DNA from: a virus | Virus record (IMG/VR): IMGVR_UViG_3300050821_007995 | Location: 1-45,413 of that record | Reading direction: 5' to 3' (one strand) | DNA: 45,413 bases | In this document: piece after piece, positions 1 through 45,413 of the stretch | How positions within the stretch are numbered: position 1 is the first letter of the stretch | How the letters are laid out: the number at the start of each line of letters is the position of its first letter | Made by a program: the position numbers and the translations under genes | The notes under the pieces: generated by a model | Told to the model about the DNA's origin: nothing | Databases searched by the model: none | Seen by the model: the letters and a program-made list of their open reading frames with translations, nothing else

Positions 1-60
1 ACCACCACCTGCACCCCCGAGACCGACATTTATAGTTATTGACGCGCCGATTGTAAGAGT
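1..60. repeat. Terminal direct repeat, left copy (circular closure)
   Basis: These 60 bases are identical to the last 60 bases of the window (45354-45413). The match ends exactly at the contig end, which is typical of an assembler's overlap on a circular or circularly permuted molecule. An open reading frame that continues in frame across the joined ends supports real continuity. A biological terminal repeat of exactly this length is possible but less likely. Confidence 0.95.
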
Positions 61-216
61 GAGGTTTGACACCTTGCTATAGGCGCCACCGCCACCTGCG
101 CCGTTTGAGGTAGCGCCACCACCACCGCCACCAATGCTTTCCTCTGTATTGGCAGTATTAGACCAATCAGGAGGTACAATAAAAGTCGTACCGGAGACTT
201 TATAGATGACTGTCAA
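1..216 (-). CDS. Glycine-rich tail/receptor-binding protein, N-terminal part (continues at 45353)
   Basis: This is the 5' part of a gene that crosses the contig ends and finishes at 44190. The proposed start is the TTG at 216, whose bases overlap the TGA stop of the upstream gene (213-215). The N-terminus reads TVIYKVSGTTFIVPPDW and then enters glycine-rich sequence. This opening (short beta strand, then FIVP-P-DW, then poly-glycine) is typical of phage glycine-rich tail or adhesin proteins. Joined with the 3' part it would encode about 459 residues. The frame agrees exactly when the 60-bp overlap is collapsed. The TTG start is inferred; no ATG is available in this stretch. Confidence 0.8.
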   Translation of the reverse strand, partial: MTVIYKVSGTTFIVPPDWSNTANTEESIGGGGGGATSNGAGGGGAYSKVSNLTLTIGASITINVGLGGAGGG

Positions 217-713
217 GAGGTCGCACCTGTTGGCGGACCTTTATGGACAGGTACTATGCCTCCAACATTAAGTGTAGTTGATGGGATTAAGTTCGCTGCG
301 TGTGCCGCGGCCGGATCAGCATAAACTATGTTAATTACACGACCAGTGCCAACTTGGACGACAGCATAGCGTCGCTGAAACTGACCATTGGCATAGAGAT
401 CGCCACGCTCCGCGTGGTCGCTGAATACGAGTGTGCCTTGTGGATGCGTATCTATCGCCGGGTCGGCACTTATTGTACCAATTACTATGCCATTGCCGAC
501 AACACAGCATCTTCCGGAAGGCGGACTGACGTTTGTTTTGCTAAAGATATGTGCTTTTGCCTCTTCTATGCTTGGCACACTAGCCAAGAAGCCGAGATGA
601 AGCGCAGCTTCGCCTGGCTCAAGCACGACCGGCGCCTCTGGTGTATCGAGCATTACAATGCTACGCAGCGTACTGTTTTGCACACCGTAAACGATCACAC
701 CGAAGCCTGTCAT
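213..713 (-). CDS. Hypothetical tail-region protein (166 aa)
   Basis: The start is placed at the ATG at 713, 2 nt after the stop of the preceding gene, rather than at an in-frame start at 791 that would overlap it deeply. The sequence begins TGFGVIVYGVQNSTLRS and is a soluble, beta-rich, Gly/Ala/Val-rich protein with no membrane segment or signal peptide. It lies between a conserved-looking tail protein and the glycine-rich tail protein, so a structural role is likely. The family is not recognised. Its stop overlaps the TTG start of the next gene. Confidence 0.7.
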   Translation of the reverse strand: MTGFGVIVYGVQNSTLRSIVMLDTPEAPVVLEPGEAALHLGFLASVPSIEEAKAHIFSKTNVSPPSGRCCVVGNGIVIGTISADPAIDTHPQGTLVFSDHAERGDLYANGQFQRRYAVVQVGTGRVINIVYADPAAAHAANLIPSTTLNVGGIVPVHKGPPTGATS

Positions 714-715
714 GG

Positions 716-1195
716 CTACGGCAGCTCTCTCCACTGGAGAAAGCCGGATACCGTCGTGGCAGTAATGACGCCTGGAAGGTCGAGGACCCATAGTTGGGCA
801 GGCAAGATCACATCTCTATCCTCATCCTCCGGGCCAGGTTGATAATCCCATGGAAGTAGCACGTTCCATTGAGCATACTTTACCATCGTTAGGAACGAGG
901 TTGCCGTGGACTGTGCCGTATCGTTACAGTGAAGGACACAGCCTGCGGCCAGAGTATCGCCGGGATCAACCGGCCCAGGCGTCGGCGCCGTGCCGCCAGT
1001 ACCTGAGGCGGTCGTCCCTGTGCCACGCTTGATCCGAAGGCGGACTTGCGCCGGGCTCGTCACACCCGCCGCTTCAAGATGTGCCCAATGTATCTGTGCT
1101 CCCTTCGCGGCAGGCGCGAGCAGGCTAAAGATGTCCTGTATGGCACTGCCGACCGGTTGATTGTCAAAGCCAGCAGCATAAATCCTACGACCCAT
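716..1195 (-). CDS. Probable tail structural protein (159 aa)
   Basis: ATG start at 1195 with AGGAG about 10 nt upstream. The N-terminus (GRRIYAAGFDNQPVGSAIQD) and the phrase QIHWAHLEAAG followed by a basic strand (QVRLRIKRGTG) resemble small conserved proteins encoded beside phage tail fibre genes. A low-complexity Gly/Thr/Pro linker (residues about 60-80) joins two beta-rich halves. No catalytic motif is visible. Placed between the lysis cassette and the tail adhesin genes, it is most likely a virion or tail-tip component. Assignment is by context. Confidence 0.7.
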   Translation of the reverse strand: MGRRIYAAGFDNQPVGSAIQDIFSLLAPAAKGAQIHWAHLEAAGVTSPAQVRLRIKRGTGTTASGTGGTAPTPGPVDPGDTLAAGCVLHCNDTAQSTATSFLTMVKYAQWNVLLPWDYQPGPEDEDRDVILPAQLWVLDLPGVITATTVSGFLQWRELP

Positions 1196-1209
1196 TGTGA
1201 ACTTTGCTC

Positions 1210-1377
1210 CTAAGTTGGCTGTTTCATAAGAAGTGCTGCAATGCCGTTAGCAGCCAAAGTAGCGGCATTGAGATAAGGCCCAACGGCGTCGGGGACGACA
1301 TGGCCGAACGCGCCGGTGGCTATCGCCACTGCGATCCAAAAGTGAGGCGTTTCTGGCCACAGCCAAGGCTGGAGCAT
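1210..1377 (-). CDS. Small membrane protein, possible holin or lysis accessory (55 aa)
   Basis: Short ORF with ATG at 1377, three bases after the stop of the previous gene and GTGAGCG just upstream. The protein begins LQPWLWPETPHFW and then has a hydrophobic helix (IAVAIATGAFGHVV) and a second mildly hydrophobic Ala-rich segment. The size and position next to holin-like and endolysin genes suggest a lysis-associated membrane protein, but no family is recognised. Confidence 0.55.
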   Translation of the reverse strand: MLQPWLWPETPHFWIAVAIATGAFGHVVPDAVGPYLNAATLAANGIAALLMKQPT

Positions 1378-1380
1378 CGC

Positions 1381-1533
1381 TCACAGCCTACCATGGCCCA
1401 AAAGAAGATAGATGACTAGGATGACAAGAAGAAGGCCACCGATACCGAGGCCACCGCCGTAGCCCCACCGGCTATAGCCAAAGCCGCCGCCGAAGAGGAG
1501 GAAGAGGACGATGATGATGAGTATAATATCCAT
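1381..1533 (-). CDS. DUF3309-like small membrane protein (50 aa)
   Basis: The ATG at 1533 overlaps the TAA stop of the preceding gene (TAATG). The 50-residue product is two hydrophobic helices (DIILIIIVLFLLF and GGLLLVILVIYLLL) around a Gly/Tyr/Trp turn, GFGYSRWGYGGGLG. This layout (hydrophobic run, aromatic glycine turn with WGYG, hydrophobic run) closely matches the DUF3309 family, whose function is unknown. In the lysis cassette it could act as an additional holin-type or membrane-stress protein; that is inference. Confidence 0.7.
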   Translation of the reverse strand: MDIILIIIVLFLLFGGGFGYSRWGYGGGLGIGGLLLVILVIYLLLGHGRL

Positions 1534-1823
1534 TATGGGCTACCTTTATCCACAAGGTTCGCCGCCCTATCGGCCGCGACAGATAGAACAAGAGCGGCAG
1601 CCCTTGCCACTGCTGGGTCGGCGTCGAGGGCTTGCTTTAGACCCTCTTGGACGCCAATCGCCCGTGCGCCAGCCTCTGCCTTCGCTGCTAGGCTATTCGT
1701 CTGTACGTGGATTTGCTCCAGCTTCGGAATAGCCACGCGCCACATGAGGAAGAGCGTAAGAAGGCCAGTAATGGCGCTAACGAACTTCGGGATAGCATCG
1801 ATGATGAACTCAACGCCGTTCAC
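1533..1823 (-). CDS. Single-pass membrane protein with helical tail, i-spanin or holin-like (96 aa)
   Basis: GTG start at 1823 overlaps the TGA stop of the upstream transglycosylase-like gene (GTGA). One N-terminal transmembrane helix ([17 protein letters not shown]) is followed by about 60 residues of Ala-rich helix with charged positions ([20 protein letters not shown]). An N-terminal anchor plus periplasmic helical domain is the architecture of inner-membrane spanin subunits. Small phage holins with one helix are an alternative. The lipoprotein at 2598-2924 would be a natural outer-membrane partner. Confidence 0.6.
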
Positions 1824-2167
1824 GGATTAGCCACCCCTGCGGCGCCGAGCATACCCCGCACCTCGCTATACTTCGGATATGGGCCACTCGCCGCCCAACT
1901 CTTCGAGCTATTCGCTCCATAGAGGCGAAGGAGAATGAGATTACACACATCTTGCACCTCTGCTGGTGCAGAGTTGGCATTTGGATACTGTGTGACACTA
2001 TACCCAGCTAGGTTACAGATAACCATCCACGTTGACGCGATGTCTTGGTATGCGCCTTCGGCCGAGCTAAGCGGGTTCGCCGCCGTGTAGTTCTGACTAC
2101 TCTCATGCTGCCGAATGAGCCAGAGGAGGGCTTGCTCTGTCGGGGAAGGATTAAAGGCGTAGGTCAC
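1820..2167 (-). CDS. Transglycosylase/lysozyme-like endolysin (115 aa)
   Basis: GTG start at 2167 with a purine-rich site (GAGAGGGAAGCC) upstream. The N-terminal half reads [17 protein letters not shown] and then [12 protein letters not shown] helix ending in an H-E-S with the catalytic-type Glu, followed by a GAYQ...TW segment, is the pattern of small transglycosylase or resuscitation-factor-like lysozyme folds. No signal peptide is present, so export would depend on a holin. The flanking genes encode small membrane proteins (2151-2405 and 1533-1823), which fits a holin-endolysin-spanin order. It is short for an endolysin, so a tail-associated hydrolase is an alternative. Confidence 0.65.
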
Positions 2168-2405
2168 GGCTTCCCTCTCTCTTGTTTGTCTCCCGAAGCC
2201 CTTGGTCTTGCCATGAGAAGTGGGAGATCAGGAAGCCGACGCCGCCGCCGAAGAGCCAGCCGAATGGTGGCCAGCCGCTCAGTCGCCAAACAAAGGCGGA
2301 GAGGCTATCGTGCTTATGCTTTAGCGCCCGCGCCTCTAGCACGCCGAAAGCGCTAGCGACGGCGGCAAGATAGGCTATCCATACCCAATCCTCGCGCCCT
2401 TTCAC
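2151..2405 (-). CDS. Holin-like membrane protein (84 aa)
   Basis: GTG start at 2405 overlaps the TGA of the previous small gene (GTGA). There are two hydrophobic segments ([19 protein letters not shown] and [17 protein letters not shown]) separated by a basic loop ([11 protein letters not shown]), and a charged C-terminal tail ([14 protein letters not shown]). Two-helix topology, small size, charged tail and position directly before the endolysin candidate all fit a class II holin. No specific family is claimed. Confidence 0.65.
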
Positions 2406-2575
2406 GGGGAGCTTGGTTCCGGAGGGTTTGGAACGTTAACAGCGGCAAGTAACTTGTCGATAAACTCTATCCATACAGGATCGCTAGCATGCCATTGAGC
2501 CATGTCAGCCAAGCCCGTACGAAGTACATCGCGCGCCAGTCCACGAGTGGGAGCATCGAGAAATGGGCAACTCAT
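2402..2575 (-). CDS. Small hypothetical protein (57 aa)
   Basis: ORF with ATG at 2575 and a good ribosome site (AAGGACAAGGACT) directly upstream. The product begins SCPFLDAPTRGLARD, contains an amphipathic helix (DPVWIEFIDKLLAAV) and ends in a Pro-rich tail (PNPPEPSSP). No membrane segment. The stop overlaps the GTG of the holin-like gene. Its role is unknown; the position suggests a regulator or chaperone of lysis or a minor structural protein. Confidence 0.65.
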   Translation of the reverse strand: MSCPFLDAPTRGLARDVLRTGLADMAQWHASDPVWIEFIDKLLAAVNVPNPPEPSSP

Positions 2576-2597
2576 AGTCCTTGTCCTTAGTAGTGGG

Positions 2598-2924
2598 TTA
2601 TCGGCCAGTCGGGCCGGTTGGAAGTGTGCCGCTCGGCGGCATTGGCGTTCCTATTACTACCACTGGTATCCCCGGCGGAGCCGAGCTAGGCGGCGTCGGC
2701 CCAGAGACCGGAGCAGGCGGTGGTAGCGGGGGGAGAACTACCGTTCCTTCCATCTGCGCCCTGAACAGCTGGGCCGACTGATATTTCGCTAGCGCGATTG
2801 CATAGATATCCGTGTCGATTGCGCCTACGGCCGGCCCGATCTGCGCGCCGGCCCCTTGCACGGCAGCCGTAATGCCACAGCCAGAGAGAAGGAGAAGAAC
2901 CATCAGGCCGAAGATAATTTTCAT
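2598..2924 (-). CDS. Proline-rich lipoprotein, o-spanin-like (108 aa)
   Basis: The start is set at the ATG at 2924, which overlaps the TGA of the upstream gene (ATGA). This gives a textbook lipoprotein signal: Lys at position 2, hydrophobic run, then LLLLSGC with the lipidated Cys near residue 16. The mature part has a short helical region and then a long Pro/Gly-rich tail (PPLPPPAPVSGPTPP and PTGPTGR). Lipid anchor plus Pro-rich extended region is typical of outer-membrane spanin subunits. A virion lipoprotein or exclusion protein is an alternative. An in-frame ATG at 2933 is also possible. Confidence 0.7.
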   Translation of the reverse strand: MKIIFGLMVLLLLSGCGITAAVQGAGAQIGPAVGAIDTDIYAIALAKYQSAQLFRAQMEGTVVLPPLPPPAPVSGPTPPSSAPPGIPVVVIGTPMPPSGTLPTGPTGR

Positions 2925-4555
2925 TGCACGCATATCACTGAGAAAGTGTGAGTAGCCATCGTGGCGAGAGAAGCAAAGACCATAGCAGAGGCGGTTAGCG
3001 AGGTGATCGCAAGCTGATCTCCGGCAGTTCCCGGAGTTATGTTACATGTCGGCGCGTATGCCCAAGCTCCGCTTGGGAAGTTCACCTGACAGGAAGTGAC
3101 CGTTCCAGTGCCAACCGTCCCAGAGAATTTATTACTAATGCCACCGATACTTGGTGTGCCTCCGCATGAGGCAACCGTCACGTTGACAAAGTTCTGATTG
3201 TGGAAATCTGGAAAGCTGCCATGTAGGTTGACCAGCCCGACGCTGCCAACCGGATAAGCTCCGTCAAAATATGCGCCTGTGCTATCCGTATCCACGGCAT
3301 ACGGCGTCGCCACGCTGGTGAAGTTTGTGCCAGTTATCCGCGTTGTTGGCGCGCCGAGCACGTGGATCGGGGCAATACTGCCGGAACTTATCGTCACGTT
3401 GACGAATTGCGGCGCCGTTACCGTAACCCCAGTCGGCTTAAACGTTCCGACAGAGCTTGTGCCAATGTAAAGAAGTTGCGGACTGTCTGTGAAGTCTCTA
3501 AACTGCGGCGCGACGATAGCGCCTTGCTGTACGTTCCCGGACAGAACGATGCCATTCGCACTAGTCGCTTCCGCATCAACTAGCACACCAACAATGGACA
3601 CATTTTGAATAATTCCGCCAGCCGTCAGCGGATCGATGAAGAAACCTGTTGGGCAATTAAGGGCGCGACTACCGATAACTTGATAGTTTATTCCAACGCC
3701 GTCATGTGTTGCTGTTGTGTCCGCAGCGTTGAATAGAAAGCCGGCGCCAGTAGTGCAATAGACAGTGTCATTTATCGCTGAGGCGTCCGTTGGACTGTCC
3801 CAGTGATCGAAGCCACCATTTAGCGAATTAGCCGCCACGCTACTTTCGACCAGTGTGTCAGCACTAGCGAGAAACGCTGTGCAGTCGGCCAGCTTGTCGC
3901 AACTTATATTGGAAACGCGGACGAATTGAGCGTTCCGGACGAAGACGCCAATGAGGGAGCCAACTACCGTTCCAGGAACTTTATTCCCATCAATATGGAG
4001 GTCTTTAACTTCTATATGCTTATCCGCGAAGACACTACCATGCTGTGTCGCGGTGACACCGCCGCAGTTTGTGTTAGCGAAAATAGGATCCCACGTAGCG
4101 TTGTCCGACGTAGCGGAGCAGTGTCCGGCTGTGCCGGCTGCATTCCATGTTGCTGAGGGTTGGATAACGCTGGCTGCACCATAACCTGCCAGCGTTTGGT
4201 TACCGCCTGGGCAAAAGTACATTGTACTGCTGACAACGTACGTCTTATTGCTCAGAAGCACATTCTTGCAAGTACTCAGCGCCCGCTGGATGGCTCCAGT
4301 ATCATCCGGCTCCGAAGCGTTTCGGTAGTTGTCGGGTGAGGTAACGCCAGGCGGATAGCCGACCACACCTGGAGGAATGTCTGGAACTATAAGGGCTCGA
4401 CAGAGCGGCGCCGCAGGTACGCCACTTGCCGGGCCAGCCATGACTGAGTTCGGCCCACAAAGGCCGGGGGCGTCAGCCCAGGCCGCGCCTGCAGCTAGGC
4501 TTAGCCAAGCGGCAACGCCGGCCGCTAGGCTAAGACGAAGTCTCGGACTTATCAT
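2921..4555 (-). CDS. Secreted right-handed beta-helix protein, pectate-lyase/tailspike-like (544 aa)
   Basis: ATG at 4555 preceded by AGGGACAGG. Residues 1-27 look like a Sec signal peptide: basic start (SPRLRLS), hydrophobic core, and a cleavage-type AWA-DAP. The mature region has the opening DDTGAIQRALSTCKNVLL, the usual first rung of pectate-lyase-3-type beta helices, followed by many short repeated strands (for example IEVKDLHIDGNK, NVSIVGVLVDAEA). The C-terminal 90 residues (FPSGAWAYAPTCNIT...) form a separate small domain with Cys pairs. Likely a polysaccharide depolymerase. The export signal is unusual for a virion tailspike, which is normally folded in the cytoplasm, so a freely secreted enzyme is possible. 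It lies directly downstream of the small terminase candidate. Confidence 0.8.
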   Translation of the reverse strand: MISPRLRLSLAAGVAAWLSLAAGAAWADAPGLCGPNSVMAGPASGVPAAPLCRALIVPDIPPGVVGYPPGVTSPDNYRNASEPDDTGAIQRALSTCKNVLLSNKTYVVSSTMYFCPGGNQTLAGYGAASVIQPSATWNAAGTAGHCSATSDNATWDPIFANTNCGGVTATQHGSVFADKHIEVKDLHIDGNKVPGTVVGSLIGVFVRNAQFVRVSNISCDKLADCTAFLASADTLVESSVAANSLNGGFDHWDSPTDASAINDTVYCTTGAGFLFNAADTTATHDGVGINYQVIGSRALNCPTGFFIDPLTAGGIIQNVSIVGVLVDAEATSANGIVLSGNVQQGAIVAPQFRDFTDSPQLLYIGTSSVGTFKPTGVTVTAPQFVNVTISSGSIAPIHVLGAPTTRITGTNFTSVATPYAVDTDSTGAYFDGAYPVGSVGLVNLHGSFPDFHNQNFVNVTVASCGGTPSIGGISNKFSGTVGTGTVTSCQVNFPSGAWAYAPTCNITPGTAGDQLAITSLTASAMVFASLATMATHTFSVICVQ

Positions 4556-5114
4556 CCTGTCCCTGGGAAGCTAGGGAGTGGGCCGCAGCCGTCCGGTATC
4601 CCGGATCGAGGATTTGAACCTCTGGAGGTGCACCCCCACTCTTTAAAACGAAGTCGCTGCGGCGCCCGCCTTCGACGGAGGCGGGCGCGGATGCTGTGAT
4701 CGTGACACTACCACCGCCACGGGTGAGAAGCTGTGTGGCTATGTCCTCAGCAGTCACTCGACTGCCCTCACCGTCATCCGCCCCGCGCCCAAACCCTCGG
4801 TACCCCATCCCCTTAAACCACATCTCTGCGGCGCGCAGACCGACGCCTTCATCCTGCGAACAAAGCCCATTATCCAGCGCCCGCAACGCCTTCGGCTTCA
4901 TTCTTAGGAACTCATCATCTACGTCGTCCAGCCGGCGCCGCAGCTCATCCTTATAAGACTGGCGATGGACGATATTAGCGACTGTCGCCTCGCTCATCTC
5001 TAGAACGCCTGCGATCTCCTTCTGCCGGAAGCCACGCAACTCCAAGCTCATCACGAGCGAAGCCTTACGGTCCGTGCTAGGCCGCTGCTTACCGTGTGGG
5101 TCGAAGGTCGGCAC
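4530..5114 (-). CDS. Small terminase-like DNA-binding protein (194 aa)
   Basis: GTG start at 5114. Residues about 25-55 form a helix-turn-helix (GFRQKEIAGVLEMSEATVAN), preceded by a basic N-terminus. The next section (KPKALRALDNGLCS and LRAAEMWFKGMGYRG) is the helical pattern seen in phage small terminase subunits of the HTH type. The C-terminus is Gly/Ser-rich and low in structure. It is an early gene of the leftward late arm, about 7 kb upstream of the large terminase through the circular junction, with lysis and tail genes in between. A transcription regulator is the main alternative. The stop overlaps the next start by 26 nt. Confidence 0.65.
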   Translation of the reverse strand: MPTFDPHGKQRPSTDRKASLVMSLELRGFRQKEIAGVLEMSEATVANIVHRQSYKDELRRRLDDVDDEFLRMKPKALRALDNGLCSQDEGVGLRAAEMWFKGMGYRGFGRGADDGEGSRVTAEDIATQLLTRGGGSVTITASAPASVEGGRRSDFVLKSGGAPPEVQILDPGYRTAAAHSLASQGQDDKSETSS

Positions 5115-5244
5115 GAGGCTTTGCCTTATATATAGGGGACGGCGCCGCTAGACGGTCTGCGACCGCGGGGAGCTGCCGGCCGAGATCACTCCGGGCGAGT
5201 TGCTCGCGGGTGGTGAGAAAAGCATGAAGTGCTTGGTCCTTCAT
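5089..5244 (-). CDS. Small hypothetical protein, first gene of the leftward arm (51 aa)
   Basis: ATG at 5244, with AGGA 8 nt upstream that also forms part of a promoter -10 element. The product begins KDQALHAFLTTREQLARSD and ends in a basic tail (YKAKPRADLRPTR). It overlaps the small terminase candidate by 26 nt in another frame. No family is recognised. If the promoter at 5251-5280 is used, transcription would begin about at its ATG. Confidence 0.5.
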   Translation of the reverse strand: MKDQALHAFLTTREQLARSDLGRQLPAVADRLAAPSPIYKAKPRADLRPTR

Positions 5245-5250
5245 GCGCCA

Positions 5251-5280
5251 ATCCTAGCACGGAGTGCTAAGCCATGTCAA
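5251..5280 (-). promoter_or_regulatory. Candidate leftward promoter with overlapping operator
   Basis: On the minus strand a consensus -35 TTGACA (5275-5280) is followed by 18 nt and TAGGAT (5251-5256) preceded by an extended -10 TG-C. The inverted repeat TAGCAC-TCC-GTGCTA (5255-5269) lies inside the spacer and touches the -10, as an operator would. The predicted start of transcription falls on or next to the ATG at 5244. This could drive the whole late arm or its first genes. Confidence 0.6.
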
Positions 5281-5307
5281 GTATACGGACAATGAAGTGT
5301 TTATCGA

Positions 5308-5327
5308 ATACTGGCCCTGTCCAGTAT
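5308..5327. repeat. Inverted repeat, operator-like
   Basis: ATACTGG (5308-5314), 6-nt spacer CCCTGT, CCAGTAT (5321-5327): a perfect 7-bp inverted repeat. It lies upstream of both arms, about 30 bp from the leftward -35 element. It is suited to a dimeric repressor or activator. Confidence 0.65.
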
Positions 5328-5482
5328 ACAGATTTGCCGAAGGCCGACCCTGCCTGGGGGGCTAGGCCAGCCTCTCAGTCGCACTGTCATGCTTAGGATG
5401 ACTTAGTTAATGATAGATGTGTTAGGTGAGAGAGCTAGTGAGTATCGTATAGGTTGCAAAATGCAAGCGGCGCGTGCGACCC

Positions 5483-5498
5483 TTCCAATGCATTGGAA
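5483..5498. repeat. Perfect 16-bp palindrome
   Basis: TTCCAATGCATTGGAA reads the same on both strands with no spacer. It lies 4 bp before the three tandem 10-bp repeats. A protein-binding dyad (regulator or replication initiator) is likely. Confidence 0.8.
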
Positions 5499-5502
5499 AC
5501 GT

Positions 5503-5532
5503 CTGTGCTCTACTGTGCTCTATTGTGCTCTT
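5503..5532. repeat. Three tandem 10-bp repeats (iteron-like)
   Basis: CTGTGCTCTA (5503-5512), CTGTGCTCTA (5513-5522) and TTGTGCTCTT (5523-5532) lie directly head to tail. The 10-bp period puts all copies on the same DNA face. Such arrays next to a dyad occur in replication origins and in cooperative regulator sites. Confidence 0.75.
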
Positions 5533-5601
5533 TACGCGGTCTTTACTGCTGTATAGGCATAATGGGAAATAATCTAGGCGTATCCCCGTTTGACCAAAGG
5601 G

Positions 5602-5634
5602 CTTACAACCTGAGAGAGAATTTCTAATAATAAT
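5602..5634 (+). promoter_or_regulatory. Candidate rightward promoter P1
   Basis: CTTACA (5602-5607), an 18-nt spacer and AATAAT (5626-5631) in an AT-rich tract. A moderate sigma70-like match, pointing towards the gene at 5735. Confidence 0.4.
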
Positions 5635-5656
5635 CGCTCTAAGGCTATTTCCCAAC

Positions 5657-5685
5657 GTGACAAGAGACACAGAAGGAGCTACTAT
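5657..5685 (+). promoter_or_regulatory. Candidate rightward promoter P2
   Basis: GTGACA (5657-5662), 17-nt spacer, TACTAT (5680-5685). Five of six bases match at -35 and four of six at -10. It would give a leader of about 40 nt before the ribosome site of the gene at 5735. Confidence 0.45.
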
Positions 5686-5734
5686 AGAGCTGTAAAGACA
5701 CCAGATACGCGTCTACACTCAGACAGGAGAACAC

Positions 5735-6205
5735 ATGACGAACGAATATCTACCATTCGGCGGCCCGAGCGTTAAGCGCTCACGCAACACGCGTCGTCGT
5801 ATCACCTGGACAAACTATTCGTTTGCATACGAGAACGTTTGGCACTTATTCAGCGAACACCGAAAAGTTGTACTCGGCCCGGGACCCCGCTCCGAGATGC
5901 TCAAAATCCGTCAACGCTTCTACGAGCACCGCTATCTCGTCAGTGAAGCCGCTGCCCTAGGCGACACTAAAGCACAAGAGCTTATGATACTAGTCAGAGA
6001 TGCTTACACACAGTTCGTCGATTGCCCTAACGGGCAAGTCGAGCTACACATCGTGCCTGACCCGGCGATAGCTTATGTGAATGAAGCTTTGGAGAAGGCA
6101 GGCGCATGGACACAGCCACCGCTTACGCAAGCGGAGCTAGATGAGCAAGCGAAGAAAGAAATGATAGAAGAGATAAGGAAACAGCTTGACAAGACTGAGC
6201 TTTAG
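5735..6205 (+). CDS. Hypothetical early protein (156 aa)
   Basis: First gene of the rightward arm; ATG with AGGAG 7 nt upstream. The N-terminus is basic (KRSRNTRRRITWTNY), the middle is helical and mixed in charge, and the C-terminus is an acidic/basic coiled-coil-like helix (ELDEQAKKEMIEEIRKQLDK). No enzyme motif is seen. Being first from the control region it is expected to be expressed immediately, so a host-takeover or regulatory role is plausible. The family is not recognised. Confidence 0.75.
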   Translation: MTNEYLPFGGPSVKRSRNTRRRITWTNYSFAYENVWHLFSEHRKVVLGPGPRSEMLKIRQRFYEHRYLVSEAAALGDTKAQELMILVRDAYTQFVDCPNGQVELHIVPDPAIAYVNEALEKAGAWTQPPLTQAELDEQAKKEMIEEIRKQLDKTEL

Positions 6206-6214
6206 GCTTATGTT
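6186..6214 (+). promoter_or_regulatory. Candidate promoter inside the end of the first early gene
   Basis: Consensus TTGACA (6186-6191), 17-nt spacer, TATGTT (6209-6214). It would start transcription just before the gene at 6243. The -35 box is within the coding end of the preceding gene. Confidence 0.5.
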
Positions 6215-6242
6215 TAGGCTGTTGTTTAACGAGGAGAGTAAG

Positions 6243-6491
6243 ATGATCGCACGCGACGAAGACGGCAAATTCTTAGCTTTCACTCAGCTGGGTATGTATC
6301 CTATTTATCACGTCTGTGCAGATGGTGGCGTGTTGTGCCATGATTGTGTGAACAACCAAGCCGATGTCGGCACGTCGCCTAATACGCCCGCGGACTGGCG
6401 CATTGTCGCCAGCGACATCAACTATGAAGATCCTGACTTACAATGTGACCATTGCAACAAACGGATCGAAAGCGCTTACGCTGAGGATTGA
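6243..6491 (+). CDS. Small Cys-rich, zinc-ribbon-like protein (82 aa)
   Basis: ATG at 6243 with GAGGAGAG upstream; an upstream in-frame start at 6186 is less likely because it overlaps the previous gene and has no ribosome site. The protein has one Cys cluster in the middle (HVCADGGVLCHDCVNN) and a second C-terminal pair (LQCDHCNKRIESA). Two CxxC-type knuckles suggest zinc binding. Similar short proteins of unknown function are common in phage early regions. No specific function is assigned. Confidence 0.75.
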   Translation: MIARDEDGKFLAFTQLGMYPIYHVCADGGVLCHDCVNNQADVGTSPNTPADWRIVASDINYEDPDLQCDHCNKRIESAYAED

Positions 6492-6521
6492 TCGTTAAAG
6501 ATCGCAAAGGAGGAGGAAGCG

Positions 6522-6755
6522 ATGAGGTTCTATACCGATCCGGCGCGCGAGGCAGACAGCTATTCTCTACCGGACGCCGAAGTCTTTTACATAAACAAGA
6601 CTGAGCGTCGCATCCATGCTGGTTACGACAATGATCCTGGCGAGCCAGGCTGGTACTATTGGTATTGCTTTCCCGGCTGTCTGCCAGATAGCGACCCGAT
6701 CGGACCATTCGCGAACGAAGCGGAAGCTATTGTCGATGCAAGGGAGAACGCATGA
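6522..6755 (+). CDS. Hypothetical early protein (77 aa)
   Basis: ATG at 6522 after a strong AAAGGAGGAGGAAGC site. Aromatic-rich centre (PGWYYWYCFPGCLPDSDPIG) followed by the phrase GPFANEAEAIVDARE. The pattern G-P-F-x(2-4)-EA-x-A at the end is shared by many small phage and bacterial proteins of unknown function. The stop overlaps the next start (ATGA). Confidence 0.75.
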   Translation: MRFYTDPAREADSYSLPDAEVFYINKTERRIHAGYDNDPGEPGWYYWYCFPGCLPDSDPIGPFANEAEAIVDARENA

Positions 6756-6922
6756 CTTACACTGTATCACCCTGCCCTTGCGGCCATCGTGCCTGTCGTA
6801 ATTGGCACGTAAGCTGGGTTGCAAGCGTCCAAGGCGTGCGCTTCACAGAGGCGCAGGCGCGTGCCGTAGCAGCGTTGCTGAACAAGATGGAAAAGGAGGA
6901 GCCTTCGGCCTTCGACTCTTGA
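6752..6922 (+). CDS. Small Cys-rich early protein (56 aa)
   Basis: The ATG at 6752 overlaps the stop of the previous gene (ATGA), indicating coupled translation. The N-terminus has a compact Cys/His set (CPCGHRACRNWHVS), and the rest is a short strand and a helix (FTEAQARAVAALLNKME). It resembles small phage proteins in which a Cys knuckle precedes a strand-helix unit; the function is unknown. The promoter at 6919-6948 begins within its stop codon. Confidence 0.7.
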   Translation: MTYTVSPCPCGHRACRNWHVSWVASVQGVRFTEAQARAVAALLNKMEKEEPSAFDS

Positions 6923-6948
6923 CAAACCATGGGCCTTCGGCCTATAAT
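6919..6948 (+). promoter_or_regulatory. Consensus sigma70 promoter
   Basis: TTGACA (6919-6924), 18-nt spacer, TATAAT (6943-6948): both boxes match the consensus fully. It lies directly upstream of the gene at 6983. The spacer contains GGCCTTCGGCC, a short self-complementary element. It is the best promoter match found by eye in the window. Confidence 0.85.
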
Positions 6949-6982
6949 CTTACCGTTAACCCCTCAGCCTGAAAGGCAAACA

Positions 6983-7573
6983 ATGGCAACCGAGACAGAA
7001 GGAAAGCGTATCCGTATTGCGCGCTCAAGCGTGGACGGCGCGCACTGCGTGACGAAGTTTTACGTAGGCGACGAGCCGGGCGCATGGCCCGTGCTTCGCA
7101 CAGACACGAGTGCGTACTCCGATCGCATTCAGCATGAGCTAGCCGCAACCGGCCTCGCATACCTGCAGACGCAAGCGTACGCAGGCGAGACACAAGACCC
7201 AGAAGTGGCCATGTCGCTCGTGCGTGCATTGCATACATCACTTAACGATGGCACATGGCAGCCCGGCCGTGTCGGCGACGGCAGCGGCAGCGGACCAACA
7301 GAGTTGGTCCTCGCCCTAGAGCGCGTGCTCGCGAAGAACCACGTTGAGAAGCCGGGTGAGTACCAAGAGTACACTCGCCAGCAAATCGAAGACATGGTCG
7401 AGCCCATGACACCCGCCGAGAAGCGCAAGCTTCACGCCGATCCGGCCCTTGCAGGCGCTATCGCGGACATTCGCATGGAGAAGGCCCGCAAGCTTAAGGC
7501 AAGCGTGAAGGGCAAGCCTGCTGGCGCGCTCGGCGCACTCTTTGGCAAGCCTTCACTGCAAGCGGCAGAGTAG
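6983..7573 (+). CDS. Hypothetical early protein, strongly promoted (196 aa)
   Basis: The start at ATG 6983 is preferred (AAAGG upstream); an upstream in-frame start at 6929 would lie inside the promoter. The protein is soluble and rich in Ala, Lys and Glu. It has a central Gly/Ser linker (GDGSGSGPTE), then a helical region (RQQIEDMVEPMTPAEKRKLH) and a basic C-terminus (KARKLKASVKGKPAG). No catalytic motif is recognised. The consensus promoter in front and the hairpin behind (7596-7617) suggest a separately expressed, abundant early protein. A DNA- or host-protein-binding role is possible but unproven. Confidence 0.75.
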   Translation: MATETEGKRIRIARSSVDGAHCVTKFYVGDEPGAWPVLRTDTSAYSDRIQHELAATGLAYLQTQAYAGETQDPEVAMSLVRALHTSLNDGTWQPGRVGDGSGSGPTELVLALERVLAKNHVEKPGEYQEYTRQQIEDMVEPMTPAEKRKLHADPALAGAIADIRMEKARKLKASVKGKPAGALGALFGKPSLQAAE

Positions 7574-7595
7574 CTTAAGTGTTGTAATAACAGAA

Positions 7596-7617
7596 AGGGG
7601 AGCCAACTGGCTCCCCT
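7596..7617 (+). terminator. Stem-loop after the 196-aa gene
   Basis: AGGGGAGCC (7596-7604), loop AACT, GGCTCCCCT (7609-7617): perfect 9-bp stem. There is no T-run after it, so it may be a pause, a processing site or a weak terminator. Confidence 0.55.
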
Positions 7618-7628
7618 GGGAGGCTATC

Positions 7629-7805
7629 ATGTGGGTTATCGTCGCCTTTACACTTACAGCTAACCTGTTTGTGATGAGCCATGTTTATGACACACGGGCG
7701 GAATGCGGCGCCGCTCTCGGCGCCGGTCTCATACGCGACGCAGCGCAAGTCAACCACAAACGTATGGTGCGAAGCGCTCAGTGCGTGGAGGTAATTCAAC
7801 AATAA
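7629..7805 (+). CDS. Small membrane protein (58 aa)
   Basis: ATG at 7629 with GGAGG 7 nt upstream; the longer frame from 7542 would run through the stem-loop and the previous gene. An N-terminal transmembrane helix (WVIVAFTLTANLFVM) is followed by about 35 polar residues containing two Cys (AECGAAL and SAQCVEV). This is the pattern of a small single-pass protein with the polar part exposed. The family is not recognised. Confidence 0.65.
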   Translation: MWVIVAFTLTANLFVMSHVYDTRAECGAALGAGLIRDAAQVNHKRMVRSAQCVEVIQQ

Positions 7806-7819
7806 TCGACGGGCTGGCT

Positions 7820-8002
7820 ATGTACAAATACAGAGCACAACGCAACACGCCAACACGACTAGACCTTGCACAAGACTTAAGAGCGATTAGACGGCAATCG
7901 CCAGCAATGGCTCGAATTATATGGAAGGCTATAAAGAGGACGGAAGATAATTTAGTAGAGAGGCTATTCTTCGCTCTCCCCGCTGAGGATAACGAAGGGT
8001 AG
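7820..8002 (+). CDS. Small basic hypothetical protein (60 aa)
   Basis: ATG at 7820; an in-frame start at 7703 would overlap the previous gene and encode only Arg-rich out-of-frame sequence. The product is helical and basic (QDLRAIRRQSPAMARIIWKAIKRTED). The last 39 nt overlap the end of the minus-strand lipoprotein gene (7964-8173). Function unknown; the basic helices could bind nucleic acid. Confidence 0.6.
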   Translation: MYKYRAQRNTPTRLDLAQDLRAIRRQSPAMARIIWKAIKRTEDNLVERLFFALPAEDNEG

Positions 8003-8173
8003 AATGTCCCAGGGATAGGGAGCAGAGCTCCCTATCGGGACTGCGAACCCGGGTCGGTGCGTGTCGGCGAGGGCTTCGCCCAAGAGGCCCGCGTCGCCCG
8101 GCGCGCAGCCGGTCAGGGCAGCAACCGCGATCGCGCCGAATATCACCATCCAGAACCATTTATCCGCATCCAC
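7964..8173 (-). CDS. Small lipoprotein in an inverted cassette (69 aa)
   Basis: GTG start at 8173 with GGAGAG 5-6 nt upstream on the minus strand. The N-terminus (DADKWFWMVIFGAIAVAA) leads to a lipobox LTGC with Cys near residue 23, then a short polar mature part of about 45 residues ending SGESEE. It faces against all surrounding early genes. Small phage lipoproteins are known to block receptors or DNA entry of competing phages, so superinfection exclusion is a reasonable hypothesis. An o-spanin is another. The ORF could be extended upstream to 8329, but that part lacks a ribosome site. Confidence 0.65.
   Translation of the reverse strand: MDADKWFWMVIFGAIAVAALTGCAPGDAGLLGEALADTHRPGFAVPIGSSAPYPWDILPFVILSGESEE
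8014..8036. repeat. Perfect 10-bp stem-loop
   Basis: GATAGGGAGC (8014-8023), AGA, GCTCCCTATC (8027-8036), with outer GTCCC/GGGAC pairing beyond it. It lies just after the plus-strand gene ending at 8002 and inside the minus-strand lipoprotein gene. It may terminate rightward transcripts; no T-run is seen. Confidence 0.65.
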
Positions 8174-8250
8174 AGCCGCTCTCCGTGGCCCGTAGGGCCA
8201 TATACATTTCGTGGAATGCGCAAGTGGCACATTCGCGCTCCGCGAGCAAG

Positions 8251-8277
8251 AGGGGTGCGACAACACATCGCACCCCT
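8251..8277. repeat. Perfect 10-bp stem-loop
   Basis: AGGGGTGCGA (8251-8260), 7-nt loop, TCGCACCCCT (8268-8277). It lies in the 174-bp space between the two parts of the inverted cassette, upstream of the lipoprotein gene. Confidence 0.7.
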
Positions 8278-8318
8278 GCCTTATGGTTAACACATTCTTG
8301 TCACAAGACTTTACGAAT

Positions 8319-8343
8319 AAACACTTCACATCCCGAAGTGTTT
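8319..8343 (-). terminator. Stem-loop after the inverted membrane-protein gene
   Basis: AAACACTTC (8319-8327), 7-nt loop, GAAGTGTTT (8335-8343). Read on the minus strand the stem ends in GTTTATT, a short U-rich tail, and it lies 5 nt after the stop of the gene at 8348. A rho-independent terminator for the upstream pair of the inverted cassette is likely. Confidence 0.6.
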
Positions 8344-8347
8344 CGTG

Positions 8348-8593
8348 CTACAACCATCTCACCAAGCGGGCCACTACAATAAAAAGCAGAAGGTGAACCA
8401 GCAATGAGATCACACGACGCTTTCCCCTCCATAGCTCTAATCTCACGGCCGACCCGTATAGCTCTTGCTTCTTCCACCAACTGTGAAGCCAGCGGAACCA
8501 TGCGAGACCGCGCACAGCGTCGAAGCCGCCAGCGACATGCCGCCCACCGTCCAGGTCATAGAGCACAACCTTCCAGTCATGATAGTGCCTCAT
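8348..8593 (-). CDS. Tail-anchored small membrane protein in inverted cassette (81 aa)
   Basis: The ATG at 8593 overlaps the TGA of the upstream minus-strand gene (ATGA). The first 55 residues are polar and aromatic (DWKVVLYDLDGGRHVAGG and WFRWLHSWWKKQELYG). The C-terminus is one hydrophobic helix (VISLLVHLLLFIVVARLV) with no room for a second domain, so the protein would be anchored by its tail. A terminator-like stem-loop follows the stop. It belongs with the gene at 8590-8817; the function is unknown. It is supported over the long opposite-strand ORF by coupling and ribosome sites. Confidence 0.6.
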   Translation of the reverse strand: MRHYHDWKVVLYDLDGGRHVAGGFDAVRGLAWFRWLHSWWKKQELYGSAVRLELWRGKRRVISLLVHLLLFIVVARLVRWL

Positions 8594-8817
8594 GTCAACG
8601 TTCCACCCTTTCGACGGCAATCTGCCGCAGAGCGCCCCACTGGACAAGGGACATTTTTAGGCCCATTCCTTAACGAGCCAATGGTTAAGCCTGTGGTATC
8701 CTGCCACAAGTCTATGAGCGTGGGGACTAAGTCTTTGTTACACTTGCACCAGCTTTTAACTAAACGCGCCAGTCTTTCGGCCAGTCTTCCGTTTCCAGTA
8801 TATATATTATGCGACAT
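8590..8817 (-). CDS. First gene of inverted cassette, basic Cys-containing protein (75 aa)
   Basis: ATG at 8817 with a very good ribosome site (TTGGAGGGAGCG) directly upstream on the minus strand. The product begins SHNIYTGNGRLAERLARLVK, followed by KCNKDLVPTLIDLWQDTTG, and ends in a Cys/Arg-rich tail (VPCPVGRSAADCRRKGG). No family is recognised. Its end overlaps the next cassette gene (ATGA). Being antisense to the early operon, it would need its own promoter; a TTGACA exists at 8870-8875 (minus) but without a good -10. Confidence 0.6.
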   Translation of the reverse strand: MSHNIYTGNGRLAERLARLVKSWCKCNKDLVPTLIDLWQDTTGLTIGSLRNGPKNVPCPVGRSAADCRRKGGTLT

Positions 8818-9017
8818 CGCTCCCTCCAAGGTTGACGTAACCTTACAGCGTCTTCGGCGCTCTACGTCGTGTCAAGCGCTTAACCAATTAACTAAACCGC
8901 GTCTGTTAACGACGTGGCTAGCCCAGCGCAGAAGGCGCCAAACCTCGCTTATCCCGAGGGCCTGGGCGAACGGTGCAACCTACCCCTGGACAGCGGAAGT
9001 GGTTGGGCTTGCCAGCT

Positions 9018-9209
9018 ATGGCAACGCTTATGCGTAGTCGTGGCAGTCACACAGGCGCGCCGCACGAGCGGCTTAACGTCGATCTCCCTGTCACTCTGCT
9101 CGACCGCGTCCGGCTCCGCCTTCTCGACCCGTCGACTGGCGTCGCTCGCTACGGCGCCATGCGAACGTGCGTTATCGAAGCCCTTAGCCTATGGCTGGAG
9201 AGACAATGA
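9018..9209 (+). CDS. Ribbon-helix-helix-like DNA-binding protein (63 aa)
   Basis: ATG at 9018 is preferred over a GTG at 8973; a second ATG at 9030 is also possible. After a short basic N-terminus comes RLNVDLPVTLLDRVRLRL, then YGAMRTCVIEALSLWLERQ. A short strand with alternating residues, then a helix, a turn and a second helix is the ribbon-helix-helix (Arc/CopG) layout. These proteins act as dimeric or tetrameric regulators. It is therefore a candidate for binding one of the operator-like repeats. The stop overlaps the next start (ATGA). Confidence 0.6.
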   Translation: MATLMRSRGSHTGAPHERLNVDLPVTLLDRVRLRLLDPSTGVARYGAMRTCVIEALSLWLERQ

Positions 9210-9343
9210 TAGATCCCACAGATAGTGCCAAGATCATCCTAAATCTGATCAAGGCTGACTTGGCGCTTGGTCGGGAGCCACAGGCTCTTGCTCTCTTACG
9301 GAGAGCGCTCATCACACGCAGAAGGGGGAACATAATAGGATGA
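9206..9343 (+). CDS. Small hypothetical protein (45 aa)
   Basis: Short ORF linked to both neighbours by ATGA overlaps (start 9206, stop 9341-9343). One amphipathic helix (SAKIILNLIKADLALG) followed by a basic helix (ALALLRRALITRRRG). The function is unknown. It is accepted mainly because of the exact coupling at both ends. Confidence 0.6.
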   Translation: MIDPTDSAKIILNLIKADLALGREPQALALLRRALITRRRGNIIG

Positions 9344-9756
9344 TCGACCTTCTTGACCGGATGATTACTGACGCGAAGACACGTGCATCTCGCGCACAGC
9401 TAGTCAGAGAGGCTGCCCCGCTTTCCCCCCGAGCGGCTGGTTGTGGCCCATCTGGCGAGGGGGAGGGAGGCAAGTCTGGCACCTCCCTCCCCCGCTCTCT
9501 CATCTTACAGACAACCGAAACCTTTTGTACGAACTGCGGCGCGCGCTACCGCGCCCCAGGCTATGCCATCCTAGCAGAGTATGCCTTTAACGAAGTCTCA
9601 ATCTGCCGAACGATGGACGACGTTAGGCGGCAAGAGCGAGATTACCAGCGTGTGCTGATTGAACAAGGCCAGGCCACACATCAATTCTGCCCAAGACTTC
9701 CGCGTGAGTATCGTACGCTTACTGTCCACGCGCCAGCTTGCGAGGCATGCTTCTAA
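9340..9756 (+). CDS. Hypothetical protein with zinc-ribbon-like Cys pairs (138 aa)
   Basis: ATG at 9340 overlaps the preceding stop. After a helical N-terminus (residues 1-27) comes a Gly/Ser/Pro-rich linker encoded by a perfect 12-bp inverted repeat (9459-9493). The rest has CTNCGARYRAP near residue 64, a single Cys further on (TICR-type, at SICRT) and a closing ACEACF. The two CxxC pairs suggest zinc binding. The hairpin in the middle raises the possibility that two units were joined or that expression is controlled inside the gene. No family is recognised. Confidence 0.6.
   Translation: MIDLLDRMITDAKTRASRAQLVREAAPLSPRAAGCGPSGEGEGGKSGTSLPRSLILQTTETFCTNCGARYRAPGYAILAEYAFNEVSICRTMDDVRRQERDYQRVLIEQGQATHQFCPRLPREYRTLTVHAPACEACF
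9459..9493 (+). repeat. Perfect 12-bp GC-rich stem-loop inside an ORF
   Basis: GGGGGAGGGAGG (9459-9470), 11-nt loop, CCTCCCTCCCCC (9482-9493). It is the longest perfect stem noticed by eye and lies in the linker of the gene at 9340-9756. The purine strand also has runs of G. Confidence 0.75.
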
Positions 9757-9763
9757 TAATCGG

Positions 9764-9798
9764 AGAACCCCTCCGATCATCCCGCACCTCGGGGTTCT
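9764..9798 (+). terminator. Stem-loop between early genes
   Basis: AGAACCCC (9764-9771) pairs with GGGGTTCT (9791-9798) around a 19-nt loop. A competing small stem CGGAG/CTCCG (9761-9775) overlaps its 5' arm. It lies just before the ribosome site of the secreted-protein gene at 9819, so it could be a terminator or a switch between two folds. Confidence 0.45.
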
Positions 9799-9818
9799 GG
9801 GGTAGGAGTTTACTTACC

Positions 9819-10001
9819 ATGAATAGGCTTATTGCCATCAGTGCTATCGTTATGTTGTTAGCAATCAGTAACGCAAGCAGCGCCCGTGCCGATTTCTGGT
9901 CCGACTTTGTCGATATGTTCAACGGCTTCGGCGACGGGCTCGGCAACGGCGGAACTAGCAATGGCAACGGCAATGGCAACGGAAACATCACTTTAGGCTA
10001 A
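9819..10001 (+). CDS. Small secreted Gly/Asn-rich protein (60 aa)
   Basis: ATG at 9819 with AGGAG upstream; the frame from 9738 runs through the stem-loop and is rejected. Residues 1-24 form a Sec signal peptide (NRLIAISAIVMLLAISN, then SSARA as the cleavage site). The mature peptide of about 36 residues is DFWSDFVDMFNGFGDGLG followed by repeated Asn-Gly pairs ending NITLG. An aromatic amphipathic start plus a flexible NG-rich tail could act on membranes or in the periplasm. No homologous family is recognised. Confidence 0.7.
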   Translation: MNRLIAISAIVMLLAISNASSARADFWSDFVDMFNGFGDGLGNGGTSNGNGNGNGNITLG

Positions 10002-10009
10002 AACCCCCA

Positions 10010-10028
10010 GGCGGGTGAAAGGCCCGCC
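10010..10028 (+). repeat. Short GC stem-loop after the secreted-peptide gene
   Basis: GGCGGG (10010-10015), 7-nt loop, CCCGCC (10023-10028), directly after the stop at 10001. A weak terminator or stabilising 3' hairpin is possible. Confidence 0.45.
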
Positions 10029-10052
10029 ACCCTTACAAATGCAAGGTCTGAG

Positions 10053-10220
10053 ATGTTTAGATATGTTGCCGACACATTCAACGAGCCAGAGCACGGCAAG
10101 CTCGTGCCGGATGGACGGAAAGATCCGAAGCCGCCGTGTAATTGTCACGAATTAGGAGGAGCGCGACGCGGCAACCACCATCCTAATTGCAACATCAGGG
10201 TGGGACGCGGCGATGGCTAG
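10053..10220 (+). CDS. Small Cys/His-rich protein (55 aa)
   Basis: ATG at 10053; the stop overlaps the start of the next gene by 8 nt. The second half has a tight Cys/His set: PPCNCHELGG then GNHHPNCNIRVGRG. Such a CxCH...HHxxC arrangement fits binding of one zinc ion. The function is unknown. Confidence 0.6.
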   Translation: MFRYVADTFNEPEHGKLVPDGRKDPKPPCNCHELGGARRGNHHPNCNIRVGRGDG

Positions 10221-10404
10221 AGAGGGAAGAGACAAGCTAATCGATATCGCTTGTACAATCACTGGGGAGACAGGGAAAGCCTTCCGTATCGATCACGGCG
10301 GCGAAGACGATGTGTGGGTCCCGAAGTCGCTATGTGAATGGAGTACCGAAGACGGCACTATGACAATGCCAGAGTGGTTAGCAATGGACAAGGGCCTGAT
10401 CTAA
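10213..10404 (+). CDS. Hypothetical early protein (63 aa)
   Basis: ATG at 10213. The phrase ETGKAFRIDHGGEDDVWVPK, later TMTMPEWLAMDKGLI, matches a pattern widely found in small phage proteins: a predicted beta sandwich start with x-W-[IV]-P-K-S and an end with MPEWLA-x-KGLI. Function is unknown in that family as far as I know. The stop overlaps the next ATG (TAATG). Confidence 0.75.
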   Translation: MAREGRDKLIDIACTITGETGKAFRIDHGGEDDVWVPKSLCEWSTEDGTMTMPEWLAMDKGLI

Positions 10405-10598
10405 TGTCCGTACGCAGTGAGGCCAGACGGGAATTCCGACGACAGATGCGACACCTCATACACGTGATGCGAGAGAACAGTTGCCATCGGAAGATGCGGC
10501 ACTGCATGTCAGCAGCATTGGAAACGCCCGGGCCCGTAGAGATCGATCCCGAGGAGTTCGATGCAGCGAACCGCTTACCAAGGAGAAAAGACCAATGA
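10404..10598 (+). CDS. Small basic hypothetical protein (64 aa)
   Basis: ATG at 10404 overlaps the previous stop by 1 nt. The Arg-rich helix SVRSEARREFRRQMRHLI is followed by another basic helix with Cys (SCHRKMRHCMSAALE) and an acidic end. It is coupled to the next gene by ATGA. The charge suggests nucleic acid binding; no family is recognised. Confidence 0.6.
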   Translation: MSVRSEARREFRRQMRHLIHVMRENSCHRKMRHCMSAALETPGPVEIDPEEFDAANRLPRRKDQ

Positions 10599-10849
10599 GT
10601 GATGCCCTACGAACAATGCTAATGGCTTCAGCCTTGGCCGAAGCCGAACCGGACACTGACCCAGCAGTGCTTCTGGCACAAGTCCAGGCAAAGATACGAC
10701 AAGGCGTTGAGCCGACGGATGATGAGATGAGGCAAGTTATCCTCGCCGCCCGCGCAGGCCGGCGCAGTGCCGCCACTGGCCAGAGGAAGAGCAGGGCTAC
10801 CGCTCCAAGTATCAGCGTTGACACGCTATTCAAGCGGCCAGGGGTATGA
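10595..10849 (+). CDS. Hypothetical protein (84 aa)
   Basis: ATG at 10595 with AAGGAGAAAAG upstream; the longer frame from 10481 is rejected because it overlaps the previous gene. An acidic, Ala-rich N-terminal half (ALAEAEPDTDPAVLLAQV, then VEPTDDEMRQVILAARAG) is followed by a basic tail (RRSAATGQRKSRATA). The phrase P-T-D-E-x-R-x-V-I-L-x-A-R-x-G-R-R-S is common in small phage proteins of unknown function. Confidence 0.7.
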   Translation: MSDALRTMLMASALAEAEPDTDPAVLLAQVQAKIRQGVEPTDDEMRQVILAARAGRRSAATGQRKSRATAPSISVDTLFKRPGV

Positions 10850-11013
10850 AAACAGAGCGTCAGCGTTGCCTTGACATCGTACAATGTGGCATAGACAGAC
10901 ACAAACAATCTCTAAGAAGTGAATACATTGATGCAAGAGGCCGTATTAACCATTGGTACGCCATTAGTGCGCTTATGAAAGTGTATGACAAGATTAACTC
11001 GGAGGGCATATAA
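10846..11013 (+). CDS. Small hypothetical protein (55 aa)
   Basis: ATG at 10846 overlaps the previous stop (ATGA) and its TAA overlaps the next ATG (TAATG). Begins KTERQRCLDIVQCGIDRHK and continues as mixed helices (RINHWYAISALMKVYDKIN). Accepted on coupling at both ends; function unknown. Confidence 0.6.
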   Translation: MKTERQRCLDIVQCGIDRHKQSLRSEYIDARGRINHWYAISALMKVYDKINSEGI

Positions 11014-11198
11014 TGATAGAATTAGGGCCAAAGTTCTACTGCGACAAATGCCATTTTAGTCATACGCCAGAACATGGTTGTTATAGAGGAACGCCACCAT
11101 GCCAGAAGCCATCTTTCCAGCCGTCATCGACAATACAATCCGTTCCGACTTCAAAGCCTGCGAGCATCAGTGGTTCAGGCGGCACTGCCAAGGGCTGA
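11013..11198 (+). CDS. Small Cys-containing protein overlapping the nuclease gene (61 aa)
   Basis: ATG at 11013 is coupled to the previous stop. The first 30 residues hold a Cys/His set (FYCDKCHFSHTPEHGC). The remaining half is Ser/Pro/Gly-rich and lies in a different frame over the first 100 nt of the nuclease gene, so that part may be unconstrained. Possibly a minimal zinc finger; the call is moderate. Confidence 0.5.
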   Translation: MIELGPKFYCDKCHFSHTPEHGCYRGTPPCQKPSFQPSSTIQSVPTSKPASISGSGGTAKG

Positions 11199-12067
11199 CG
11201 CCTAAGTCTACGCTAAACCTACACCTGCATTTCGGCGGCTGCTTCGCCAGAGGGTTAGAGGTAACGCGGAAGACTTACCATGCGCATGGCGCCAGCGAAT
11301 ATTCAATCTTAACCGGCGCGCGGGCGGCGCTCGGCGCCTGGGGCGACTACGAAATGCCAGACGTGCCGCCGCCTGCGGCCTATAAGACACCTCAAGCATT
11401 GCTTGACGCTCTCTTTTCTTACTTCGTAGAGTATCCGCTCGCCACTGATCGCATCCGGCCGCTCAACCTTGGTGACGGCCCTATAGTTGAAACAAGCTTC
11501 GCCGTACCCATTCCCGGCTGCTATCACCCGGTCAGTGGCGAGCAGCTGACCTACTCTGGCCGCTTTGATATGGTCGGGACCATCGGTTCAGCCGTTTGGG
11601 TAGTCGATGAAAAGACCAGTTCCCAACTCGGCGATCGCTGGCGGGATAAATGGTCACTAGACGCCCAGCCAACTGGTTACTGCTGGGGCCTTCGCCAATA
11701 CGGGCTTAGCCCCGTAGGGGCTATTATCCGAGGCATTGGTATTCTCGGACGTGACATCACCTTCGCCGAAAGCATACAGCCCAGGTCTCCCTGGCAAATC
11801 GACCAGTGGCTCCATCAACTAATCGCTGATGTAGAGCGTATGACACAATGCTGGTACGAGTATCAAGACATACTCAGTCACGAGATGCCAGAATGGACAC
11901 TAAGCGATCCTGAAGGAGCTGCCTTCCCTCGCGCTTTAGATAAAGACATTTGCCACGCCTACGGCCACCCATGCGCCTTCGTCCCCCTGTGCTCTTCAAA
12001 CACACCAGAAGCATGGATGGACGAATACATCGTCAAGCACTGGGACCCTTTAGCAAGGAAGGAGTGA
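11099..12067 (+). CDS. PD-(D/E)XK exonuclease, RecB/Cas4-like (322 aa)
   Basis: ATG at 11099 with GAGGAACG upstream. The core of a RecB-family nuclease is visible: GRFDMVG around residue 155, then VWVVDEKTSS (the D-x-K catalytic part) and QPTGYCWGLRQY (the Q-x-x-x-Y motif). Cysteines near the N-terminus (CEHQWFRRHC) and at the C-terminus (CHAYGHPCAFVPLC) are placed like the iron-sulfur ligands of Cas4/AddB-type enzymes. It is followed by a Sak4-like ATPase and a probable ssDNA-binding protein, a trio known in phage recombination/replication modules. Likely role: DNA end resection for recombination-dependent replication. Confidence 0.85.
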   Translation: MPEAIFPAVIDNTIRSDFKACEHQWFRRHCQGLTPKSTLNLHLHFGGCFARGLEVTRKTYHAHGASEYSILTGARAALGAWGDYEMPDVPPPAAYKTPQALLDALFSYFVEYPLATDRIRPLNLGDGPIVETSFAVPIPGCYHPVSGEQLTYSGRFDMVGTIGSAVWVVDEKTSSQLGDRWRDKWSLDAQPTGYCWGLRQYGLSPVGAIIRGIGILGRDITFAESIQPRSPWQIDQWLHQLIADVERMTQCWYEYQDILSHEMPEWTLSDPEGAAFPRALDKDICHAYGHPCAFVPLCSSNTPEAWMDEYIVKHWDPLARKE

Positions 12068-12071
12068 TGAC

Positions 12072-12269
12072 ATGCACATACGTCAATGGACAGCCCTTGA
12101 CCATGATCTTCGCGTATCGCTAATCGCCCTAGCCGACGCCGAGGCGAGCCAGCTCAACTCCCTACTCCGCCCGGACTATCGGCCGGAGCCCGTCCCGTGT
12201 ATCCCGGATGCAGAGATGCCCCGGGAGAGCTACACCCGTCAAGACTGGCCTGAAGCGTGGAACCTATGA
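12072..12269 (+). CDS. Small hypothetical protein in the recombination block (65 aa)
   Basis: ATG at 12072 after AAGGAAGGAG. Begins HIRQWTALDHDLRVSLIALA and ends SYTRQDWPEAWNL. Mixed helical, no Cys cluster and no membrane segment. The stop overlaps the next start. The family is not recognised; it may be an accessory factor of the adjacent nuclease. Confidence 0.65.
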   Translation: MHIRQWTALDHDLRVSLIALADAEASQLNSLLRPDYRPEPVPCIPDAEMPRESYTRQDWPEAWNL

Positions 12270-12544
12270 GTAAGCCATACTGGTCTAGCCCTACAATTCA
12301 TGACTGCTCAGCAATCGTGATAGATAAAATGGTTACACACGATGCTGTGGCTGGTACCGGAGGAGCGTGGTACACCAGGGTTATTCACTTCAAAGGCCCA
12401 GGGGGGAGAGAAATCTCCTTCTCTGTCTTCGGGGACTACCCAATAACCGTTAGTGTAGAGGAGGCGCAGAAGAATGAAGACGAACACATTACTAATGGGC
12501 CCGCTTGGGACAGGCAAGACGAGATCCCTACAAACCTTGATTGA
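12266..12544 (+). CDS. Hypothetical protein (92 aa)
   Basis: ATG at 12266 overlaps the previous stop (ATGA). Beta-rich centre (AWYTRVIHFKGPGGREISF, then GDYPITVSVEEAQ). Its last 71 nt overlap the start of the P-loop ATPase gene in another frame, where the text becomes polar and probably unconstrained. A small beta-barrel type protein is suggested by the strand pattern; function unknown. Confidence 0.6.
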   Translation: MSKPYWSSPTIHDCSAIVIDKMVTHDAVAGTGGAWYTRVIHFKGPGGREISFSVFGDYPITVSVEEAQKNEDEHITNGPAWDRQDEIPTNLD

Positions 12545-13256
12545 ATGCGGCGTCGGCGTCCGTGTGATCAGCATGGAGCCAGGCATCGAAGACGTGCTTG
12601 GAGACATTAGCTGCGCCGATGGCCTACACTGGCGCTACGTAAAGCCCCTACCGCTCTCACTAGGCGAAATCATGTCGTTCATCAAGAGAATGAACGTCAT
12701 GGGCGTTAAAGCCCTCGCCGAAACCAGCGACCCTAATCGCGGCAAATACACAGGATACTTCGATGTCTTTGAGACGTGTAATTCGTTCGTTTGCGATCGG
12801 TGTGGCGAGTGCCTTGGTGGAGTGGAGCACTGGGACAGCACAACCGCTTTGGCTATGGACGGTCTTAGCGGTTTGTCTAGCCTTTGCCTCCAGTGCCTTG
12901 TTGGGGCAAAGCCCTTCGTAAGCCTGCCGGAATACAAAGCTGCGCAGGAAGCTATCGAAGTCCTCATGAAATGGTGCTTGTCTCAAAACTGTAGCGTTAT
13001 CCTTCTAGCACATACGGATCGAGAGGTCATCCATGAGACCGGAATGGTCTTAACGACAGCCCATACGATCGGTAATAAGCTCGCGCCGAAGCTGACGAAG
13101 ATGTTCAGCGAAGTGCTGATCGCAAAGCGAAGCGAGGGACCAAGACCAAGTTTCACTTGGTCTAACAACGAGCCCGGCATGGAGACGAAGACCCGCAGGC
13201 TCCCTTGGAGCGACAAGCTCGCGCCTGACTTTGGTCAACTCTTTAAGGAGACATGA
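12474..13256 (+). CDS. Sak4-like P-loop ATPase, putative recombinase (260 aa)
   Basis: ATG at 12474 with GAGGAGG upstream. The Walker A motif LLMGPLGTGKTRSL is at residues 6-20, and a Walker-B-like strand NCSVILLAHTDRE lies near residue 175. A Cys-rich insertion (FVCDRCGECLGG, then LSSLCLQCL) interrupts the core near residues 100-145 and may bind zinc. The AAA/RecA-like fold next to a Cas4-like nuclease and an SSB-like gene is typical of phage Sak4-type single-strand annealing/recombination ATPases. Size fits that group. The inserted Cys cluster is unusual. Confidence 0.8.
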   Translation: MKTNTLLMGPLGTGKTRSLQTLIECGVGVRVISMEPGIEDVLGDISCADGLHWRYVKPLPLSLGEIMSFIKRMNVMGVKALAETSDPNRGKYTGYFDVFETCNSFVCDRCGECLGGVEHWDSTTALAMDGLSGLSSLCLQCLVGAKPFVSLPEYKAAQEAIEVLMKWCLSQNCSVILLAHTDREVIHETGMVLTTAHTIGNKLAPKLTKMFSEVLIAKRSEGPRPSFTWSNNEPGMETKTRRLPWSDKLAPDFGQLFKET

Positions 13257-13257
13257 C

Positions 13258-13452
13258 ATGGCAGGATCTTACGCACACTGTGTGGGATTAGACGGAAAGT
13301 TCTGTTTTGACCTAATCGACAACATGAGTGACGCTCATGAAGCCTGTAAAATGATGTTCGGCATGATACAAATCCTAGCTGAACGTATAGGAGACGAATA
13401 TAACGTAATAGAGGCGGCTGAACTAGAATATTACAAGAGAGAAAGGACTTAA
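13258..13452 (+). CDS. Small hypothetical protein (64 aa)
   Basis: ATG at 13258 with AAGGAGACATGAC upstream. Begins AGSYAHCVGLDGKFCFDLID, followed by a helical half rich in Met and Glu (EACKMMFGMIQILAERIGDE). Lies between the ATPase and the SSB-like gene in the same operon. No family recognised. Confidence 0.65.
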   Translation: MAGSYAHCVGLDGKFCFDLIDNMSDAHEACKMMFGMIQILAERIGDEYNVIEAAELEYYKRERT

Positions 13453-13454
13453 CT

Positions 13455-13937
13455 ATGCCCGATTTCACCGGCTTCGATCCCAGGTCGCTTCTAGCGACCA
13501 CAGTCAAAGCGAAGCTTGACACAAAGCTTCCACCTATCCCGCTGACGGAAACAGACGAGTTCCCGTTGCTCTGTTCCAAGGTCGACGTCCGCACGATCAC
13601 AGGTAAGAAAGACGGTCAACAATACATCACCCTTGACCTGACCTATCGCGTCATGGACGAGAGTATTGCGGCACAGATGAACATCGAACAGCCTACCTGC
13701 CGCTATAGCTTCATCCTAGAAGTAAACCAAGGTGGCATGCTTGAGGTTGGCCCGTCGAAGAATATCAAGCTCGGCCGGCTTCTCGAGGCTTCTGGCATCC
13801 ACTCAAAGGAGTGGAGCCTTTCGATGCTCGAAGGCACCACGTGCTTCGGCAAGATTGCCCACCGCCCGGATGAAGATGATCCGGAGATCATTTACAACGA
13901 AGTCAAGCGCGTAGCGGCGACGCCAAAGAGGCGCTAG
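13455..13937 (+). CDS. Probable single-strand DNA-binding protein, DUF669-like (160 aa)
   Basis: ATG at 13455, 2 nt after the previous stop. A beta-rich protein with strands ITLDLTYRVMDE and YSFILEVNQGGMLEVG, then the helical phrase NIKLGRLLEASGI and the closing strand GTTCFGKIAHRPDEDDPE. An OB-fold-like protein of this size, with a conserved phrase of the type G-x-L-x-G-x-x-x-x-x-I-x-H-x-P, beside a Sak4-type ATPase is typical of phage single-strand DNA-binding proteins (DUF669-like). It probably coats ssDNA for the recombinase and the polymerase. The assignment is by pattern and context. Confidence 0.65.
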   Translation: MPDFTGFDPRSLLATTVKAKLDTKLPPIPLTETDEFPLLCSKVDVRTITGKKDGQQYITLDLTYRVMDESIAAQMNIEQPTCRYSFILEVNQGGMLEVGPSKNIKLGRLLEASGIHSKEWSLSMLEGTTCFGKIAHRPDEDDPEIIYNEVKRVAATPKRR

Positions 13938-13941
13938 CGCT

Positions 13942-13956
13942 GAGCGCACTGCGCTC
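13942..13956 (+). repeat. Short stem-loop before the polymerase gene
   Basis: GAGCGCA, C, TGCGCTC: perfect 7-bp inverted repeat in the 66-nt gap between the SSB-like gene and the TTG start of the polymerase gene. May attenuate or separate expression; no T-run. Confidence 0.4.
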
Positions 13957-14003
13957 TCACGACATCTTTCGCGCCATAGCGCTCTTACGTCAGGAGGGAT
14001 ACC

Positions 14004-15806
14004 TTGTCTATCCGCTGCCTAATTGTTGGAGAAGCCTACGGCGCGCAGGAAGAAGAAGCTGGAGCGCCCTTCGTAGGCGCCTCCGGCATTGAACTCAACG
14101 AGGAGCTTGAAGATGCAGGATGGCTGCCTGACGGCACAGCAAAAGAAATCAATCGACACTTATATAACGCAGCTAACGGACGTGAGAGCTGGTCTAACGC
14201 GGTTGCTTTACGAGATAGGATATTCCGAGAGCACGGGCTCGTCCTTACCAACGTCGTCAACGCCCGACCTCCTGGAAACAAAATTGAAGCTTGGTTCCTC
14301 AACGTCACTGATGGACGGAAGTCTGGGTTACCTCCAGTTCACGATCTTTGGCCAAACACCATTATCCGCGAGGGAACGCGTCAGCTTCAAGATGCTGTGC
14401 GAGCAAGCGAGCCTAGGCTTGTGCTCTGCCTTGGTGCAACGCCGCTTTGGGCCATTGGAGGTAGAAGTGGCATCACGAAGTGGCGAGGAAGTAGCCTCTA
14501 CTCGGCTCCGGGTTTCCTCCCTGGGGATCAGCAAGTTGCCATCGCCTGCACCCTCCACCCAGCCGCCGTCCTCCGAGACTGGCCCTGGCGACCCGTCGTC
14601 GTCCATGACCTAAAGCGAGCGCTTCATGAAACCGACTATCCTACACCTGAGCCTGAATGGCAGTTTACAGTCCGACCAGCACTATCCGATACATTGGACT
14701 ATCTTGCGGATCTCTGTCGAGGGAACGGAGACGCCCCTTTGGTCTCCGACATCGAAACAACTGGCGGACATATTACGTGTATTGGCTTTTCGGATGGACC
14801 CGGACGGGCCATCTGCATTCCCTTCCTCGACCCCGGCTCCGCCGACGGAAATTACTGGCGAAGCGCCAGAGACGAAGAGCTGGTTACATTCGCCATTCGA
14901 AGAGTTCTTCGGGGACGAAGAATAGTCTTCCACAACGGCCTTTACGACATGCAAGTCATCCAATCCGATTGGGGCTTTAGCCCCAATTGGACGGATGACA
15001 CAATGATCGCGCAGCACGTGGCATTTCCTGGTATGCTCGGCGCCGGCCTCGACCCCATCACCGGGAAAGCCTCCAAGAAAGGATCAAGTCTTGCCCTCAG
15101 CTTCATTGCCAGTATGTATTGCGCCCAATACCGATACTGGAAAGACGACGGTCGTTTGTGGGACCCTACCATTACAGACGCAGAAAGCTATTGGCGCTAC
15201 AATTGCGAGGACTGTGCCCGGACGTTTGAGTGTCTCACAGCTCTATTGTCCATTTTGCGAGAAGCAGGCTTACTTGATCAATATGCATTCCAATGTCGCG
15301 AACTTGGACCTGCCACCCTCCGAATGATGCGGCGCGGTCTCCGATGCGATATGGAGCTGCGCTCCATGCAACTCCGCAGCACGCGCACCCAACTCCACGA
15401 TATCGAGCGCCGCCTAGAATACATTCTCGGCCACCCCTTCAACCCACAATCCGCCCCGCAAATGAGGAAGCTCTTCTATGAAGATCTTTGTTGTCCACCC
15501 CAATGGAACGGTAGAGGGGAAGCTCGTACCCTCTCATGTGATGACGAGGCACTGGCGAAGATGGGGATGGTCAGACCATTCCTTCAGCCTCTTATCCAGC
15601 GGATTAGCGATTATCGCACACTCAGTGTTCTTGGAGGCAAAGCGACAGGCAGTTCGAAATCCATACTTACCTGCCGTTTGTCGGAAGACAATCGCCTCCG
15701 CACCACGCTCGGCCTATGTGGCGCAGAAACCTTCCGCTATGCCTCCGGCCCTACCGCTCAAGGCGAAGGCTGTAACTTACAGAACATCCTCAAGGTGAAC
15801 GAATGA
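14004..15806 (+). CDS. polA (N-part): Split family A DNA polymerase, N-terminal subunit with UDG-like and 3'-5' exonuclease domains (600 aa)
   Basis: TTG start at 14004 with GGAGGG 7 nt upstream. Residues 1-200 resemble a family 4 uracil-DNA glycosylase: GEAYGAQEEEAGAPFVG, then LTNVVNARPPGNK, then LHPAAVLRD. Residues about 245-420 are a DEDDy proofreading exonuclease: VSDIETTGG (Exo I), FHNGLYDMQ (Exo II) and YNCEDCART (Exo III). Then come thumb/palm elements (FNPQSAPQMRKLF and SDYRTLSVLGG), ending at ETFRYASGPTAQGEGCNLQN followed by ILKVNE and a stop. The Pol I equivalent LQNIPVRNE continues directly into motif A, but here the gene stops. The remaining palm and fingers are encoded at 16891-17661. 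UDG-like domains fused to phage family A polymerases are known. Confidence 0.9.
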   Translation: MSIRCLIVGEAYGAQEEEAGAPFVGASGIELNEELEDAGWLPDGTAKEINRHLYNAANGRESWSNAVALRDRIFREHGLVLTNVVNARPPGNKIEAWFLNVTDGRKSGLPPVHDLWPNTIIREGTRQLQDAVRASEPRLVLCLGATPLWAIGGRSGITKWRGSSLYSAPGFLPGDQQVAIACTLHPAAVLRDWPWRPVVVHDLKRALHETDYPTPEPEWQFTVRPALSDTLDYLADLCRGNGDAPLVSDIETTGGHITCIGFSDGPGRAICIPFLDPGSADGNYWRSARDEELVTFAIRRVLRGRRIVFHNGLYDMQVIQSDWGFSPNWTDDTMIAQHVAFPGMLGAGLDPITGKASKKGSSLALSFIASMYCAQYRYWKDDGRLWDPTITDAESYWRYNCEDCARTFECLTALLSILREAGLLDQYAFQCRELGPATLRMMRRGLRCDMELRSMQLRSTRTQLHDIERRLEYILGHPFNPQSAPQMRKLFYEDLCCPPQWNGRGEARTLSCDDEALAKMGMVRPFLQPLIQRISDYRTLSVLGGKATGSSKSILTCRLSEDNRLRTTLGLCGAETFRYASGPTAQGEGCNLQNILKVNE

Positions 15807-15844
15807 TGAGAAACTCCGTAACGGTTATGTTTGAAGGAGAAATA

Positions 15845-16021
15845 ATGGCTACAGTTGAGGTAGAATTTTTAGGTAATGGAAAGGTAGCCATACACTTACC
15901 AACTAAAGGATCAGTATCAACGCCTTGGAACGAGAGTTCACCGATAACACCAGCACCCTTACCACACTACGATAAGCTAATTCTACCCATGTCGGCATTT
16001 TTCCATACGAGGATAGCATGA
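15845..16021 (+). CDS. Small protein inside the split polymerase locus (58 aa)
   Basis: ATG at 15845 with a strong AAGGAG site; a start at 15803 that overlaps the polymerase stop is also possible. Begins ATVEVEFLGNGKVAIHLPT (two strands), then Ser/Pro-rich. It is the first of three genes between the polymerase halves. Coupled to the next gene by ATGA. Function unknown. Confidence 0.6.
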   Translation: MATVEVEFLGNGKVAIHLPTKGSVSTPWNESSPITPAPLPHYDKLILPMSAFFHTRIA

Positions 16022-16314
16022 CCATCTCCCCAGAGAACTACCTCCACTGCAACAGCGACAACTGGATTAGCGTCCGGAGCGCCGATGGCGTTCTACTCGG
16101 CTGTATCCCTGGGCCCCCTCCGCAGGAGGATTGGCTCCCTGCTCCCCCTCCTCTCGGCAACGTTGAGGTACGCGCCGCCCTAATGTATTGCCTCGTGCCA
16201 ACTGCAGAGCAGCTGCCACTGCTTCACAGCTGGCCCGGCTTCATCCCAGTCACACCGGGGCCGAAGGCGGCTTTGCCGCCTGGCGACCAATCCGACCTGG
16301 GCCAAGCACCATGA
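16018..16314 (+). CDS. Small Pro-rich protein inside the split polymerase locus (98 aa)
   Basis: ATG at 16018 (ATGA overlap) and stop overlapping the next start (ATGA). Begins TISPENYLHCNSDNWISVRS, followed by a strand VLLGCIPG and Pro-rich loops (PPPQEDWLPAPPPLG). The last third (HSWPGFIPVTPGPKAALPPG) is also Pro-rich. No enzymatic motif. It is possibly a small adaptor joining the split polymerase parts, which is speculation from position only. Confidence 0.55.
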   Translation: MTISPENYLHCNSDNWISVRSADGVLLGCIPGPPPQEDWLPAPPPLGNVEVRAALMYCLVPTAEQLPLLHSWPGFIPVTPGPKAALPPGDQSDLGQAP

Positions 16315-16889
16315 CAAACGCAGGCCACTGTATGCCTACGGTATCGGTAGATATGCGGGGACATCTCTTTCTAGACACAGAAACGACCGGCGTCGGGCCG
16401 GACGCTCGGATGGTTAGCATTGCCGCTCAACTTGACCTAAACGGAGAGCCTGGCTGGCGCTTTCACTATCTCATCCAACCTACATTCGACATCCCCTCCG
16501 GGGCAACAGCCATTCACGGGATAAGCACCCAAGTCGCGCGAGACTTCGGCGTTCCGTGCGTGCAGGCGTTAAGCTCAATCGCGTCCCTCTTTAACTCGGG
16601 CCATGATATCAAGCTAGTCGGTCACAATATCGACTATGACCGGCGCATCCTCGCCTACGAGGCAGAGCAATTCGGTCATATACTCCACTGGCCTCAATCC
16701 AACTTCTGCACAATGAGAGTGCTTAGCCCATACGTATGTTCAAACGGTAAGCGGCCTAAGCTTGGCGAAGCCTATATTTGGATGTTTGGCCATCCGCCGC
16801 TGACGGAACTCCACAGCGCCCGTAGCGATATGCTAGCCTGCCGAGAAATCTTCTACGAGGGCGCTAGGCGAAAGCTATGGCAGCTATAA
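16311..16889 (+). CDS. DnaQ-like DEDDh 3'-5' exonuclease between the polymerase halves (192 aa)
   Basis: ATG at 16311 overlaps the previous stop (ATGA). All three exonuclease motifs are visible: HLFLDTETTGVGP (Exo I, D-x-E near residue 20), LVGHNIDYDRRIL (Exo II, near 110) and HSARSDMLACREI (Exo III of the epsilon type, His and Asp near 170). The length matches bacterial DnaQ/epsilon-type proofreading domains. The polymerase N-part already has its own exonuclease, so this locus encodes two. It could be an extra proofreading subunit, a nuclease for host DNA degradation, or a moron gene. The next gene starts 1 nt after the stop and has no ribosome site of its own. Confidence 0.88.
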   Translation: MTNAGHCMPTVSVDMRGHLFLDTETTGVGPDARMVSIAAQLDLNGEPGWRFHYLIQPTFDIPSGATAIHGISTQVARDFGVPCVQALSSIASLFNSGHDIKLVGHNIDYDRRILAYEAEQFGHILHWPQSNFCTMRVLSPYVCSNGKRPKLGEAYIWMFGHPPLTELHSARSDMLACREIFYEGARRKLWQL

Positions 16890-16890
16890 C

Positions 16891-17661
16891 ATGCAACTTC
16901 CAGTCCTCCGGCGCCTAATCATTCCTGACCCAGGAATGACCCTTCTCGATCTTGACCTAAGTGCGGCTGACGCTCAGGTCGTTGCCTGGGCCAGTGATGA
17001 CACGTTGCTAAAGCGACAGCTCCGCTCCGGCACCGACCTCTATATGGAAACAGCAACGGGCCTCTGGAGCGAATGCGCTCACGTCCCCCGCAGTCGGCGC
17101 AAGAACTGCGTTCACTCTGCCGACTATGGCGCAAGCTACAAGACTATCGGAGATAAGTATATAGGAGACCGCTATGTTGCAAAGCGTTGGCTTAATAAGT
17201 GGTTCACTCTCCACCCACGCGTTCGCGCTTGGCAAAGGCAAGTCGAATTCTCCCTCCAAAGCAGCCGAACTATTGCAAACCCCTGGGGCTTTCGCCGTGT
17301 TTACACCGATCGTCTCGATTACATTCTTCCCCAGGCTCTAGCCTGGATAGGACAATCAACCGTCGCGATTACGATCAACAAGATCCTATTGCGTGTAGAC
17401 CATGCCCATGAACACGAGGACCTTCCAATCGAGCTACTCCTCCAGGATCATGACAACTTAGTGATGCAGTGTCCAACGAACCAACTGAACGAGGCGGTAC
17501 CGCGCCTGCTAGAGTTGGCCAAGGTTCCGATCCCTTTTCCCGACCCACTAATCATCTCCGCGTCGTTGAAGACGAGCGAGCGAAGCTGGGCGGACGTGGA
17601 ACCGGTCTTCCTTCACGAGTTCAAACTCAAGGAACTCAGCGTCACTTTCCCGACTGGATAG
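16891..17661 (+). CDS. polA (C-part): Split family A DNA polymerase, C-terminal catalytic subunit (256 aa)
   Basis: ATG at 16891, 1 nt after the exonuclease stop, no clear ribosome site, so coupled translation is likely. Begins QLPVLRRLIIPDPGMTLLDL, which continues the Pol I sequence exactly where the N-part stops. Motif A is LDLDLSAADAQVVAW; the O-helix (motif B) is RSRRKNCVHSADYGASYK; motif C is LLQDHDNLVMQ. Catalytic Asp residues of A and C and the Arg/Lys/Tyr of the O-helix are kept. The residue matching E. coli Phe762 is His, Glu710 is Asp and Glu883 is Asn. The last 193 nt overlap the helicase gene in another frame. Confidence 0.9.
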   Translation: MQLPVLRRLIIPDPGMTLLDLDLSAADAQVVAWASDDTLLKRQLRSGTDLYMETATGLWSECAHVPRSRRKNCVHSADYGASYKTIGDKYIGDRYVAKRWLNKWFTLHPRVRAWQRQVEFSLQSSRTIANPWGFRRVYTDRLDYILPQALAWIGQSTVAITINKILLRVDHAHEHEDLPIELLLQDHDNLVMQCPTNQLNEAVPRLLELAKVPIPFPDPLIISASLKTSERSWADVEPVFLHEFKLKELSVTFPTG

Positions 17662-18899
17662 AAGAATATATCAATGTCCTCGCGCCGAATAGTGAGGCCC
17701 CTGAAAAGTTTCACTTCTGGGTGGCGGTTAGTACAATCGCAGGGGTTCTACGACGGAGGGTATGTATTGATCAAGGAACCTTCAAATGGTACCCTAACTT
17801 CTACATTGTTCTTGTTGGAGAGCCAGGCATCGTTAAAAAAGGCACTGCTATTAAGACTGGCTTGCGTCTCCTTAGGGATATCCCTGGGGTCTCTATTGGA
17901 AGCGATGTGGCCACGTGGCAAGGCTTCCTCAAGCAGCTCGAAGAAAGTATCGACAGCTTCGCCATAGGCGATGGCCCGCTTGCATTCCGCAAGCACGTTA
18001 CAACCAATGCCCTAACCATCCCAATAACCGAATGGGGCACATTCATCAACCCAGAAGACCCGATCATGATTAACATGCTCACAAAACTATGGGATTGTGA
18101 AGATGGGATCAGCCTCTCTAAGACTACACTTACTCAGGGAGACATTACTATCATCAACCCTTTTGTCAACATGCTGGCCGCTACGACCCCGACCTGGATG
18201 CGAGATAACATTCGAACACAGTTTGGGGGATGGGGCCTTAGCTCTCGCATCATATTTATCTTCGCCTCGCGTCCGGCGCGGATCGTTACCTTCCCCGACG
18301 AACTCCAGACGGCCAAGCTTCTAGCTGAGCGTTTGGCCCCACTCAGCACTGATCTTCTTGCTATCAGTAAACTACGAGGCAACTTTGAAATCACGCAGGA
18401 CGCTCGCGCTTTTGCTAAACAATGGAACAGCTCTCATGTCGATCGCCAAATCAATCTTGCTTCACAGCCTGACCATAACCCTTGGCTTAGTTATTTTCTT
18501 GCTCGCAAGCTTGACTATAGCTTTAAATTGGCTATTGTGCTGGCCGCTGCTCGCCGTTCAGAGCTGGTTATTGACTATCCTGAAATCACTGACGCCATCG
18601 CACGAATGGACGAAGTCGAGGGAGAAATGCGGAACATCTTTGGCGAGCGGGAGCGAATGGCTCCGGCGGCAGCAAGCGCCGCCGCCAGAGTGAATAATGC
18701 CGCTTGGGGCCCCCTCCACCTCGCCCTTAAAGCAAACCCCCGCCTCCCCGCTTCCGTCACCCAAAGCTTCCTCGCCCGCTATATGGACTTCCGTTCTGCA
18801 AACGACTTCATGTCCCAGCTCGTCAGCATGCAATACCTTACCCGCGAGCAAGACATCGATGGGCTTTGGTGTACCCTCGGCTCAAAGGCGGAACCCTAA
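17469..18899 (+). CDS. DUF3987-like replicative helicase/ATPase (476 aa)
   Basis: GTG start at 17469 inside the polymerase gene; no later ATG, GTG or TTG precedes the conserved FPDWIEEYINVLAPNSEAPE, so a true 193-nt overlap is likely. The core has YIVLVGEPGIVKKGTAIK near residue 115, a variant Walker A of the kind seen in phage DUF3987-type helicases, then a TIPITEWGTFI strand, DITIINPFVNMLAATTP, and an arginine-containing WGLSSRIIFIFASRP. The C-terminal part is helical (APAAASAAARVNNAAWG). No primase or zinc domain is attached. Likely the replicative helicase, partner of the split polymerase. Last gene of the rightward arm. Confidence 0.8.
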   Translation: MSNEPTERGGTAPARVGQGSDPFSRPTNHLRVVEDERAKLGGRGTGLPSRVQTQGTQRHFPDWIEEYINVLAPNSEAPEKFHFWVAVSTIAGVLRRRVCIDQGTFKWYPNFYIVLVGEPGIVKKGTAIKTGLRLLRDIPGVSIGSDVATWQGFLKQLEESIDSFAIGDGPLAFRKHVTTNALTIPITEWGTFINPEDPIMINMLTKLWDCEDGISLSKTTLTQGDITIINPFVNMLAATTPTWMRDNIRTQFGGWGLSSRIIFIFASRPARIVTFPDELQTAKLLAERLAPLSTDLLAISKLRGNFEITQDARAFAKQWNSSHVDRQINLASQPDHNPWLSYFLARKLDYSFKLAIVLAAARRSELVIDYPEITDAIARMDEVEGEMRNIFGERERMAPAAASAAARVNNAAWGPLHLALKANPRLPASVTQSFLARYMDFRSANDFMSQLVSMQYLTREQDIDGLWCTLGSKAEP

Positions 18900-18901
18900 G
18901 G

Positions 18902-19888
18902 TCATTGAGTTACCAGTGTGCCCACACAGGTTTGCGTCGCCCAGTTTGCACACATCCATATATTTATACTCTGAATATATGTATCAGTATTATTGGCTTG
19001 ATTTATAGCTCCATTACTCCATACAAAGATTTGATGTAGTACTGTGAGATCACTTGGGTTAGTCAACGTGAAACTCCAGCAGCCAATTTTCTTCCCATCT
19101 ACATAATAACATTTCGCGAAATCTGTCGTATTGCTCGTAAACAGCACACCGAGAGTATGGTACGCTGTCATGTCTAGACGTAGATTGGCGGGCGGACTAG
19201 TAAATAGGCCGTTTGAAATCTGGTAGTTGACCCACTCTATAGTCCCATCCCCGTATATCCAGCCGGTGCCGTCGTTATTATTAGCGTATATCTCCGCGAA
19301 GTCAGGCTCCAGCCAATTACCGGGCTGACTTGTCGCGGCAAGATCGCCGCCGGCTATAGTGCCGGTAATGTTAGTGTTTTGCGAAAATGAGGCGGCGCTT
19401 ATCCGGAAATTAATCTCCATATACATCTGGGGTCCAAGCCAGTTGGTGGCGCTGCCTTGGAAACAATGGTCAGGCCAACAAAGACAGAGAGCCGCGGTGC
19501 TAGAGGTGTCACCGGCATATACTGGGTCTCCGGGGTGAACCTGCCAGTGCAGAACCTGCTTCCCAATCGAGGCATCTGTTTCCATGATAAGGTCGGCGCA
19601 CGGGGCACCCTGCTGGAAACCGTAATAACTATAAACCCAGTGATTGCCCGATGTCGGCCCGCCGCAGCCATCGACCCAGTTTGCAATATTGGAATATGCC
19701 GGTTGCGAGAAGTCGGTGTTAAGCGCGTGTGTCGTGAACCCGGCAGCCTGCGCCGGGGCTGGCAGCCCTCCGACGACGGACTGCGTGATGGTAACCGGGA
19801 TGTCAACCGAAGGGCTCGTGCCAGACAACGCGTAAGCCGGGCCGCTTAAGACGAGGAGGAATACCAATAACAAGTGTTTCATAATCAT
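18902..19888 (-). CDS. Secreted GH16-like glucanase/lectin-fold protein (328 aa)
   Basis: ATG at 19888 overlaps the upstream stop (ATGA). Residues 1-22 are a signal peptide (KHLLLVFLLVLSGPAYAL). Then comes SVDIPVTITQ, shared with the next gene upstream. The rest has a concanavalin-like layout of glycoside hydrolase family 16: MYMEINFRIS, WLEPDFAEIYANN with an E-x-D-x-x-E catalytic-type motif, YHTLGVLFTSN and YYVDGKKIGCW. Several Cys suggest disulfides, consistent with export. It is the last gene of the leftward arm. Likely a polysaccharide-cleaving or -binding enzyme released to the cell exterior; virion association would be unusual with a Sec signal. Confidence 0.75.
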   Translation of the reverse strand: MIMKHLLLVFLLVLSGPAYALSGTSPSVDIPVTITQSVVGGLPAPAQAAGFTTHALNTDFSQPAYSNIANWVDGCGGPTSGNHWVYSYYGFQQGAPCADLIMETDASIGKQVLHWQVHPGDPVYAGDTSSTAALCLCWPDHCFQGSATNWLGPQMYMEINFRISAASFSQNTNITGTIAGGDLAATSQPGNWLEPDFAEIYANNNDGTGWIYGDGTIEWVNYQISNGLFTSPPANLRLDMTAYHTLGVLFTSNTTDFAKCYYVDGKKIGCWSFTLTNPSDLTVLHQIFVWSNGAINQANNTDTYIQSINIWMCANWATQTCVGTLVTQ

Positions 19889-21891
19889 GGAACCGCCATA
19901 TTGCCAATTGTGCCGGTGCAGCCGGGCGGCGGCGGATAGGTCTGCGTGATCCCAGCCGCCGCCCGAGTAGCGAATAGCTGATCCCCGACCTCGGTAACCT
20001 CTGACGGGTCGGGGTAACCGCTAGCAGTAGTCAAGTGAAACGAGGAGTAAGGATAAGACTGCCCTGCAAGCCCTCCCACAAAGATGTTGGTATTCCACAC
20101 ATTCGGTGGATTGGTAAAGAACGTCGGGGCAGGGTTCAGATTGGGACCAATGTAAGCAAACCAGTGTGTCCGCGAAGACTCACCATCTTGAATTACAATG
20201 TTATTGTTAAGATTAAGAGAGAAGATGGCGTTCCCACCCCCTGGCAAGGTCTGCGGCGGGCCGCCATTCTCATCATCCATCGCCCAGCCTATTTGGTTCT
20301 GCTGCGGCGATCCCGGGCCCTTGACAATGGTGTTATTGTCAATGTGACACTCCCGCCCCTCCGGGCAGTCGATCTCCTCACTGTCCACATAGTAAGGGTC
20401 CTGCGAGCCTATGAACAAGTTACACGTGAAGTGGTTTACAAAGCCGCGCGACTTCGCGCCGTGCCCAAACATCGCTTGCTCTGAAAACGTATGGTTCCAA
20501 TCCAGTGTATTGGTATTGTCACCGAAGTATGCGTTATGCTGCGGCCCATTGGGCCCGCCGCATCTCGCGAAATGTAAGTTCTGCACAACATAGTTCACGA
20601 ACGGCTGCGAGTTGCCGCTGAGGATGCAGTCCTCGCCGTCGTGGAGATAGTCATTCCGCATCACGGCATTACCACTGGCTAGGTAGAAGCAGGCAGTAGG
20701 GCCATTTGTGGCCCAGTCAGAGCATTCGAGGTTGTCGAATATTCCGACATCAGTAGCGCCGCCCCAGTAGACGAACGTCCCTTTGCCATTGCACAGAAGG
20801 GTTGAGCCGCCCATGAAGTGGGCAAAGTTACCACCTACCCCTTTGATCCACAGATGCTGTGGGAGATGCCATATACGATCGCTAGTCGGCGCGTTGAACG
20901 GGCTAGCGTTTCCAAACTGAGAGCAGTCATAATAGGCCCCGGCTTGTATAGTGATTAGCGTATTGTCAGTGATACCATTGATATTGGCATTACTGAGCCC
21001 GATTAGGGCGAGGCTCAGCTCAGTGTACTGACACCCGGAAGGGCAAACGGTTATGGTCTGATTTGGGGTGAATGGTTCGGTGAGCGTATTCATAGCTGTC
21101 GGCACGACGGGAGATAGCGTCGCCGGCGTGATGACTGTCGGAGTAACCGCTGTCGCCTTCGACCCACCTTGATTATTCGGCACAAGGACGACTTGTAGAA
21201 ATTGGTAGTTATCACTCGGCGGTGCCGGAACCGTCAAGGCCACGGTCCCGTTATGCACGCCAATGGCAGGCATGGTCCCACTGACCCACTGGTAATCGAG
21301 ACCCTGGACATTCCCATTACTATAAGCGCCTCGCGCGTTACCGATCTGAACATAATCAGTGCCCATTGTATTAGGCGTATTCCTGACCGTAACGTTGACT
21401 ACTGACCCCGGCGCCGGGTTATAATTGTCCACCGTCAGGAACAGTGTCGTGGTATCCGCTGGGTCTACACCCTGGATGGCCATTGTCGTACTAGCCGGTG
21501 AGCCAATCACGCCCGACTGAGTAAGTGTGACTACGATCGTATAGTTGCCTGCAGGGACGTCAGTGCTACCAACCGTGACGGCGCCGGTAGCAGAGTTGAT
21601 CGCAAACTTGCTAGCGTCGGTACCCCCAGTGATCGCCCAGCTTCCAGTAAAGGCAGGCACAAGCGGAAAGATCGTCGCCGCGATTTTACCCACCGGCGTG
21701 TTGGCAGACCCAGCTCCGGCGAGGAACTGGAAGAGGTTGCCAGCTGGCTGAACCACTGGAATTAGCGTTTGGGGAAGCGCTGCGCCGGTTGAGATAGTGA
21801 CCGGAATGTCAACCGGAGAACTCGTCCCCATCAGCGCATACGCCGCTCCACTCGACGCTATAAGCATCGCAATGATGTATAAGTGTCTCAT
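19885..21891 (-). CDS. Secreted beta-helix protein with Ig/cadherin-like N-terminus (668 aa)
   Basis: ATG at 21891 overlaps the upstream stop (ATGA). Signal peptide RHLYIIAMLIASSGAAYA, followed by SPVDIPVTIS, then a cadherin-like module (GKIAATIFPLVPAFTGSW, FAINSATGAVTVGSTDVPAG) and a second Ig-like region. From about residue 270 a parallel beta-helix begins (QTITVCPSGCQYTELSLALI) with repeated NxxxxDGED-type turns and Asn/Cys-rich rungs, as in pectate lyases and tailspikes. A short C-terminal domain follows. Probable secreted polysaccharide-degrading or adhesive protein, related in layout to the protein at 2921-4555. Confidence 0.75.
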   Translation of the reverse strand: MRHLYIIAMLIASSGAAYALMGTSSPVDIPVTISTGAALPQTLIPVVQPAGNLFQFLAGAGSANTPVGKIAATIFPLVPAFTGSWAITGGTDASKFAINSATGAVTVGSTDVPAGNYTIVVTLTQSGVIGSPASTTMAIQGVDPADTTTLFLTVDNYNPAPGSVVNVTVRNTPNTMGTDYVQIGNARGAYSNGNVQGLDYQWVSGTMPAIGVHNGTVALTVPAPPSDNYQFLQVVLVPNNQGGSKATAVTPTVITPATLSPVVPTAMNTLTEPFTPNQTITVCPSGCQYTELSLALIGLSNANINGITDNTLITIQAGAYYDCSQFGNASPFNAPTSDRIWHLPQHLWIKGVGGNFAHFMGGSTLLCNGKGTFVYWGGATDVGIFDNLECSDWATNGPTACFYLASGNAVMRNDYLHDGEDCILSGNSQPFVNYVVQNLHFARCGGPNGPQHNAYFGDNTNTLDWNHTFSEQAMFGHGAKSRGFVNHFTCNLFIGSQDPYYVDSEEIDCPEGRECHIDNNTIVKGPGSPQQNQIGWAMDDENGGPPQTLPGGGNAIFSLNLNNNIVIQDGESSRTHWFAYIGPNLNPAPTFFTNPPNVWNTNIFVGGLAGQSYPYSSFHLTTASGYPDPSEVTEVGDQLFATRAAAGITQTYPPPPGCTGTIGNMAVP

Positions 21892-22514
21892 GGTGCAGCA
21901 CTTGTTGCAAACCCGCTTCCGTTCCACACAAACCACACGGCGCCGGTATTCTTAACATACAGCTGCCCACCATGTGCGACTTCCATCAGGATGGCACAGC
22001 CTTGAAACGCACCGTTCAGGTAAACGACGTAGTCAGATGTATTGCAGATAGACCCGAGCGTCCGACTGCCAACGATCGGACCCCATGACCACACCCCGTT
22101 GCTTGTCGCCAAGGGTGCTCCATTCGGAGCTGACGACATAACCAAATCTGCAGTCGGGTCGAGCTGAACCGCTTCCATTGTAACGTGCTCAGTGGTGCCG
22201 CCCGCGTTTCCAACGCCGCGGCCGTTCGACGCAAGGACCAAATTGCTACCGCTGACCGAGTAAGTATCGGCGTCGTAGTTCGGCGAGACGAAGATATAGG
22301 CTCCCGTAAACGCCGACCCGTCACTCCACACGCCCTGTAATGCCGTGACATTGCCGCTAGTGCCATCGGATGACGGTATAGTCGGCTGAGCCGGCGTTAC
22401 ATTAAGCGTCAATGCCCGATGTGTCACAGTGATTGGTACAGAGACACTGCCAGTCCCGGGCGGGAAGGCAGCATAGGCGGCGCCGATCAGGAATAGAGCT
22501 AGTAGAGCTTTCAT
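21888..22514 (-). CDS. Secreted Ig-like protein (208 aa)
   Basis: ATG at 22514 overlaps the upstream stop (ATGA). Signal peptide KALLALFLIGAAYAAFPPG, then SVSVPITVTHRALTLNVTP and the Ig/cadherin-like phrase AQPTIPSSDGTSGNVTALQ with DGSAFTGAYIFVSP. This module is shared with the genes at 22511 and 40321. The C-terminal half has another small beta domain (SDYVVYLNGAFQGCAILME and LYVKNTGAVWFVWNG), a pattern often found at the ends of phage fibre or cell-surface proteins. Function unknown, probably exported binding protein. Confidence 0.7.
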   Translation of the reverse strand: MKALLALFLIGAAYAAFPPGTGSVSVPITVTHRALTLNVTPAQPTIPSSDGTSGNVTALQGVWSDGSAFTGAYIFVSPNYDADTYSVSGSNLVLASNGRGVGNAGGTTEHVTMEAVQLDPTADLVMSSAPNGAPLATSNGVWSWGPIVGSRTLGSICNTSDYVVYLNGAFQGCAILMEVAHGGQLYVKNTGAVWFVWNGSGFATSAAP

Positions 22515-23197
22515 TGTGTCGCTATCACCTGAATAGTGTCAACTAGTGTCTGCGCATTAGGCCCAACACCAGGCCCGCTTGGATTGACGATAATGTTGTT
22601 GCCCGAAAGGGCAAAGATCGAACTTGGATTGTTGCTAAGCGTCAGACTTCCAGTCCAAGGCGTGCCGTCATCCATGACGACCGAGACGGTCGCCACAACC
22701 GTTCCGGCTGGCGTCGTATCGGGTATATTTGGCATCGCCGGATTAACCGTTACGATCGGGAGCGGGTCACGACTGAATGCTTGTATACTCCACTTAAGTG
22801 GGAGTATTGGTCCCACAGAATTCCGCATCCCGGTCGGCTGGGCGGAAAGAAGCAAATACGCTACATATGTCCACACGCCTGGGGTTCCTACAGCACCATA
22901 CTGCGCTGTATTCAATGGCAATGTAGCCTGCGCGTGGTTCTGAAACCAACCATTGACCTGCGTGCCGCCAGTCAGCGTAAGCGCTGTCCATGTCTGCCCG
23001 TTTGTAGATACGTAAGCTGTATTCCATACATACTGTGTGTTCACGCCTTCGGCGCCGAAGGTAAGCACAAGGCTCGCGCCTTCGGCTATGCTTAGATGCA
23101 ATGGCTGCGGAGCAGTCGCGAAGACATTCCACGGCGCGGCAAATGCGGCAGGAACCGCAGCCGGCCCTACAGGCCAATATGCAAACTGAGCGGTCAC
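22511..23197 (-). CDS. Ig-like structural protein (228 aa)
   Basis: GTG at 23197 overlaps the upstream stop (GTGA). No signal peptide. The first 130 residues are beta-rich (ASLVLTFGAEGVNTQYVW, TNGQTWTALTLTGGTQVNG, WTYVAYLLLSAQ). The C-terminal 90 residues are one Ig/cadherin-like module (IVTVNPAMPNIPDTTPAGTV, MDDGTPWTGSLTLS). It lies between the ejection proteins and the exported proteins. Probably a virion appendage or an anchor for them; inferred from the shared module. Confidence 0.7.
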   Translation of the reverse strand: MTAQFAYWPVGPAAVPAAFAAPWNVFATAPQPLHLSIAEGASLVLTFGAEGVNTQYVWNTAYVSTNGQTWTALTLTGGTQVNGWFQNHAQATLPLNTAQYGAVGTPGVWTYVAYLLLSAQPTGMRNSVGPILPLKWSIQAFSRDPLPIVTVNPAMPNIPDTTPAGTVVATVSVVMDDGTPWTGSLTLSNNPSSIFALSGNNIIVNPSGPGVGPNAQTLVDTIQVIATQ

Positions 23198-25926
23198 TGA
23201 AGCATCTTAACGTAGCTCTCTGGATCTGACACTGCTCCCCCCACAACTCGTCCGGTTACATTGAACCTCAAAGCGTATTGTCGCATGATCTTAGCCGTTT
23301 GCTCGTCCAACTCGCGACTGTCCGGCCGCAGCTTCGCTGCCCGCCGAAGCAATGGCTCAACGTTCTGCATCTTAAATATTCGGCTGCCGAAATTATAAAG
23401 GCTATGAGCTATGAAGCCACTTGCGGCAAGCGTAGCGCCTTCAGTAACATGTCCAGTAATTATGCGCTCTAGCCCTACAATGCCAAGATAACCGCTCCAG
23501 CCAAAGATACGGCCATGTGCATGGCTTGCCACCCGGCCGGTAAGGCCGTCCTCGGTAAGCCTTTGGCTTATCTTCGCGAAGCCTTCGAGCTTGGCGTATT
23601 CGTCTCGCGTTAGCAGGTGCCGGAGCGCCGCTCCGTGGTCGAGGATATATTGGTGTATCTTCGTTGGATCAAACAGCGGTCCCTTAGCATTCGGCCCAGC
23701 CTCCATGAGCATCTGATGCATGACATCATTTGTAATAGCCTTCTGGGCCTCCGGCCCAGAGACAATCCTCTTTAAACCTTCGATTTCCTCATAGTCTCCC
23801 CTTTTAATAACATCCTTCAACCATCCGTAGAAGTGCGCCTGACTGAACTCAGCAGCTCCTCGAGCTGTTTGCCAGTCGCTTCCAAATCGTTCCTGCATGC
23901 CACGTTTGACAGCACCGAATGCACCTCTAAGAGGTCCAACAGGGGTAAACTTTCCACCAGCGTCGCGAACTGCTGCCCCAGCTTCACCTTCCATTCCTCG
24001 TATAAGACGTCGGATAGCTCCTTTTTTGGCCGCGTCACCGGCCTGTCGGTGGACGGTTTGTAAGTATTGTATACCTTTAGCATAGTTAGCTCCAGTGATT
24101 GGACGCTCGACATACGGCGCCGGCGCCACTGGCGGCTTGTCACCCTTGGCGATCGCCCGGTTCATATGAGCCTGGATAAGTGTCGGACCAGCATTAGTCC
24201 CCGCTTTAGCCTTAATCTTATCCCGCCACTCAGTCATTGCCTTCTGAAACTTATCATCAGCAACCTTAGCGGCGTCCCTTCGGGCTTCCTCAGCATGCAC
24301 CCCCATTATCTTTAGTGCCTGCTCAGAAATCCCATGGATCGCCGGCGTCCCCTTCTCTTCTTCCACCGCCTGCCGAGCTTGCGCCGCAAGCTGTTGCGAT
24401 AGCAGCTGTGCCTTCTCCACGCTCGCCCGCATCTCCGCATCTTGCTTGCCAAGCGTGTCAAGGACCGCATCCTTGACCTTGCTTACATTCGGGCCAAGGT
24501 TTTGTGCGGCGTCGGCCAGCTCCTTTATAAAGGTCTTCTGCGCCCCTTCATCTACGATATGCCGTAGCGTCCACGCCGCAGCCTTGGCGAAGGGGAGACC
24601 AAGTGCTCCGCCAAAGAGAGCGCCTATTGGCGCTTCCCACAGTCGATCGTTTGGGTCGGCATTTGGATTGAATTGAAGACCACTAGCCGCTGCGCCACCA
24701 GCCGCGCCACGGGCGATTAGTGGAACCTTGGCAGCAAGCGCTCCCACCTGTGGGATAAGAGCCTTCGCTCCAGCTGTGACAAGCCCGCCTGCTCCCATAA
24801 TCCCGGCTGTCATGCCAAATACTTGACCGGCGAAGCCGACGTACGGGTGAGCGTCGGCCGCACCAGCATACCGCTCATCAAGCTTATTCTTCCAGTCCGT
24901 CATCTTCTGCGCCTGCTCCGGCGCGACTTGCTCAAGCACAGCCTGAGCGGCGCCGAACGGAACATTTAACAGCTCCTTCGCCGCACCCGCTGCGAACGCA
25001 TTATAGGCTCCCATGAAGCCTTCTTCATCCTCCGGGGCTTCGCCATATGGTGTAGAAGGATCAGGCACACTGGCCGGCGTCCCCTGCGGCCCAGGCGAAC
25101 CATCACTCGGATGCTTAAATGTGCTCCATATGTCATGAAGGTCTGAATTCGTCAGCGCTCCCTTTGACGCCACAAAGCGCCGGCCCGGACTATCCAGGTT
25201 CGAATGTCCAAGTACACCATCGATATACTTGTGTACTTGTTTCGCTAACTCATCGTCTGGCCTGCCCTTCGCTATCCAATCATCGATCTTCGCCGGCCCA
25301 GCAACATATCCACCGAGCGCATCCTCCCAATTTCCATATTTCTCATGCAGCTGCGAGAGCCGTTTCTCTCCCAGCTCCCGACTGATATTCCCATCAGTCT
25401 TATACGCATCGTCCTTCGCTCCCATCTCCCTAGCTGTAGCTTCCTGCAGTCCCATAAGGCCATAGGCCCGCCCAGACTTAGTCTCCGGCCCAACGGCTAA
25501 CGGGTTACCGTGGCTCTCAACCCATTGCACACCGGCAGAGACAAGTCCAAGGTCCTCCTTCCCGCCAATCCGGCGCTTCTGTTCCTGTACAGGCGGCGCC
25601 TTCGGCGTCTCTCGCGCTTGCGGGCCATAATCCTTCGCTTGTTGCTCGTGTAATTGTTTCGCATACGCCGTAGCTTGCTCTGGCGACCCAAATTTCCCTA
25701 AATGCTGACCAGATTGATGATATTGATCTATAGCTTCTTTTTCAGACAGAATACGGCTGCCATCAGCCGCGACAGTCGGAATGAGAACTTCTTTTCCATC
25801 CTCATTAAAAGACATCGACCGGACAGTGCTGTATGAGCCATCCGGGTTGTTAACCACTGGACGCTTCTTAAGATCGATATTTCCCGCGTCTGGCGTCCAT
25901 AGTGCGTTTAGGTCTATTTCAGCCAC
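23194..25926 (-). CDS. Internal virion/ejection protein with lytic transglycosylase domain (910 aa)
   Basis: GTG at 25926, 1 nt after the upstream stop. After about 120 residues with a repeated phrase (NPDGSYSTVRSMSFNEDGKE, common in phage internal proteins), residues about 130-230 are an SLT-type transglycosylase: GVQWVESHGNPLAVGP (catalytic Glu) and GRAYGLMGLQEATA, then GGYVAGP. The remaining 650 residues are Ala-rich helices with Gly-rich hydrophobic stretches (AGQVFGMTAGIMGAGGLV) suited to membrane insertion. It corresponds to the large ejected proteins of podoviruses that dig through peptidoglycan and form the DNA channel. Homology to a specific phage protein is not claimed. Confidence 0.85.
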   Translation of the reverse strand: MAEIDLNALWTPDAGNIDLKKRPVVNNPDGSYSTVRSMSFNEDGKEVLIPTVAADGSRILSEKEAIDQYHQSGQHLGKFGSPEQATAYAKQLHEQQAKDYGPQARETPKAPPVQEQKRRIGGKEDLGLVSAGVQWVESHGNPLAVGPETKSGRAYGLMGLQEATAREMGAKDDAYKTDGNISRELGEKRLSQLHEKYGNWEDALGGYVAGPAKIDDWIAKGRPDDELAKQVHKYIDGVLGHSNLDSPGRRFVASKGALTNSDLHDIWSTFKHPSDGSPGPQGTPASVPDPSTPYGEAPEDEEGFMGAYNAFAAGAAKELLNVPFGAAQAVLEQVAPEQAQKMTDWKNKLDERYAGAADAHPYVGFAGQVFGMTAGIMGAGGLVTAGAKALIPQVGALAAKVPLIARGAAGGAAASGLQFNPNADPNDRLWEAPIGALFGGALGLPFAKAAAWTLRHIVDEGAQKTFIKELADAAQNLGPNVSKVKDAVLDTLGKQDAEMRASVEKAQLLSQQLAAQARQAVEEEKGTPAIHGISEQALKIMGVHAEEARRDAAKVADDKFQKAMTEWRDKIKAKAGTNAGPTLIQAHMNRAIAKGDKPPVAPAPYVERPITGANYAKGIQYLQTVHRQAGDAAKKGAIRRLIRGMEGEAGAAVRDAGGKFTPVGPLRGAFGAVKRGMQERFGSDWQTARGAAEFSQAHFYGWLKDVIKRGDYEEIEGLKRIVSGPEAQKAITNDVMHQMLMEAGPNAKGPLFDPTKIHQYILDHGAALRHLLTRDEYAKLEGFAKISQRLTEDGLTGRVASHAHGRIFGWSGYLGIVGLERIITGHVTEGATLAASGFIAHSLYNFGSRIFKMQNVEPLLRRAAKLRPDSRELDEQTAKIMRQYALRFNVTGRVVGGAVSDPESYVKMLQ

Positions 25927-25927
25927 G

Positions 25928-27400
25928 TTACCGGCCTTCCAAGTCTGGCCGCTTCACGCCAGTAACTTTCTCAACGGTCTGCTTCAACGTACCGTGTTCC
26001 GGTCCCTGTAGTGCCTTCGTTACTGCCACAGCTTGCTCCGGTGTCACACCGAACATGCGAGCAAAGTCATTAAGCTGCTGCCCCTTTGCCGTATTGCCAT
26101 TCCCCACATCAACTGACTGCTCACCGCTTAGCTCCTTCGATCCACCCTTCACCGGCTCAAACGTCTTCGGATTGATTTGCTGTCCCTTATAGAAGATAGC
26201 CTTTCCATCTTTGGTGTACCAAAGCGTGTCCGTCGTATCTGTGATCTTCTTTAACCCTGCTATACTACTATCGATTGCTTCTAGGTTCCTCTGTGGATCT
26301 TTCGCGTACTCTGCGCGTATACTTTCCATCCGAGCGGTTTGATTATGGATGTACTGATTAACATCCATAATTTGCTGGATCTTATCCTTGATGACTGTGG
26401 GAGAGACGTCCTTTGCCAGATCCACCCGTGTCTTACCTGTGAAGCCACTGCCGCTAGTCGCGGAAGTCTGTACCTGCTGGTGCGCCGCCGCGACGAGCGC
26501 AGTAAACGCCGGATCAGTTCCATAACCATGAGATGTTAGAAGCTGCTTGAAGTATCCGCTAATGCCACCTTGCGCTTTCGGATCATTTTCAATAGACTTT
26601 AGAACAGTTCCCATATCTTCAGTCAGCGACGCAGCATTCGCCACCTGTTGTCGATCTACATTTTCCAGCGGCTTTGTCCCAGCTTTAGCTTTATCCTGGG
26701 CCGCAATCCTTGCCGTTTCCCTTGGCCCGACTTCCTCCGCGGCGGTTTGTGCCTTCGTTGTTGCCGCAATACCACTCGCCGCCGCCTTAGGCCCGCCCAA
26801 CGCTCCTTCAAGCTGAATAGCATACCACTGCGCCGGATCCATTCCCTCTGGGGGCTTATTCGTCGCAAGTGTACGCGCTAGCGCATCTCTTCGGCCTTGC
26901 TCATCCTGCAACTCTTGAGCTGTCTTCTGCCCAGTTAGTTCAAGGTTATGAGCTTCTAGCGGTGTCTTCATTCCCCGCGCAGTAATCTCGCCTGCAAGGT
27001 TCTCTCGTTGAAGCGGCTGCGCCGCTACCTTGCCCTGAAGCTCTTGCTGCTGAAGCGGCGCCATCTGCGCCTGCGTCTGCGTCTGCTGCTGAACTTGAAC
27101 ATTCCGTGATCGGGCAAGATCGGTCTCTGCTTGGGTATGTGCTGTAGCAATCCCCGATTGTGCTTGTTTAAGGATAGCTTGCCGCATGGCAAGGCCATGA
27201 TCGCCATACCGTTGGCCTATCAGATACGGCTTATCTTGAGGAATAATACTATCATCCGCCTCAATATCATGTATTCCTTTCATCACGCGTTGATTATTGC
27301 TGTCATTCAGCTTCCGGCTAACGAACGCGCCCACGAGAGAGCCAAGGCCCTCTCCGACCATTGTCCATCGCTTATCCTCCGGAAGGTAGACGACAGACAT
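25928..27400 (-). CDS. Gln-rich internal virion protein (490 aa)
   Basis: ATG at 27400 overlaps the upstream stop (TAATG). A short Gly-rich N-terminus (GEGLGSLVGAFVSRK) is followed by a very Gln-rich helical region (VQVQQQTQTQAQMAPLQQQE) and a helical C-terminal half. Proteins of this type lie inside podovirus heads and are ejected with the DNA. No catalytic motif. Its position between two other ejection-type genes supports the call. Confidence 0.75.
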   Translation of the reverse strand: MSVVYLPEDKRWTMVGEGLGSLVGAFVSRKLNDSNNQRVMKGIHDIEADDSIIPQDKPYLIGQRYGDHGLAMRQAILKQAQSGIATAHTQAETDLARSRNVQVQQQTQTQAQMAPLQQQELQGKVAAQPLQRENLAGEITARGMKTPLEAHNLELTGQKTAQELQDEQGRRDALARTLATNKPPEGMDPAQWYAIQLEGALGGPKAAASGIAATTKAQTAAEEVGPRETARIAAQDKAKAGTKPLENVDRQQVANAASLTEDMGTVLKSIENDPKAQGGISGYFKQLLTSHGYGTDPAFTALVAAAHQQVQTSATSGSGFTGKTRVDLAKDVSPTVIKDKIQQIMDVNQYIHNQTARMESIRAEYAKDPQRNLEAIDSSIAGLKKITDTTDTLWYTKDGKAIFYKGQQINPKTFEPVKGGSKELSGEQSVDVGNGNTAKGQQLNDFARMFGVTPEQAVAVTKALQGPEHGTLKQTVEKVTGVKRPDLEGR

Positions 27401-28335
27401 TAGAATATGCTCCCCAATGGCGTGTTAGCAATACCACCACCAGGAGTAGTGAGCCCTCGGCTAGCGCCACCAGCGATCGCCGCGAAGAGGCTAGGCAAGA
27501 AGCCAGTACTTCCCGGGTTAACCACCGTTTGTGTCTGCTGCGTACTCGCCGTGCTTAGGCCAAGCGCATCCGCGATCTTCTGTTGGATCTGATTGAGGAT
27601 GCTTTGAAAGTCGTTATACTGGCCCGTAAGCTGTGTCTGTTCTGTCGCCTGTGGGACGGCGCCGGCTTGGAGCCCGCCGCCGAGTAGGCTCTCTTGCGCC
27701 GTGTCTAAACCTAGCGGCGCAGCCGCAAGTCCAGGCGTTGCTGTAGCTGCTCCAAGCGCAAGTTGAGCATTCGTAGCTTGCGCGCCCTGATTTGCTTGAT
27801 CAGCGGCCAAGGTAAACTGGCTACCCTGCTGTGCCAACGTTCGCGCAAGGTTAGTACCAGCTTGATTTCTTGCGCTAAGGCTATCGCTACTAAATCCACC
27901 ACCTGCACTCCTTCCATAGTTTGCATTAATCGACGGTATGACCTGCTGGTTAAAGTCTTGTGTGAGCGGCTGAACGACCCCCTGCTGATAAGCCGCTGTC
28001 GGATCAATCATGCTCACCGGCGGATGCTGTTGAATTCCTTGAGCCGTGTTGAGCGCCGTACTGAATGCTTGTGCATTACCTGGCTGGGCAGAGGCCGGAC
28101 CTCCAGTGTAGCCATTAACTAGGTTCTCAATCCCAGTCAAGGACGTTTGCTGGAGCTGGCTCATTGGCGCGCCGTACTGCCCTGTTAGGCTCGGCTGTAG
28201 CTGCCCAAAGTTATACGCACTGCCTGCGCCCTGGCTTCCACCCAGCATTCCACCTAGACTATCCAGCAGGGCCTGCTGCGTCGGGTCAACCGTTGACTGT
28301 GTCGTTGACTTAACACTCGGCGCCGAACCCGTCAT
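27400..28335 (-). CDS. Ejection/DNA-injection protein (311 aa)
   Basis: ATG at 28335 overlaps the upstream stop (TAATG). Low-complexity, Gln/Ala/Gly/Ser-rich and helical, with phrases such as GLQPS-type turns (NFGQLQPSLTGQYGAPM), QQVIPSINANYGRSAGGGFS and a C-terminal LPSLFAAIAGGAS hydrophobic patch. The phrase Ixxx-F-x-x-x-G-R-x-G-S in this kind of protein is typical of podovirus internal or injection proteins. Followed by the Gln-rich internal protein and the transglycosylase-bearing one. Confidence 0.7.
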   Translation of the reverse strand: MTGSAPSVKSTTQSTVDPTQQALLDSLGGMLGGSQGAGSAYNFGQLQPSLTGQYGAPMSQLQQTSLTGIENLVNGYTGGPASAQPGNAQAFSTALNTAQGIQQHPPVSMIDPTAAYQQGVVQPLTQDFNQQVIPSINANYGRSAGGGFSSDSLSARNQAGTNLARTLAQQGSQFTLAADQANQGAQATNAQLALGAATATPGLAAAPLGLDTAQESLLGGGLQAGAVPQATEQTQLTGQYNDFQSILNQIQQKIADALGLSTASTQQTQTVVNPGSTGFLPSLFAAIAGGASRGLTTPGGGIANTPLGSIF

Positions 28336-28511
28336 TAGTCAACAACCCCAATGATCGAATTAACGAATTCCACTGCCTCCTCACGAGTGCTGAAGTGTAA
28401 AGTCACAGACCTCTCCTCCTGATCGTCTAGGACTATATGAGCCTCTAAAGCAGCCAGTAGTCTTTCCATCTTCATCCGTCGCCGATGCTCTTTCAATTCA
28501 TCGTTTATCAT
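28335..28511 (-). CDS. Small hypothetical protein (58 aa)
   Basis: ATG at 28511 overlaps the upstream stop (ATGA) and the TAA overlaps the next ATG (TAATG). A charged helix (NDELKEHRRRMKMERLLAA) is followed by a strand (RSVTLHFSTREEAVEFVNSI). The second half is a strand-helix unit often found in small phage proteins. Function unknown; it lies within the ejection-protein block. Confidence 0.65.
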   Translation of the reverse strand: MINDELKEHRRRMKMERLLAALEAHIVLDDQEERSVTLHFSTREEAVEFVNSIIGVVD

Positions 28512-29014
28512 GAGGCAACTCCATTTCCAGACTTATGGCCAAATAGTGCGTCTTTGGAGATCGCAAAGATATGAAGATCTCGAAGACCTTCATTGGTCAC
28601 GATTGCGCGTGTTAACGTGCCTTCCTGTTTCATGCCGATATGTCTGGCTGCAAGAAGCGCCAGTCGGTTGTCCGACGGAACACCTGCCCATACCTTCAGC
28701 ATCCCTCGTTGGAATATCTGCGACAGCGCGAAGAGTGTCATTGCTTTTGCTATCTTCCCTCGGAAACCTTCACGAAACGCTAGATGCATCTCTGCTCCTA
28801 TGCTTGTCCGGCGCATGAACTGAACATAGCCGATGATCTGGCCACGAAAGGTCGCAGCGAATGTTGCCGTCTGAGGATGATATAGCTCCTGCGTGAAATC
28901 TACTTGTTCCGGCTGGGGAAATAGTCGGTCATGCGTCGCCCAATAGATCTCTGGCCGCGCCATGAACTGACACATGGCCTGCATGTCATAACGCTCGCTA
29001 ATGTTATATGTCAT
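28508..29014 (-). CDS. GNAT-fold protein, internal virion type (168 aa)
   Basis: ATG at 29014, 2 nt after the upstream stop. Pattern of a GNAT acetyltransferase: strand FAATFRGQIIGYVQFMRR, helix region REGFRGKIAKAMTLFALS, and the closing LKVWAGVPSDNRLALLAARHIGMK with GTLTRAI. In short-tailed phages a GNAT-fold protein commonly lies between nozzle and ejection genes. Whether it acetylates anything is unknown; the acetyl-CoA loop here is not a clear consensus, so a structural role is as likely. Confidence 0.75.
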   Translation of the reverse strand: MTYNISERYDMQAMCQFMARPEIYWATHDRLFPQPEQVDFTQELYHPQTATFAATFRGQIIGYVQFMRRTSIGAEMHLAFREGFRGKIAKAMTLFALSQIFQRGMLKVWAGVPSDNRLALLAARHIGMKQEGTLTRAIVTNEGLRDLHIFAISKDALFGHKSGNGVAS

Positions 29015-29016
29015 AC

Positions 29017-31074
29017 CTAATATTCACTCTCAAAGCTTGACCACATCTCCGCATAGACTAAACTAAAGCTTGGATCTGCACCGCTCAGACGAATACGAAT
29101 ATACGTCGATGCGTTGTCGAAGGTAAGCCGCTGACGGCTTAGGCCGGCGCCGAAGTTCAATGTCATTGGCAACCCATTCGCATCCGTCATAGTCGTATAT
29201 ACCGTCACTGGCGCGCTCGGGTCCGTATCAAACGGAGGGTCAAGGGCAAACTGAACAGTAATACCGTTCCCCTGGCCATAGAATAAGATGCTATCCCACC
29301 GCTCGATCGCATCGCCACGCCCCATGTCCTTCATTGCCATTGACCATGGAATGACCGCACCATTGTCCGTCTTTGTCGTGTAGTCATATACGAAGGTGCT
29401 CTGCTTAGCGGGCGCGCACAGGATCAAGACCGGCGCATTGAGCAAAAACACCCGACTGTCCCAGGCAGTGGTATTCTGTGCCCAAGTGCCAACAGCACTT
29501 GCCCACGTAGTTGTTAGAAGCGGTAGGAAGTAACCTGCACTGACGAACGTGTCGGGGAAGGTTCGATGATACCAAGCGTTCTTTTCCAAGCTGCATCGTA
29601 AAACGCTACCCGGCAGCGTTTGAGTCCCTGCTGGGTAGAATAAAAGGACTTCATCGTTCTCCCCTACATACTGCGTGAAGATGGTCTGCTTCGCCTGCGC
29701 GTTTAACTCTCCTTTAGCACTAAGTAGGCGTGCGAAGACATTGTTCCCAACGGGAACAAGGGCGTAGCCTCCATCATAGGTATAGATATTCTGCGTACCG
29801 ACGATGAAATGCGTCTCACCCAGCTCTGCTACGCTCCCCTGGCTCTGAATTCCCTCACCATAGATCATATATTCGAAGAATAACGTTTGGTTAGGCAGGC
29901 CCAGATACGTACAGCGCATAATCGTGGTTTCACGATAGATAATCATCCACGGGCCAAGTAAATTGGCGGCGAGGATAAAATCCTCAGTATCTACGAGCGG
30001 ATAAATCGCGGCTATACCGTTCTGACCCGGCGTCCATCCAGTCGGATCGCCCTGATCACTCGCCCGGACCTGCTGCGGCAAGTCCATACCATTCTCTGTC
30101 GTATTAAGGAGAATGAGCTGCTCATGGAAAACGTTCATGGCACGACACGTTGTGCCATTAGGCAACCCTGGCAGTGTCGCCAGCACGCCCTGGAAGTAGT
30201 AAGAGATCGGGTCCTCACCGTTTGAAATGATCACCCACCCGATCGCCGGAAATACAACCGCAGACACCTGAACGTTTAGGTTTCCGGCAAGGGCCGGCGC
30301 AATTACGACTTGAGCGCCCAAGTTGGCGCCTGGCGCAGGACAAGCCGTTGTTGCTGTGACCACCGACCCGGCTATACCACCAACTATGAACTGCCACTGT
30401 TGTCCATTACTTAGTGCAAGACCGAGCTTAGATCCGATAGCTATACCCTGTATTGAGCTTAGCGTTAGCGATGTTGCCCCGGCTGCTGCCGCTATGGTTA
30501 ATGTAGGTATCACATTGACGACGGAGACGCCCGCGTTGGCATTAATACCCGGCGCCGGTATGTTTGTCGTGAGTGTAACGGTAGGCCCGGCTACGCTTAG
30601 GACTACGAACGGGGTTAGGATACCGTTGCTTAACGGGACTTTGAGGGCAGTACCAGCGACAATCCCTGCGGGATTACTAACGACAATAACGGCCTGACCG
30701 CTTGCAGCGATCGCAGTCGTAATTGTGCTCGGTCCACTGTAGTGGACGTATTGCCACTGCGGCGTATTGCCGCCCAGAAGCCGATAAACAGACGCTGTTG
30801 TGACAAGTAAAAGCTCACTCGTCCCGTCGGGATAGTAAACCTGATAGGCCAGCTGTGGCTGGCCGGCGACCGGTGGACCAAAGGGGCCGTAGCCCGTATC
30901 CACCAAGATCTGTCCATCAAACCAATAAAGGTTCTCAGCCTCACTAAGCGAGTTAGTTGGTAGGTTTGACGGCTCCACCGCATAGTTGACGCCGGCATCG
31001 AACGCGTTTAAGCGCTCTCGCTCATAGTCTTGCGGCAGCGTTGGGTCAAGCGGGCCGGGAAGGCTCTGGGCCAT
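29017..31074 (-). CDS. Tail nozzle / packaged-DNA stabilization protein (685 aa)
   Basis: ATG at 31074 overlaps the upstream stop (TAATG). N-terminus FDAGVNYAVEPSNLPTNSLS and EAENLYWFDG is the opening found in podovirus nozzle proteins. The middle has beta-rich insertions with valine-rich repeats (PTVTLTTNIPAPGIN, VVTATTACPAPGAN), and the rest looks like a beta propeller (NIYTYDGGYALVPVG, NAWYHRTFPDT, WDSILFYGQGNGITV). It forms the distal tube of a short tail in related phages. Supports a podovirus morphology with the adaptor at 33226-33957. Confidence 0.8.
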   Translation of the reverse strand: MAQSLPGPLDPTLPQDYERERLNAFDAGVNYAVEPSNLPTNSLSEAENLYWFDGQILVDTGYGPFGPPVAGQPQLAYQVYYPDGTSELLLVTTASVYRLLGGNTPQWQYVHYSGPSTITTAIAASGQAVIVVSNPAGIVAGTALKVPLSNGILTPFVVLSVAGPTVTLTTNIPAPGINANAGVSVVNVIPTLTIAAAAGATSLTLSSIQGIAIGSKLGLALSNGQQWQFIVGGIAGSVVTATTACPAPGANLGAQVVIAPALAGNLNVQVSAVVFPAIGWVIISNGEDPISYYFQGVLATLPGLPNGTTCRAMNVFHEQLILLNTTENGMDLPQQVRASDQGDPTGWTPGQNGIAAIYPLVDTEDFILAANLLGPWMIIYRETTIMRCTYLGLPNQTLFFEYMIYGEGIQSQGSVAELGETHFIVGTQNIYTYDGGYALVPVGNNVFARLLSAKGELNAQAKQTIFTQYVGENDEVLLFYPAGTQTLPGSVLRCSLEKNAWYHRTFPDTFVSAGYFLPLLTTTWASAVGTWAQNTTAWDSRVFLLNAPVLILCAPAKQSTFVYDYTTKTDNGAVIPWSMAMKDMGRGDAIERWDSILFYGQGNGITVQFALDPPFDTDPSAPVTVYTTMTDANGLPMTLNFGAGLSRQRLTFDNASTYIRIRLSGADPSFSLVYAEMWSSFESEY

Positions 31075-31328
31075 TAAGCGGGCGTTCCTGTGGCGTCAAC
31101 CCAAACGCTTCCACGCCACCAAACGGGCTTCCCAAGCGTCGTGTCGAAGTACGTCTGACCAATGGTTAGCTGAGCCTTCGGCCGAGAGCCTGTGGCTCCC
31201 TGATCCGGGAAATTATTAGCACCCGCGATCTCTTGTAGGCTTCTCGTAAGGTCCTGGAATACGCGTTGAAGGGTCTGGACGTTCGCGTCGTTGATCACGA
31301 GGTTTGGAAAGCTGATGGGGAGCTTCAC
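31074..31328 (-). CDS. Small tail-fibre-associated protein (84 aa)
   Basis: GTG at 31328 with a strong GGAGGT site 6 nt upstream. Begins KLPISFPNLVINDANVQTLQ, a coiled helix, and ends with GQTYFDTTLGKPVWWRG plus SVWVDATG, the short closing motif typical of phage fibre proteins. Its first 113 nt overlap the end of the gene at 31216-31578 in another frame. Probably a small fibre or trimer-forming protein. Confidence 0.7.
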   Translation of the reverse strand: MKLPISFPNLVINDANVQTLQRVFQDLTRSLQEIAGANNFPDQGATGSRPKAQLTIGQTYFDTTLGKPVWWRGSVWVDATGTPA

Positions 31329-31578
31329 GCATTACCTCCACAAGTCGGCCGAAGCCTTCTGCGATCTCGTTCCGTGTACTTTCCACCGCCGCCGCTGGAC
31401 GATTACTCGCCTTAATGACTTCGATTAAGTACACCGGCATCTGTATCCAGGCACATTCCTTCCAGACAGTAACCGCCCCACTTTCTATATTCGTCTGCAC
31501 AGTCTCCCACCATGCCGGACACCCGCCTTCAGCTATCCTGGCATGCCGTGGGCATTTGGCACAATCCCATGCTGTCAT
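31216..31578 (-). CDS. Cys-rich protein overlapping the fibre gene (120 aa)
   Basis: ATG at 31578 overlaps the upstream stop (ATGA). The N-terminus has a Cys/His set (AWDCAKCPRHARIAEGGC followed by PAWW) likely to bind zinc, then WKECAWIQMPVYLIEVIKAS. The last 38 residues (Pro/Arg-rich) lie over the start of the next gene and may be unconstrained. Placement in the tail region suggests a virion or assembly role; no family recognised. Confidence 0.6.
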   Translation of the reverse strand: MTAWDCAKCPRHARIAEGGCPAWWETVQTNIESGAVTVWKECAWIQMPVYLIEVIKASNRPAAAVESTRNEIAEGFGRLVEVMREAPHQLSKPRDQRRERPDPSTRIPGPYEKPTRDRGC

Positions 31579-32321
31579 TGTTTACTACACACGATAGTGT
31601 TGACATACGCGGGTCGCCAAGTTCCATCAGCAGATACACTAGTGTTGGCGCCATGAGTGTGTGCAGCATTTCCACCCGTTCCCCCATCACTGGTTATAGC
31701 AAACTGGCCGAGGAAAATGGAGTTACCAGAGTTAAACCCAACAGTACCTCCGGTAGAAGTAACCGCACTCACGTTGTGTGTATGACTGGGTATTTCACCT
31801 TGGTTCAGCGCATGACCGGCTACTGACGTAGCGGCCGAGAGGCCACTAATCGTCCATGAACCACCACCACCTGCACCCGCGCCGTTTGTTGTGCGGAGCA
31901 CTTGATCATTTAAGCCGACAATTTGTACCCATCCAGTTGGGGCAGCTGCCTGGATGAATGGTAACACCGTACCAGATGGAAAGAACTGTACATTGATCGC
32001 GCCGTTGTTCGTAATCTGAATGAGGTTCTGCGCGTCATCTTGATACCAAAGCTCCGCCCTACCTGTGCCAGCATGCTTATTCGCAAATAGCATGCCATCC
32101 CCGGCGTCGAGTATCTTGGCACCATCTGGCGCCGGCCGAAGCGTAACCTGGCTATGCTTCCCGTCATTACCGTCGCCGTTCCACGAGTGGTCAATTACCA
32201 GCCGTTGATGGATGTCTGTTTTGAGCGCGCGTATCCGGCCGGCGCCGAGGTTGATATTCTCATTATCAGCTGGCTCACCCTCATATGCTGTGTCCCACGT
32301 CTCGAAGAAGGTGAAGCTCAT
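31575..32321 (-). CDS. Tail collar-type fibre protein (248 aa)
   Basis: ATG at 32321. The N-terminus (FFETWDTAYEGEPADNENIN) and GRIRALKTDIHQRL are typical attachment sequences of phage fibre proteins. The C-terminal half has the collar domain phrase FPSGTVLPFIQAAAPTGWVQ, then GEIPSHTHNVSA, and the closing WRPAYVNTIVCSK. These mark short fibres that bind metal and host surface in related phages. The end overlaps the next gene by 4 nt. Confidence 0.85.
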   Translation of the reverse strand: MSFTFFETWDTAYEGEPADNENINLGAGRIRALKTDIHQRLVIDHSWNGDGNDGKHSQVTLRPAPDGAKILDAGDGMLFANKHAGTGRAELWYQDDAQNLIQITNNGAINVQFFPSGTVLPFIQAAAPTGWVQIVGLNDQVLRTTNGAGAGGGGSWTISGLSAATSVAGHALNQGEIPSHTHNVSAVTSTGGTVGFNSGNSIFLGQFAITSDGGTGGNAAHTHGANTSVSADGTWRPAYVNTIVCSKQ

Positions 32322-32330
32322 AGGCTACGC

Positions 32331-32582
32331 CTATTTGCTTCCATCATGCGCATGCTTCCTATTTGCCACCCCCTTTAGGGCCATCACGAGGGCCTTTCCA
32401 TGTACCTTCTTTCCCGCTTTAGGCGGGTGCGATACATTCGGCTGAACGCGTGAACCACGCGTCTGTGTCATGCCCTGCGCTCCGCGCGGGCGTTTCGGCG
32501 CCTTCTTATACAGATGCTCCTCGGGATAGTGACCACCTGCGGTGCCGCGTCCCATACCTTTCATATCAGTCATTTTACTCAT
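32331..32582 (-). CDS. Small basic protein (83 aa)
   Basis: ATG at 32582 overlaps the upstream stop (ATGA). Strongly basic and Gly/His-rich (KKAPKRPRGAQGMTQTRG, PKAGKKVHGKALVMALKGVA). No Cys, no membrane segment. Basic small proteins beside head-tail genes can be internal DNA-binding components. Not recognised further. Confidence 0.65.
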   Translation of the reverse strand: MSKMTDMKGMGRGTAGGHYPEEHLYKKAPKRPRGAQGMTQTRGSRVQPNVSHPPKAGKKVHGKALVMALKGVANRKHAHDGSK

Positions 32583-33226
32583 CCTCTAACCCAGCCAACG
32601 CCATCCGGCGTGTAGCTATGCGTTGCACCATTAGCATTGATCACATCAACGTTTGACGCTAGCGTTATCGGACCGATAAGCGCTCCATCCGTGTTTGTCA
32701 CTGTTATCGGAAAAGCGGCGGACACGCCATTAACGTCTGCTATTTCCACAGTCTGGCCCAGATTTGCATTCACCATAGTCGGGAGTAGTATCGTCGTCGG
32801 ACTAGGCGTCTGTTTTCGCACGGAAACCAGCTCAGTAGCCGGAGATAGTTGAATAATCGCTCCAGTCGCGACTATTAGGCTCACATTCGCGCGCGGCTGT
32901 ATCTGCGCGATCCACCGTCCTGGCGTTCCAAGTGACGGATACGGGTTCCAAATAGTAACACCATCTGGCACATCTAACGCATCAGCATCCCACATAATGA
33001 GGTTTTGGCCGCCGTCCATCGTGGCCGCAATGCCGGCTAGATGTGCAAGGGCCCCGTCGGCCACACCTACAAGACCATCATTCATGCCATCTGGGGAGCT
33101 AAGGTAGCTCGCATTAGGAATGCTCAGGAATTGGCTTGTCTGCAACCCGCCAGACTGGACACTATACCAGCCCAGCACTGGTACGGCTAGTGTAATGACT
33201 GGCGGAGGCGGCGGCTTTGTTACCAT
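32579..33226 (-). CDS. Beta-rich structural protein (215 aa)
   Basis: ATG at 33226 with coupled upstream stop (TGATG). Begins with a Pro run (VTKPPPPPVITLAVPVLGW), followed by an opening domain and repeated strands (ITVTNTDGALIGPITLAS), ending SYTPDGVGWVRG. The phrase ending in G-x-x-W is common in phage fibre trunk proteins. It lies between adaptor and collar fibre, so a fibre or tail accessory role is likely. Confidence 0.65.
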   Translation of the reverse strand: MVTKPPPPPVITLAVPVLGWYSVQSGGLQTSQFLSIPNASYLSSPDGMNDGLVGVADGALAHLAGIAATMDGGQNLIMWDADALDVPDGVTIWNPYPSLGTPGRWIAQIQPRANVSLIVATGAIIQLSPATELVSVRKQTPSPTTILLPTMVNANLGQTVEIADVNGVSAAFPITVTNTDGALIGPITLASNVDVINANGATHSYTPDGVGWVRG

Positions 33227-33957
33227 CAGGGCTGCTGTGCAATGAACGGGTTAGACCAGTACGGCGTATTTGCTATCGGTGGCACCTGACCGATATCATG
33301 GCTAATCTCAAGGTCGGGCTGACTATCGTCATGCTCGATGGCTTCATTGACTAGGCCATCAACTAGGTTTTCGTGATACGTAGCTCGATCAAGCCGCCCA
33401 TAGCTTCGCCATTTGTATCCCAGCGTCCAATTAATGAGAATATCATCTTTCTCCTGAAAGACGCTCGTCTGACCTAGGTTTGCTGATACAAATGGTATAG
33501 GCGCGACTGTGCAACGAAGCTGCGCTGTGAACTGTTGAAACGGCGGCGGAACCATGACGATGAACTGTCCCCACCATGCGTAACGTGAGGGCCACCCAGG
33601 CACAAGCCACTCCGGGCTCGGATAAGCGTTATCAAACCACCGCCAAGGTACTTGAATGACCTTTTGGCTCTGGCCAAGACTAGCTATGCCAGCGCTTGTG
33701 TCGAGTAGCACGAAGCTATGTATCGTCTTCGTGCCAGTCGGTACCGACAGATACTTGTCAACGGCTGGATTACCTGTGAAGCTCATTTGCGCGAGGAAAA
33801 GCTGCTTCAAGTCTTTCCATAGCCATTTACGCGAGATACGCTGTTGTGCAAGGTTAATCGCATTGGTAAGCGCTACCGTACTCACACCAGCGTCGTTACG
33901 ATTACCCAGACCTGACCGAATTTCGGTCAGCATATCATTCAGCGTCAGAATACCCAC
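33226..33957 (-). CDS. Head-to-tail adaptor (gatekeeper) protein (243 aa)
   Basis: GTG at 33957 with GGAGG upstream. The N-terminus is helical (LNDMLTEIRSGLGNRNDAGV, then NLAQQRISRKWLWKDLKQLF) and is followed by YLSVPTGTKTIHSFVLLD. The long helix at the end of the N-terminal section, then a beta domain (YAWWGQFIVMVPPP) and a helical section (INWTLGYKWRSYGRLD), is the pattern of podovirus adaptor proteins that sit under the portal. Order capsid-decoration-adaptor-fibre-nozzle fits. Confidence 0.75.
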   Translation of the reverse strand: MGILTLNDMLTEIRSGLGNRNDAGVSTVALTNAINLAQQRISRKWLWKDLKQLFLAQMSFTGNPAVDKYLSVPTGTKTIHSFVLLDTSAGIASLGQSQKVIQVPWRWFDNAYPSPEWLVPGWPSRYAWWGQFIVMVPPPFQQFTAQLRCTVAPIPFVSANLGQTSVFQEKDDILINWTLGYKWRSYGRLDRATYHENLVDGLVNEAIEHDDSQPDLEISHDIGQVPPIANTPYWSNPFIAQQP

Positions 33958-33963
33958 CTTTGG

Positions 33964-34284
33964 CTACGCCTCCGGTGTCGGCTTGGGCCCCAGCTCAGCG
34001 ACGTTCGCTTGCATATTCTTGTGTGAAGTCGCATCGACGATAGCGTTATGCATATCAAGCATTGCTTGTTTTAGCAATACGAGTTCTGCTTCAACCGCCG
34101 CTACTCTATCCAGCAACTCACCTGTCATATCTACCTCCGGCTGCTTGCGCAATGCGCTGATACGCATACGAACTACCTCCAGCCAAGAGGCCGTCGGCAT
34201 AACACCATGTACGCTGCTTTCGATATCTCCCAGTGACGCAGTCACTGCATCGAGAGCGCTATCCCAAACTTCGTCTTCGTTCAT
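33964..34284 (-). CDS. Coiled-coil hypothetical protein (106 aa)
   Basis: ATG at 34284 overlaps the upstream stop (ATGA). Two acidic helices (NEDEVWDSALDAVTASLGDI and MTGELLDRVAAVEAELVLLK), the second with heptad spacing. No other motif. It lies between the decoration protein and the adaptor gene; probably an assembly or head-completion factor. Confidence 0.6.
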   Translation of the reverse strand: MNEDEVWDSALDAVTASLGDIESSVHGVMPTASWLEVVRMRISALRKQPEVDMTGELLDRVAAVEAELVLLKQAMLDMHNAIVDATSHKNMQANVAELGPKPTPEA

Positions 34285-34610
34285 CCCAGTTGTCCAAATG
34301 CATGAAAGCCAAAGACGCCGACATTGGTTGCATCGGCTACTTGTGTGTCCGCCGCCGCCGTTAGGCTCTGATACGCCCGAAACGCCTTATCAGCCGGGCT
34401 CCAACGTACGTGATAACCGAGGCTAGAGACGCCATCGGCGACAACACGAACGGTGGCGTTCTGGTTGAAGAGGCCAGTAATGCCAGTTAGTGGCACCTTC
34501 GCTGCAGTATAAGCCGAAAGGTTGCAGACGCCGGAGATAAGCCCGAACGGCGCGCTAGCCATCCGCATAGGCGTCCGCTGATCGAGCGTGACTGTGATTG
34601 TATCCGCCAC
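34281..34610 (-). CDS. Probable capsid decoration or head accessory protein (109 aa)
   Basis: GTG at 34610 with AAGGAGCG upstream. Small beta-rich protein beginning ADTITVTLDQRTPMRMASA and containing GVSSLGYHVRWSPADKAFRA. The size and place directly after the capsid and the 154-aa protein suggest head decoration. Not recognised as a specific family. Confidence 0.65.
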   Translation of the reverse strand: MADTITVTLDQRTPMRMASAPFGLISGVCNLSAYTAAKVPLTGITGLFNQNATVRVVADGVSSLGYHVRWSPADKAFRAYQSLTAAADTQVADATNVGVFGFHAFGQLG

Positions 34611-34622
34611 GAGCTACGCTCC

Positions 34623-35087
34623 TTAGTATGGAGCAATGAGAAAGACGGGACCGGACGCCCCAGCTAGGATCGTCAGGTTGATCCCTAAGGCCGGATCGGT
34701 TGCTGCTGCCTTCGCGACCAGCGTCTTCGTCGCCGCCATCTTTAACTCAAGACCAGCTGAGGCCGCGGTGACGTTATTGACGGTGCAGACACCTCCAATT
34801 TGTATCCAACCAAACTGTACGGTTCCGGATGCGATCACAGGTGCTACCACGACGCCGGCGCCGATCGTGCCAGACGCTCCGTCGACTGTCTGCCCACTAA
34901 GATCAGTTAAGACATAACCAACCGGGTCGCCTACGACATGCGCCGTGGTCCCGCTAAACTTAACGTACTTATAGACCGCATTGTCTGTGTTCCGAATGGC
35001 TCCTAACGGCTCCATTGCCACAGTGTCAATATCTGTCAGGGCCGCTTTGAAGCTTTGAAGGAACCCTTTACTAACCGTAGCTGCCAT
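34623..35087 (-). CDS. Capsid decoration/head-fibre-like protein (154 aa)
   Basis: ATG at 35087 with an ideal AAGGAGGT site. All-beta sequence with conserved-looking Gly/Val blocks (AVYKYVKFSGTTAHVVGDPV, VQFGWIQIGGVCTVN). The phrase of the type G-x-V-Q-x-G-W-[IV]-Q is typical of capsid-associated beta-barrel proteins in phages with similar capsid genes. It directly follows the major capsid gene. Confidence 0.7.
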   Translation of the reverse strand: MAATVSKGFLQSFKAALTDIDTVAMEPLGAIRNTDNAVYKYVKFSGTTAHVVGDPVGYVLTDLSGQTVDGASGTIGAGVVVAPVIASGTVQFGWIQIGGVCTVNNVTAASAGLELKMAATKTLVAKAAATDPALGINLTILAGASGPVFLIAPY

Positions 35088-35098
35088 AGCCTACCTCC

Positions 35099-36079
35099 TT
35101 ACGGTGTGTTGATCGTGTCCATGACGCCCATCACGCGCCGCCGGTTCGTCGTAAACGAACACGCAAGCGAGATCTGCGCCGCCCGATCTTCGACCTGCTG
35201 TGGGATCTCCTTCCAGCTTGTCATTTCGAAATACCGGCCAGGATCGTAGATGAACTTGAGGAACCGAGTATTCAAAAAATACTGCCGCTGCGTGATCGAC
35301 GGGCTCCATACCATCGGGATACCCTTAAAGCTCTGGCTATCGAACCCGGCGTCCGCTAGCTTGTTGTTCCCGATCCGATAGTACGGGAGGACTGCGTCTT
35401 CGTAAAACTCATAGGTGCTCTGGTCATTTAGGATGATATCCGGCGCATCCATCTTGCGGTTGTTCATGCAATTGTGCAAAAGCGTCCGCATGACCGGTAT
35501 ACCATTCACGGCAAAGCTAAGGCCAGCCATTGTGATGGCCTGATTTTGCCACCAAGTGTTCACGCTAGGATCAATGCCTCCGGCATTGAATGAGGCGCTA
35601 GCAACGTTAGCAGTGTCTGGAACTAGGAACTGAAGGCCATCGATCTGATTAGAGGCGGCGCCGGAACCGCCCGCTAAGGCCGTTTCCAGGTTTGTGATCA
35701 GGCTGTCTTCCGTATTGTCCAGTTTCTCGCTAACCCAATCGAGGATGCGGTTACTTCCCGAGTTCTGCTGATCGTCGACGCCGAACCGGAGGATATTCGC
35801 GGCCAGGTATCGCCAGTTAAACTGTGCAACTTGCAGGAACTTATAATCCTGCATAGCGACTGAGCCGCCACGGGTGAGCCACACGATCGTACTATTCGGC
35901 GCGTAGGCAAGGTTTTCTTCGATAATCCGCCCGCCGCGTACACTTTTCAGCTTCCCCTTATCCTTCAACCAGAACCAGAATGGTGCCGCATTGAAGATGT
36001 TATCGGACACACCGGGAAGGCGTTCCTGCCATGTCGTTGTATAAAGATCATCAAGTGCAAGACTGATTGTGCTTACCAC
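35099..36079 (-). CDS. Major capsid protein (326 aa)
   Basis: GTG at 36079 with AAAGGAG upstream. N-terminal helices and a domain with VRGGRIIEENLAYAPNSTIV and WRYLAANILRFGVDDQQNSG, then the dimer-like LDNTEDSLITNLETALAGGS. The middle has APDIILNDQSTYEFYEDAVL and the end has YFEMTSWKEIPQQVEDRAAQ. These are typical of HK97-fold capsid proteins of about 320-340 residues in podovirus-like genomes. Position between the scaffold-like gene and decoration genes supports this. Confidence 0.82.
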   Translation of the reverse strand: MVSTISLALDDLYTTTWQERLPGVSDNIFNAAPFWFWLKDKGKLKSVRGGRIIEENLAYAPNSTIVWLTRGGSVAMQDYKFLQVAQFNWRYLAANILRFGVDDQQNSGSNRILDWVSEKLDNTEDSLITNLETALAGGSGAASNQIDGLQFLVPDTANVASASFNAGGIDPSVNTWWQNQAITMAGLSFAVNGIPVMRTLLHNCMNNRKMDAPDIILNDQSTYEFYEDAVLPYYRIGNNKLADAGFDSQSFKGIPMVWSPSITQRQYFLNTRFLKFIYDPGRYFEMTSWKEIPQQVEDRAAQISLACSFTTNRRRVMGVMDTINTP

Positions 36080-36095
36080 GCTAGTCTACTCCTTT

Positions 36096-36749
36096 CTAAC
36101 TTTGCCCGGTTAGGACGCCGGGCCATTTGGCATTGACCTTCGCGAGCGCTGCCTTAAACGCTGCTTCCTTATTGGCATGTGGCTTTGGTGCATCTGGCTC
36201 GTTGCTTCCATATGGAGACATACTGAATGGCTTAGGTGCCAGAGGCGCCTTAGGCGGCGCATACTTCTCCTCAAGCTTCTTCACCTTCTCCGGGTTCTCA
36301 CTCCGCGCAAGATGGTAAGCCCGTAGAGGCGTAATTCCTGGCGTCTCTTCGACGATCGCTATCATCTCCGAATTCCAGTCGCCAAAGTCCTTATGCTTCC
36401 CGCTTAGGCTTTCTATCTCCCGTGTGTAACTTTCCGTAAGCTGCGCTTGTTCCTGCTCCGCCTGCTTAGTGCCGAATTGGGCAAGAAGAGGTTGGATCTT
36501 GTCGACGATGTCATTGGCTGTCGACTCGCGAATAAACTTCGCCAGCTCAGCATTAGTCATTTCATCAAGCGGCTTCTCCGGCAGCGCTTCACGCTTCGGC
36601 GCCGGTTTATCCTCCGGTGGAGGATCGCGAGGCTGAACGTCCCCGCGCAAGCCTTCCACATTGGCATTAAGCCGATTTATACCCTCGATGAACTGGTTCC
36701 AATCAGGAGAGGCTGGCGCCTCTGTTTCAACAACTTCATCTTTACCCAC
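36096..36749 (-). CDS. Scaffolding-like protein (217 aa)
   Basis: GTG at 36749 with GGAGGAGAA upstream. Highly charged and helical: KDEVVETEAPASPDWNQF, EDKPAPKREALPEKPLDEMT, long Glu/Gln-rich helix (KQAEQEQAQLTESYTREIE) and a Lys/Ala-rich C-terminus (NKEAAFKAALAKVNAKWPG). Acidic helical protein with a basic C-terminal end, between portal and capsid genes, is the usual profile of a scaffolding protein. Confidence 0.75.
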   Translation of the reverse strand: MGKDEVVETEAPASPDWNQFIEGINRLNANVEGLRGDVQPRDPPPEDKPAPKREALPEKPLDEMTNAELAKFIRESTANDIVDKIQPLLAQFGTKQAEQEQAQLTESYTREIESLSGKHKDFGDWNSEMIAIVEETPGITPLRAYHLARSENPEKVKKLEEKYAPPKAPLAPKPFSMSPYGSNEPDAPKPHANKEAAFKAALAKVNAKWPGVLTGQS

Positions 36750-37014
36750 CTGAGTTCTCCTCCGTTTGCATTAGTCGATCTTCGATTGACTTAGTGTTCT
36801 GCGGTTGCATCTGCCCCGCCTCACGGCGCATTTTCAGCTGCGCCGCGCGTAGCACATTATCTATCTTCATCATCCCGGCACCTTCTAGGCCCATAACCAT
36901 CTGGCCTGTCATTCGGCCAGCTTTGGTACACTCAAGGTGTGGTTCGCGCTCACCCTTGTAGAGGGTAATGACAAGCTGGCTGTCTATATCCACTTCCCGC
37001 TCTTCGTCCGCCAC
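36742..37014 (-). CDS. Hypothetical protein between portal and scaffold (90 aa)
   Basis: The start is set at GTG 37014 with TTGGAGAGCC upstream; an ATG at 37062 would run over the upstream gene. Acidic N-terminus (ADEEREVDIDSQLVITLYKG), then a Met-rich helix (GRMTGQMVMGLEGAGMMKID) and a Gln/Glu-rich end. Overlaps the scaffold start by 8 nt. Likely a head assembly factor; not recognised. Confidence 0.65.
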   Translation of the reverse strand: MADEEREVDIDSQLVITLYKGEREPHLECTKAGRMTGQMVMGLEGAGMMKIDNVLRAAQLKMRREAGQMQPQNTKSIEDRLMQTEENSGG

Positions 37015-37247
37015 GTTTGGCTCTCCAAGAGATACTTGCTGTGAACTCCGTTTTCCTTGCATTTATCCGCTAACTCCTGTGGACTAGAGATGTATACTGG
37101 TTCTAATGAAATATGCTCATGCCAACCAGTACGGAAAGTATGAATACGAGGGGCGCCGCTAACGCGGCGTTCCCACTCTGCACGGCATACATCGCACTCA
37201 TCACGAGAAGAGTGATTACAGACGCTAGATCGCACACGATATGCCAT
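36984..37247 (-). CDS. Zinc-ribbon-like small protein after portal (87 aa)
   Basis: ATG at 37247, right after the portal stop. N-terminal Cys/His set (SVCNHSSRDECDVCRAEWER), then APRIHTFRTGWHEHISLEPV and QELADKCKENGVHSKYL. The phrase P-x-I-x-x-F-x-x-G-x-x-E-x-I with a following SPQEL...CKENG is typical of a small zinc-binding protein often encoded beside capsid genes in phages. Its function is unknown. A start at 37286 inside the portal frame is less likely. Confidence 0.75.
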   Translation of the reverse strand: MAYRVRSSVCNHSSRDECDVCRAEWERRVSGAPRIHTFRTGWHEHISLEPVYISSPQELADKCKENGVHSKYLLESQTWRTKSGKWI

Positions 37248-37248
37248 G

Positions 37249-38946
37249 TCATTGTACCGGCCCTGCTTGACCATTAGCTGCGCCAATTCCCTGGAGCCGC
37301 TGCGCCGCCTGAGGCACGCTCATTGGATTACCTGGCGACGTGTTACCCATCTCTTTAATTAGGTCCATCACGTCACCACTGTAGACTTCATTTACCGTCA
37401 TCTGGGTAAGCTTAAACGGATCAATCATCGGGTTGTCTTTGAACAGTGTATAACCCTGTACGGCGCGCTGTTCGCGCACCTGCTTAGTCAGTGGCACACT
37501 GCTGTCCGGATCGATCTTGGTCACGTAGTGACCCTGGCGCAATTCTTGAGGTTGGAACTTAATCCAAATCTCGACGCCGCCCGGGCCTATTACGCTCTCC
37601 ACAATGTCTCTGTCCCAATGCTTAACAATCACTTGGTTCATGTCACTGACAAAGTTAACCAATAAGTCGGCACAAGTATCACGTCTCTCGTCAACTCGTA
37701 TCTGTGTTGCTTGGTTGACAATATTAGCTTCAGTAGCAGAGCGGTCTGCTGATCCCGGCGCATACTCGCCGAATTGATTTGTTCCAAGACCAAGGATCTC
37801 CTGTACATCTTGAGCGGTGAGCTGTTCACTTTGGAGAAGCGCTGTGGGAATTTGTGCAGGTGTCAACTCCTTTACCATGCCGACATTCTTTACCTTAACC
37901 ATTGCACCGACGTCATCATCAATCAGCTTGCTAGCTTCATCCGGGTCGATTGCATTCTGCTCTACGAGGAACTTAACAAGGGAGATACGACGATGGCGCA
38001 TGATGAGTGTTCTGCACTCATTAATTTCTGTCTGTTGAGGCTCGATGATTTTGCTATCCGGCACACCCCAAACGCTTTCGTCGTCTGTATTAAACACAAG
38101 CGGGTAAGCGGGTAGGCCACCGTCTATCTGCAGCTCGTCGTCCTCTTGATAGAGGACCTTGGCACCTTCATCCCCATCCGGCGCGAGGACAAAGACCTGC
38201 TGCGTTTTCTTATCCCGAATGATCCAAAGTCGGACGCCTTCGGGCAGTACAGTACCAGGGGCTCCGTCATAGCGGATACTACCGCCCTTACTTCCAACCT
38301 CGGGAAGGTTCTCCGTATTCTTAAAGCGCTTGTCGGCTTTAAGGTCCCCGACCGGTCGCCGCGTGAGTTGGCATATCCACCTTGCCTCTTCCCAAGAAGC
38401 ACATTTCTTCGGAAAGACAATGTTCCCCGGATGCTCCGTTAGCAGATGTGGTGTGTCTGGATGAACAAGGCTATGGTACTCCACCCGGTTGACCATGCGC
38501 TTCGTGCCCCCTTCAGGGGCCTCTGTCGTCAACTCTTCCGGCGTATGAGAGAACTGTGCGCCGTAGCCCATCATCGGCACACTTGTGCCAAACATAACAG
38601 CAAGCTGCACGGCGCGCTTCATCTGTTGTTTCGTGCTCATGAGGTCGAGCAGCTTATTGTCCGCCCGCTCAAGCAGCTTGGCATAGAGCATTTGCTCTAT
38701 TCCAGGCAGTGTTGCCGTGACACTCACACTCGGGTTGCGATAGTAGACCCTAGGTACTAGGGTACGTATCATCTTGAAATATATATTTGTAGGCAAGATG
38801 CCCGGAGGCCATTTTCCCCTATACCACCCTCTCCACTTGTCCCAGTCTTCCTCGTGTGTCATCTCCTTACGATACGTAATGCCCTCCTGAACCGCCCTCT
38901 GCCACCATTCGAAATCTGGCTTGCCCTTTTCCCACCCCTGGGTCAC
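37249..38946 (-). CDS. Portal protein (about 565 aa)
   Basis: Start chosen at GTG 38946, which overlaps the upstream stop (GTGA) and has GGAG 8 nt upstream; ATG 38952 and ATG 38967 are alternatives. N-terminus WEKGKPDFEWWQRAV and DWDKWRGWYRGKW; then IYFKMIRTLVPRVYYRNPSV, the usual opening of podovirus-like portals. Middle: MFGTSVPMMGYGAQFSHTPE and ILPT- or VWGVPDSKIIEPQQTEINEC (portal wing/stem region), then LTAQDVQEILGLGTNQFGE and SATEANIVNQATQIRVDERR. A Gln/Pro-rich C-terminus follows. Size and motifs match portal proteins of this group. Confidence 0.85.
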   Translation of the reverse strand: MTQGWEKGKPDFEWWQRAVQEGITYRKEMTHEEDWDKWRGWYRGKWPPGILPTNIYFKMIRTLVPRVYYRNPSVSVTATLPGIEQMLYAKLLERADNKLLDLMSTKQQMKRAVQLAVMFGTSVPMMGYGAQFSHTPEELTTEAPEGGTKRMVNRVEYHSLVHPDTPHLLTEHPGNIVFPKKCASWEEARWICQLTRRPVGDLKADKRFKNTENLPEVGSKGGSIRYDGAPGTVLPEGVRLWIIRDKKTQQVFVLAPDGDEGAKVLYQEDDELQIDGGLPAYPLVFNTDDESVWGVPDSKIIEPQQTEINECRTLIMRHRRISLVKFLVEQNAIDPDEASKLIDDDVGAMVKVKNVGMVKELTPAQIPTALLQSEQLTAQDVQEILGLGTNQFGEYAPGSADRSATEANIVNQATQIRVDERRDTCADLLVNFVSDMNQVIVKHWDRDIVESVIGPGGVEIWIKFQPQELRQGHYVTKIDPDSSVPLTKQVREQRAVQGYTLFKDNPMIDPFKLTQMTVNEVYSGDVMDLIKEMGNTSPGNPMSVPQAAQRLQGIGAANGQAGPVQ

Positions 38947-39092
38947 GAGCATATCTCCGTGGTACATTCAACCATTGGCGTGATCTTATTGTGGAAGTAA
39001 AAACATATACCGCATAGGATTAGCTCACCAATACAAAAAGGCTGTGGATGTTCACATAATTCTAAACAGTGCAAATGGTCCCGCTCTATCAC
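38943..39092 (-). CDS. Cys-rich small protein between ATP-grasp and portal genes (49 aa)
   Basis: GTG at 39092 overlaps the stop of the ATP-grasp gene (GTGA) and its TGA overlaps the portal GTG (GTGA). The product has seven Cys in 49 residues, arranged as HCLELCEHPQPFC, then LCGICFYFH and a last CTTEIC. CxxxC and CxxC pairs point to zinc binding. Coupled at both ends; function unknown. Confidence 0.6.
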   Translation of the reverse strand: MIERDHLHCLELCEHPQPFCIGELILCGICFYFHNKITPMVECTTEICS

Positions 39093-40318
39093 GTCAACCA
39101 TCCCCAACCTCGCAGACTATCTATTGCCCCGGGCACTCGATCTCCAATATCGTTTCTGTACTGAAGCCCGTTCGTGATAATCTTCTCCAAGAGGCGATAG
39201 ACTTTCTTTTGTCCGAGACGCAGATCAGTACTGCGCGCCGTTGCCTTAAGGATAATGTTATCCCCAGCTGCGCAGAAATACCTATCGCCTTCTCGATACA
39301 CGTCTGTGAGGAACAGATGCGGTAGTGTCTTCTCGTCAATTCCAAGAACCGGCTCCCCAGCTTCGCTATGATCGGGTTTGCGAAATGGCCAAGGTGGCAC
39401 GCTGGTGCGTACGGCGATGTTATAACCACTGGCCATTGGCATGGTTCGCAGAGAGCCTGAAGCCGTCTCGAATAGAAGGTCGCCAAGTGGCTCCTCCAGG
39501 CCCTCTGCAAGAGCCTCGACTGCGTCGTAGCCCATCCGGCCTGTAGCCTCAAGGGCATACGCGCCGCTTTCATTCACAATGCAATTGATGTCAAACGGGC
39601 CACGGTAGCCTGTCATCTTTAGGAAAGGCGAGATTTTTTCCACTGTCGCTTTAGTGAGGCGGTTGCTGTCCGCCGTAATGACAACGTTGCCCATGCAGCC
39701 CGTCTGCGGTCCAAGTCCTCCGGCGAGGAAGCGTTTCTCCTCAAAAGTGTGGTTATACGGCGTGGCGAAAGAACTGCCATTGAACCAACCTTCTGTTGAC
39801 ACTTCGATACCCTCAACTATCCGTTGGACGATAAGCGAACAATTTGGGGTCTTTCCAATACAGCGATCCCAAAGCTCCTGTTCCTTAACGACAATAGTCT
39901 TACTTGTGTCCTTATTGCCGCATGGCTTAATAACCCACCCGGAACGCCAAGGGCCCGGGAGTTCCACGCTACGAGGCGAAGGAAAGGCCAGCGTTTCTGG
40001 CACCTTAACACCGGCCCTTTTGAATAACTCCATCCCGGTCTGTCGGTCCAACTCAACACGATCCACATACTCATTCGCCCCGATGTAGGGTACGCCGCGG
40101 AAGTCTCGGCTCAGTTTCCCCATGCCAACCATGTCAGTAATGACCAGATCAGAAGAGCCCACATGCTTATGCCAATCGCTAACGCGAGGAACAATTCCTT
40201 TAAGTGACCGGGCATATCGCGTGTCTCTGACGAAAAGTTTGACATCGTTGCCCTCACTAACCAGTCGGTGTGCGACGCCGAGGGCATCGCCTTCTTTGCT
40301 AATAATAAGAACACGCAC
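39089..40318 (-). CDS. PurD-like ATP-grasp ligase (409 aa)
   Basis: GTG at 40318, 2 nt after the stop of the previous gene; the frame upstream to 40393 is out of context. Rossmann-like start RVLIISKEGDALGVAHRLV, then GWVIKPCGNKDTSKTIVV (ATP-grasp Lys), SLIVQRIVEGIEVSTEGWFN, and GGLGPQTGCMGNVV, which parallels the GPNTGGMG loop of phosphoribosylamine-glycine ligase (PurD). The last catalytic segment reads YALEATGRMGYDAVEAL, where PurD usually has E-x-N-x-R-x-G-D. So the fold and loop are kept while a metal-binding Asn is changed. It lies among packaging and head genes, not with nucleotide metabolism. Substrate unknown: a base, peptide or capsid modification is possible. Confidence 0.8.
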   Translation of the reverse strand: MRVLIISKEGDALGVAHRLVSEGNDVKLFVRDTRYARSLKGIVPRVSDWHKHVGSSDLVITDMVGMGKLSRDFRGVPYIGANEYVDRVELDRQTGMELFKRAGVKVPETLAFPSPRSVELPGPWRSGWVIKPCGNKDTSKTIVVKEQELWDRCIGKTPNCSLIVQRIVEGIEVSTEGWFNGSSFATPYNHTFEEKRFLAGGLGPQTGCMGNVVITADSNRLTKATVEKISPFLKMTGYRGPFDINCIVNESGAYALEATGRMGYDAVEALAEGLEEPLGDLLFETASGSLRTMPMASGYNIAVRTSVPPWPFRKPDHSEAGEPVLGIDEKTLPHLFLTDVYREGDRYFCAAGDNIILKATARSTDLRLGQKKVYRLLEKIITNGLQYRNDIGDRVPGAIDSLRGWGWLT

Positions 40319-40320
40319 AC

Positions 40321-40659
40321 TTATTCCGTAGCGGTGAGTGTCAGTGTAGGTGTGGCGGCGCCAGGCGCCATCGCACCAACGTTTATGTCCCAAATATTGC
40401 TTGTGCCTTCACGGAAAAGGATAAACTCACCAGCTGTCGTTTGAGCAGATATCACAAGCGTCCCAGTATACGGCGAGCCGTCTGAGTTAGTTACGGTGGC
40501 TTTGGCGATATTCGTGCCGGGCGTGGCTGTGTCTGGTATAGTGGGCGCCGCAGGTGTGACAGTAATTACCGGTATGTGGGCATGAGTGACAGTAATAGTA
40601 ACAGTGTCGTTGATCGCAATCACGGCAGTTGCTCCTTGTTTTATGATAGTTAGGTCCAT
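40321..40659 (-). CDS. Ig/cadherin-like domain protein (112 aa)
   Basis: ATG at 40659. Begins DLTIIKQGATAVIAINDTVT, then ITVTHAHIPVITVTPAAPTI followed by PDTATPGTNIAKATVTNSDG and PYTGTLVISAQ. This single beta-sandwich module has the same consensus as modules in the proteins at 21888-22514 and 22511-23197. No signal peptide. Probably a capsid or tail surface decoration. Confidence 0.7.
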   Translation of the reverse strand: MDLTIIKQGATAVIAINDTVTITVTHAHIPVITVTPAAPTIPDTATPGTNIAKATVTNSDGSPYTGTLVISAQTTAGEFILFREGTSNIWDINVGAMAPGAATPTLTLTATE

Positions 40660-40662
40660 GAG

Positions 40663-40836
40663 CTACGCTTCACTCTCAAGGAGGGGCTTGAAGGTCAGTT
40701 TCCATAGGTCATGCACGGCGCGGGCGAGCAATGTGAGATCACTTAGCCCCTCGCCACTATCCTGATTAGCTCCAAGCTTCACGATCTCTCCAATCGTGTA
40801 GTCCATTTGGCCTATGGCCGTCTCTAGATCAGGCAT
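40663..40836 (-). CDS. Small acidic helical protein (57 aa)
   Basis: ATG at 40836 inside the end of the upstream gene. Helical (PDLETAIGQMDYTIGEIVKL, then LSDLTLLARAVHDLWKLTF), ending PLLESEA. The stop is 3 nt before the next ATG. Function unknown. Confidence 0.6.
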   Translation of the reverse strand: MPDLETAIGQMDYTIGEIVKLGANQDSGEGLSDLTLLARAVHDLWKLTFKPLLESEA

Positions 40837-40961
40837 TCGACTTCACTCTCTAGCGGATAGTCTCCGGTGTAGTCCTCCGGCTCATACACATCGTCTTCCT
40901 CATCGACTTCGTCGATTAGCGTAGGCATGGCTTCATTCCAGGGGTCGAGTGGACCACTCAT
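40824..40961 (-). CDS. Very acidic small protein (45 aa)
   Basis: ATG at 40961 overlaps the upstream stop (ATGA). About a third of the residues are Asp or Glu (TLIDEVDEEDDVYEPEDY). DNA-mimic proteins are acidic in this way, but nothing else supports that. Overlaps the next gene by 13 nt. Confidence 0.6.
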   Translation of the reverse strand: MSGPLDPWNEAMPTLIDEVDEEDDVYEPEDYTGDYPLESEVECLI

Positions 40962-41209
40962 GCTTGCCCTGGCCCGGCGAACGGGCCACACCAAACTTGA
41001 CTTTGCAGGTTGACGATCAGATCTCCCATCGTATCGTCCGCTGCAATCGCGAAGACAATGCTTGTATCACTCCACGATACAATAGTCTGAGTGATACCAC
41101 CTATAGTCACAGTGCTGCCAGCTTGTCCGACGCCGAAGCCCGCGCCGGAGATTGTAATGTTCGCGCCGGATACGCCAGTGAGCGCACTAACGCCGCTAAG
41201 CGTTGCCAT
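40958..41209 (-). CDS. IPT/TIG (Ig-like) domain protein (83 aa)
   Basis: ATG at 41209 overlaps the terminase stop (TAATG). Begins ATLSGVSALTGVSGANITIS and goes on GAGFGVGQAGSTVTIGGITQ, then VSWSDTSIVFAI. The order G-x-x-I-T-I-x-G-x-G-F, V-x-I-G-G and W-S-D-x-x-I is the IPT/TIG fold signature. One domain only. Probably a virion surface decoration. Confidence 0.75.
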   Translation of the reverse strand: MATLSGVSALTGVSGANITISGAGFGVGQAGSTVTIGGITQTIVSWSDTSIVFAIAADDTMGDLIVNLQSQVWCGPFAGPGQA

Positions 41210-42804
41210 TAGGACCACCTTCCAGGTGTGAATGGGAGACCAGAGCTGCGCTCAAGGTCTCCGAATATAGCTTCCCAAGAGAAAGGATCGATCGCCGTGC
41301 GATCGCGGCGCGAACGGACCTCTGGCTTGGTCATTGTCGCCGCTCTCTCTATGACCGCAATCGCATGCGCATCTGCCATTACCCTATCATCCATACACCC
41401 ACTCTCTGCTTCGAGCTTGCCGTTTTCCTTTTCGACGAAGGAGCCAAGCTCAGAGCGAAGAAGTGGACTGTGGATGGTGTGCTCGCCACGCAAGGCGCTA
41501 CGCAGTCCGCCGAGGATGGCACCCTTAACCCGCTCCGTAACGAGAGTGCCATAGTTAAGTCTTTGAAGAGTGTATTCCGTTCCTGGTGTGTCATTGATCC
41601 GTCTCCCCTGGTGGATTAGATGGTGTGGATAGTGATCAAGAAGGCTCTTCAAACACGTCGCGCCGTAACCGGAGTTTTGCTCAACATTGATATAGGCTTG
41701 ATTGAAAACACTGCCGAGATGAGCCAGCTCCACACCGAACAAGTCAGGGTCAAGCCCATTCGAGGCCCATTCCGCCACCTGCTCAAGTGTATCGAGCGCC
41801 ACGATCTCTGCCACACTATTGTCGCGTCCAACTCCCGCGCCAACGTCCGCGCCGATGACATAGGCGCATCCACTTCGCGGGTGTCCGTTGAGCGCCCAGA
41901 GCTTGGCTCCGCGTTGTGCCCAGTCAGTGGTTGGGACATAACTAACCTTCGGGAAGAAGCTGTGGCCGGTCGCCTGGAAGCATTCGTCCAGCGTCCGCGG
42001 ATACTGTTCCGTGAAGTCCTTCAGACTTCCCTCAAAGAGGACTTCTATCTTGTCTCTTCGCCAATGTAACACTTCAGGCGAAAGCACGTCCACCAGCTCG
42101 GGCTCTCCGAGTTCAGATCGTAGATCTCGCAGAAAGGCTTCCCGTGCTTCGGGGGAAGGAAACGGCAGGACGCAGTCGGGGTGCTGTGTGTAGGGGAAAA
42201 AGTGAAGGGTGAAGCCGTGTCCCTCTGCTGCCCTAACGACACTGCGATGAAACCAATTCCCCACGCCATTGCCAGTGCTTTCAATGGTTATCTCTCCAGC
42301 ATCGGCTGCCGGAAAGAGACCCTTGCGAAGCGCTTCCGCATTATTAGTGTGCGCCGCTTCGGACCAATGAAGATCCGTGACGGTATCACCATGCCCCAAA
42401 TTCTCTGAACCCGCCGTCCCGATCCAAAAAGTACTATTCGTCTTGTCGAAATACAATTCGCCTCGGTTGTTACGACCAACAAGCGCCTTTGCTCCCTTGA
42501 GGTTGTCCAACGTGTATTTAGCAATAGAGAACAGACGCGCTGTGGCCTCTTTTTCGTGTGAGAGCAACATACAACGTCTGTTCCGTTGTGTAAGACACTT
42601 GGCCAGGAAACGCCAGATGACATAGGTTGTTACTCCGTGTCTGCGGCTCTTCGGGACGATGTTCCGAGTAGTCCAACTTGCGTCAAGCTGTGCCTGAACT
42701 GGGCGCAATACCACGTCCGCGTCCGCCGCATCCGGCGTGACTACGCGGAACATAGCTTCCATCACTGTCCGATAAGGACTAGGTAATAGGTCGAGCGTAG
42801 ACAT
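41209..42804 (-). CDS. terL: Terminase large subunit (531 aa)
   Basis: ATG at 42804. The ATPase part has a variant Walker A (NIVPKSRRHGVTTYVIWRFL) near residue 50 and Walker B VTDLHWSEAAH near 145. The nuclease part has IGADVGAGVGRDNSVAEIV (first Asp), YINVEQNSGYGATCLKS (Glu) and GCMDDRVMADAHAIAV (Asp pair). The order and spacing are those of phage large terminases. It packages DNA into the head through the portal. Overlaps the upstream small gene by 26 nt and the downstream TIG gene by 1 nt. Confidence 0.95.
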   Translation of the reverse strand: MSTLDLLPSPYRTVMEAMFRVVTPDAADADVVLRPVQAQLDASWTTRNIVPKSRRHGVTTYVIWRFLAKCLTQRNRRCMLLSHEKEATARLFSIAKYTLDNLKGAKALVGRNNRGELYFDKTNSTFWIGTAGSENLGHGDTVTDLHWSEAAHTNNAEALRKGLFPAADAGEITIESTGNGVGNWFHRSVVRAAEGHGFTLHFFPYTQHPDCVLPFPSPEAREAFLRDLRSELGEPELVDVLSPEVLHWRRDKIEVLFEGSLKDFTEQYPRTLDECFQATGHSFFPKVSYVPTTDWAQRGAKLWALNGHPRSGCAYVIGADVGAGVGRDNSVAEIVALDTLEQVAEWASNGLDPDLFGVELAHLGSVFNQAYINVEQNSGYGATCLKSLLDHYPHHLIHQGRRINDTPGTEYTLQRLNYGTLVTERVKGAILGGLRSALRGEHTIHSPLLRSELGSFVEKENGKLEAESGCMDDRVMADAHAIAVIERAATMTKPEVRSRRDRTAIDPFSWEAIFGDLERSSGLPFTPGRWS

Positions 42805-42946
42805 AATTTCGCATTTGCTTGTAGGGGTATTCGGCGTTAGGATTAGTTGCCCTTGCCGTTGCGTCCTTTAGTGCACGTTCAAGCGACAGAGCGGCGCGCC
42901 GCGCTAGATACGCCTCTTTCGTCTCAGCCTGCGGCTCATCAGCCAT
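42779..42946 (-). CDS. Small protein before terminase (55 aa)
   Basis: ATG at 42946, 2 nt after the upstream stop (TAA-AG-ATG). Helical (PQAETKEAYLARRAALSLER, ALKDATARATNPNAEYPY), ends NYVYARPIT. Overlaps terL by 26 nt in another frame. It may be an accessory packaging factor; an ATG at 42958 is an alternative start. Confidence 0.65.
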   Translation of the reverse strand: MADEPQAETKEAYLARRAALSLERALKDATARATNPNAEYPYKQMRNYVYARPIT

Positions 42947-42948
42947 CT

Positions 42949-43371
42949 TTACCACCATCCTTCTATGATAACGACACCACCAGTTGTACTGATCATGGAT
43001 ATGCTGGCTACGCCAACGGGCAGTTGGAACATGAAATGTTCCCCTGGGAGGATTGGAAAGCTAGATAAGCCGGTGAGGATGTCGGCCGTTGGGACTGTGG
43101 CGACGCCGCCCGGATTGACCCAAACGACATCGCCAACACCAGCAGCGAGCGGATTACTGATCCGGAGGATCGTTGCTGTCACGGTTACGCCAGGTGGTGG
43201 ATTAAGGATCGGCGTGCCACCACCCGCAAGGTTAATTCCAGTCGGAAGCGTGTAGCTTCTGGCCGTCGCCGCTGCAAGAAGGAAAGCATCTATCCATTGT
43301 GCCATAGGCACAACTAGGCCTTTCCCCTCTCCTCTAACGACCGGCGCAAAGCGGTTTACAGATGCGGCCAT
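42949..43371 (-). CDS. Beta-rich structural protein (140 aa)
   Basis: ATG at 43371 with AAGGTAGGG upstream. Begins AASVNRFAPVVRGEGKGLVV, then TATILRISNPLAAGVGDVVW and GEHFMFQLPVGVASISMIST, ending GGVVIIEGWW. A compact beta sandwich is suggested. Likely a head or tail decoration or fibre protein; no specific family. Confidence 0.65.
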   Translation of the reverse strand: MAASVNRFAPVVRGEGKGLVVPMAQWIDAFLLAAATARSYTLPTGINLAGGGTPILNPPPGVTVTATILRISNPLAAGVGDVVWVNPGGVATVPTADILTGLSSFPILPGEHFMFQLPVGVASISMISTTGGVVIIEGWW

Positions 43372-43375
43372 AGCC

Positions 43376-44197
43376 CTACCTTACGGAAACAATGACTTTG
43401 GAGCCTGGAGTGGCAACACCACTGGGTATAGTAGCCGTAGGGATCATTGGATACTTTAGTAACTTTATCTTACGCCGTACTCTACGAATATGAGGAACTG
43501 GCCGTGGTCGCCATGGGATGACCAGTGGCGGCTTCATTACCACGGGGATGTAAAGCTTGCGATGCAAGCATCGTAGAGGACGGCGCGGGCGCATCGGCCG
43601 AAGCTTCGGCTTTGCCATATAGCGGATGCTTGGGAATAGGATAACTGGTATAGCCAAATGCCGGCGGATTAGACGAAGTGGCCGGCGCTGGCGGAAGCGC
43701 AATGGCTTCGCCCGTACCAATGTCCGCATCGGCGGCAAGTAGCCAAAAGCGAATAGGCGCCTCCGCGCTAACCGGGTCCTACGAACGCCACGTCTCAGCT
43801 TCCGACTAACCTGCTCCATTGTTAAAACGACTTGAACTTGAATGCTGGCGATATACGTTAAGTTAACGCCGTCGCCGATGACGAAGTTAATCTGCGTCGT
43901 TTGGAAGATCAACGTGACCGGCGCATTGAACGACGGCCACTGAGCTGCGCTCAGTACGTTACCCTGCGCATCGATATAACTCCCCGCCGGAGCGCTCAAC
44001 CCGTTCAGGAGCGTAGCAATGAACGTTGTTCCATCGTAGACGGAAAGCGTTTGATTAGCGACCGCAACTGCGTTATCGCCTACGGCAAGATTGATCTGAT
44101 AGCGATCAGGCTTCGGCGTCTGGAATGTATAGACCAGAGTTCCAGGCGGAAACGGAGGAACGGCTGGCGATCCTGGCGGTGCTGGCGGGCTAGGCAT
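43376..44197 (-). CDS. Structural protein with Arg/Pro-rich C-terminal half (273 aa)
   Basis: ATG at 44197, 8-nt overlap with the upstream tail gene. Residues 1-125 are a Pro-rich start and a beta domain (TLVYTFQTPKPDRYQINLAV, VTLIFQTTQINFVIGDGVNL). From about residue 128 the chain becomes extremely basic in repeated blocks: SRKLRRGVRRTRLARRRLF, LRFRQRRPLRLIRRHLAIPV, PRRPLRCLHRKLYIPVVM, and IRRVRRKIKLLKYPMIP. Blocks alternate Arg clusters with I/V-P turns. The upstream gene has the same style. A nucleic-acid or polyanion (LPS, capsule) binding segment is plausible. Confidence 0.7.
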   Translation of the reverse strand: MPSPPAPPGSPAVPPFPPGTLVYTFQTPKPDRYQINLAVGDNAVAVANQTLSVYDGTTFIATLLNGLSAPAGSYIDAQGNVLSAAQWPSFNAPVTLIFQTTQINFVIGDGVNLTYIASIQVQVVLTMEQVSRKLRRGVRRTRLARRRLFAFGYLPPMRTLVRAKPLRFRQRRPLRLIRRHLAIPVILFPSIRYMAKPKLRPMRPRRPLRCLHRKLYIPVVMKPPLVIPWRPRPVPHIRRVRRKIKLLKYPMIPTATIPSGVATPGSKVIVSVR

Positions 44198-45413
44198 GCA
44201 AGTTCCCCGCTAGTCTAGGATCGTGCGCTAGTGTCTCATTCTGTCCCGCTATTGTCGGCGTAACCTGAATGAAGCCGACTTGCCAGCCCTGAGCGGTAGT
44301 TGCTGGGAAGTTAGGCATAGTCGCAAAAAGGCCGAAATCGAAGTGAGCAAGGTCGGCGATAAACGATTGAGTACCACGAAAGTCTATGCCCTGGTTATAA
44401 ACTGGAATGACTGGTGGCGGCGGCAAGTTCAATATTTTAGCCGGACGGGGCAACGTAAGCGGCCACCGGCCCCTTCGGCTGTGCATCTTTGGCTTTGGGA
44501 AGCGTTTAAAAACCAGTTGACGCTGAGGCTGAATGATGGGTAATGGCAAAAGCCGACGCTTCACTCCAACTTTCGCTTTGACAGTGCGCTTTATATTTAC
44601 TTTCTTAAACCGCTTTGCTATTCCATATACTTGTGGCGTGTATGTAATGACAATGATGCCGTTCCCACCAGCGCCGCCACCGGGGTAGACGTTAGCGGCT
44701 TGGTAGCCGGCTGCGCCACCGCCTCCGCCATAAAGGCCGCCAGCCCCTCCAGCGTTACTTGGGAAGGTTGTCCCGGTAATGGAGCCACCAGCTCCACCGC
44801 CTCCACCACCGGAGCCGTGTGAAGCATCCCATTCCGTGCCATTGCTGCCATTACCGCCACTAGTCCAATCGCTACCACCGGCGTTGGAGTTGCCCCATCC
44901 GCCGCCTCCACCCGACCCGGTGCTTCCTGCTGCCCCATTAGCTGCATTACTAGTCGCTCCTAGGCCGCCAGCTGTACTGGTGTTGGAGGTGCCACCGTTA
45001 CCGCCAGCCTGGGCACCAGCGACTACACCAGCACCCCCGTTGCCATTGCCACCACCACCACCACCGCCAGCGTTAAGAGAGGCTCCTACATTCCCGCCTG
45101 ACCTGCCAGGACCATTAGGACCGGCGCCGCCACCGCCGCCAGCACCGCCATAATCTCCACCGATAATAGTTCCGCCGTCACCGCCGTTGTAGACGCCGTT
45201 AATTCCACCCGACGCCAGACCACCGGCCGCTGACGGTCCATTAAACGTACCGCCACCGCCTCCTTTGGCTCCAACAGACGAAGCAGCCAATGACGCGCCG
45301 TTGAACCAACTATCTCCTCCATTTTGCCCAGAGGCGGGTGCGCTATTATTGGCACCACCACCTGCACCCCCGAGACCGACATTTATAGTTATTGACGCGC
45401 CGATTGTAAGAGT
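44190..45413 (-). CDS. Glycine-rich tail/receptor-binding protein, C-terminal part
   Basis: Continuation of the gene that starts at 216. The first 200 or so residues are dominated by Gly, Ala, Asn and Ser runs, a polyglycine-helix type sequence known from phage tail adhesins. These are followed by a strand ending GNGIIVITYTPQ, a closing motif of such domains. The C-terminal third changes character: a strongly basic, proline-rich stretch (KRFKKVNIKRTVKAK, then RRLLPLPI and similar blocks) and then a short globular tail ending GNLHA. The next gene downstream (43376-44197) has the same Arg/Pro-rich texture. The stop overlaps the ATG of that gene by 8 nt. Likely a distal tail or host-recognition component; the exact role is inferred. 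Confidence 0.8.
   Translation of the reverse strand, partial: TLTIGASITINVGLGGAGGGANNSAPASGQNGGDSWFNGASLAASSVGAKGGGGGTFNGPSAAGGLASGGINGVYNGGDGGTIIGGDYGGAGGGGGAGPNGPGRSGGNVGASLNAGGGGGGGNGNGGAGVVAGAQAGGNGGTSNTSTAGGLGATSNAANGAAGSTGSGGGGGWGNSNAGGSDWTSGGNGSNGTEWDASHGSGGGGGGAGGSITGTTFPSNAGGAGGLYGGGGGAAGYQAANVYPGGGAGGNGIIVITYTPQVYGIAKRFKKVNIKRTVKAKVGVKRRLLPLPIIQPQRQLVFKRFPKPKMHSRRGRWPLTLPRPAKILNLPPPPVIPVYNQGIDFRGTQSFIADLAHFDFGLFATMPNFPATTAQGWQVGFIQVTPTIAGQNETLAHDPRLAGNLHA
45354..45413. repeat. Terminal direct repeat, right copy
   Basis: Exact copy of positions 1-60. Removing one copy gives a circle of 45,353 bp. With that offset the reading frame of the glycine-rich tail gene (216 back to 1, then 45353 down to 44190) is kept, so the join is consistent at the protein level. 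Confidence 0.95.

What the first reader, a model, noticed from the sequence alone, without database searches (positions are those of the whole stretch)
7964..8817. Inverted cassette with a lipoprotein in the early arm
Three minus-strand genes interrupt about 13 kb of plus-strand genes: a basic Cys protein with an excellent ribosome site, a tail-anchored membrane protein coupled by ATGA, a terminator-like stem-loop, and a separate small lipoprotein (LTGC). The set has the look of a moron. Membrane proteins plus lipoprotein could block superinfection or DNA entry of competitors.
Basis: partly seen in the sequence, partly recalled or inferred. Interest (0 to 1): 0.7.

Follow-up and report, generated by a model that had tools for sequence, protein, structure and literature searches.

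The report
Backward lipoprotein genes in phage arm
In an uncultured phage of soil or water bacteria, three small genes that run against their neighbours are genuine, conserved in one other phage, and form two separate units (a tiny lipoprotein, and a coupled pair of unknown proteins) whose start regions share a short DNA signal with a neighbouring early gene; what they do to the host is unknown.

Summary
Window 7964-8817 holds three minus-strand genes inside a 13-kb plus-strand arm: a 69-aa lipoprotein (7964-8173), an 81-aa protein g2 (8348-8593) and a 75-aa basic protein g1 (8590-8817), with g1 and g2 joined by ATGA. A relative (L091, record G004) keeps all three on the minus strand with the same starts, the ATGA overlap and the lipobox. 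pN/pS is 0.39 (g2), 0.55 (lipoprotein) and 0.65 (g1), against 0.88 for the opposite ORF 8465-9037, so that ORF is rejected. It is not one cassette: in L091 a plus-strand gene separates the lipoprotein from g2, so there are two units. New here: the palindrome GTTAAC sits upstream of g1, of the lipoprotein and over the predicted start site of the early promoter at 6919, in both phages; it is the most intergenic of the palindromic hexamers. No family or structure matched any of the three proteins. A moron-like, sporadic host-interaction role is plausible; superinfection exclusion is unproven.

The parts
7964..8173 (-). Small lipoprotein, 69 aa, GTG start, lipobox AALTGC; 47 residues after cleavage; residue +2 is Ala
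   Evidence: 58% identical to L091:2826-3035 with the same start; pN/pS 0.55; SD GGAG at 7 nt, in L091 AGGAGG at 6 nt; typical phage codon usage, best of six frames
8348..8593 (-). g2, 81 aa; conserved block GGFDAVRGLAWFRWLH; hydrophobic C-terminus clear in the window only
   Evidence: 63% identical to L091:3788-4054; pN/pS 0.39, as in neighbouring genes; low-confidence model, strands and helices, pLDDT 60
8590..8817 (-). g1, 75 aa, basic; ATGA overlap with g2; weakest coding evidence of the three
   Evidence: 45% identical to L091:4051-4278; pN/pS 0.65, third-position P 0.054; its ends may be held by the start region and by the g2 ribosome site
7596..7617 (-). Likely terminator of the minus-strand lipoprotein transcript: 9-bp stem, then T-rich tail
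   Evidence: counterpart at L091 2627-2602 minus
8320..8342 (-).
8870..8885 (-). Conserved promoter block of g1: GGTTAAGC, then TTGACA, at 68 and 58 nt before the start in both phages; no TATAAT-like hexamer at 17-18 nt
   Evidence: no hit here in the sigma-70 scan
8905..8910 (.). GTTAAC site upstream of g1 (93 nt; 88 nt in L091)
8286..8291 (.). GTTAAC site upstream of the lipoprotein (118 nt; 104 nt in L091)
6919..6960 (+). Early promoter TTGACA-18-TATAAT with GTTAAC (6955-6960) 6 nt after the -10, before the gene at about 6983-7573
   Evidence: 12 of 12 matches; L091 has TTGACA 1820, CACAAT, GTTAAC 1855
9018..9209 (+). Small divergent neighbour of g1 with DPxTG...W motif; by eye ribbon-helix-helix-like; candidate regulator (unproven)
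   Evidence: 81% identical in L091 and 34-42% in five other relatives; two helices predicted, pLDDT 66; no family or fold match
9340..9756 (+). Cys-rich plus-strand gene that in L091 lies between the lipoprotein and g2 (here displaced)
   Evidence: weak zinc-ribbon score only

Best explanation
The reverse-strand stretch is two separate accessory units set into the early arm of one lineage of an uncultured phage whose host is probably an alphaproteobacterium. Unit 1 is a lone small lipoprotein with its own start region and a terminator shared with the relative; it is probably exported and anchored by its Cys, and since residue +2 is Ala it probably goes to the outer membrane. Unit 2 is the g1-g2 pair, translated together through an ATGA overlap. 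Both units and the neighbouring plus-strand early promoter carry the same GTTAAC(C) signal, so one DNA-binding protein (phage-coded, or a host regulator) probably controls all three. The most likely role is host modification during infection, with the lipoprotein acting at the envelope, for instance by hindering another phage. Shown: gene reality, strand, start sites, two-unit order, shared signal. Inferred: export, regulation and every function. Rough odds: real genes 0.95 (g1 alone 0.8), two units 0.85, shared regulation 0.6, envelope role for the lipoprotein 0.5, superinfection exclusion 0.2.
For: Conservation of the three genes in L091 with starts, lipobox and ATGA; pN/pS and third-position excess; no match to the three genes in the other 7 relatives compared at protein level; 1 of 42 records for g2 and for the lipoprotein. 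Two units: order in L091. Terminator counterpart. GTTAAC: 3 of 3 sites in window 5700-18899 and 5 of 6 in L091 461-14155 are intergenic, where intergenic DNA is 13% and 16%; P 2e-6, first of the palindromic hexamers; second of 2054 strand-merged hexamers, behind the overlapping GGTTAA. Spacing kept upstream of g1 (68 and 58 nt in both) and at the early promoter (36 and 35 nt from TTGACA to GTTAAC). Host hint: GANTC 4 found, 100 expected in the window; 1 and 30 in L091; the most depleted word in both among those tested.
Against: Only two distinct phages carry the genes, so every rate rests on one pairwise comparison. g1 and g2 have atypical codon usage. No sigma-70 promoter is found for either minus unit. 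The signal-peptide n-region MDADK has net charge -1, unusual for a lipoprotein. The GTTAAC test uses my own gene lists, overlapping hexamers are not independent, and a 1-kb stretch of L091 (8618-9613) without a listed gene was counted as intergenic. No expression data exist. The host is unproven: no tRNA, and MAG contigs with the capsid gene come from unrelated phyla.
Confidence: 0.5

Rival explanations
1. Superinfection-exclusion module: the lipoprotein jams the phage's own receptor from the periplasm, and g1-g2 act at the inner membrane against incoming DNA.
For: Small lipoproteins do this in T5 and relatives (PMC9586334, passages read; the title of its reference 22 says expressed early). 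Sporadic distribution. Early-arm position. Exclusion genes overlapping on opposite strands are described in phage Fc02 (PMC9936078, passages).
Against: No second Cys in the mature lipoprotein of either phage, whereas Llp has a Cys11-Cys58 disulphide; not beside a receptor-binding gene; the g2 anchor is weak in L091; no match in PADLOC, PHROGs, Pfam or NCBIfam that supports a function.
Confidence: 0.2
2. The GTTAAC(C) sites are half-sites for the host cell-cycle regulator CtrA, so the early promoter and the two reverse units respond to the host cell cycle (as in the 'lytic deferment' phages).
For: TTAACC is intergenic in both early arms; one window site reads TGTGTTAACCAT, 11 of 12 to the TGCGTTAACCAT repeat that PMC9437464 reports for a Sphingomonas phage; near-absence of GANTC suggests an alphaproteobacterial host, and depletion is reported for about half of pelagiphages (PMC9516812, passages).
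Against: The defining dyad TTAA-N7-TTAA occurs 0 times in the window and 0 times in L091; with one mismatch none lies at these sites in the window and one does in L091 (3135). Over the whole window TTAACC is not enriched in gaps between ORFs of at least 100 aa: 1 of 18.
Confidence: 0.15
3. The divergent small protein at 9018-9209 is a phage ribbon-helix-helix repressor that binds GTTAAC and governs g1-g2, the lipoprotein and the early promoter.
For: It stays next to g1 in both phages and is 81% identical, the best conserved small gene of the arm; GTTAAC overlaps the predicted start site of the early promoter, a repressor position.
Against: No family hit for any of its 7 members beyond chance, no solved-structure hit and no fold match. 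It is also present in five relatives without the cassette; of these, G002 has one GTTAAC in 43 kb and the others were not counted for it.
Confidence: 0.25
4. g1 is not a functional protein but a translated leader that sets up g2 translation.
For: No synonymous change in its first 9 codons; its conserved C-terminus overlaps the g2 ribosome site; middle part pN/pS 0.65, the same as the antisense frame there.
Against: Same length (75 aa) in both phages, charge +7 in both, conserved WQDTTGL in the middle.
Confidence: 0.2

Closest known systems
Llp of phage T5 and Cor-type lipoproteins (PMC9586334, passages read)
   Same: Very small phage lipoprotein with a lipobox, apparently early
   Different: No disulphide Cys pair, not beside a receptor-binding gene, no detectable sequence match in the phage collection; receptor unknown
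Phage morons (HK97 gp15, P22 SieA and the like; recalled, with titles seen only in a search listing and a reference list)
   Same: Sporadic presence inside a conserved gene order; own terminator
   Different: Own promoter not recognised; lysogeny not shown; nothing is known of function
Opposite-strand exclusion genes of Pseudomonas phage Fc02 (PMC9936078, passages read)
   Same: Small genes on the strand opposite to an early operon
   Different: Fc02 genes overlap each other extensively and have tested exclusion activity; here there is only a possible short overlap with ORF 7820-8002 and no test
CtrA-controlled phages, 'lytic deferment' (PMC9437464, abstract, section 22 and passages read)
   Same: TTAACC-bearing sites clustered before genes of unknown function next to divergent genes
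   Different: No exact TTAA-N7-TTAA dyad anywhere in the window or L091

Membership tests
T5 Llp / Cor superinfection-exclusion lipoproteins | Short lipoprotein with lipobox | tested here: met
   LTGC and LTSC conserved
T5 Llp / Cor superinfection-exclusion lipoproteins | Cys pair forming a disulphide in the mature protein | tested here: not met
   Only the lipobox Cys is left in the mature protein of both phages; Llp has Cys11-Cys58
T5 Llp / Cor superinfection-exclusion lipoproteins | Gene beside the receptor-binding protein gene | tested here: not met
   Neighbours are early-arm genes
T5 Llp / Cor superinfection-exclusion lipoproteins | Blocks an outer-membrane receptor | not testable with these tools
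   none
Phage moron | Present in some, absent in other relatives at a conserved place | tested here: met
   Present in window, G001 and G004; not found in G002, G005, G015, G017, G021, G028 and the partial G014 nor in 41 of 42 records (several of these are fragments)
Phage moron | Own promoter | tested here: inconclusive
   Conserved TTGACA/GGTTAA block before g1 but no -10 hexamer
Phage moron | Own terminator | tested here: met
   7617-7596 and L091 2627-2602; the scans as a whole are not above shuffles
Phage moron | Expressed from a prophage | not testable with these tools
   Lysogeny unknown
CtrA-controlled (LPEG) phages | Clustered TTAA-N7-TTAA dyads | tested here: not met
   0 in window, 0 in L091
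CtrA-controlled (LPEG) phages | Alphaproteobacterial host with CtrA | tested here: inconclusive
   GANTC 4 found, 100 expected is only a hint
Ribbon-helix-helix regulators (gene 9018-9209) | Match to an RHH profile or fold | tested here: not met
   No hit; the strand-helix-helix reading is by eye, and two helices were predicted

The most novel reading that the evidence does not exclude
A compact phage switch: one regulator reading GTTAAC(C), either host CtrA through half-sites or the conserved small phage protein at 9018-9209, jointly gates the main early promoter and two reverse-strand host-modification units, one of them an envelope lipoprotein, so that the start of lytic growth and the sealing of the cell surface are set together by the state of the host.
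Probability: 0.12. Interest if true: 0.65.

Novelty: new member of a known kind. Interest (0 to 1): 0.35.

Why it matters
Three protein families without any match in the libraries searched are shown to be real genes, with corrected starts, so they can be cloned and tested. The shared GTTAAC signal ties them to an early promoter and gives a simple binding experiment. If the regulator were the host's CtrA, it would add a phage of another lineage to the few known to read the host cell cycle.

Tried and rejected
Opposite ORF 8465-9037: open in the same relative frame in L091, but pN/pS 0.88 overall, 2.2 over g2, 0.65 over g1 and 0.85 beyond, with no third-position excess: rejected as a gene. Over g1 alone it is not distinguishable from the sense frame.

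Lysis genes (holin, spanin): considered because the minus strand is the late strand; no lysis-family hit for the three genes, and the lipoprotein has no i-spanin-like partner beside it; rejected on anatomy.

Known families: no supporting hit in PHROGs, Pfam (one LPAM_1 lipobox hit, E 0.57, below its cut-off), PADLOC and NCBIfam (one weak CspE hit to L091 g1, E 0.008, 16 bits against a cut-off of 133, taken as chance). Solved structures: none of note. Fold search with the g2 model (pLDDT 60) gave nothing at E <= 0.001.

More relatives: scans of viral contigs with single proteins and alignments found only G001 and G004; genome contigs with g2 none; plasmids none for g2; phages none for g1, g2 and lipoprotein. 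Of the loci kept for the capsid gene (122 relatives found, best 80 kept) only records behind L134 and earlier were asked for g2 and the lipoprotein (42 records, with L091-L093); the weaker ones L135-L172 were not.

Rfam: three weak hits below gathering scores, taken as chance. Codon usage: supports the lipoprotein, neutral to negative for g1 and g2; a first version had wrong frames for some ORFs and was redone. The whole-genome TTAACC test used a crude ORF mask and showed no enrichment.

A survey of lipobox genes in the relatives found one other reverse-strand lipoprotein in an early arm, in G015: suggestive of a recurrent slot, but one case.

Full report
What the window is. It is a 45,413-base virus record. 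A near-identical record, G001 (IMGVR_UViG_3300020580_000032), covers 7974-45208 at 99.96% identity; its 14 differing alignment positions all lie outside the cassette. Late genes run on the minus strand; the early arm runs on the plus strand from 5735 to 18899. Colinear relatives (some circularly permuted) exist at 37-55% identity in the terminase, portal and ATP-grasp genes. The nearest cultivated phages by capsid protein are only 24-29% identical.

The three genes. g1 (8590-8817), g2 (8348-8593) and the lipoprotein (7964-8173) are on the minus strand. The key relative is L091 (record G004, IMGVR_UViG_3300050821_006346, 15,093 bases), found through a nuclease gene; most of its arm proteins are 54-80% identical. 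It carries all three on the minus strand: lipoprotein 2826-3035, g2 3788-4054, g1 4051-4278. The lipoprotein alignment begins exactly at a GTG with a ribosome site in both phages, which fixes the start.

Coding tests. Between the two phages pN/pS is 0.39 for g2, within the range of six flanking genes (0.29-0.39), 0.55 for the lipoprotein and 0.65 for g1; the opposite ORF has 0.88. Differences fall on third positions in 105 of 235 cases (P 2e-4); g1 alone is borderline (34 of 80, P 0.054), and the opposite ORF shows nothing (79 of 219, P 0.21). g1 has no synonymous change in its first nine codons and its last codons overlap the g2 ribosome site, so its middle part is the weak point of the coding case. 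Codon usage fits the phage for the lipoprotein and not for g1 or g2.

Not one cassette. In relatives the order is gene 6983-7573, then the Cys-rich gene (9340-9756 here), then the small DPxTG-W gene (9018-9209 here), then the nuclease (G002 and G017; others partly). In L091 the lipoprotein sits before and g2-g1 after the Cys-rich gene. In the window the Cys-rich gene lies behind the DPxTG-W gene, which brings the lipoprotein and g2 together. So there are two reverse-strand units, and the pair g2-g1 keeps the DPxTG-W gene as divergent neighbour in both phages.

Distribution. Of the 8 relatives' records compared protein by protein, only G004 matches any of the three. Profile searches of 42 records found g2 in 1 and the lipoprotein in 1, both times G004; many of the 42 are fragments. 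Scans of the viral collection gave only G001 and G004. The genome collection (g2), plasmids (g2) and phages (all three) gave nothing.

Protein features. The lipoprotein keeps its lipobox through a G-to-S change beside the Cys, and the stretch DAGLLGEALADTHR after it is identical. Its n-region has net charge -1, which is unusual. Residue +2 is Ala in both; by the E. coli sorting rule (recalled) that points to the outer membrane. The g2 C-terminus is clearly hydrophobic only in the window (2.34 against 1.61); the model is low confidence (pLDDT 60). g1 is basic (+7), with one conserved Cys of four.

Transcription signals. No sigma-70 match lies before the minus units. A stem with T-rich tail at 7617-7596, reading on the minus strand downstream of the lipoprotein, has a counterpart at L091 2627-2602. 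Terminator-like hits as a whole are no more frequent than in shuffles (7 against 6.7; 2 against 2.8), so the weight lies on their equal position.

A shared signal. GTTAAC occurs three times in window 5735-18899: over the predicted start of the promoter at 6919 (TTGACA-18-TATAAT), upstream of the lipoprotein, and upstream of g1. L091 has it at the same three places, plus two more nearby and one inside a coding gene. Against intergenic fractions of 0.13 and 0.16, 3 of 3 and 5 of 6 sites are intergenic, P 2e-6, first of the palindromic hexamers; the next has P 0.05. Among 2054 strand-merged hexamers it is second, behind the overlapping GGTTAA (3 of 6 and 9 of 9, P 2e-8), which counts some sites twice and one site in an L091 stretch without listed genes. 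Before g1 the spacing of GGTTAA (68 nt) and TTGACA (58 nt) is identical in both phages. Who reads the signal is open. The DPxTG-W gene resembles a ribbon-helix-helix protein to the eye, but no family, structure or fold search supported that (model). TTAACC resembles the CtrA half-site (half-site form recalled), but the defining dyad is missing.

Host hint. GANTC is almost absent: 4 found against 100 expected in the window, 1 against 30 in L091, and no other palindromic word tested is as depleted in these two. GANTC is methylated in Alphaproteobacteria, and depletion is reported in about half of 33 pelagiphages (PMC9516812, passages). This suggests, but does not show, an alphaproteobacterial host.

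Reading. The genes are real, sporadic and probably regulated as part of the early arm. A host-modification role, with the lipoprotein at the envelope, is the most likely reading. Superinfection exclusion is one possibility; the lipoprotein lacks two features of the Llp type. I found no report of these genes in the searches made, which covered only open-licence papers and used general terms.

Noticed in passing
window 1-45413; L091: GANTC is nearly absent: 4 found, 100 expected; 1 and 30 in L091. Also depleted in relatives G002 (6, 114 expected) and G021 (5, 89 expected) but less so in G005, G015, G017.
   Followed up: partly
L185:6346-6925 (record G015): Another relative has an unrelated reverse-strand pair with a lipoprotein (ITGC) in its early arm, just before the Cys-rich gene: possibly a recurrent slot for such genes.
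   Followed up: partly
window 39089-40393 (-): An ATP-grasp protein lies between portal and terminase genes and is kept in the relatives compared at 49-55% identity; in the phage collection only one record matches.
   Followed up: partly
window 14004-15806 and 16891-17661 (+): The DNA polymerase appears split into two ORFs with other genes between them; both parts are seen as separate ORFs in the relatives compared.
   Followed up: no
window 9819-10001 (+): A 60-aa early-arm protein with a signal-peptide-like start and an Asn-Gly repeat tail.
   Followed up: no
window 28508-29014 (-): A protein in the structural gene block, 47% identical in G002, looks like a GNAT acetyltransferase by eye (label recalled, not tested).
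   Followed up: no
window 8178-8295 (-): The 118 nt before the lipoprotein start fold more stably than shuffles (z -2.6) with a GGGGTGCGA hairpin; L091 also pairs CGGGTGCG with CGCACCCG there but is not significant (z -1.0).
   Followed up: partly
window 7820-8002 (+): A plus-strand ORF overlaps the end of the lipoprotein gene antisense by 39 bases; no counterpart in L091, so its reality is doubtful.
   Followed up: partly

What the first reader, a model, noticed from the sequence alone, without database searches (positions are those of the whole stretch)
15804..16890. Family A DNA polymerase split at one exact seam with three coupled genes in between
The N-part ends ...GCNLQN-ILKVNE, matching Pol I LQNIPVRNE, and the C-part begins with the next residues (QLPVLRRLIIPDPG then motif A). 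Nothing seems lost or duplicated at the seam. Between the halves are two small unknown genes and a DnaQ-like exonuclease, all coupled by ATGA overlaps. This looks like a working two-subunit polymerase built as an operon rather than an intron or a broken gene. The small proteins could act as linkers or as remnants of the insertion.
Basis: partly seen in the sequence, partly recalled or inferred. Interest (0 to 1): 0.9.

Follow-up and report, generated by a model that had tools for sequence, protein, structure and literature searches.

The report
Phage DNA polymerase made in halves
This phage, like many of its environmental relatives, encodes its only detected family A DNA polymerase as two separate proteins cut at the same spot near the active site, with replication and nucleotide-metabolism genes often parked in the gap, which gives a natural system for studying how an essential enzyme survives being cut in two.

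Summary
The window encodes a family A DNA polymerase as two ORFs: 14004-15806 (UDG-like domain, 3'-5' exonuclease, thumb, start of palm) and 16891-17661 (rest of palm, fingers, motifs A, B, C), with three ORFs between. It is not an assembly error: a second record has the same arrangement at 99.99% identity. Both halves are under purifying selection, and the catalytic residues examined are invariant in the split relatives aligned. Of 116 distinct related loci with both halves, 71 are split within 11 codons of this seam and 45 are fused; the tree needs 12 split/fused changes, 8 forced by well-supported branches. In four relatives the halves abut with ATGA or 1-nt overlaps, leaving no room for an intron. 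Other inserts are mostly coding and hold ordinary cargo (dUTPase, ribonucleotide reductase, nucleotide kinase, DnaQ). No intron hit and no seam intein was found, although inteins occur elsewhere in the same genes. Best reading: a two-subunit polymerase made by gene fission. The seam's conserved codons form a Shine-Dalgarno sequence, stronger than synonymous expectation only in split loci; the window's own copy is weak. Split family A polymerases were noted before (phages MEP401/402), where an intron was suspected. Activity of the pair is inferred.

The parts
14004..15806 (+). N-terminal polymerase subunit, 600 aa: UDG-superfamily domain (aa 4-193), 3'-5' exonuclease (DIETT at aa 249, HNGLYD at 310, YNCED at 399), thumb and start of palm (aa 458-595), ending NLQNILKVNE. 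TTG start with AGGAGG box upstream.
15774..15806 (+). Seam: codons for NLQNILKVNE and stop TGA, overlapping the first ATG of the next ORF (ATGA). Corresponds to about residues 675-684 of E. coli Pol I, about 20 residues before motif A Asp705 (residue numbers counted from the known Asp705).
   Evidence: Pol I numbering from general knowledge
15803..16021 (+). 72-aa ORF, only found in this phage; AT-rich (GC 0.417, lowest 0.55% of equal windows); possible true start ATG 15845 with AGGAG upstream.
16018..16314 (+). 98-aa gene of unknown function, conserved in nearest relative L082 (65% aa identity; dN 0.29, dS 1.38).
16311..16889 (+). DnaQ-like DEDDh 3'-5' exonuclease, 192 aa; a homologue also lies in the polymerase gap of L002 but upstream of the polymerase in L015 and L073.
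16891..17661 (+). C-terminal polymerase subunit, 256 aa: motif A (D22, D27), motif B (K71, Y79), motif C (H187, D188). AlphaFold2 pLDDT 92.1; Foldseek matches the palm/fingers of KlenTaq and Bst Pol I.
17469..18899 (+). Next gene: primase/helicase-like protein (phrog_14296), ORF overlapping the C-part's 3' end by up to 193 nt; context only.

Best explanation
A family A replicative DNA polymerase encoded as two cistrons that are translated separately and assemble non-covalently. The N subunit supplies a UDG-like domain, the proofreading exonuclease, the thumb and the first part of the palm; the C subunit supplies motif A, the fingers, motif B and motif C. The gene was cut by fission inside a loop of the palm. 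In this group of phages the seam's conserved peptide (I/L)PKG(D/N/E)EE is encoded by codons that double as a Shine-Dalgarno sequence, so a stop and a start codon there yield a downstream cistron. Once split, the gap can accept co-translated replication or nucleotide-metabolism genes; in this phage it holds two small genes and a DnaQ-like exonuclease. Shown: the split, its recurrence at one seam, selection, invariant motifs, absence of an intron or seam intein by the tests used, mostly coding inserts, seam Shine-Dalgarno strength in the family. Inferred: assembly and activity of the pair, and fission as the origin.
For: Same seam in 71 of 116 distinct loci, N-part stop always 1-11 codons past the conserved block, gaps from -4 to 2,899 nt. 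In L008 and L032 the halves overlap by ATGA, in L014 and L027 by 1 nt, leaving no room for an intron. Inserts in the longer-gap loci are mostly 80-100% coding and hold dUTPase (8), RNR large subunit (4), nucleotide kinase (3), DnaQ (2), methyltransferase, SNase and others. dN/dS between window and L082: N 0.243/1.031; C 0.181/3.071, dS near saturation. Catalytic residues of exonuclease and polymerase invariant in 28 N-parts and 45 C-parts. Only one family A polymerase, in two pieces, in the record. C-part folds confidently as Pol I palm/fingers. In a fused relative the seam is a coil with the lowest-confidence stretch of the model. Seam anti-SD energy -7.5 vs -3.0 kcal/mol for control windows in split loci; stronger than synonymous expectation in split loci (p = 5e-7) but not fused ones (p = 0.30). 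C-part starts: 64 of 70 ATG, 45 of 70 with an SD-like box vs 11 of 44 at the homologous fused position. Precedent: split family B polymerase 43A/43B of Aeromonas phage 25 co-purifies and is active (PMC2988022).
Against: No biochemistry or transcript data. The window's own seam has only a weak SD (34% of control windows as strong), and its C-part start has no clear SD box, so coupling to the exonuclease gene must be assumed. Sequences in the statistical tests are related, so p-values are optimistic. Three loci of one clade (L050, L063, L065) have 380-450-nt inserts with little or no coding capacity; a non-canonical intron there is not excluded.
Confidence: 0.87

Rival explanations
1. Group I or II (or unknown) intron: the insert is spliced from the mRNA and one polymerase chain is made.
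For: Introns commonly interrupt phage DNA polymerase genes, and this was the suggestion for phages MEP401/402 (PMC10580990). A few loci have insert stretches without ORFs.
Against: No Rfam intron in the window or in nine related loci. Four relatives have stop/start overlaps with no insert. N-parts end in stop codons within 1-11 codons of the seam, and C-parts have their own start codons, SD-like boxes (45 of 70) and new N-terminal extensions such as MVAxTIxLPN. Inserts mostly hold different unrelated coding genes.
Confidence: 0.05
2. Split intein or protein trans-splicing joins the halves.
For: Inteins do occur in this polymerase family at other sites: L008 after YN|C in exonuclease motif III, and L071 and L073 at PQ|C...TGN|S in the C-part.
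Against: At the seam the N-parts end 1-11 codons after the conserved block, leaving no room for an intein N-half, and the short C-part extensions show no intein C-half. Where inteins exist they appear as continuous ORFs.
Confidence: 0.02
3. Repeated invasion by a free-standing homing endonuclease cut the gene at a conserved site; later the endonuclease was replaced by other genes. The product today is still a two-subunit polymerase, so this rival concerns origin only and can be true together with the best explanation.
For: Known for phage nrdA and discussed for gene 43 of Aeromonas phage 25. The target is a conserved motif. L015 has an HNH_3 gene in the gap.
Against: Only 1 recognisable homing-type nuclease among 76 gap proteins. 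Several splits have no insert at all.
Confidence: 0.2
4. A broken, decaying polymerase gene.
For: The coding sequence is interrupted by stop codons and 1.1 kb of other genes.
Against: dS exceeds dN several-fold in both halves, catalytic residues are invariant, the split persists across large clades (27 of 28 rows in one starred clade), and no other family A polymerase is in the record.
Confidence: 0.02

Closest known systems
Split family A polymerase of OM43 phages MEP401/MEP402 (Zobellviridae, PMC10580990)
   Same: Exonuclease plus N-terminal PolA part, then a small unknown ORF, then the C-terminal PolA part; observed also in most related metagenomic genomes.
   Different: Cut lies about 15 residues further on, directly before motif A (gp13 ends ...LQNFDGEIKTLFLSRYGE, gp15 starts MILNADAKALE), so probably an independent event; no UDG domain or DnaQ in the gap; authors suspected an intron.
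Vibrio phage vB_VspS_VS-ABTNL-3 (MF497422)
   Same: Cut at the same seam, with one 184-aa unknown gene between and overlapping starts.
   Different: Different insert; I found no published comment on the split in the papers searched.
Split family B polymerase 43A/43B of Aeromonas phages 25 and 44RR (PMC2988022)
   Same: Phage replicative polymerase cut into two chains; in phage 25 the chains co-purify and have polymerase activity; intergenic material varies between relatives.
   Different: Family B, not family A; insert is a seg endonuclease or untranslated sequence.
Split archaeal PolB of Methanobacteriales and Nanoarchaeum equitans (PMC4104785)
   Same: Naturally split replicative polymerase.
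   Different: Family B, cellular; the Nanoarchaeum halves carry intein parts and could be trans-spliced; here no intein is at the seam.
Split nrdA of phage Aeh1 (PMC2988022)
   Same: Phage enzyme cut in its coding region and active as separate chains.
   Different: Different enzyme; the cut is associated with the mobile endonuclease mobE.

Membership tests
Family A DNA polymerase (phage PolA) | Motifs A, B and C with two catalytic Asp, Lys and Tyr | tested here: met
   D22, K71, Y79, D188 of the C-part invariant in 45 sequences; PF00476 and phrog_17 matches
Family A DNA polymerase (phage PolA) | 3'-5' exonuclease motifs DxE, D, YxxxD | tested here: met
   D249, E251, D315, Y399, D403 invariant in 28 sequences
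Naturally split family A polymerase (MEP401 kind) | Two separate ORFs covering complementary parts of PolA with another ORF between | tested here: met
Naturally split family A polymerase (MEP401 kind) | Same cut position as MEP401 | tested here: not met
   MEP401 cut lies just before motif A, about 15 residues downstream
Functional two-subunit polymerase (phage 25 43A/43B kind) | Two chains co-purify and polymerise DNA | not testable with these tools
   needs expression and primer-extension assay
Group I/II intron-interrupted gene | Intron RNA core detectable between exons | tested here: not met
   no Rfam match in window or nine relatives
Group I/II intron-interrupted gene | Insert between the halves in every split member | tested here: not met
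   L008, L032, L014, L027 have overlapping stop/start and no insert
Intein or split intein | Intein N- and C-motifs fused to the halves at the seam | tested here: not met
   N-parts stop 1-11 codons past the seam; C-parts begin with short extensions lacking intein motifs by eye
Homing-endonuclease-split gene | Endonuclease gene in the gap | tested here: not met
   none in the window; one HNH_3 among 76 gap proteins scanned

The most novel reading that the evidence does not exclude
The polymerase has a built-in breaking point. The codons of a conserved loop peptide next to the active site (K-G-D/N/E-E) already form a ribosome-binding site, so phages repeatedly turn one polymerase into two co-translated subunits there and back again, and use the gap as a slot for genes that modify the replication machine (proofreading exonuclease, dUTPase, ribonucleotide reductase).
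Probability: 0.4. Interest if true: 0.78.

Novelty: new variant of a known kind. Interest (0 to 1): 0.68.

Why it matters
Split replicative polymerases have been treated as oddities, mostly family B, and the one family A case I found in print was suspected to be an intron. Here the split state occurs in most sampled relatives of this phage (71 of 116 loci; the sample is centred on the window's own homologues), always at one loop of the palm, with repeated split/fused changes. That gives many natural pairs for asking how an essential enzyme tolerates being cut beside its active site, how the halves find each other, and whether neighbouring genes are delivered to the replisome by co-translation. 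It also warns annotation pipelines that half-length PolA genes need not be pseudogenes, and offers natural split points for engineering.

Tried and rejected
Rfam scans of the window and nine relatives gave no intron. A PDB sequence search with the DnaQ-like protein gave nothing. Viral-contig scans for the 72-aa ORF and the exonuclease by exact peptide patterns returned only the same phage, and for the 98-aa gene only L082 in addition, so these genes say little about function. A genome-contig scan gave five MAG contigs, likely phage, of both states. The gap-ORF list used a 40-aa minimum, so very short genes in L050, L063 and L065 may be missed. A linker role for the small proteins was rejected because gap genes are mostly not shared among split relatives. 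Modelling the two halves as a complex was not possible with the single-chain predictor. Literature searches found no systematic description; a survey of 6,560 PolA proteins (PMC11348598) uses 'split' only for a tree cut.

Full report
WHAT IS THERE. The window (a 45,413-base virus record) has a replication module on the + strand and structural genes (terminase, portal, major head protein) on the - strand. ORF 14004-15806 encodes 600 aa with a UDG-superfamily domain (PF03167, E 3.7e-12), a 3'-5' exonuclease with motifs DIETT, HNGLYD and YNCED, and the first part of a family A polymerase domain. ORF 16891-17661 encodes 256 aa with the rest (PF00476, E 1.4e-18). phrog_17 is covered at 555-985 by the first and 996-1234 by the second, so the halves are complementary. 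By alignment of a fused relative to Klenow, the cut corresponds to about residues 684-687 of E. coli Pol I, some 20 residues before catalytic Asp705 (numbering from general knowledge).

Between the halves lie a 72-aa ORF, a 98-aa ORF and a 192-aa DnaQ-like exonuclease. The first three junctions are ATGA overlaps; the last is TAAcATG. The 72-aa ORF is AT-rich (GC 0.417; 0.55% of equal windows are as low), known only from this phage, and may start at 15845. The 98-aa ORF is conserved in the nearest relative L082 (dN 0.29, dS 1.38).

NOT AN ARTEFACT. A second record, IMGVR_UViG_3300020580_000032, has the region with 2 mismatches in 16,768 nt. L082, about 70-76% identical in protein, has the same seam (...NLQNILKVKE-stop; MQLPVLRRLIRPDPG...) with a 730-nt gap holding the 98-aa homologue and an NrdR-like zinc ribbon instead of the 72-aa ORF and exonuclease.

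HOW COMMON. Relatives were taken from IMG/VR, GTDB contigs and GenBank phages. Among 116 distinct loci with both halves, 71 are split and 45 fused. Every split N-part ends 1-11 codons past the conserved block, and gaps run from -4 to 2,899 nt. The sample is centred on the window's own C-part, so the proportion is not a census of all phages. On a tree of 114 rows the split/fused state needs 12 changes, 8 forced by well-supported branches, against 35 for shuffled labels (a 71-row tree gave 8 and 5). The state is therefore long-lived within clades, yet has changed repeatedly. The tree does not tell gain from loss; Klenow-type polymerases are fused, so at least one split is derived.

WHY NOT AN INTRON OR INTEIN. 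In L008 and L032 the stop and start overlap as ATGA, and in L014 and L027 by one base. Gaps long enough to hold genes are mostly 80-100% coding, with some lower (L055, L031, L038, L082) and three of one clade nearly non-coding (L050, L063, L065). Rfam finds no intron. Inteins exist in this gene family, but elsewhere and as continuous ORFs (L008 in exonuclease motif III; L071 and L073 in the C-part), so the method could see them. C-parts have their own starts: 64 of 70 ATG, and 45 of 70 with an SD-like box against 11 of 44 at the homologous position of fused genes.

WHAT SITS IN THE GAP. Among 76 gap proteins: dUTPase (8), ribonucleotide reductase large subunit (4), nucleotide kinase (3), DnaQ exonuclease (2: window and L002), DUF3310 (3), and single cases of methyltransferase, SNase, Lon_C, YfbR-like, a DnaJ-type zinc domain and HNH_3. 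Most clusters are small or singletons. The DnaQ homologue lies outside the gap in L015 and L073. The gap thus behaves as an insertion slot for replication-related cargo, not as one mobile element.

IS IT FUNCTIONAL. Window against L082: N dN 0.243, dS 1.031; C dN 0.181, dS 3.071 (near saturation). Catalytic residues are invariant in the split loci aligned. The record holds no other family A polymerase; families B and C were not searched separately. The C-part alone is predicted at pLDDT 92.1 and matches Pol I palm/fingers. A fused relative (L009) is predicted at 89.8, resembles Klenow, and its seam (residues 525-548) is coil, the least confident stretch of the model. Cutting such a loop would leave a large interface to hold the halves together; that assembly is an inference. 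The precedent is phage 25 43A/43B, whose split family B polymerase chains co-purify and are active (PMC2988022).

WHY THIS SEAM. The conserved peptide (I/L)PKG(D/N/E)EE is encoded by codons such as AAG GGA GAT GAG GAA TGA, which is a Shine-Dalgarno sequence just before an ATGA. Anti-SD binding at the seam averages -7.5 kcal/mol in split loci against -3.0 in control windows of the same genes; in fused loci -6.1 against -3.2. Against synonymous recoding, split loci are stronger than expected (-7.56 vs -6.13, p = 5e-7) and fused loci are not (-6.09 vs -5.70, p = 0.30). So the peptide predisposes and split genes are tuned further. Two split rows (L014, L027) were mis-anchored and left out; rows are related, so p-values are optimistic; and the window's own seam is weak (-4.1; 34% of control windows as strong).

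KNOWN OR NEW. Split family A polymerases were reported in OM43 phages MEP401/402 and relatives, with an intron suspected. Their cut is about 15 residues downstream. The isolate Vibrio phage MF497422 shares the window's seam. Split family B polymerases are known in phages and archaea. I found no description of the recurrent seam, the insert-less cases, the cargo or the seam RBS in the papers searched; subscription journals were not searchable. Verdict: a new variant of a known kind.

Noticed in passing
L008 about 6640-7400; L071 8468-9363; L073 8471-9363: Apparent inteins inside the same polymerase genes at two other conserved sites (exonuclease motif III YN|C and PQ|C...TGN|S in the C-part), on top of the seam split.
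   Followed up: partly
window 17469-17661: The ORF of the downstream primase-like gene overlaps the polymerase C-part by up to 193 nt, and a similar overlap is present in L082 (ATG at 11082, C-part end 11247).
   Followed up: no
L044:6991-7485: A gap protein with a DnaJ CXXCXGXG zinc domain; HMO-2011-type phage polymerases carry such a domain inside the polymerase (PMC9038755), so domain and gap gene may be related.
   Followed up: no
L050, L063, L065 gaps: 380-450-nt gaps with little coding capacity in one clade; neither intron nor gene identified.
   Followed up: partly
window 14004-14582: UDG-superfamily domain fused to the polymerase N-terminus, shared with fused relatives; dUTPase is the commonest gap gene, suggesting a uracil-handling theme.
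   Followed up: no
L084 4827-8231 (Caulobacter phage Kuura); L085 1727-4364: Other phages whose family A polymerase is spread over separate ORFs cut at a different place, between exonuclease and thumb.
   Followed up: no

Follow-up and report, generated by a model that had tools for sequence, protein, structure and literature searches.

Conserved His762, an apparently unreported residue class of viral family A DNA polymerases, and its pairing with Asp710 in a split phage enzyme

We analysed a viral stretch of 45,413 nucleotides (positions 1 to 45,413 of IMG/VR record IMGVR_UViG_3300050821_007995, hereafter the window), in which a family A DNA polymerase (PolA) is encoded in two parts and carries His at position 762 and Asp at position 710 (E. 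coli numbering throughout). Our results indicate that His762 is genuine and conserved, and that it marks a residue class of this known enzyme family which has apparently not been reported before. In the aligned sequences, Asp710 together with His762 is a fixed signature of a large clade of phage polymerases and is not peculiar to the window. The features discussed are listed in Table 1.

Table 1. Polymerase parts, active-site motifs and neighbouring genes in the window
Feature	Positions	Strand	Basis
PolA N-part: UDG-like domain, 3'-5' exonuclease, thumb, first palm strands including the R668 equivalent (15735)	14004..15806	+	
Two small ORFs between the halves, 72 and 98 aa	15803..16314	+	
Separate DnaQ-like exonuclease between the polymerase halves	16311..16889	+	PF00929 40 bits; phrog_192 113.5 bits
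PolA C-part, palm and fingers (E. coli residues about 684-928)	16891..17661	+	ORF 16891-17658, 256 aa
Motif A DLSAADAQ with D705, A709, D710, Q712	16954..16977	+	codon-by-codon reading, alignment
Motif B / O-helix RSRRKNCVHSADYG with R754, K758, H762, Y766	17089..17130	+	alignment, model
Ala845 to Gln849, AWIGQ (E. coli Asn845)	17341..17355	+	row comparison
Motif C H-D-N with D882, N883	17449..17457	+	alignment; D882 codon 17452, N883 17455-17457
Primase downstream, with an uncertain start codon; the profile match starts near 17652	17469..18899	+	phrog_14296 183 bits

The codon-by-codon reading of the C-part confirmed the presence of Asp710 (16969-16971) in DLSAADAQ, of His762 (17113-17115) and of Asn883, all of which an earlier sequence-only reading had reported at nearly the right coordinates. 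In motif A, D705 is encoded at 16954-16956 and Q712 at 16975-16977, and in the O-helix the codons of R754, K758 and Y766 start at 17089, 17101 and 17125, respectively. Y734, V761, D765, A845, Q849 and H881 were also assigned by codon; Q712, Y734, V761, D765 and A845 are additional departures that the sequence-only reading had not mentioned. A shift of the O-helix register was ruled out, as the alignment from R754 to Y766 contained zero gaps, phmmer independently paired KNCVH of the window with KTINF of Taq, and in the AlphaFold2 model of the C-part (62-sequence alignment, mean pLDDT 92.6) residues 67-78, containing R754, K758 and H762, form a single helix. In the structure comparison, residues 2-237 of this model matched residues 684-928 of Klenow fragment (1kln) with a Z score of 20.9, residues 631-876 of Bst with 23.2 and Taq (1taq) with 22.2. 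The model of a one-gene relative (L004, 780 aa, pLDDT 92.8) matched M. smegmatis Pol1 over 537 residues with a Z score of 35.8, and its equivalent of residue 762, H617, lies within the O-helix at 609-620. Thus, D705 and D882, K758 and Y766 in a helix, the Pol I fold and the profile score (67.4 bits against PF00476, with a curated cut-off of 34.3) place the C-part in family A, but His762 sets it outside the Phe/Tyr/Leu762 class. The window also lacks Glu710, which is a trait of the sampled Phe/Tyr/Leu762 members and stands outside the published definition. The virus is represented in IMG/VR by a second record (L001), which shows 2 differences in 12,768 bases and encodes a C-part protein that is 100% identical, and the occurrence of the same residues in this independent assembly argues against sequencing error.

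The related sequences were compared in an alignment of 129 members, comprising the window, viral contigs, six genome-bin contigs and three phages, to which E. coli Pol I, T7 gp5 and phiVC8 DpoZ were added. None of the peptide patterns that fetched the 129 sequences spanned position 762. The motif A string DAQVVAW was one of the patterns and the counts of Asp710 are partly biased by it, yet in the 46 sequences where this string is missing Asp710 was kept without exception. D705, A709, D710, H762, Y766 and Q849 were each found in 129 of the 129 sequences, the majority of which are 28-44% identical to the window protein. D882 was present in 128 (the remaining row was gapped), K758 in 127 (Arg in the other two) and Q712 in 123, while the neighbouring positions 760 and 763 varied, as did 883. 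The view that the combination of residues is special to the window enzyme is thus not supported, since it is invariant throughout a large clade. Single-sequence searches with the C-parts of Microcystis phage Mel-JY34 and of L077 retrieved no additional loci. In addition, position 754 was occupied by Tyr in 45 of the 129 sequences. In Klenow fragment R754 contacts the triphosphate, and Tyr754 is one more deviation in the region that binds it.

The case for Asn883 as a third key residue was weaker than that for the other two. Ser883 occurred in 120 of the 129 sequences, Asn883 in the window, L001, L096 (76% identical), L127 and L131, and Glu883 in L121 and L124, which makes 883 the most tolerant of positions 710, 762 and 883. 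Ser883 was also found in a Herelleviridae PolA and in phiVC8 DpoZ, and Asn883 is a minor local variant at a position where Ser is common in phage PolA. Between the window and L096, dN was 0.25 and dS 1.05 in the N-part, and dN was 0.18 and dS about 3 (near saturation) in the C-part. Both polymerase halves are thus under purifying selection in this comparison.

His762 was also found beyond the enzymes with Asp710. For wider sampling we used tblastn of the N-part against phages and the DNA pattern K..VHGTNY in viral contigs, the latter requiring His by design. His762 together with Glu710 was present in Caulobacter phage Kuura, Desulfofustis phage LS06, Pseudomonas phage PaP2, Polaromonas phage Tiera, EBPR podovirus 3 and many contigs; among 98 aligned matches to K..VHGTNY about half had Glu710 and about half Asp710. 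After the removal of near-copies at 80% identity, His762 was represented by at least 168 clusters in the sampled set. Since the reference set had been fetched by a motif A pattern and was biased to Glu710, a second set was collected with patterns outside 710 and 762. In these 80 viral PolA loci, retrieved via patterns at 772-880 (N845-type), every readable residue was Glu at 710 and Phe or Leu at 762.

The comparison of 108 Asp710/His762, 26 Glu710/His762 and 45 Phe/Leu/Tyr762 rows revealed that Val761, Asn765, Ala845, Pro848 and Ser883 are common to both His groups. Except for Ser883, these changes were rare in the Phe/Tyr/Leu rows, which mostly had Asn761. Ala845 was found in 106 of the 108 Asp710/His762 rows and in 24 Glu710/His762 rows, and Asn845 in 43 of the 45 Phe/Tyr/Leu rows. 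Leu706, Ala709, Gln712, Trp716 and Trp846 were additional in the Asp710 group. The window has V761, H762 and A845 of the shared set, but D765, G848 and N883 at the other positions. The co-occurring changes look like a rebuilt nucleotide-sugar and primer-end pocket, and they may represent a single shared inheritance rather than functional coupling.

In a quick IQ-TREE analysis of 181 rows with the trait columns removed, His762 required 1 change (the support for the His group was only 60) and position 710 required 2. The Asp710 group of 108 rows had an SH-aLRT support of 99, and a lone further Asp710 sequence, v_L165, was placed among the PaP2-like His762 enzymes. When twelve signature columns were taken out, a more careful tree, built from 75 rows, supported the Asp710 group at 100/99 and gave 2-3 changes for His762. 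The placement of the Asp710 group and v_L165 implies at least two appearances of Asp710, both on a His762 background.

The N-part of the window polymerase matched PF03167 (UDG superfamily, 47 bits), PF00476 and phrog_17 (141 bits), and its exonuclease residues D249, E251, D315, Y399 and D403 are intact. The N-part ends with NLQNILKVNE followed by a stop, and the C-part starts at the loop before motif A, which corresponds to a coil (531-552) in the L004 model. The C-part was an ORF of its own in 87 of the 129 sequences and belonged to one gene in 37, whereas five sequences break elsewhere. On the tree, the split and whole states required at least 20 changes, 7 of them forced by well-supported branches. 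Both halves were available in 81 loci, and in the 79 that were measurable the gap between them had a median of 453 bases and a maximum of 2,899, the halves overlapping by 4 or 1 bases in nine loci. A group I or II intron or a split intein at the break was rejected, as no Rfam match was obtained in 13900-18000 at E values up to 1 and no intein sequence was seen at the end of the N-part. In L037, L039, L052, L069, L102 and L141 (Kuura), PolA is interrupted elsewhere, either behind the exonuclease or within the thumb, and breakage is thus not confined to one site; PolA of L012 is apparently in three pieces (UDG-like 1838-2497, exonuclease/thumb 3140-4150, palm/fingers 4404-5213). L071 (5944-7632) and L073 (5968-7632) have inteins of ~300 aa precisely between Gln849 and Ser850 (C...GN, then STV).

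The scan of 67 ORFs from the gaps identified 14 dUTPases, 5 ribonucleotide reductases, 2 HNH proteins and 2 RNase_T exonucleases, one of which is that of the window. The dUTPase and ribonucleotide reductase genes recur in the gaps, where long ORFs also occur (e.g., L044:3250-4995, L041:3103-4803 and L140:4057-5772). With the UDG-like N-part, they form a possible theme of uracil exclusion and nucleotide supply; dUTPase is absent from the 45.4 kb record of the window. The UDG-like domain of the window begins nearly at GEAYG (14004-14100) and lacks the cysteines that lie upstream in vir526 (NCKFCP), which suggests that the iron-sulphur cluster site may have been lost. A homologue of the phrog_14296 primase follows the polymerase in 115 of the 117 loci with enough sequence. 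Upstream of the polymerase (11099-13937) we found a PD-(D/E)XK exonuclease, a Sak4-like annealing protein and a conserved protein of 160 aa without a family match, homologues of which were present in 104 of the scanned loci.

The classification of viral polymerases by residue 762 reportedly started with a 2014 survey. Our literature search for His762 with DNA polymerase returned nothing relevant, and an earlier mention is possible, for example in the 2014 survey, which was outside its coverage. Residue 762 of viral PolA has been reported solely as Leu, Tyr and Phe (PMC6302109; 2,095 hybrid-assembly peptides in the text, the three classes summing to 2,045), and the same three variants are repeated in PMC13228545. 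The largest survey, published in 2022, kept only proteins of at least 400 aa with F, L or Y at 762 (PMC9069017), and these filters removed His762 and all split enzymes.

The window polymerase resembles the Phe/Tyr/Leu762 viral PolA (PMC6302109, PMC9069017) in the family A fold, D705, K758, Y766, D882, the R668 equivalent and the proofreading exonuclease, and differs from them in His762 and Asp710. PolA of Pseudomonas phage PaP2 and Polaromonas phage Tiera is alike in His762, Val761, Asn765, Ala845 and Ser883 (a trait of the group, the window having N883 and D765), but has Glu710 and is encoded by one gene, and that of PaP2 gave no UDG domain match. The enzymes of phage Mel-JY34, phage MW202489 and Vibrio phage VS-ABTNL-3 are closer in having both Asp710 and His762, with Ser883 where the window has N883. 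A UDG domain was present, as in the window, in the PolA of Mel-JY34 and VS-ABTNL-3, the two that were scanned. The VS-ABTNL-3 polymerase is split at the same position as that of the window (ATB52665 and ATB52663), and the ORF in its gap did not match the window exonuclease; in contrast to the window, Mel-JY34 and MW202489 have PolA in one gene. In MEP401-type OM43 phages (PMC10580990) a small ORF separates the two genes that encode the DNA polymerase, a likeness to the window in gene layout. DpoZ of the 2-aminoadenine phage phiVC8 is a phage PolA with Ser883, but its Leu762 and Glu710 distinguish it from the window enzyme.

In family A polymerases the sugar is sensed by positions 710 and 762, with residue 710 acting as the steric gate against ribonucleotides and the ring of residue 762 packing against the sugar; Tyr762 adds a bond to the beta phosphate (PMC13228545). 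Given these roles, the window enzyme is most likely an ordinary polymerase for dNTPs in which the discrimination of sugars is altered, and the altered substrate selection suggested by the sequence-only reading is a sound expectation as far as the sugar is concerned. We consider it probable that the products of the two genes form a replicative DNA polymerase of family A that is active and whose sugar gate has been rebuilt. The UDG-like domain, the proofreading exonuclease and the thumb would come from the N-subunit, together with the R668 equivalent, and the catalytic palm (D705, D882) and the fingers (K758, Y766) from the C-subunit; the separately encoded subunits would have to assemble without covalent joining. 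In the His762 class the pocket positions (Val761, His762, Asn765, Ala845, Pro848, Ser883) would have changed together, and on the branch of the window Glu710 would then have been replaced by Asp, with Ala709 and Gln712. The imidazole of His762 would take the place of the Phe/Tyr ring against the sugar and could serve as a hydrogen-bond donor like Tyr762, and Asp710 would retain the carboxylate at the steric gate. The discrimination of ddNTPs and rNTPs is predicted to be unlike that of Phe762 enzymes, with an acceptance of ddNTPs that would most likely be Tyr762-like. We regard it as rather doubtful that Asp710 and His762, paired between motif A and the O-helix, form a new sugar gate with a different ddNTP/rNTP selectivity, which would make His762 a fourth functional class.

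Compensated drift is a possible explanation, though not the one we favour. His762 and Asp710 would then have been fixed once or a few times and held by the surrounding residues, with nucleotide selection equal to that of Phe762/Glu710 enzymes, which is consistent with the low number of origins in the trees (His762 requires 1-3 changes and Asp710 requires 2) and with the other active-site positions altered alongside. However, H762 and D710 are wholly invariant in very divergent sequences, while 760, 763 and 883 vary, and in T7 residue 762 alone alters the efficiency of the enzyme and the infection dynamics of the phage (PMC13228545). It is unlikely that the sugar gate is relaxed to the point of appreciable ribonucleotide incorporation: the steric-gate role of Glu710 (PMC13228545) and the side chain of Asp, shorter by one carbon, point that way, but the carboxylate is still present and the proofreading residues are intact. 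The sequence-only reading had linked the residues to modified bases or to the extra DnaQ-like exonuclease, and an adaptation of either kind now seems very improbable, even though the exonuclease gene lies between the halves. The closest relative, L096, carries the same residues, yet its 8.9 kb gave no homologue of this exonuclease, homologues occur in just a handful of loci, and the N-part has intact proofreading residues of its own. As for modified bases, positions 710 and 762 contact the sugar and not the base, and no match to PurZ (PF00709) or to a thymidylate-synthase-like gene was obtained in the 45.4 kb of the record, which is possibly incomplete. Finally, misalignment or a decayed, inactive polymerase, which a gene in two pieces and several changed but normally fixed residues might suggest, is hardly credible in view of the ungapped O-helix with R754, K758 and Y766 and its helix in the model, the separate C-part in 87 of 129 sequences, the invariant D705, D882 in every row but a gapped one, and dN well below dS.

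Residue 762 serves to classify viral polymerases, and phage lifestyle is inferred from it, in every case with Phe, Tyr or Leu as the possible states. His is a fourth state at this position, which is found in cultured Pseudomonas phages as well and was filtered from the largest survey by construction. The natural change of the steric gate from Glu to Asp, with Glu710/His762 enzymes existing beside Asp710/His762 enzymes, allows the basis of sugar selection to be compared directly, and the recurrent splitting at one loop provides natural two-part polymerases.

Follow-up and report, generated by a model that had tools for sequence, protein, structure and literature searches.

The phage genome studied here (the window, that is, the whole 45,413-bp stretch of record IMGVR_UViG_3300050821_007995) encodes four proteins that very probably leave the cytoplasm by the Sec pathway. 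We read them as spike- or depolymerase-type proteins that would be exported by Sec, matured in the periplasm, released at lysis and active on surface polysaccharide, and give this reading a probability of roughly 0.6. Three of the four are encoded side by side. The initial annotation had proposed three consecutive proteins with Sec signals, and ORFs 18902-19888, 19885-21936, and 21888-22514 are indeed present on the minus strand, all with A-x-A-type signals.

The record ends in an exact direct terminal repeat of 60 bp and is therefore probably a complete genome. The same virus is represented by a 37-kb contig, IMGVR_UViG_3300020580_000032 (99.99%). On the circular map, the late operon runs on the minus strand from 5114 to 1 and then from 45413 to 18902. 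Its gene order is small terminase (5114), junction, large terminase, portal, major capsid protein, gp10-like virion protein, GNAT-like protein, a 910-aa internal virion protein with an SLT domain, and the three exported-protein genes. This exported block takes up the tail-fibre slot: it comes after the gene of the ejection protein and is translationally coupled to it. A PADLOC search for a defence function gave no match. The features are as follows.

4475..4555, minus strand: predicted signal peptide of exported protein 4, 27 aa, ending AAGAAWA before DAPG; the homology to L011:14466-15800 begins at the +1 residue.
2921..4555, minus strand: exported protein 4 (544 aa; 14 Cys; AGP..CRxL repeat), whose gene lies, on the circular map, between those for the small and the large terminase.
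23194..25926, minus strand: internal virion (ejection-type) protein with an SLT transglycosylase domain (PF01464, E 7e-12), immediately upstream of the exported block.
22511..23197, minus strand: upstream coupled gene, 228 aa, without a signal; its C-terminal Ig-like repeat is shared with exported protein 1.
22470..22514, minus strand: predicted Sec signal peptide of exported protein 1, MKALLALFLIGAAYA before AFP.
22422..22448, minus strand: weaker module copy in exported protein 1, SVSVPITVT (p=0.006 and 0.018).
21888..22514, minus strand: exported protein 1, 208 aa; it has a single Ig-like repeat, of a type that recurs in 22511-23197 and 40321-40659.
21835..21891, minus strand: predicted Sec signal peptide of exported protein 2, MRHLYIIAMLIASSGAAYA before LMG.
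21790..21834, minus strand: post-signal module of exported protein 2, LMGTSSPVDIPVTIS.
19885..21891, minus strand: exported protein 2 ("beta-helix"), 668 aa, mature chain with 12 Cys; residues 41-668 are 89% identical to the homologue L012:11776-13827.
19829..19888, minus strand: predicted Sec signal peptide of exported protein 3, MIMKHLLLVFLLVLSGPAYA before LSG.
19784..19828, minus strand: post-signal module of exported protein 3, LSGTSPSVDIPVTIT; it resembles the module of exported protein 2 (p=0.0005), and the two differ at many synonymous positions.
18902..19888, minus strand: exported protein 3 ("GH16-like"), 328 aa, 9 Cys in the mature chain, with a conserved NW[LI]EPDxxE motif; homologue L012:2700-3677, 46% identity.

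The N-termini of the three consecutive proteins each consist of a short basic n-region, a hydrophobic core, and an A-x-A-type site with small residues at -3 and -1. ATGA overlaps join all three genes and thereby support the called starts. For the beta-helix ORF, the listed GTG start at 21936 had to be corrected to the ATG at 21891 (668 aa), because this ATG overlaps the upstream stop as ATGA. Signals were called by our own rule and not by SignalP. The rule called 18 of 2786 spurious ORFs (0.65%) and, in six annotated phage genomes, 6 of 288 ORFs; hence, three signals in a row are far beyond chance. The score of the GH16-like protein was reached in 0 of 3000 shuffles, that of the Ig-like protein in 0.2%, and that of the beta-helix protein in 1.5%. 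An artefact from wrong starts or chance hydrophobic N-termini, of which the GTG start is an actual case as regards the start, is scarcely credible in view of this false-call rate, the ATGA coupling, the independent signals on homologues in two phages, and the protein p64 of the cultured phage Mx8, whose first 40 codons hold no alternative start codon.

A natural exchange of signals is seen in G001 (IMGVR_UViG_3300021168_000030, a 63.8-kb contig), a phage unrelated to that of the window, which encodes homologues of three of the four signal-bearing window proteins. The two beta-helix proteins are 89% identical over residues 41-668, and DNA homology is confined to the gene, where it forms one block of 1904 bp (84%). 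The N-terminus of the G001 homologue is unrelated to that of the window protein and is still a signal peptide, MRWWSKCAVFASLLFMALPASA before AVW. Likewise, the GH16-like homologue in G001 (46% identity) carries its own unrelated signal. A Sec signal should be a separate part that can be exchanged while the mature chain is retained, and the unrelated signals on the homologous G001 chains show this pattern. Because unrelated phages retain a signal on homologous mature proteins though the signal sequence itself has been replaced, the comparison supports the view that the signals are real-looking and kept by selection. No bacterial homologues appeared in scans of bacterial genome contigs, and the phage collection held no GH16-like or beta-helix homologue.

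The signal of the fourth protein, 2921-4555, is weak by our rule (score 24.8; 5.8% of shuffles, p 0.058). An N-terminal stretch of 41 residues is shared with the G001 homologue, and the similarity starts at the predicted +1 residue (DAPGLC vs DNPGVC, score 101, 0 of 5000 shuffles), whereas the two signal regions are unlike each other (p=0.80). The count of at least four signal-bearing proteins given in the initial annotation is thus upheld: the signal of 2921-4555 is weaker by score, and the homology to another exported protein begins exactly at its predicted +1 residue. A search of the signal-less ORFs of all loci found no AGP..CRxL repeat. Besides the same virus, viral contigs gave no further relatives of 2921-4555 or the Ig-like protein.

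The mature chains are rich in cysteine. In the window, signal-bearing late proteins contain 2.22% Cys vs 0.53% in the other late proteins (p=1.6e-9); the values for G001 are 1.85% and 0.46% (p=1.8e-8). Over all loci gathered, the Cys count is even in 31 of 32 signal-bearing chains that have cysteines vs 232 of 406 signal-less control proteins with at least two Cys (57%; p=9e-7). The antisense window ORF 10456-10908 was excluded here; with it, the count is 31/33. By homology cluster, 21 of 22 are all-even. The sole odd chain is the window GH16-like protein with its 9 Cys, which counts against our reading. The beta-helix homologues of the window and G001 differ by an insert, CNTAPTC, with exactly two additional Cys. 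Disulfide-bonded exported proteins are known to show even counts in excess (PMC7678975), and the parity found here is a signature of predicted disulfide bonds.

Spike and fibre proteins are taken as cytoplasmic products that are built into the particle. The initial annotation had argued that tailspikes normally assemble in the cytoplasm and that the window proteins may hence be secreted enzymes. This argument is not supported as it stands, as fibres, S74 fibres, and spike bases of relatives and the tailspike N-termini of Mx8 and Mx9 bear such signals. Late proteins with a signal number about eight in G001 and five or six in G045, the sister phage of the window. One of the G001 proteins ends in an S74 fibre chaperone (Peptidase_S74, Pfam E 8e-8), another is a GTA-type spike base (NF048002, 43.7 bits vs a cut-off of 28), and others match tail-fibre PHROGs. 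By genome, G001, G004, and G033 match NF048002; the window does not. NF048002 is also over its cut-off in L012:667-978 and L022:8952-9287, which are both signal-bearing and are each followed by a larger signal-bearing protein.

Among the relatives, which were gathered via the capsid protein, L022 and L080 encode arabinofuranosidase-like proteins (over the Pfam cut-off) with twin-arginine-type signals, L019 a signal-bearing pectate-lyase-like protein (PF12708 just below the cut-off), and L019, L025, and L078 signal-bearing proteins of tail-fibre families. The trait is accessory, since signal-bearing late proteins are absent from many relatives within the same capsid families. The spike base has a signal in G001 and none in L033, and the alignment begins at about residue 4 of the mature and the signal-less chains. 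In Mx8 p64 and Mx9_p14, from cultured Myxococcus phages, the signal ends ASA|TRN and a canonical tailspike N-terminal domain follows directly; the post-signal residues align with the very N-terminus of the signal-less tail proteins of BUCT555 (MPRNGSGTY...) and ppBjS10J-1. Because signals are fused in front of virion-type proteins in these cases, predicted export is compatible with membership in the spike and fibre class. The same type of signal on tail-fibre and spike proteins of related phages suggests that some phages may send part of their host-recognition or slime-digesting equipment through the host secretion machinery. The earlier idea of a phage "secretome" accordingly stands in part: the signals are kept, the cysteines are paired in number, and the set is wider than four proteins. 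As the class includes fibres and spike bases, it is not purely one of secretome enzymes.

The stretch LxGTSxxVDIPVTI follows the cleavage site immediately in both the GH16-like and the beta-helix protein of the window (p=0.0005). Since the copies differ at several synonymous positions while the peptide is kept, they are, by this measure, not a recent duplication. The homologue pair in G001 has WGRG and then a proline run instead (p=0.003, partly simple proline composition). The module reads GTSxxVDIPVTI in the window and WGRG...PPPP in G001. Between phages, no pair of modules is significantly similar; they are alike within a phage only. Tail fibres bind the tail hub by an N-terminus that is seldom replaced, their C-terminus is often exchanged, and their genes come after those of internal virion proteins (PMC10386132). 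As in tailspikes, the module is phage-specific and the large C-terminal part is exchanged between phages, so the module would most simply be a docking peptide, either to the virion or to an exported spike base. Given this phage-specific N-terminal module, virion docking of the mature proteins is plausible.

A short N-terminal peptide, once exposed, should suffice for docking, since RcGTA attaches its spike base to the capsid through the N-terminus of the base and its fibre to the base through residues 2-10 (PMC7296036). One could ask if the hydrophobic N-termini themselves are docking peptides rather than signals, as residues 2-10 of the RcGTA head fibre, with repeats of Ile and Leu, plug into the spike-base pentamer (PMC7296036). 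We regard this as highly improbable. The N-termini have basic n-regions and A-x-A sites, with twin-arginine-type variants in L022 and L080; a spike base itself (L012:667-978) is signal-bearing; and homology sets in at the mature N-terminus. Together with the Cys parity, all these points fit export rather than docking.

Our preferred reading, Sec-exported spike- or depolymerase-type proteins, would work as follows. The four proteins would leave the cytoplasm through Sec and be cut by signal peptidase I. They may then fold oxidatively in the periplasm and accumulate there late in infection. Lysis would free them together with the progeny; a host with a terminal secretion system could release them sooner. 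The sequence shows no route by which such large proteins would cross the outer membrane ahead of lysis, which weighs against our reading. Once freed, they could bind or cut surface polysaccharide and so help progeny to leave the producer cell or to reach the next host. A further version, which we hold to be rather doubtful, splits morphogenesis across the inner membrane: capsid and tail would form in the cytoplasm, and disulfide-bonded spikes or fibres in the periplasm would dock at lysis through the N-terminus that signal peptidase exposes.

The earlier interpretation was that these are soluble polysaccharide-degrading or -binding proteins that are never part of the virion and clear capsule or biofilm around the producer cell. 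It shares the evidence for export, and in some relatives arabinofuranosidase or pectate-lyase-like domains follow the signal; moreover, a depolymerase can be worthwhile even when barely attached, as TspA of RcGTA shows (PMC13420450). However, some signal-bearing relatives are spike-base or fibre proteins in which no enzyme domain is evident, the phage-specific post-signal module suggests a docking partner, and enzyme activity of the window proteins is only putative. We consider purely free proteins possible, at well below even odds.

Fibre-like proteins among the signal-bearing relatives also allow a role in receptor masking or superinfection exclusion, in which exported receptor-binding domains occupy or destroy receptors, so that progeny and competitors skip the dying cell. 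Mx8 p64 and Mx9_p14 would fit, as their genes adjoin an antirepressor gene and are not visibly in the late structural block. The window and G001 genes, in contrast, are large and lie within the late operon among structural genes, whereas superinfection exclusion proteins are usually small and early. For the window proteins, this role is unlikely.

The enzyme names given to the window proteins are less secure than their signals. Pfam, PHROG, and NCBIfam gave no notable match for the three window proteins, and PF00722 and PF13229 had no match in the window even at E<=10. None of the three matches a known enzyme or virion family, which speaks against our reading; in particular, none matches a tail PHROG, while signal-bearing relatives do. 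From the label "GH16-like," the ExDxxE motif remains, present as NW[LI]EPDxxE in both homologues; it is short and weak alone. Otherwise, GH16 membership found no support: Pfam, NCBIfam and the PDB (by sequence and by profile) were negative, as were PF00722 and an hhalign comparison with B. subtilis lichenase. The label "beta-helix" is tentative; the window protein matches neither PF13229 nor another beta-helix model; a signal-less tailspike of G045 does match PF13229. A PDB match of the beta-helix protein to Tako8 (E 9e-8) was also discarded, as no stretch passed alone and the match was lost with the profile search.

Compared with known systems, podovirus tailspikes and fibres (BUCT555 QQM14856, ppBjS10J-1 WAX24466) are alike in the gene slot after internal virion proteins, the constant N-terminus, and the exchanged C-terminal domains. 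These two differ in having no signal peptide, whereas the present proteins combine a signal with Cys-rich mature chains, and those of the window match no tail PHROG. L012 and L022 resemble RcGTA head spikes (base Rcc01079, fibre Rcc01080) in their match to the spike-base model, and in these relatives a larger signal-bearing protein follows the base. The RcGTA papers searched mention no signal peptide, whereas the L012 and L022 relatives are signal-bearing, and the window is without a match to NF048002. TspA, a detachable biofilm-degrading tailspike of RcGTA, is similar as a spike-type polysaccharide depolymerase that works away from the particle; in its authors' view, lysis may set surplus soluble enzyme free (PMC13420450). 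No signal peptide is mentioned for TspA (PMC13420450), and the likeness drawn here is one of type, not of sequence homology. The authors of this 2026 preprint state that they are aware of no soluble depolymerase dedicated to biofilm matrix in any phage (PMC13420450). The present genes are candidate soluble depolymerases and make this statement testable. If some phages use Sec for spikes, disulfide-stabilised enzymes and release of soluble depolymerases become possible, and addition of spikes after lysis may follow.

Within the literature covered, work on phage secretomes or exported tail fibres offered no direct precedent, and the papers searched contained no functional study of Mx8 p64 or Mx9_p14. 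These two are alike to the present proteins in the signal immediately before a tailspike N-terminal domain and unlike them in the shorter fibre and the antirepressor neighbour. Mx8 in its laboratory host, M. xanthus, provides a cultured system for studying such proteins. At the C-terminal ends, a PEP-CTERM regular expression gave chance matches only among the late genes; one G045 protein ends in VPEPSSLALIGGALIGMGLWYRRRQ, which looks PEP-CTERM-like by eye.

An acetyltransferase-like gene follows a head-closure/stabilisation gene in the window, its sister phage G045, the unrelated phage contig G001, the cultured Myxococcus phage Mx9 and a Manatee Spring phage. Its late-operon position is conserved, and a structural role is not obvious. 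The copies listed are:
Window 28508-29014
L012:7348-7944 (G001)
OQ709411 Mx9_p87 (Mx9)
MW202489 14110-14523 (Manatee Spring phage)

Another gene, ATP-grasp-looking as judged by eye, is placed between the large terminase and the portal in both the window and G045, and no PHROG match was found for its product in either phage.
Window 39089-40393: MRVLIISKEGDALGVAHRL...
L118:2826-4229 (G045)
Flanked by portal and scaffold, the signal-bearing G045 protein at L118:7131-7904 carries a PEP-CTERM-like sorting tail at its C-terminus (VPEPSSLALIGGALIGMGLWYRRRQ).

Three small signal-bearing ORFs are candidate exclusion peptides:
Window 9738-10001, plus strand: early region, signal peptide, ATG internal to the ORF; MNRLIAISAIVMLLAISNASSARADFWSDF
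L010:1306-1581 (G001)
L011:560-790 (G001)

The lipoprotein-type ORF near a transglycosylase-like ORF is possibly an outer-membrane spanin.
Window 2598-2933, minus strand: lipoprotein-type ORF, lipobox LSGC
Window 1820-2167: transglycosylase-like ORF

In two relatives found by capsid protein, a small signal-bearing protein directly precedes a PF09206 arabinofuranosidase-domain protein with a twin-arginine-type signal; in L022, this small protein is a spike base.
L022:8952-10879: region of the spike base and the PF09206 protein
L080:10554-13296: region with the PF09206 protein
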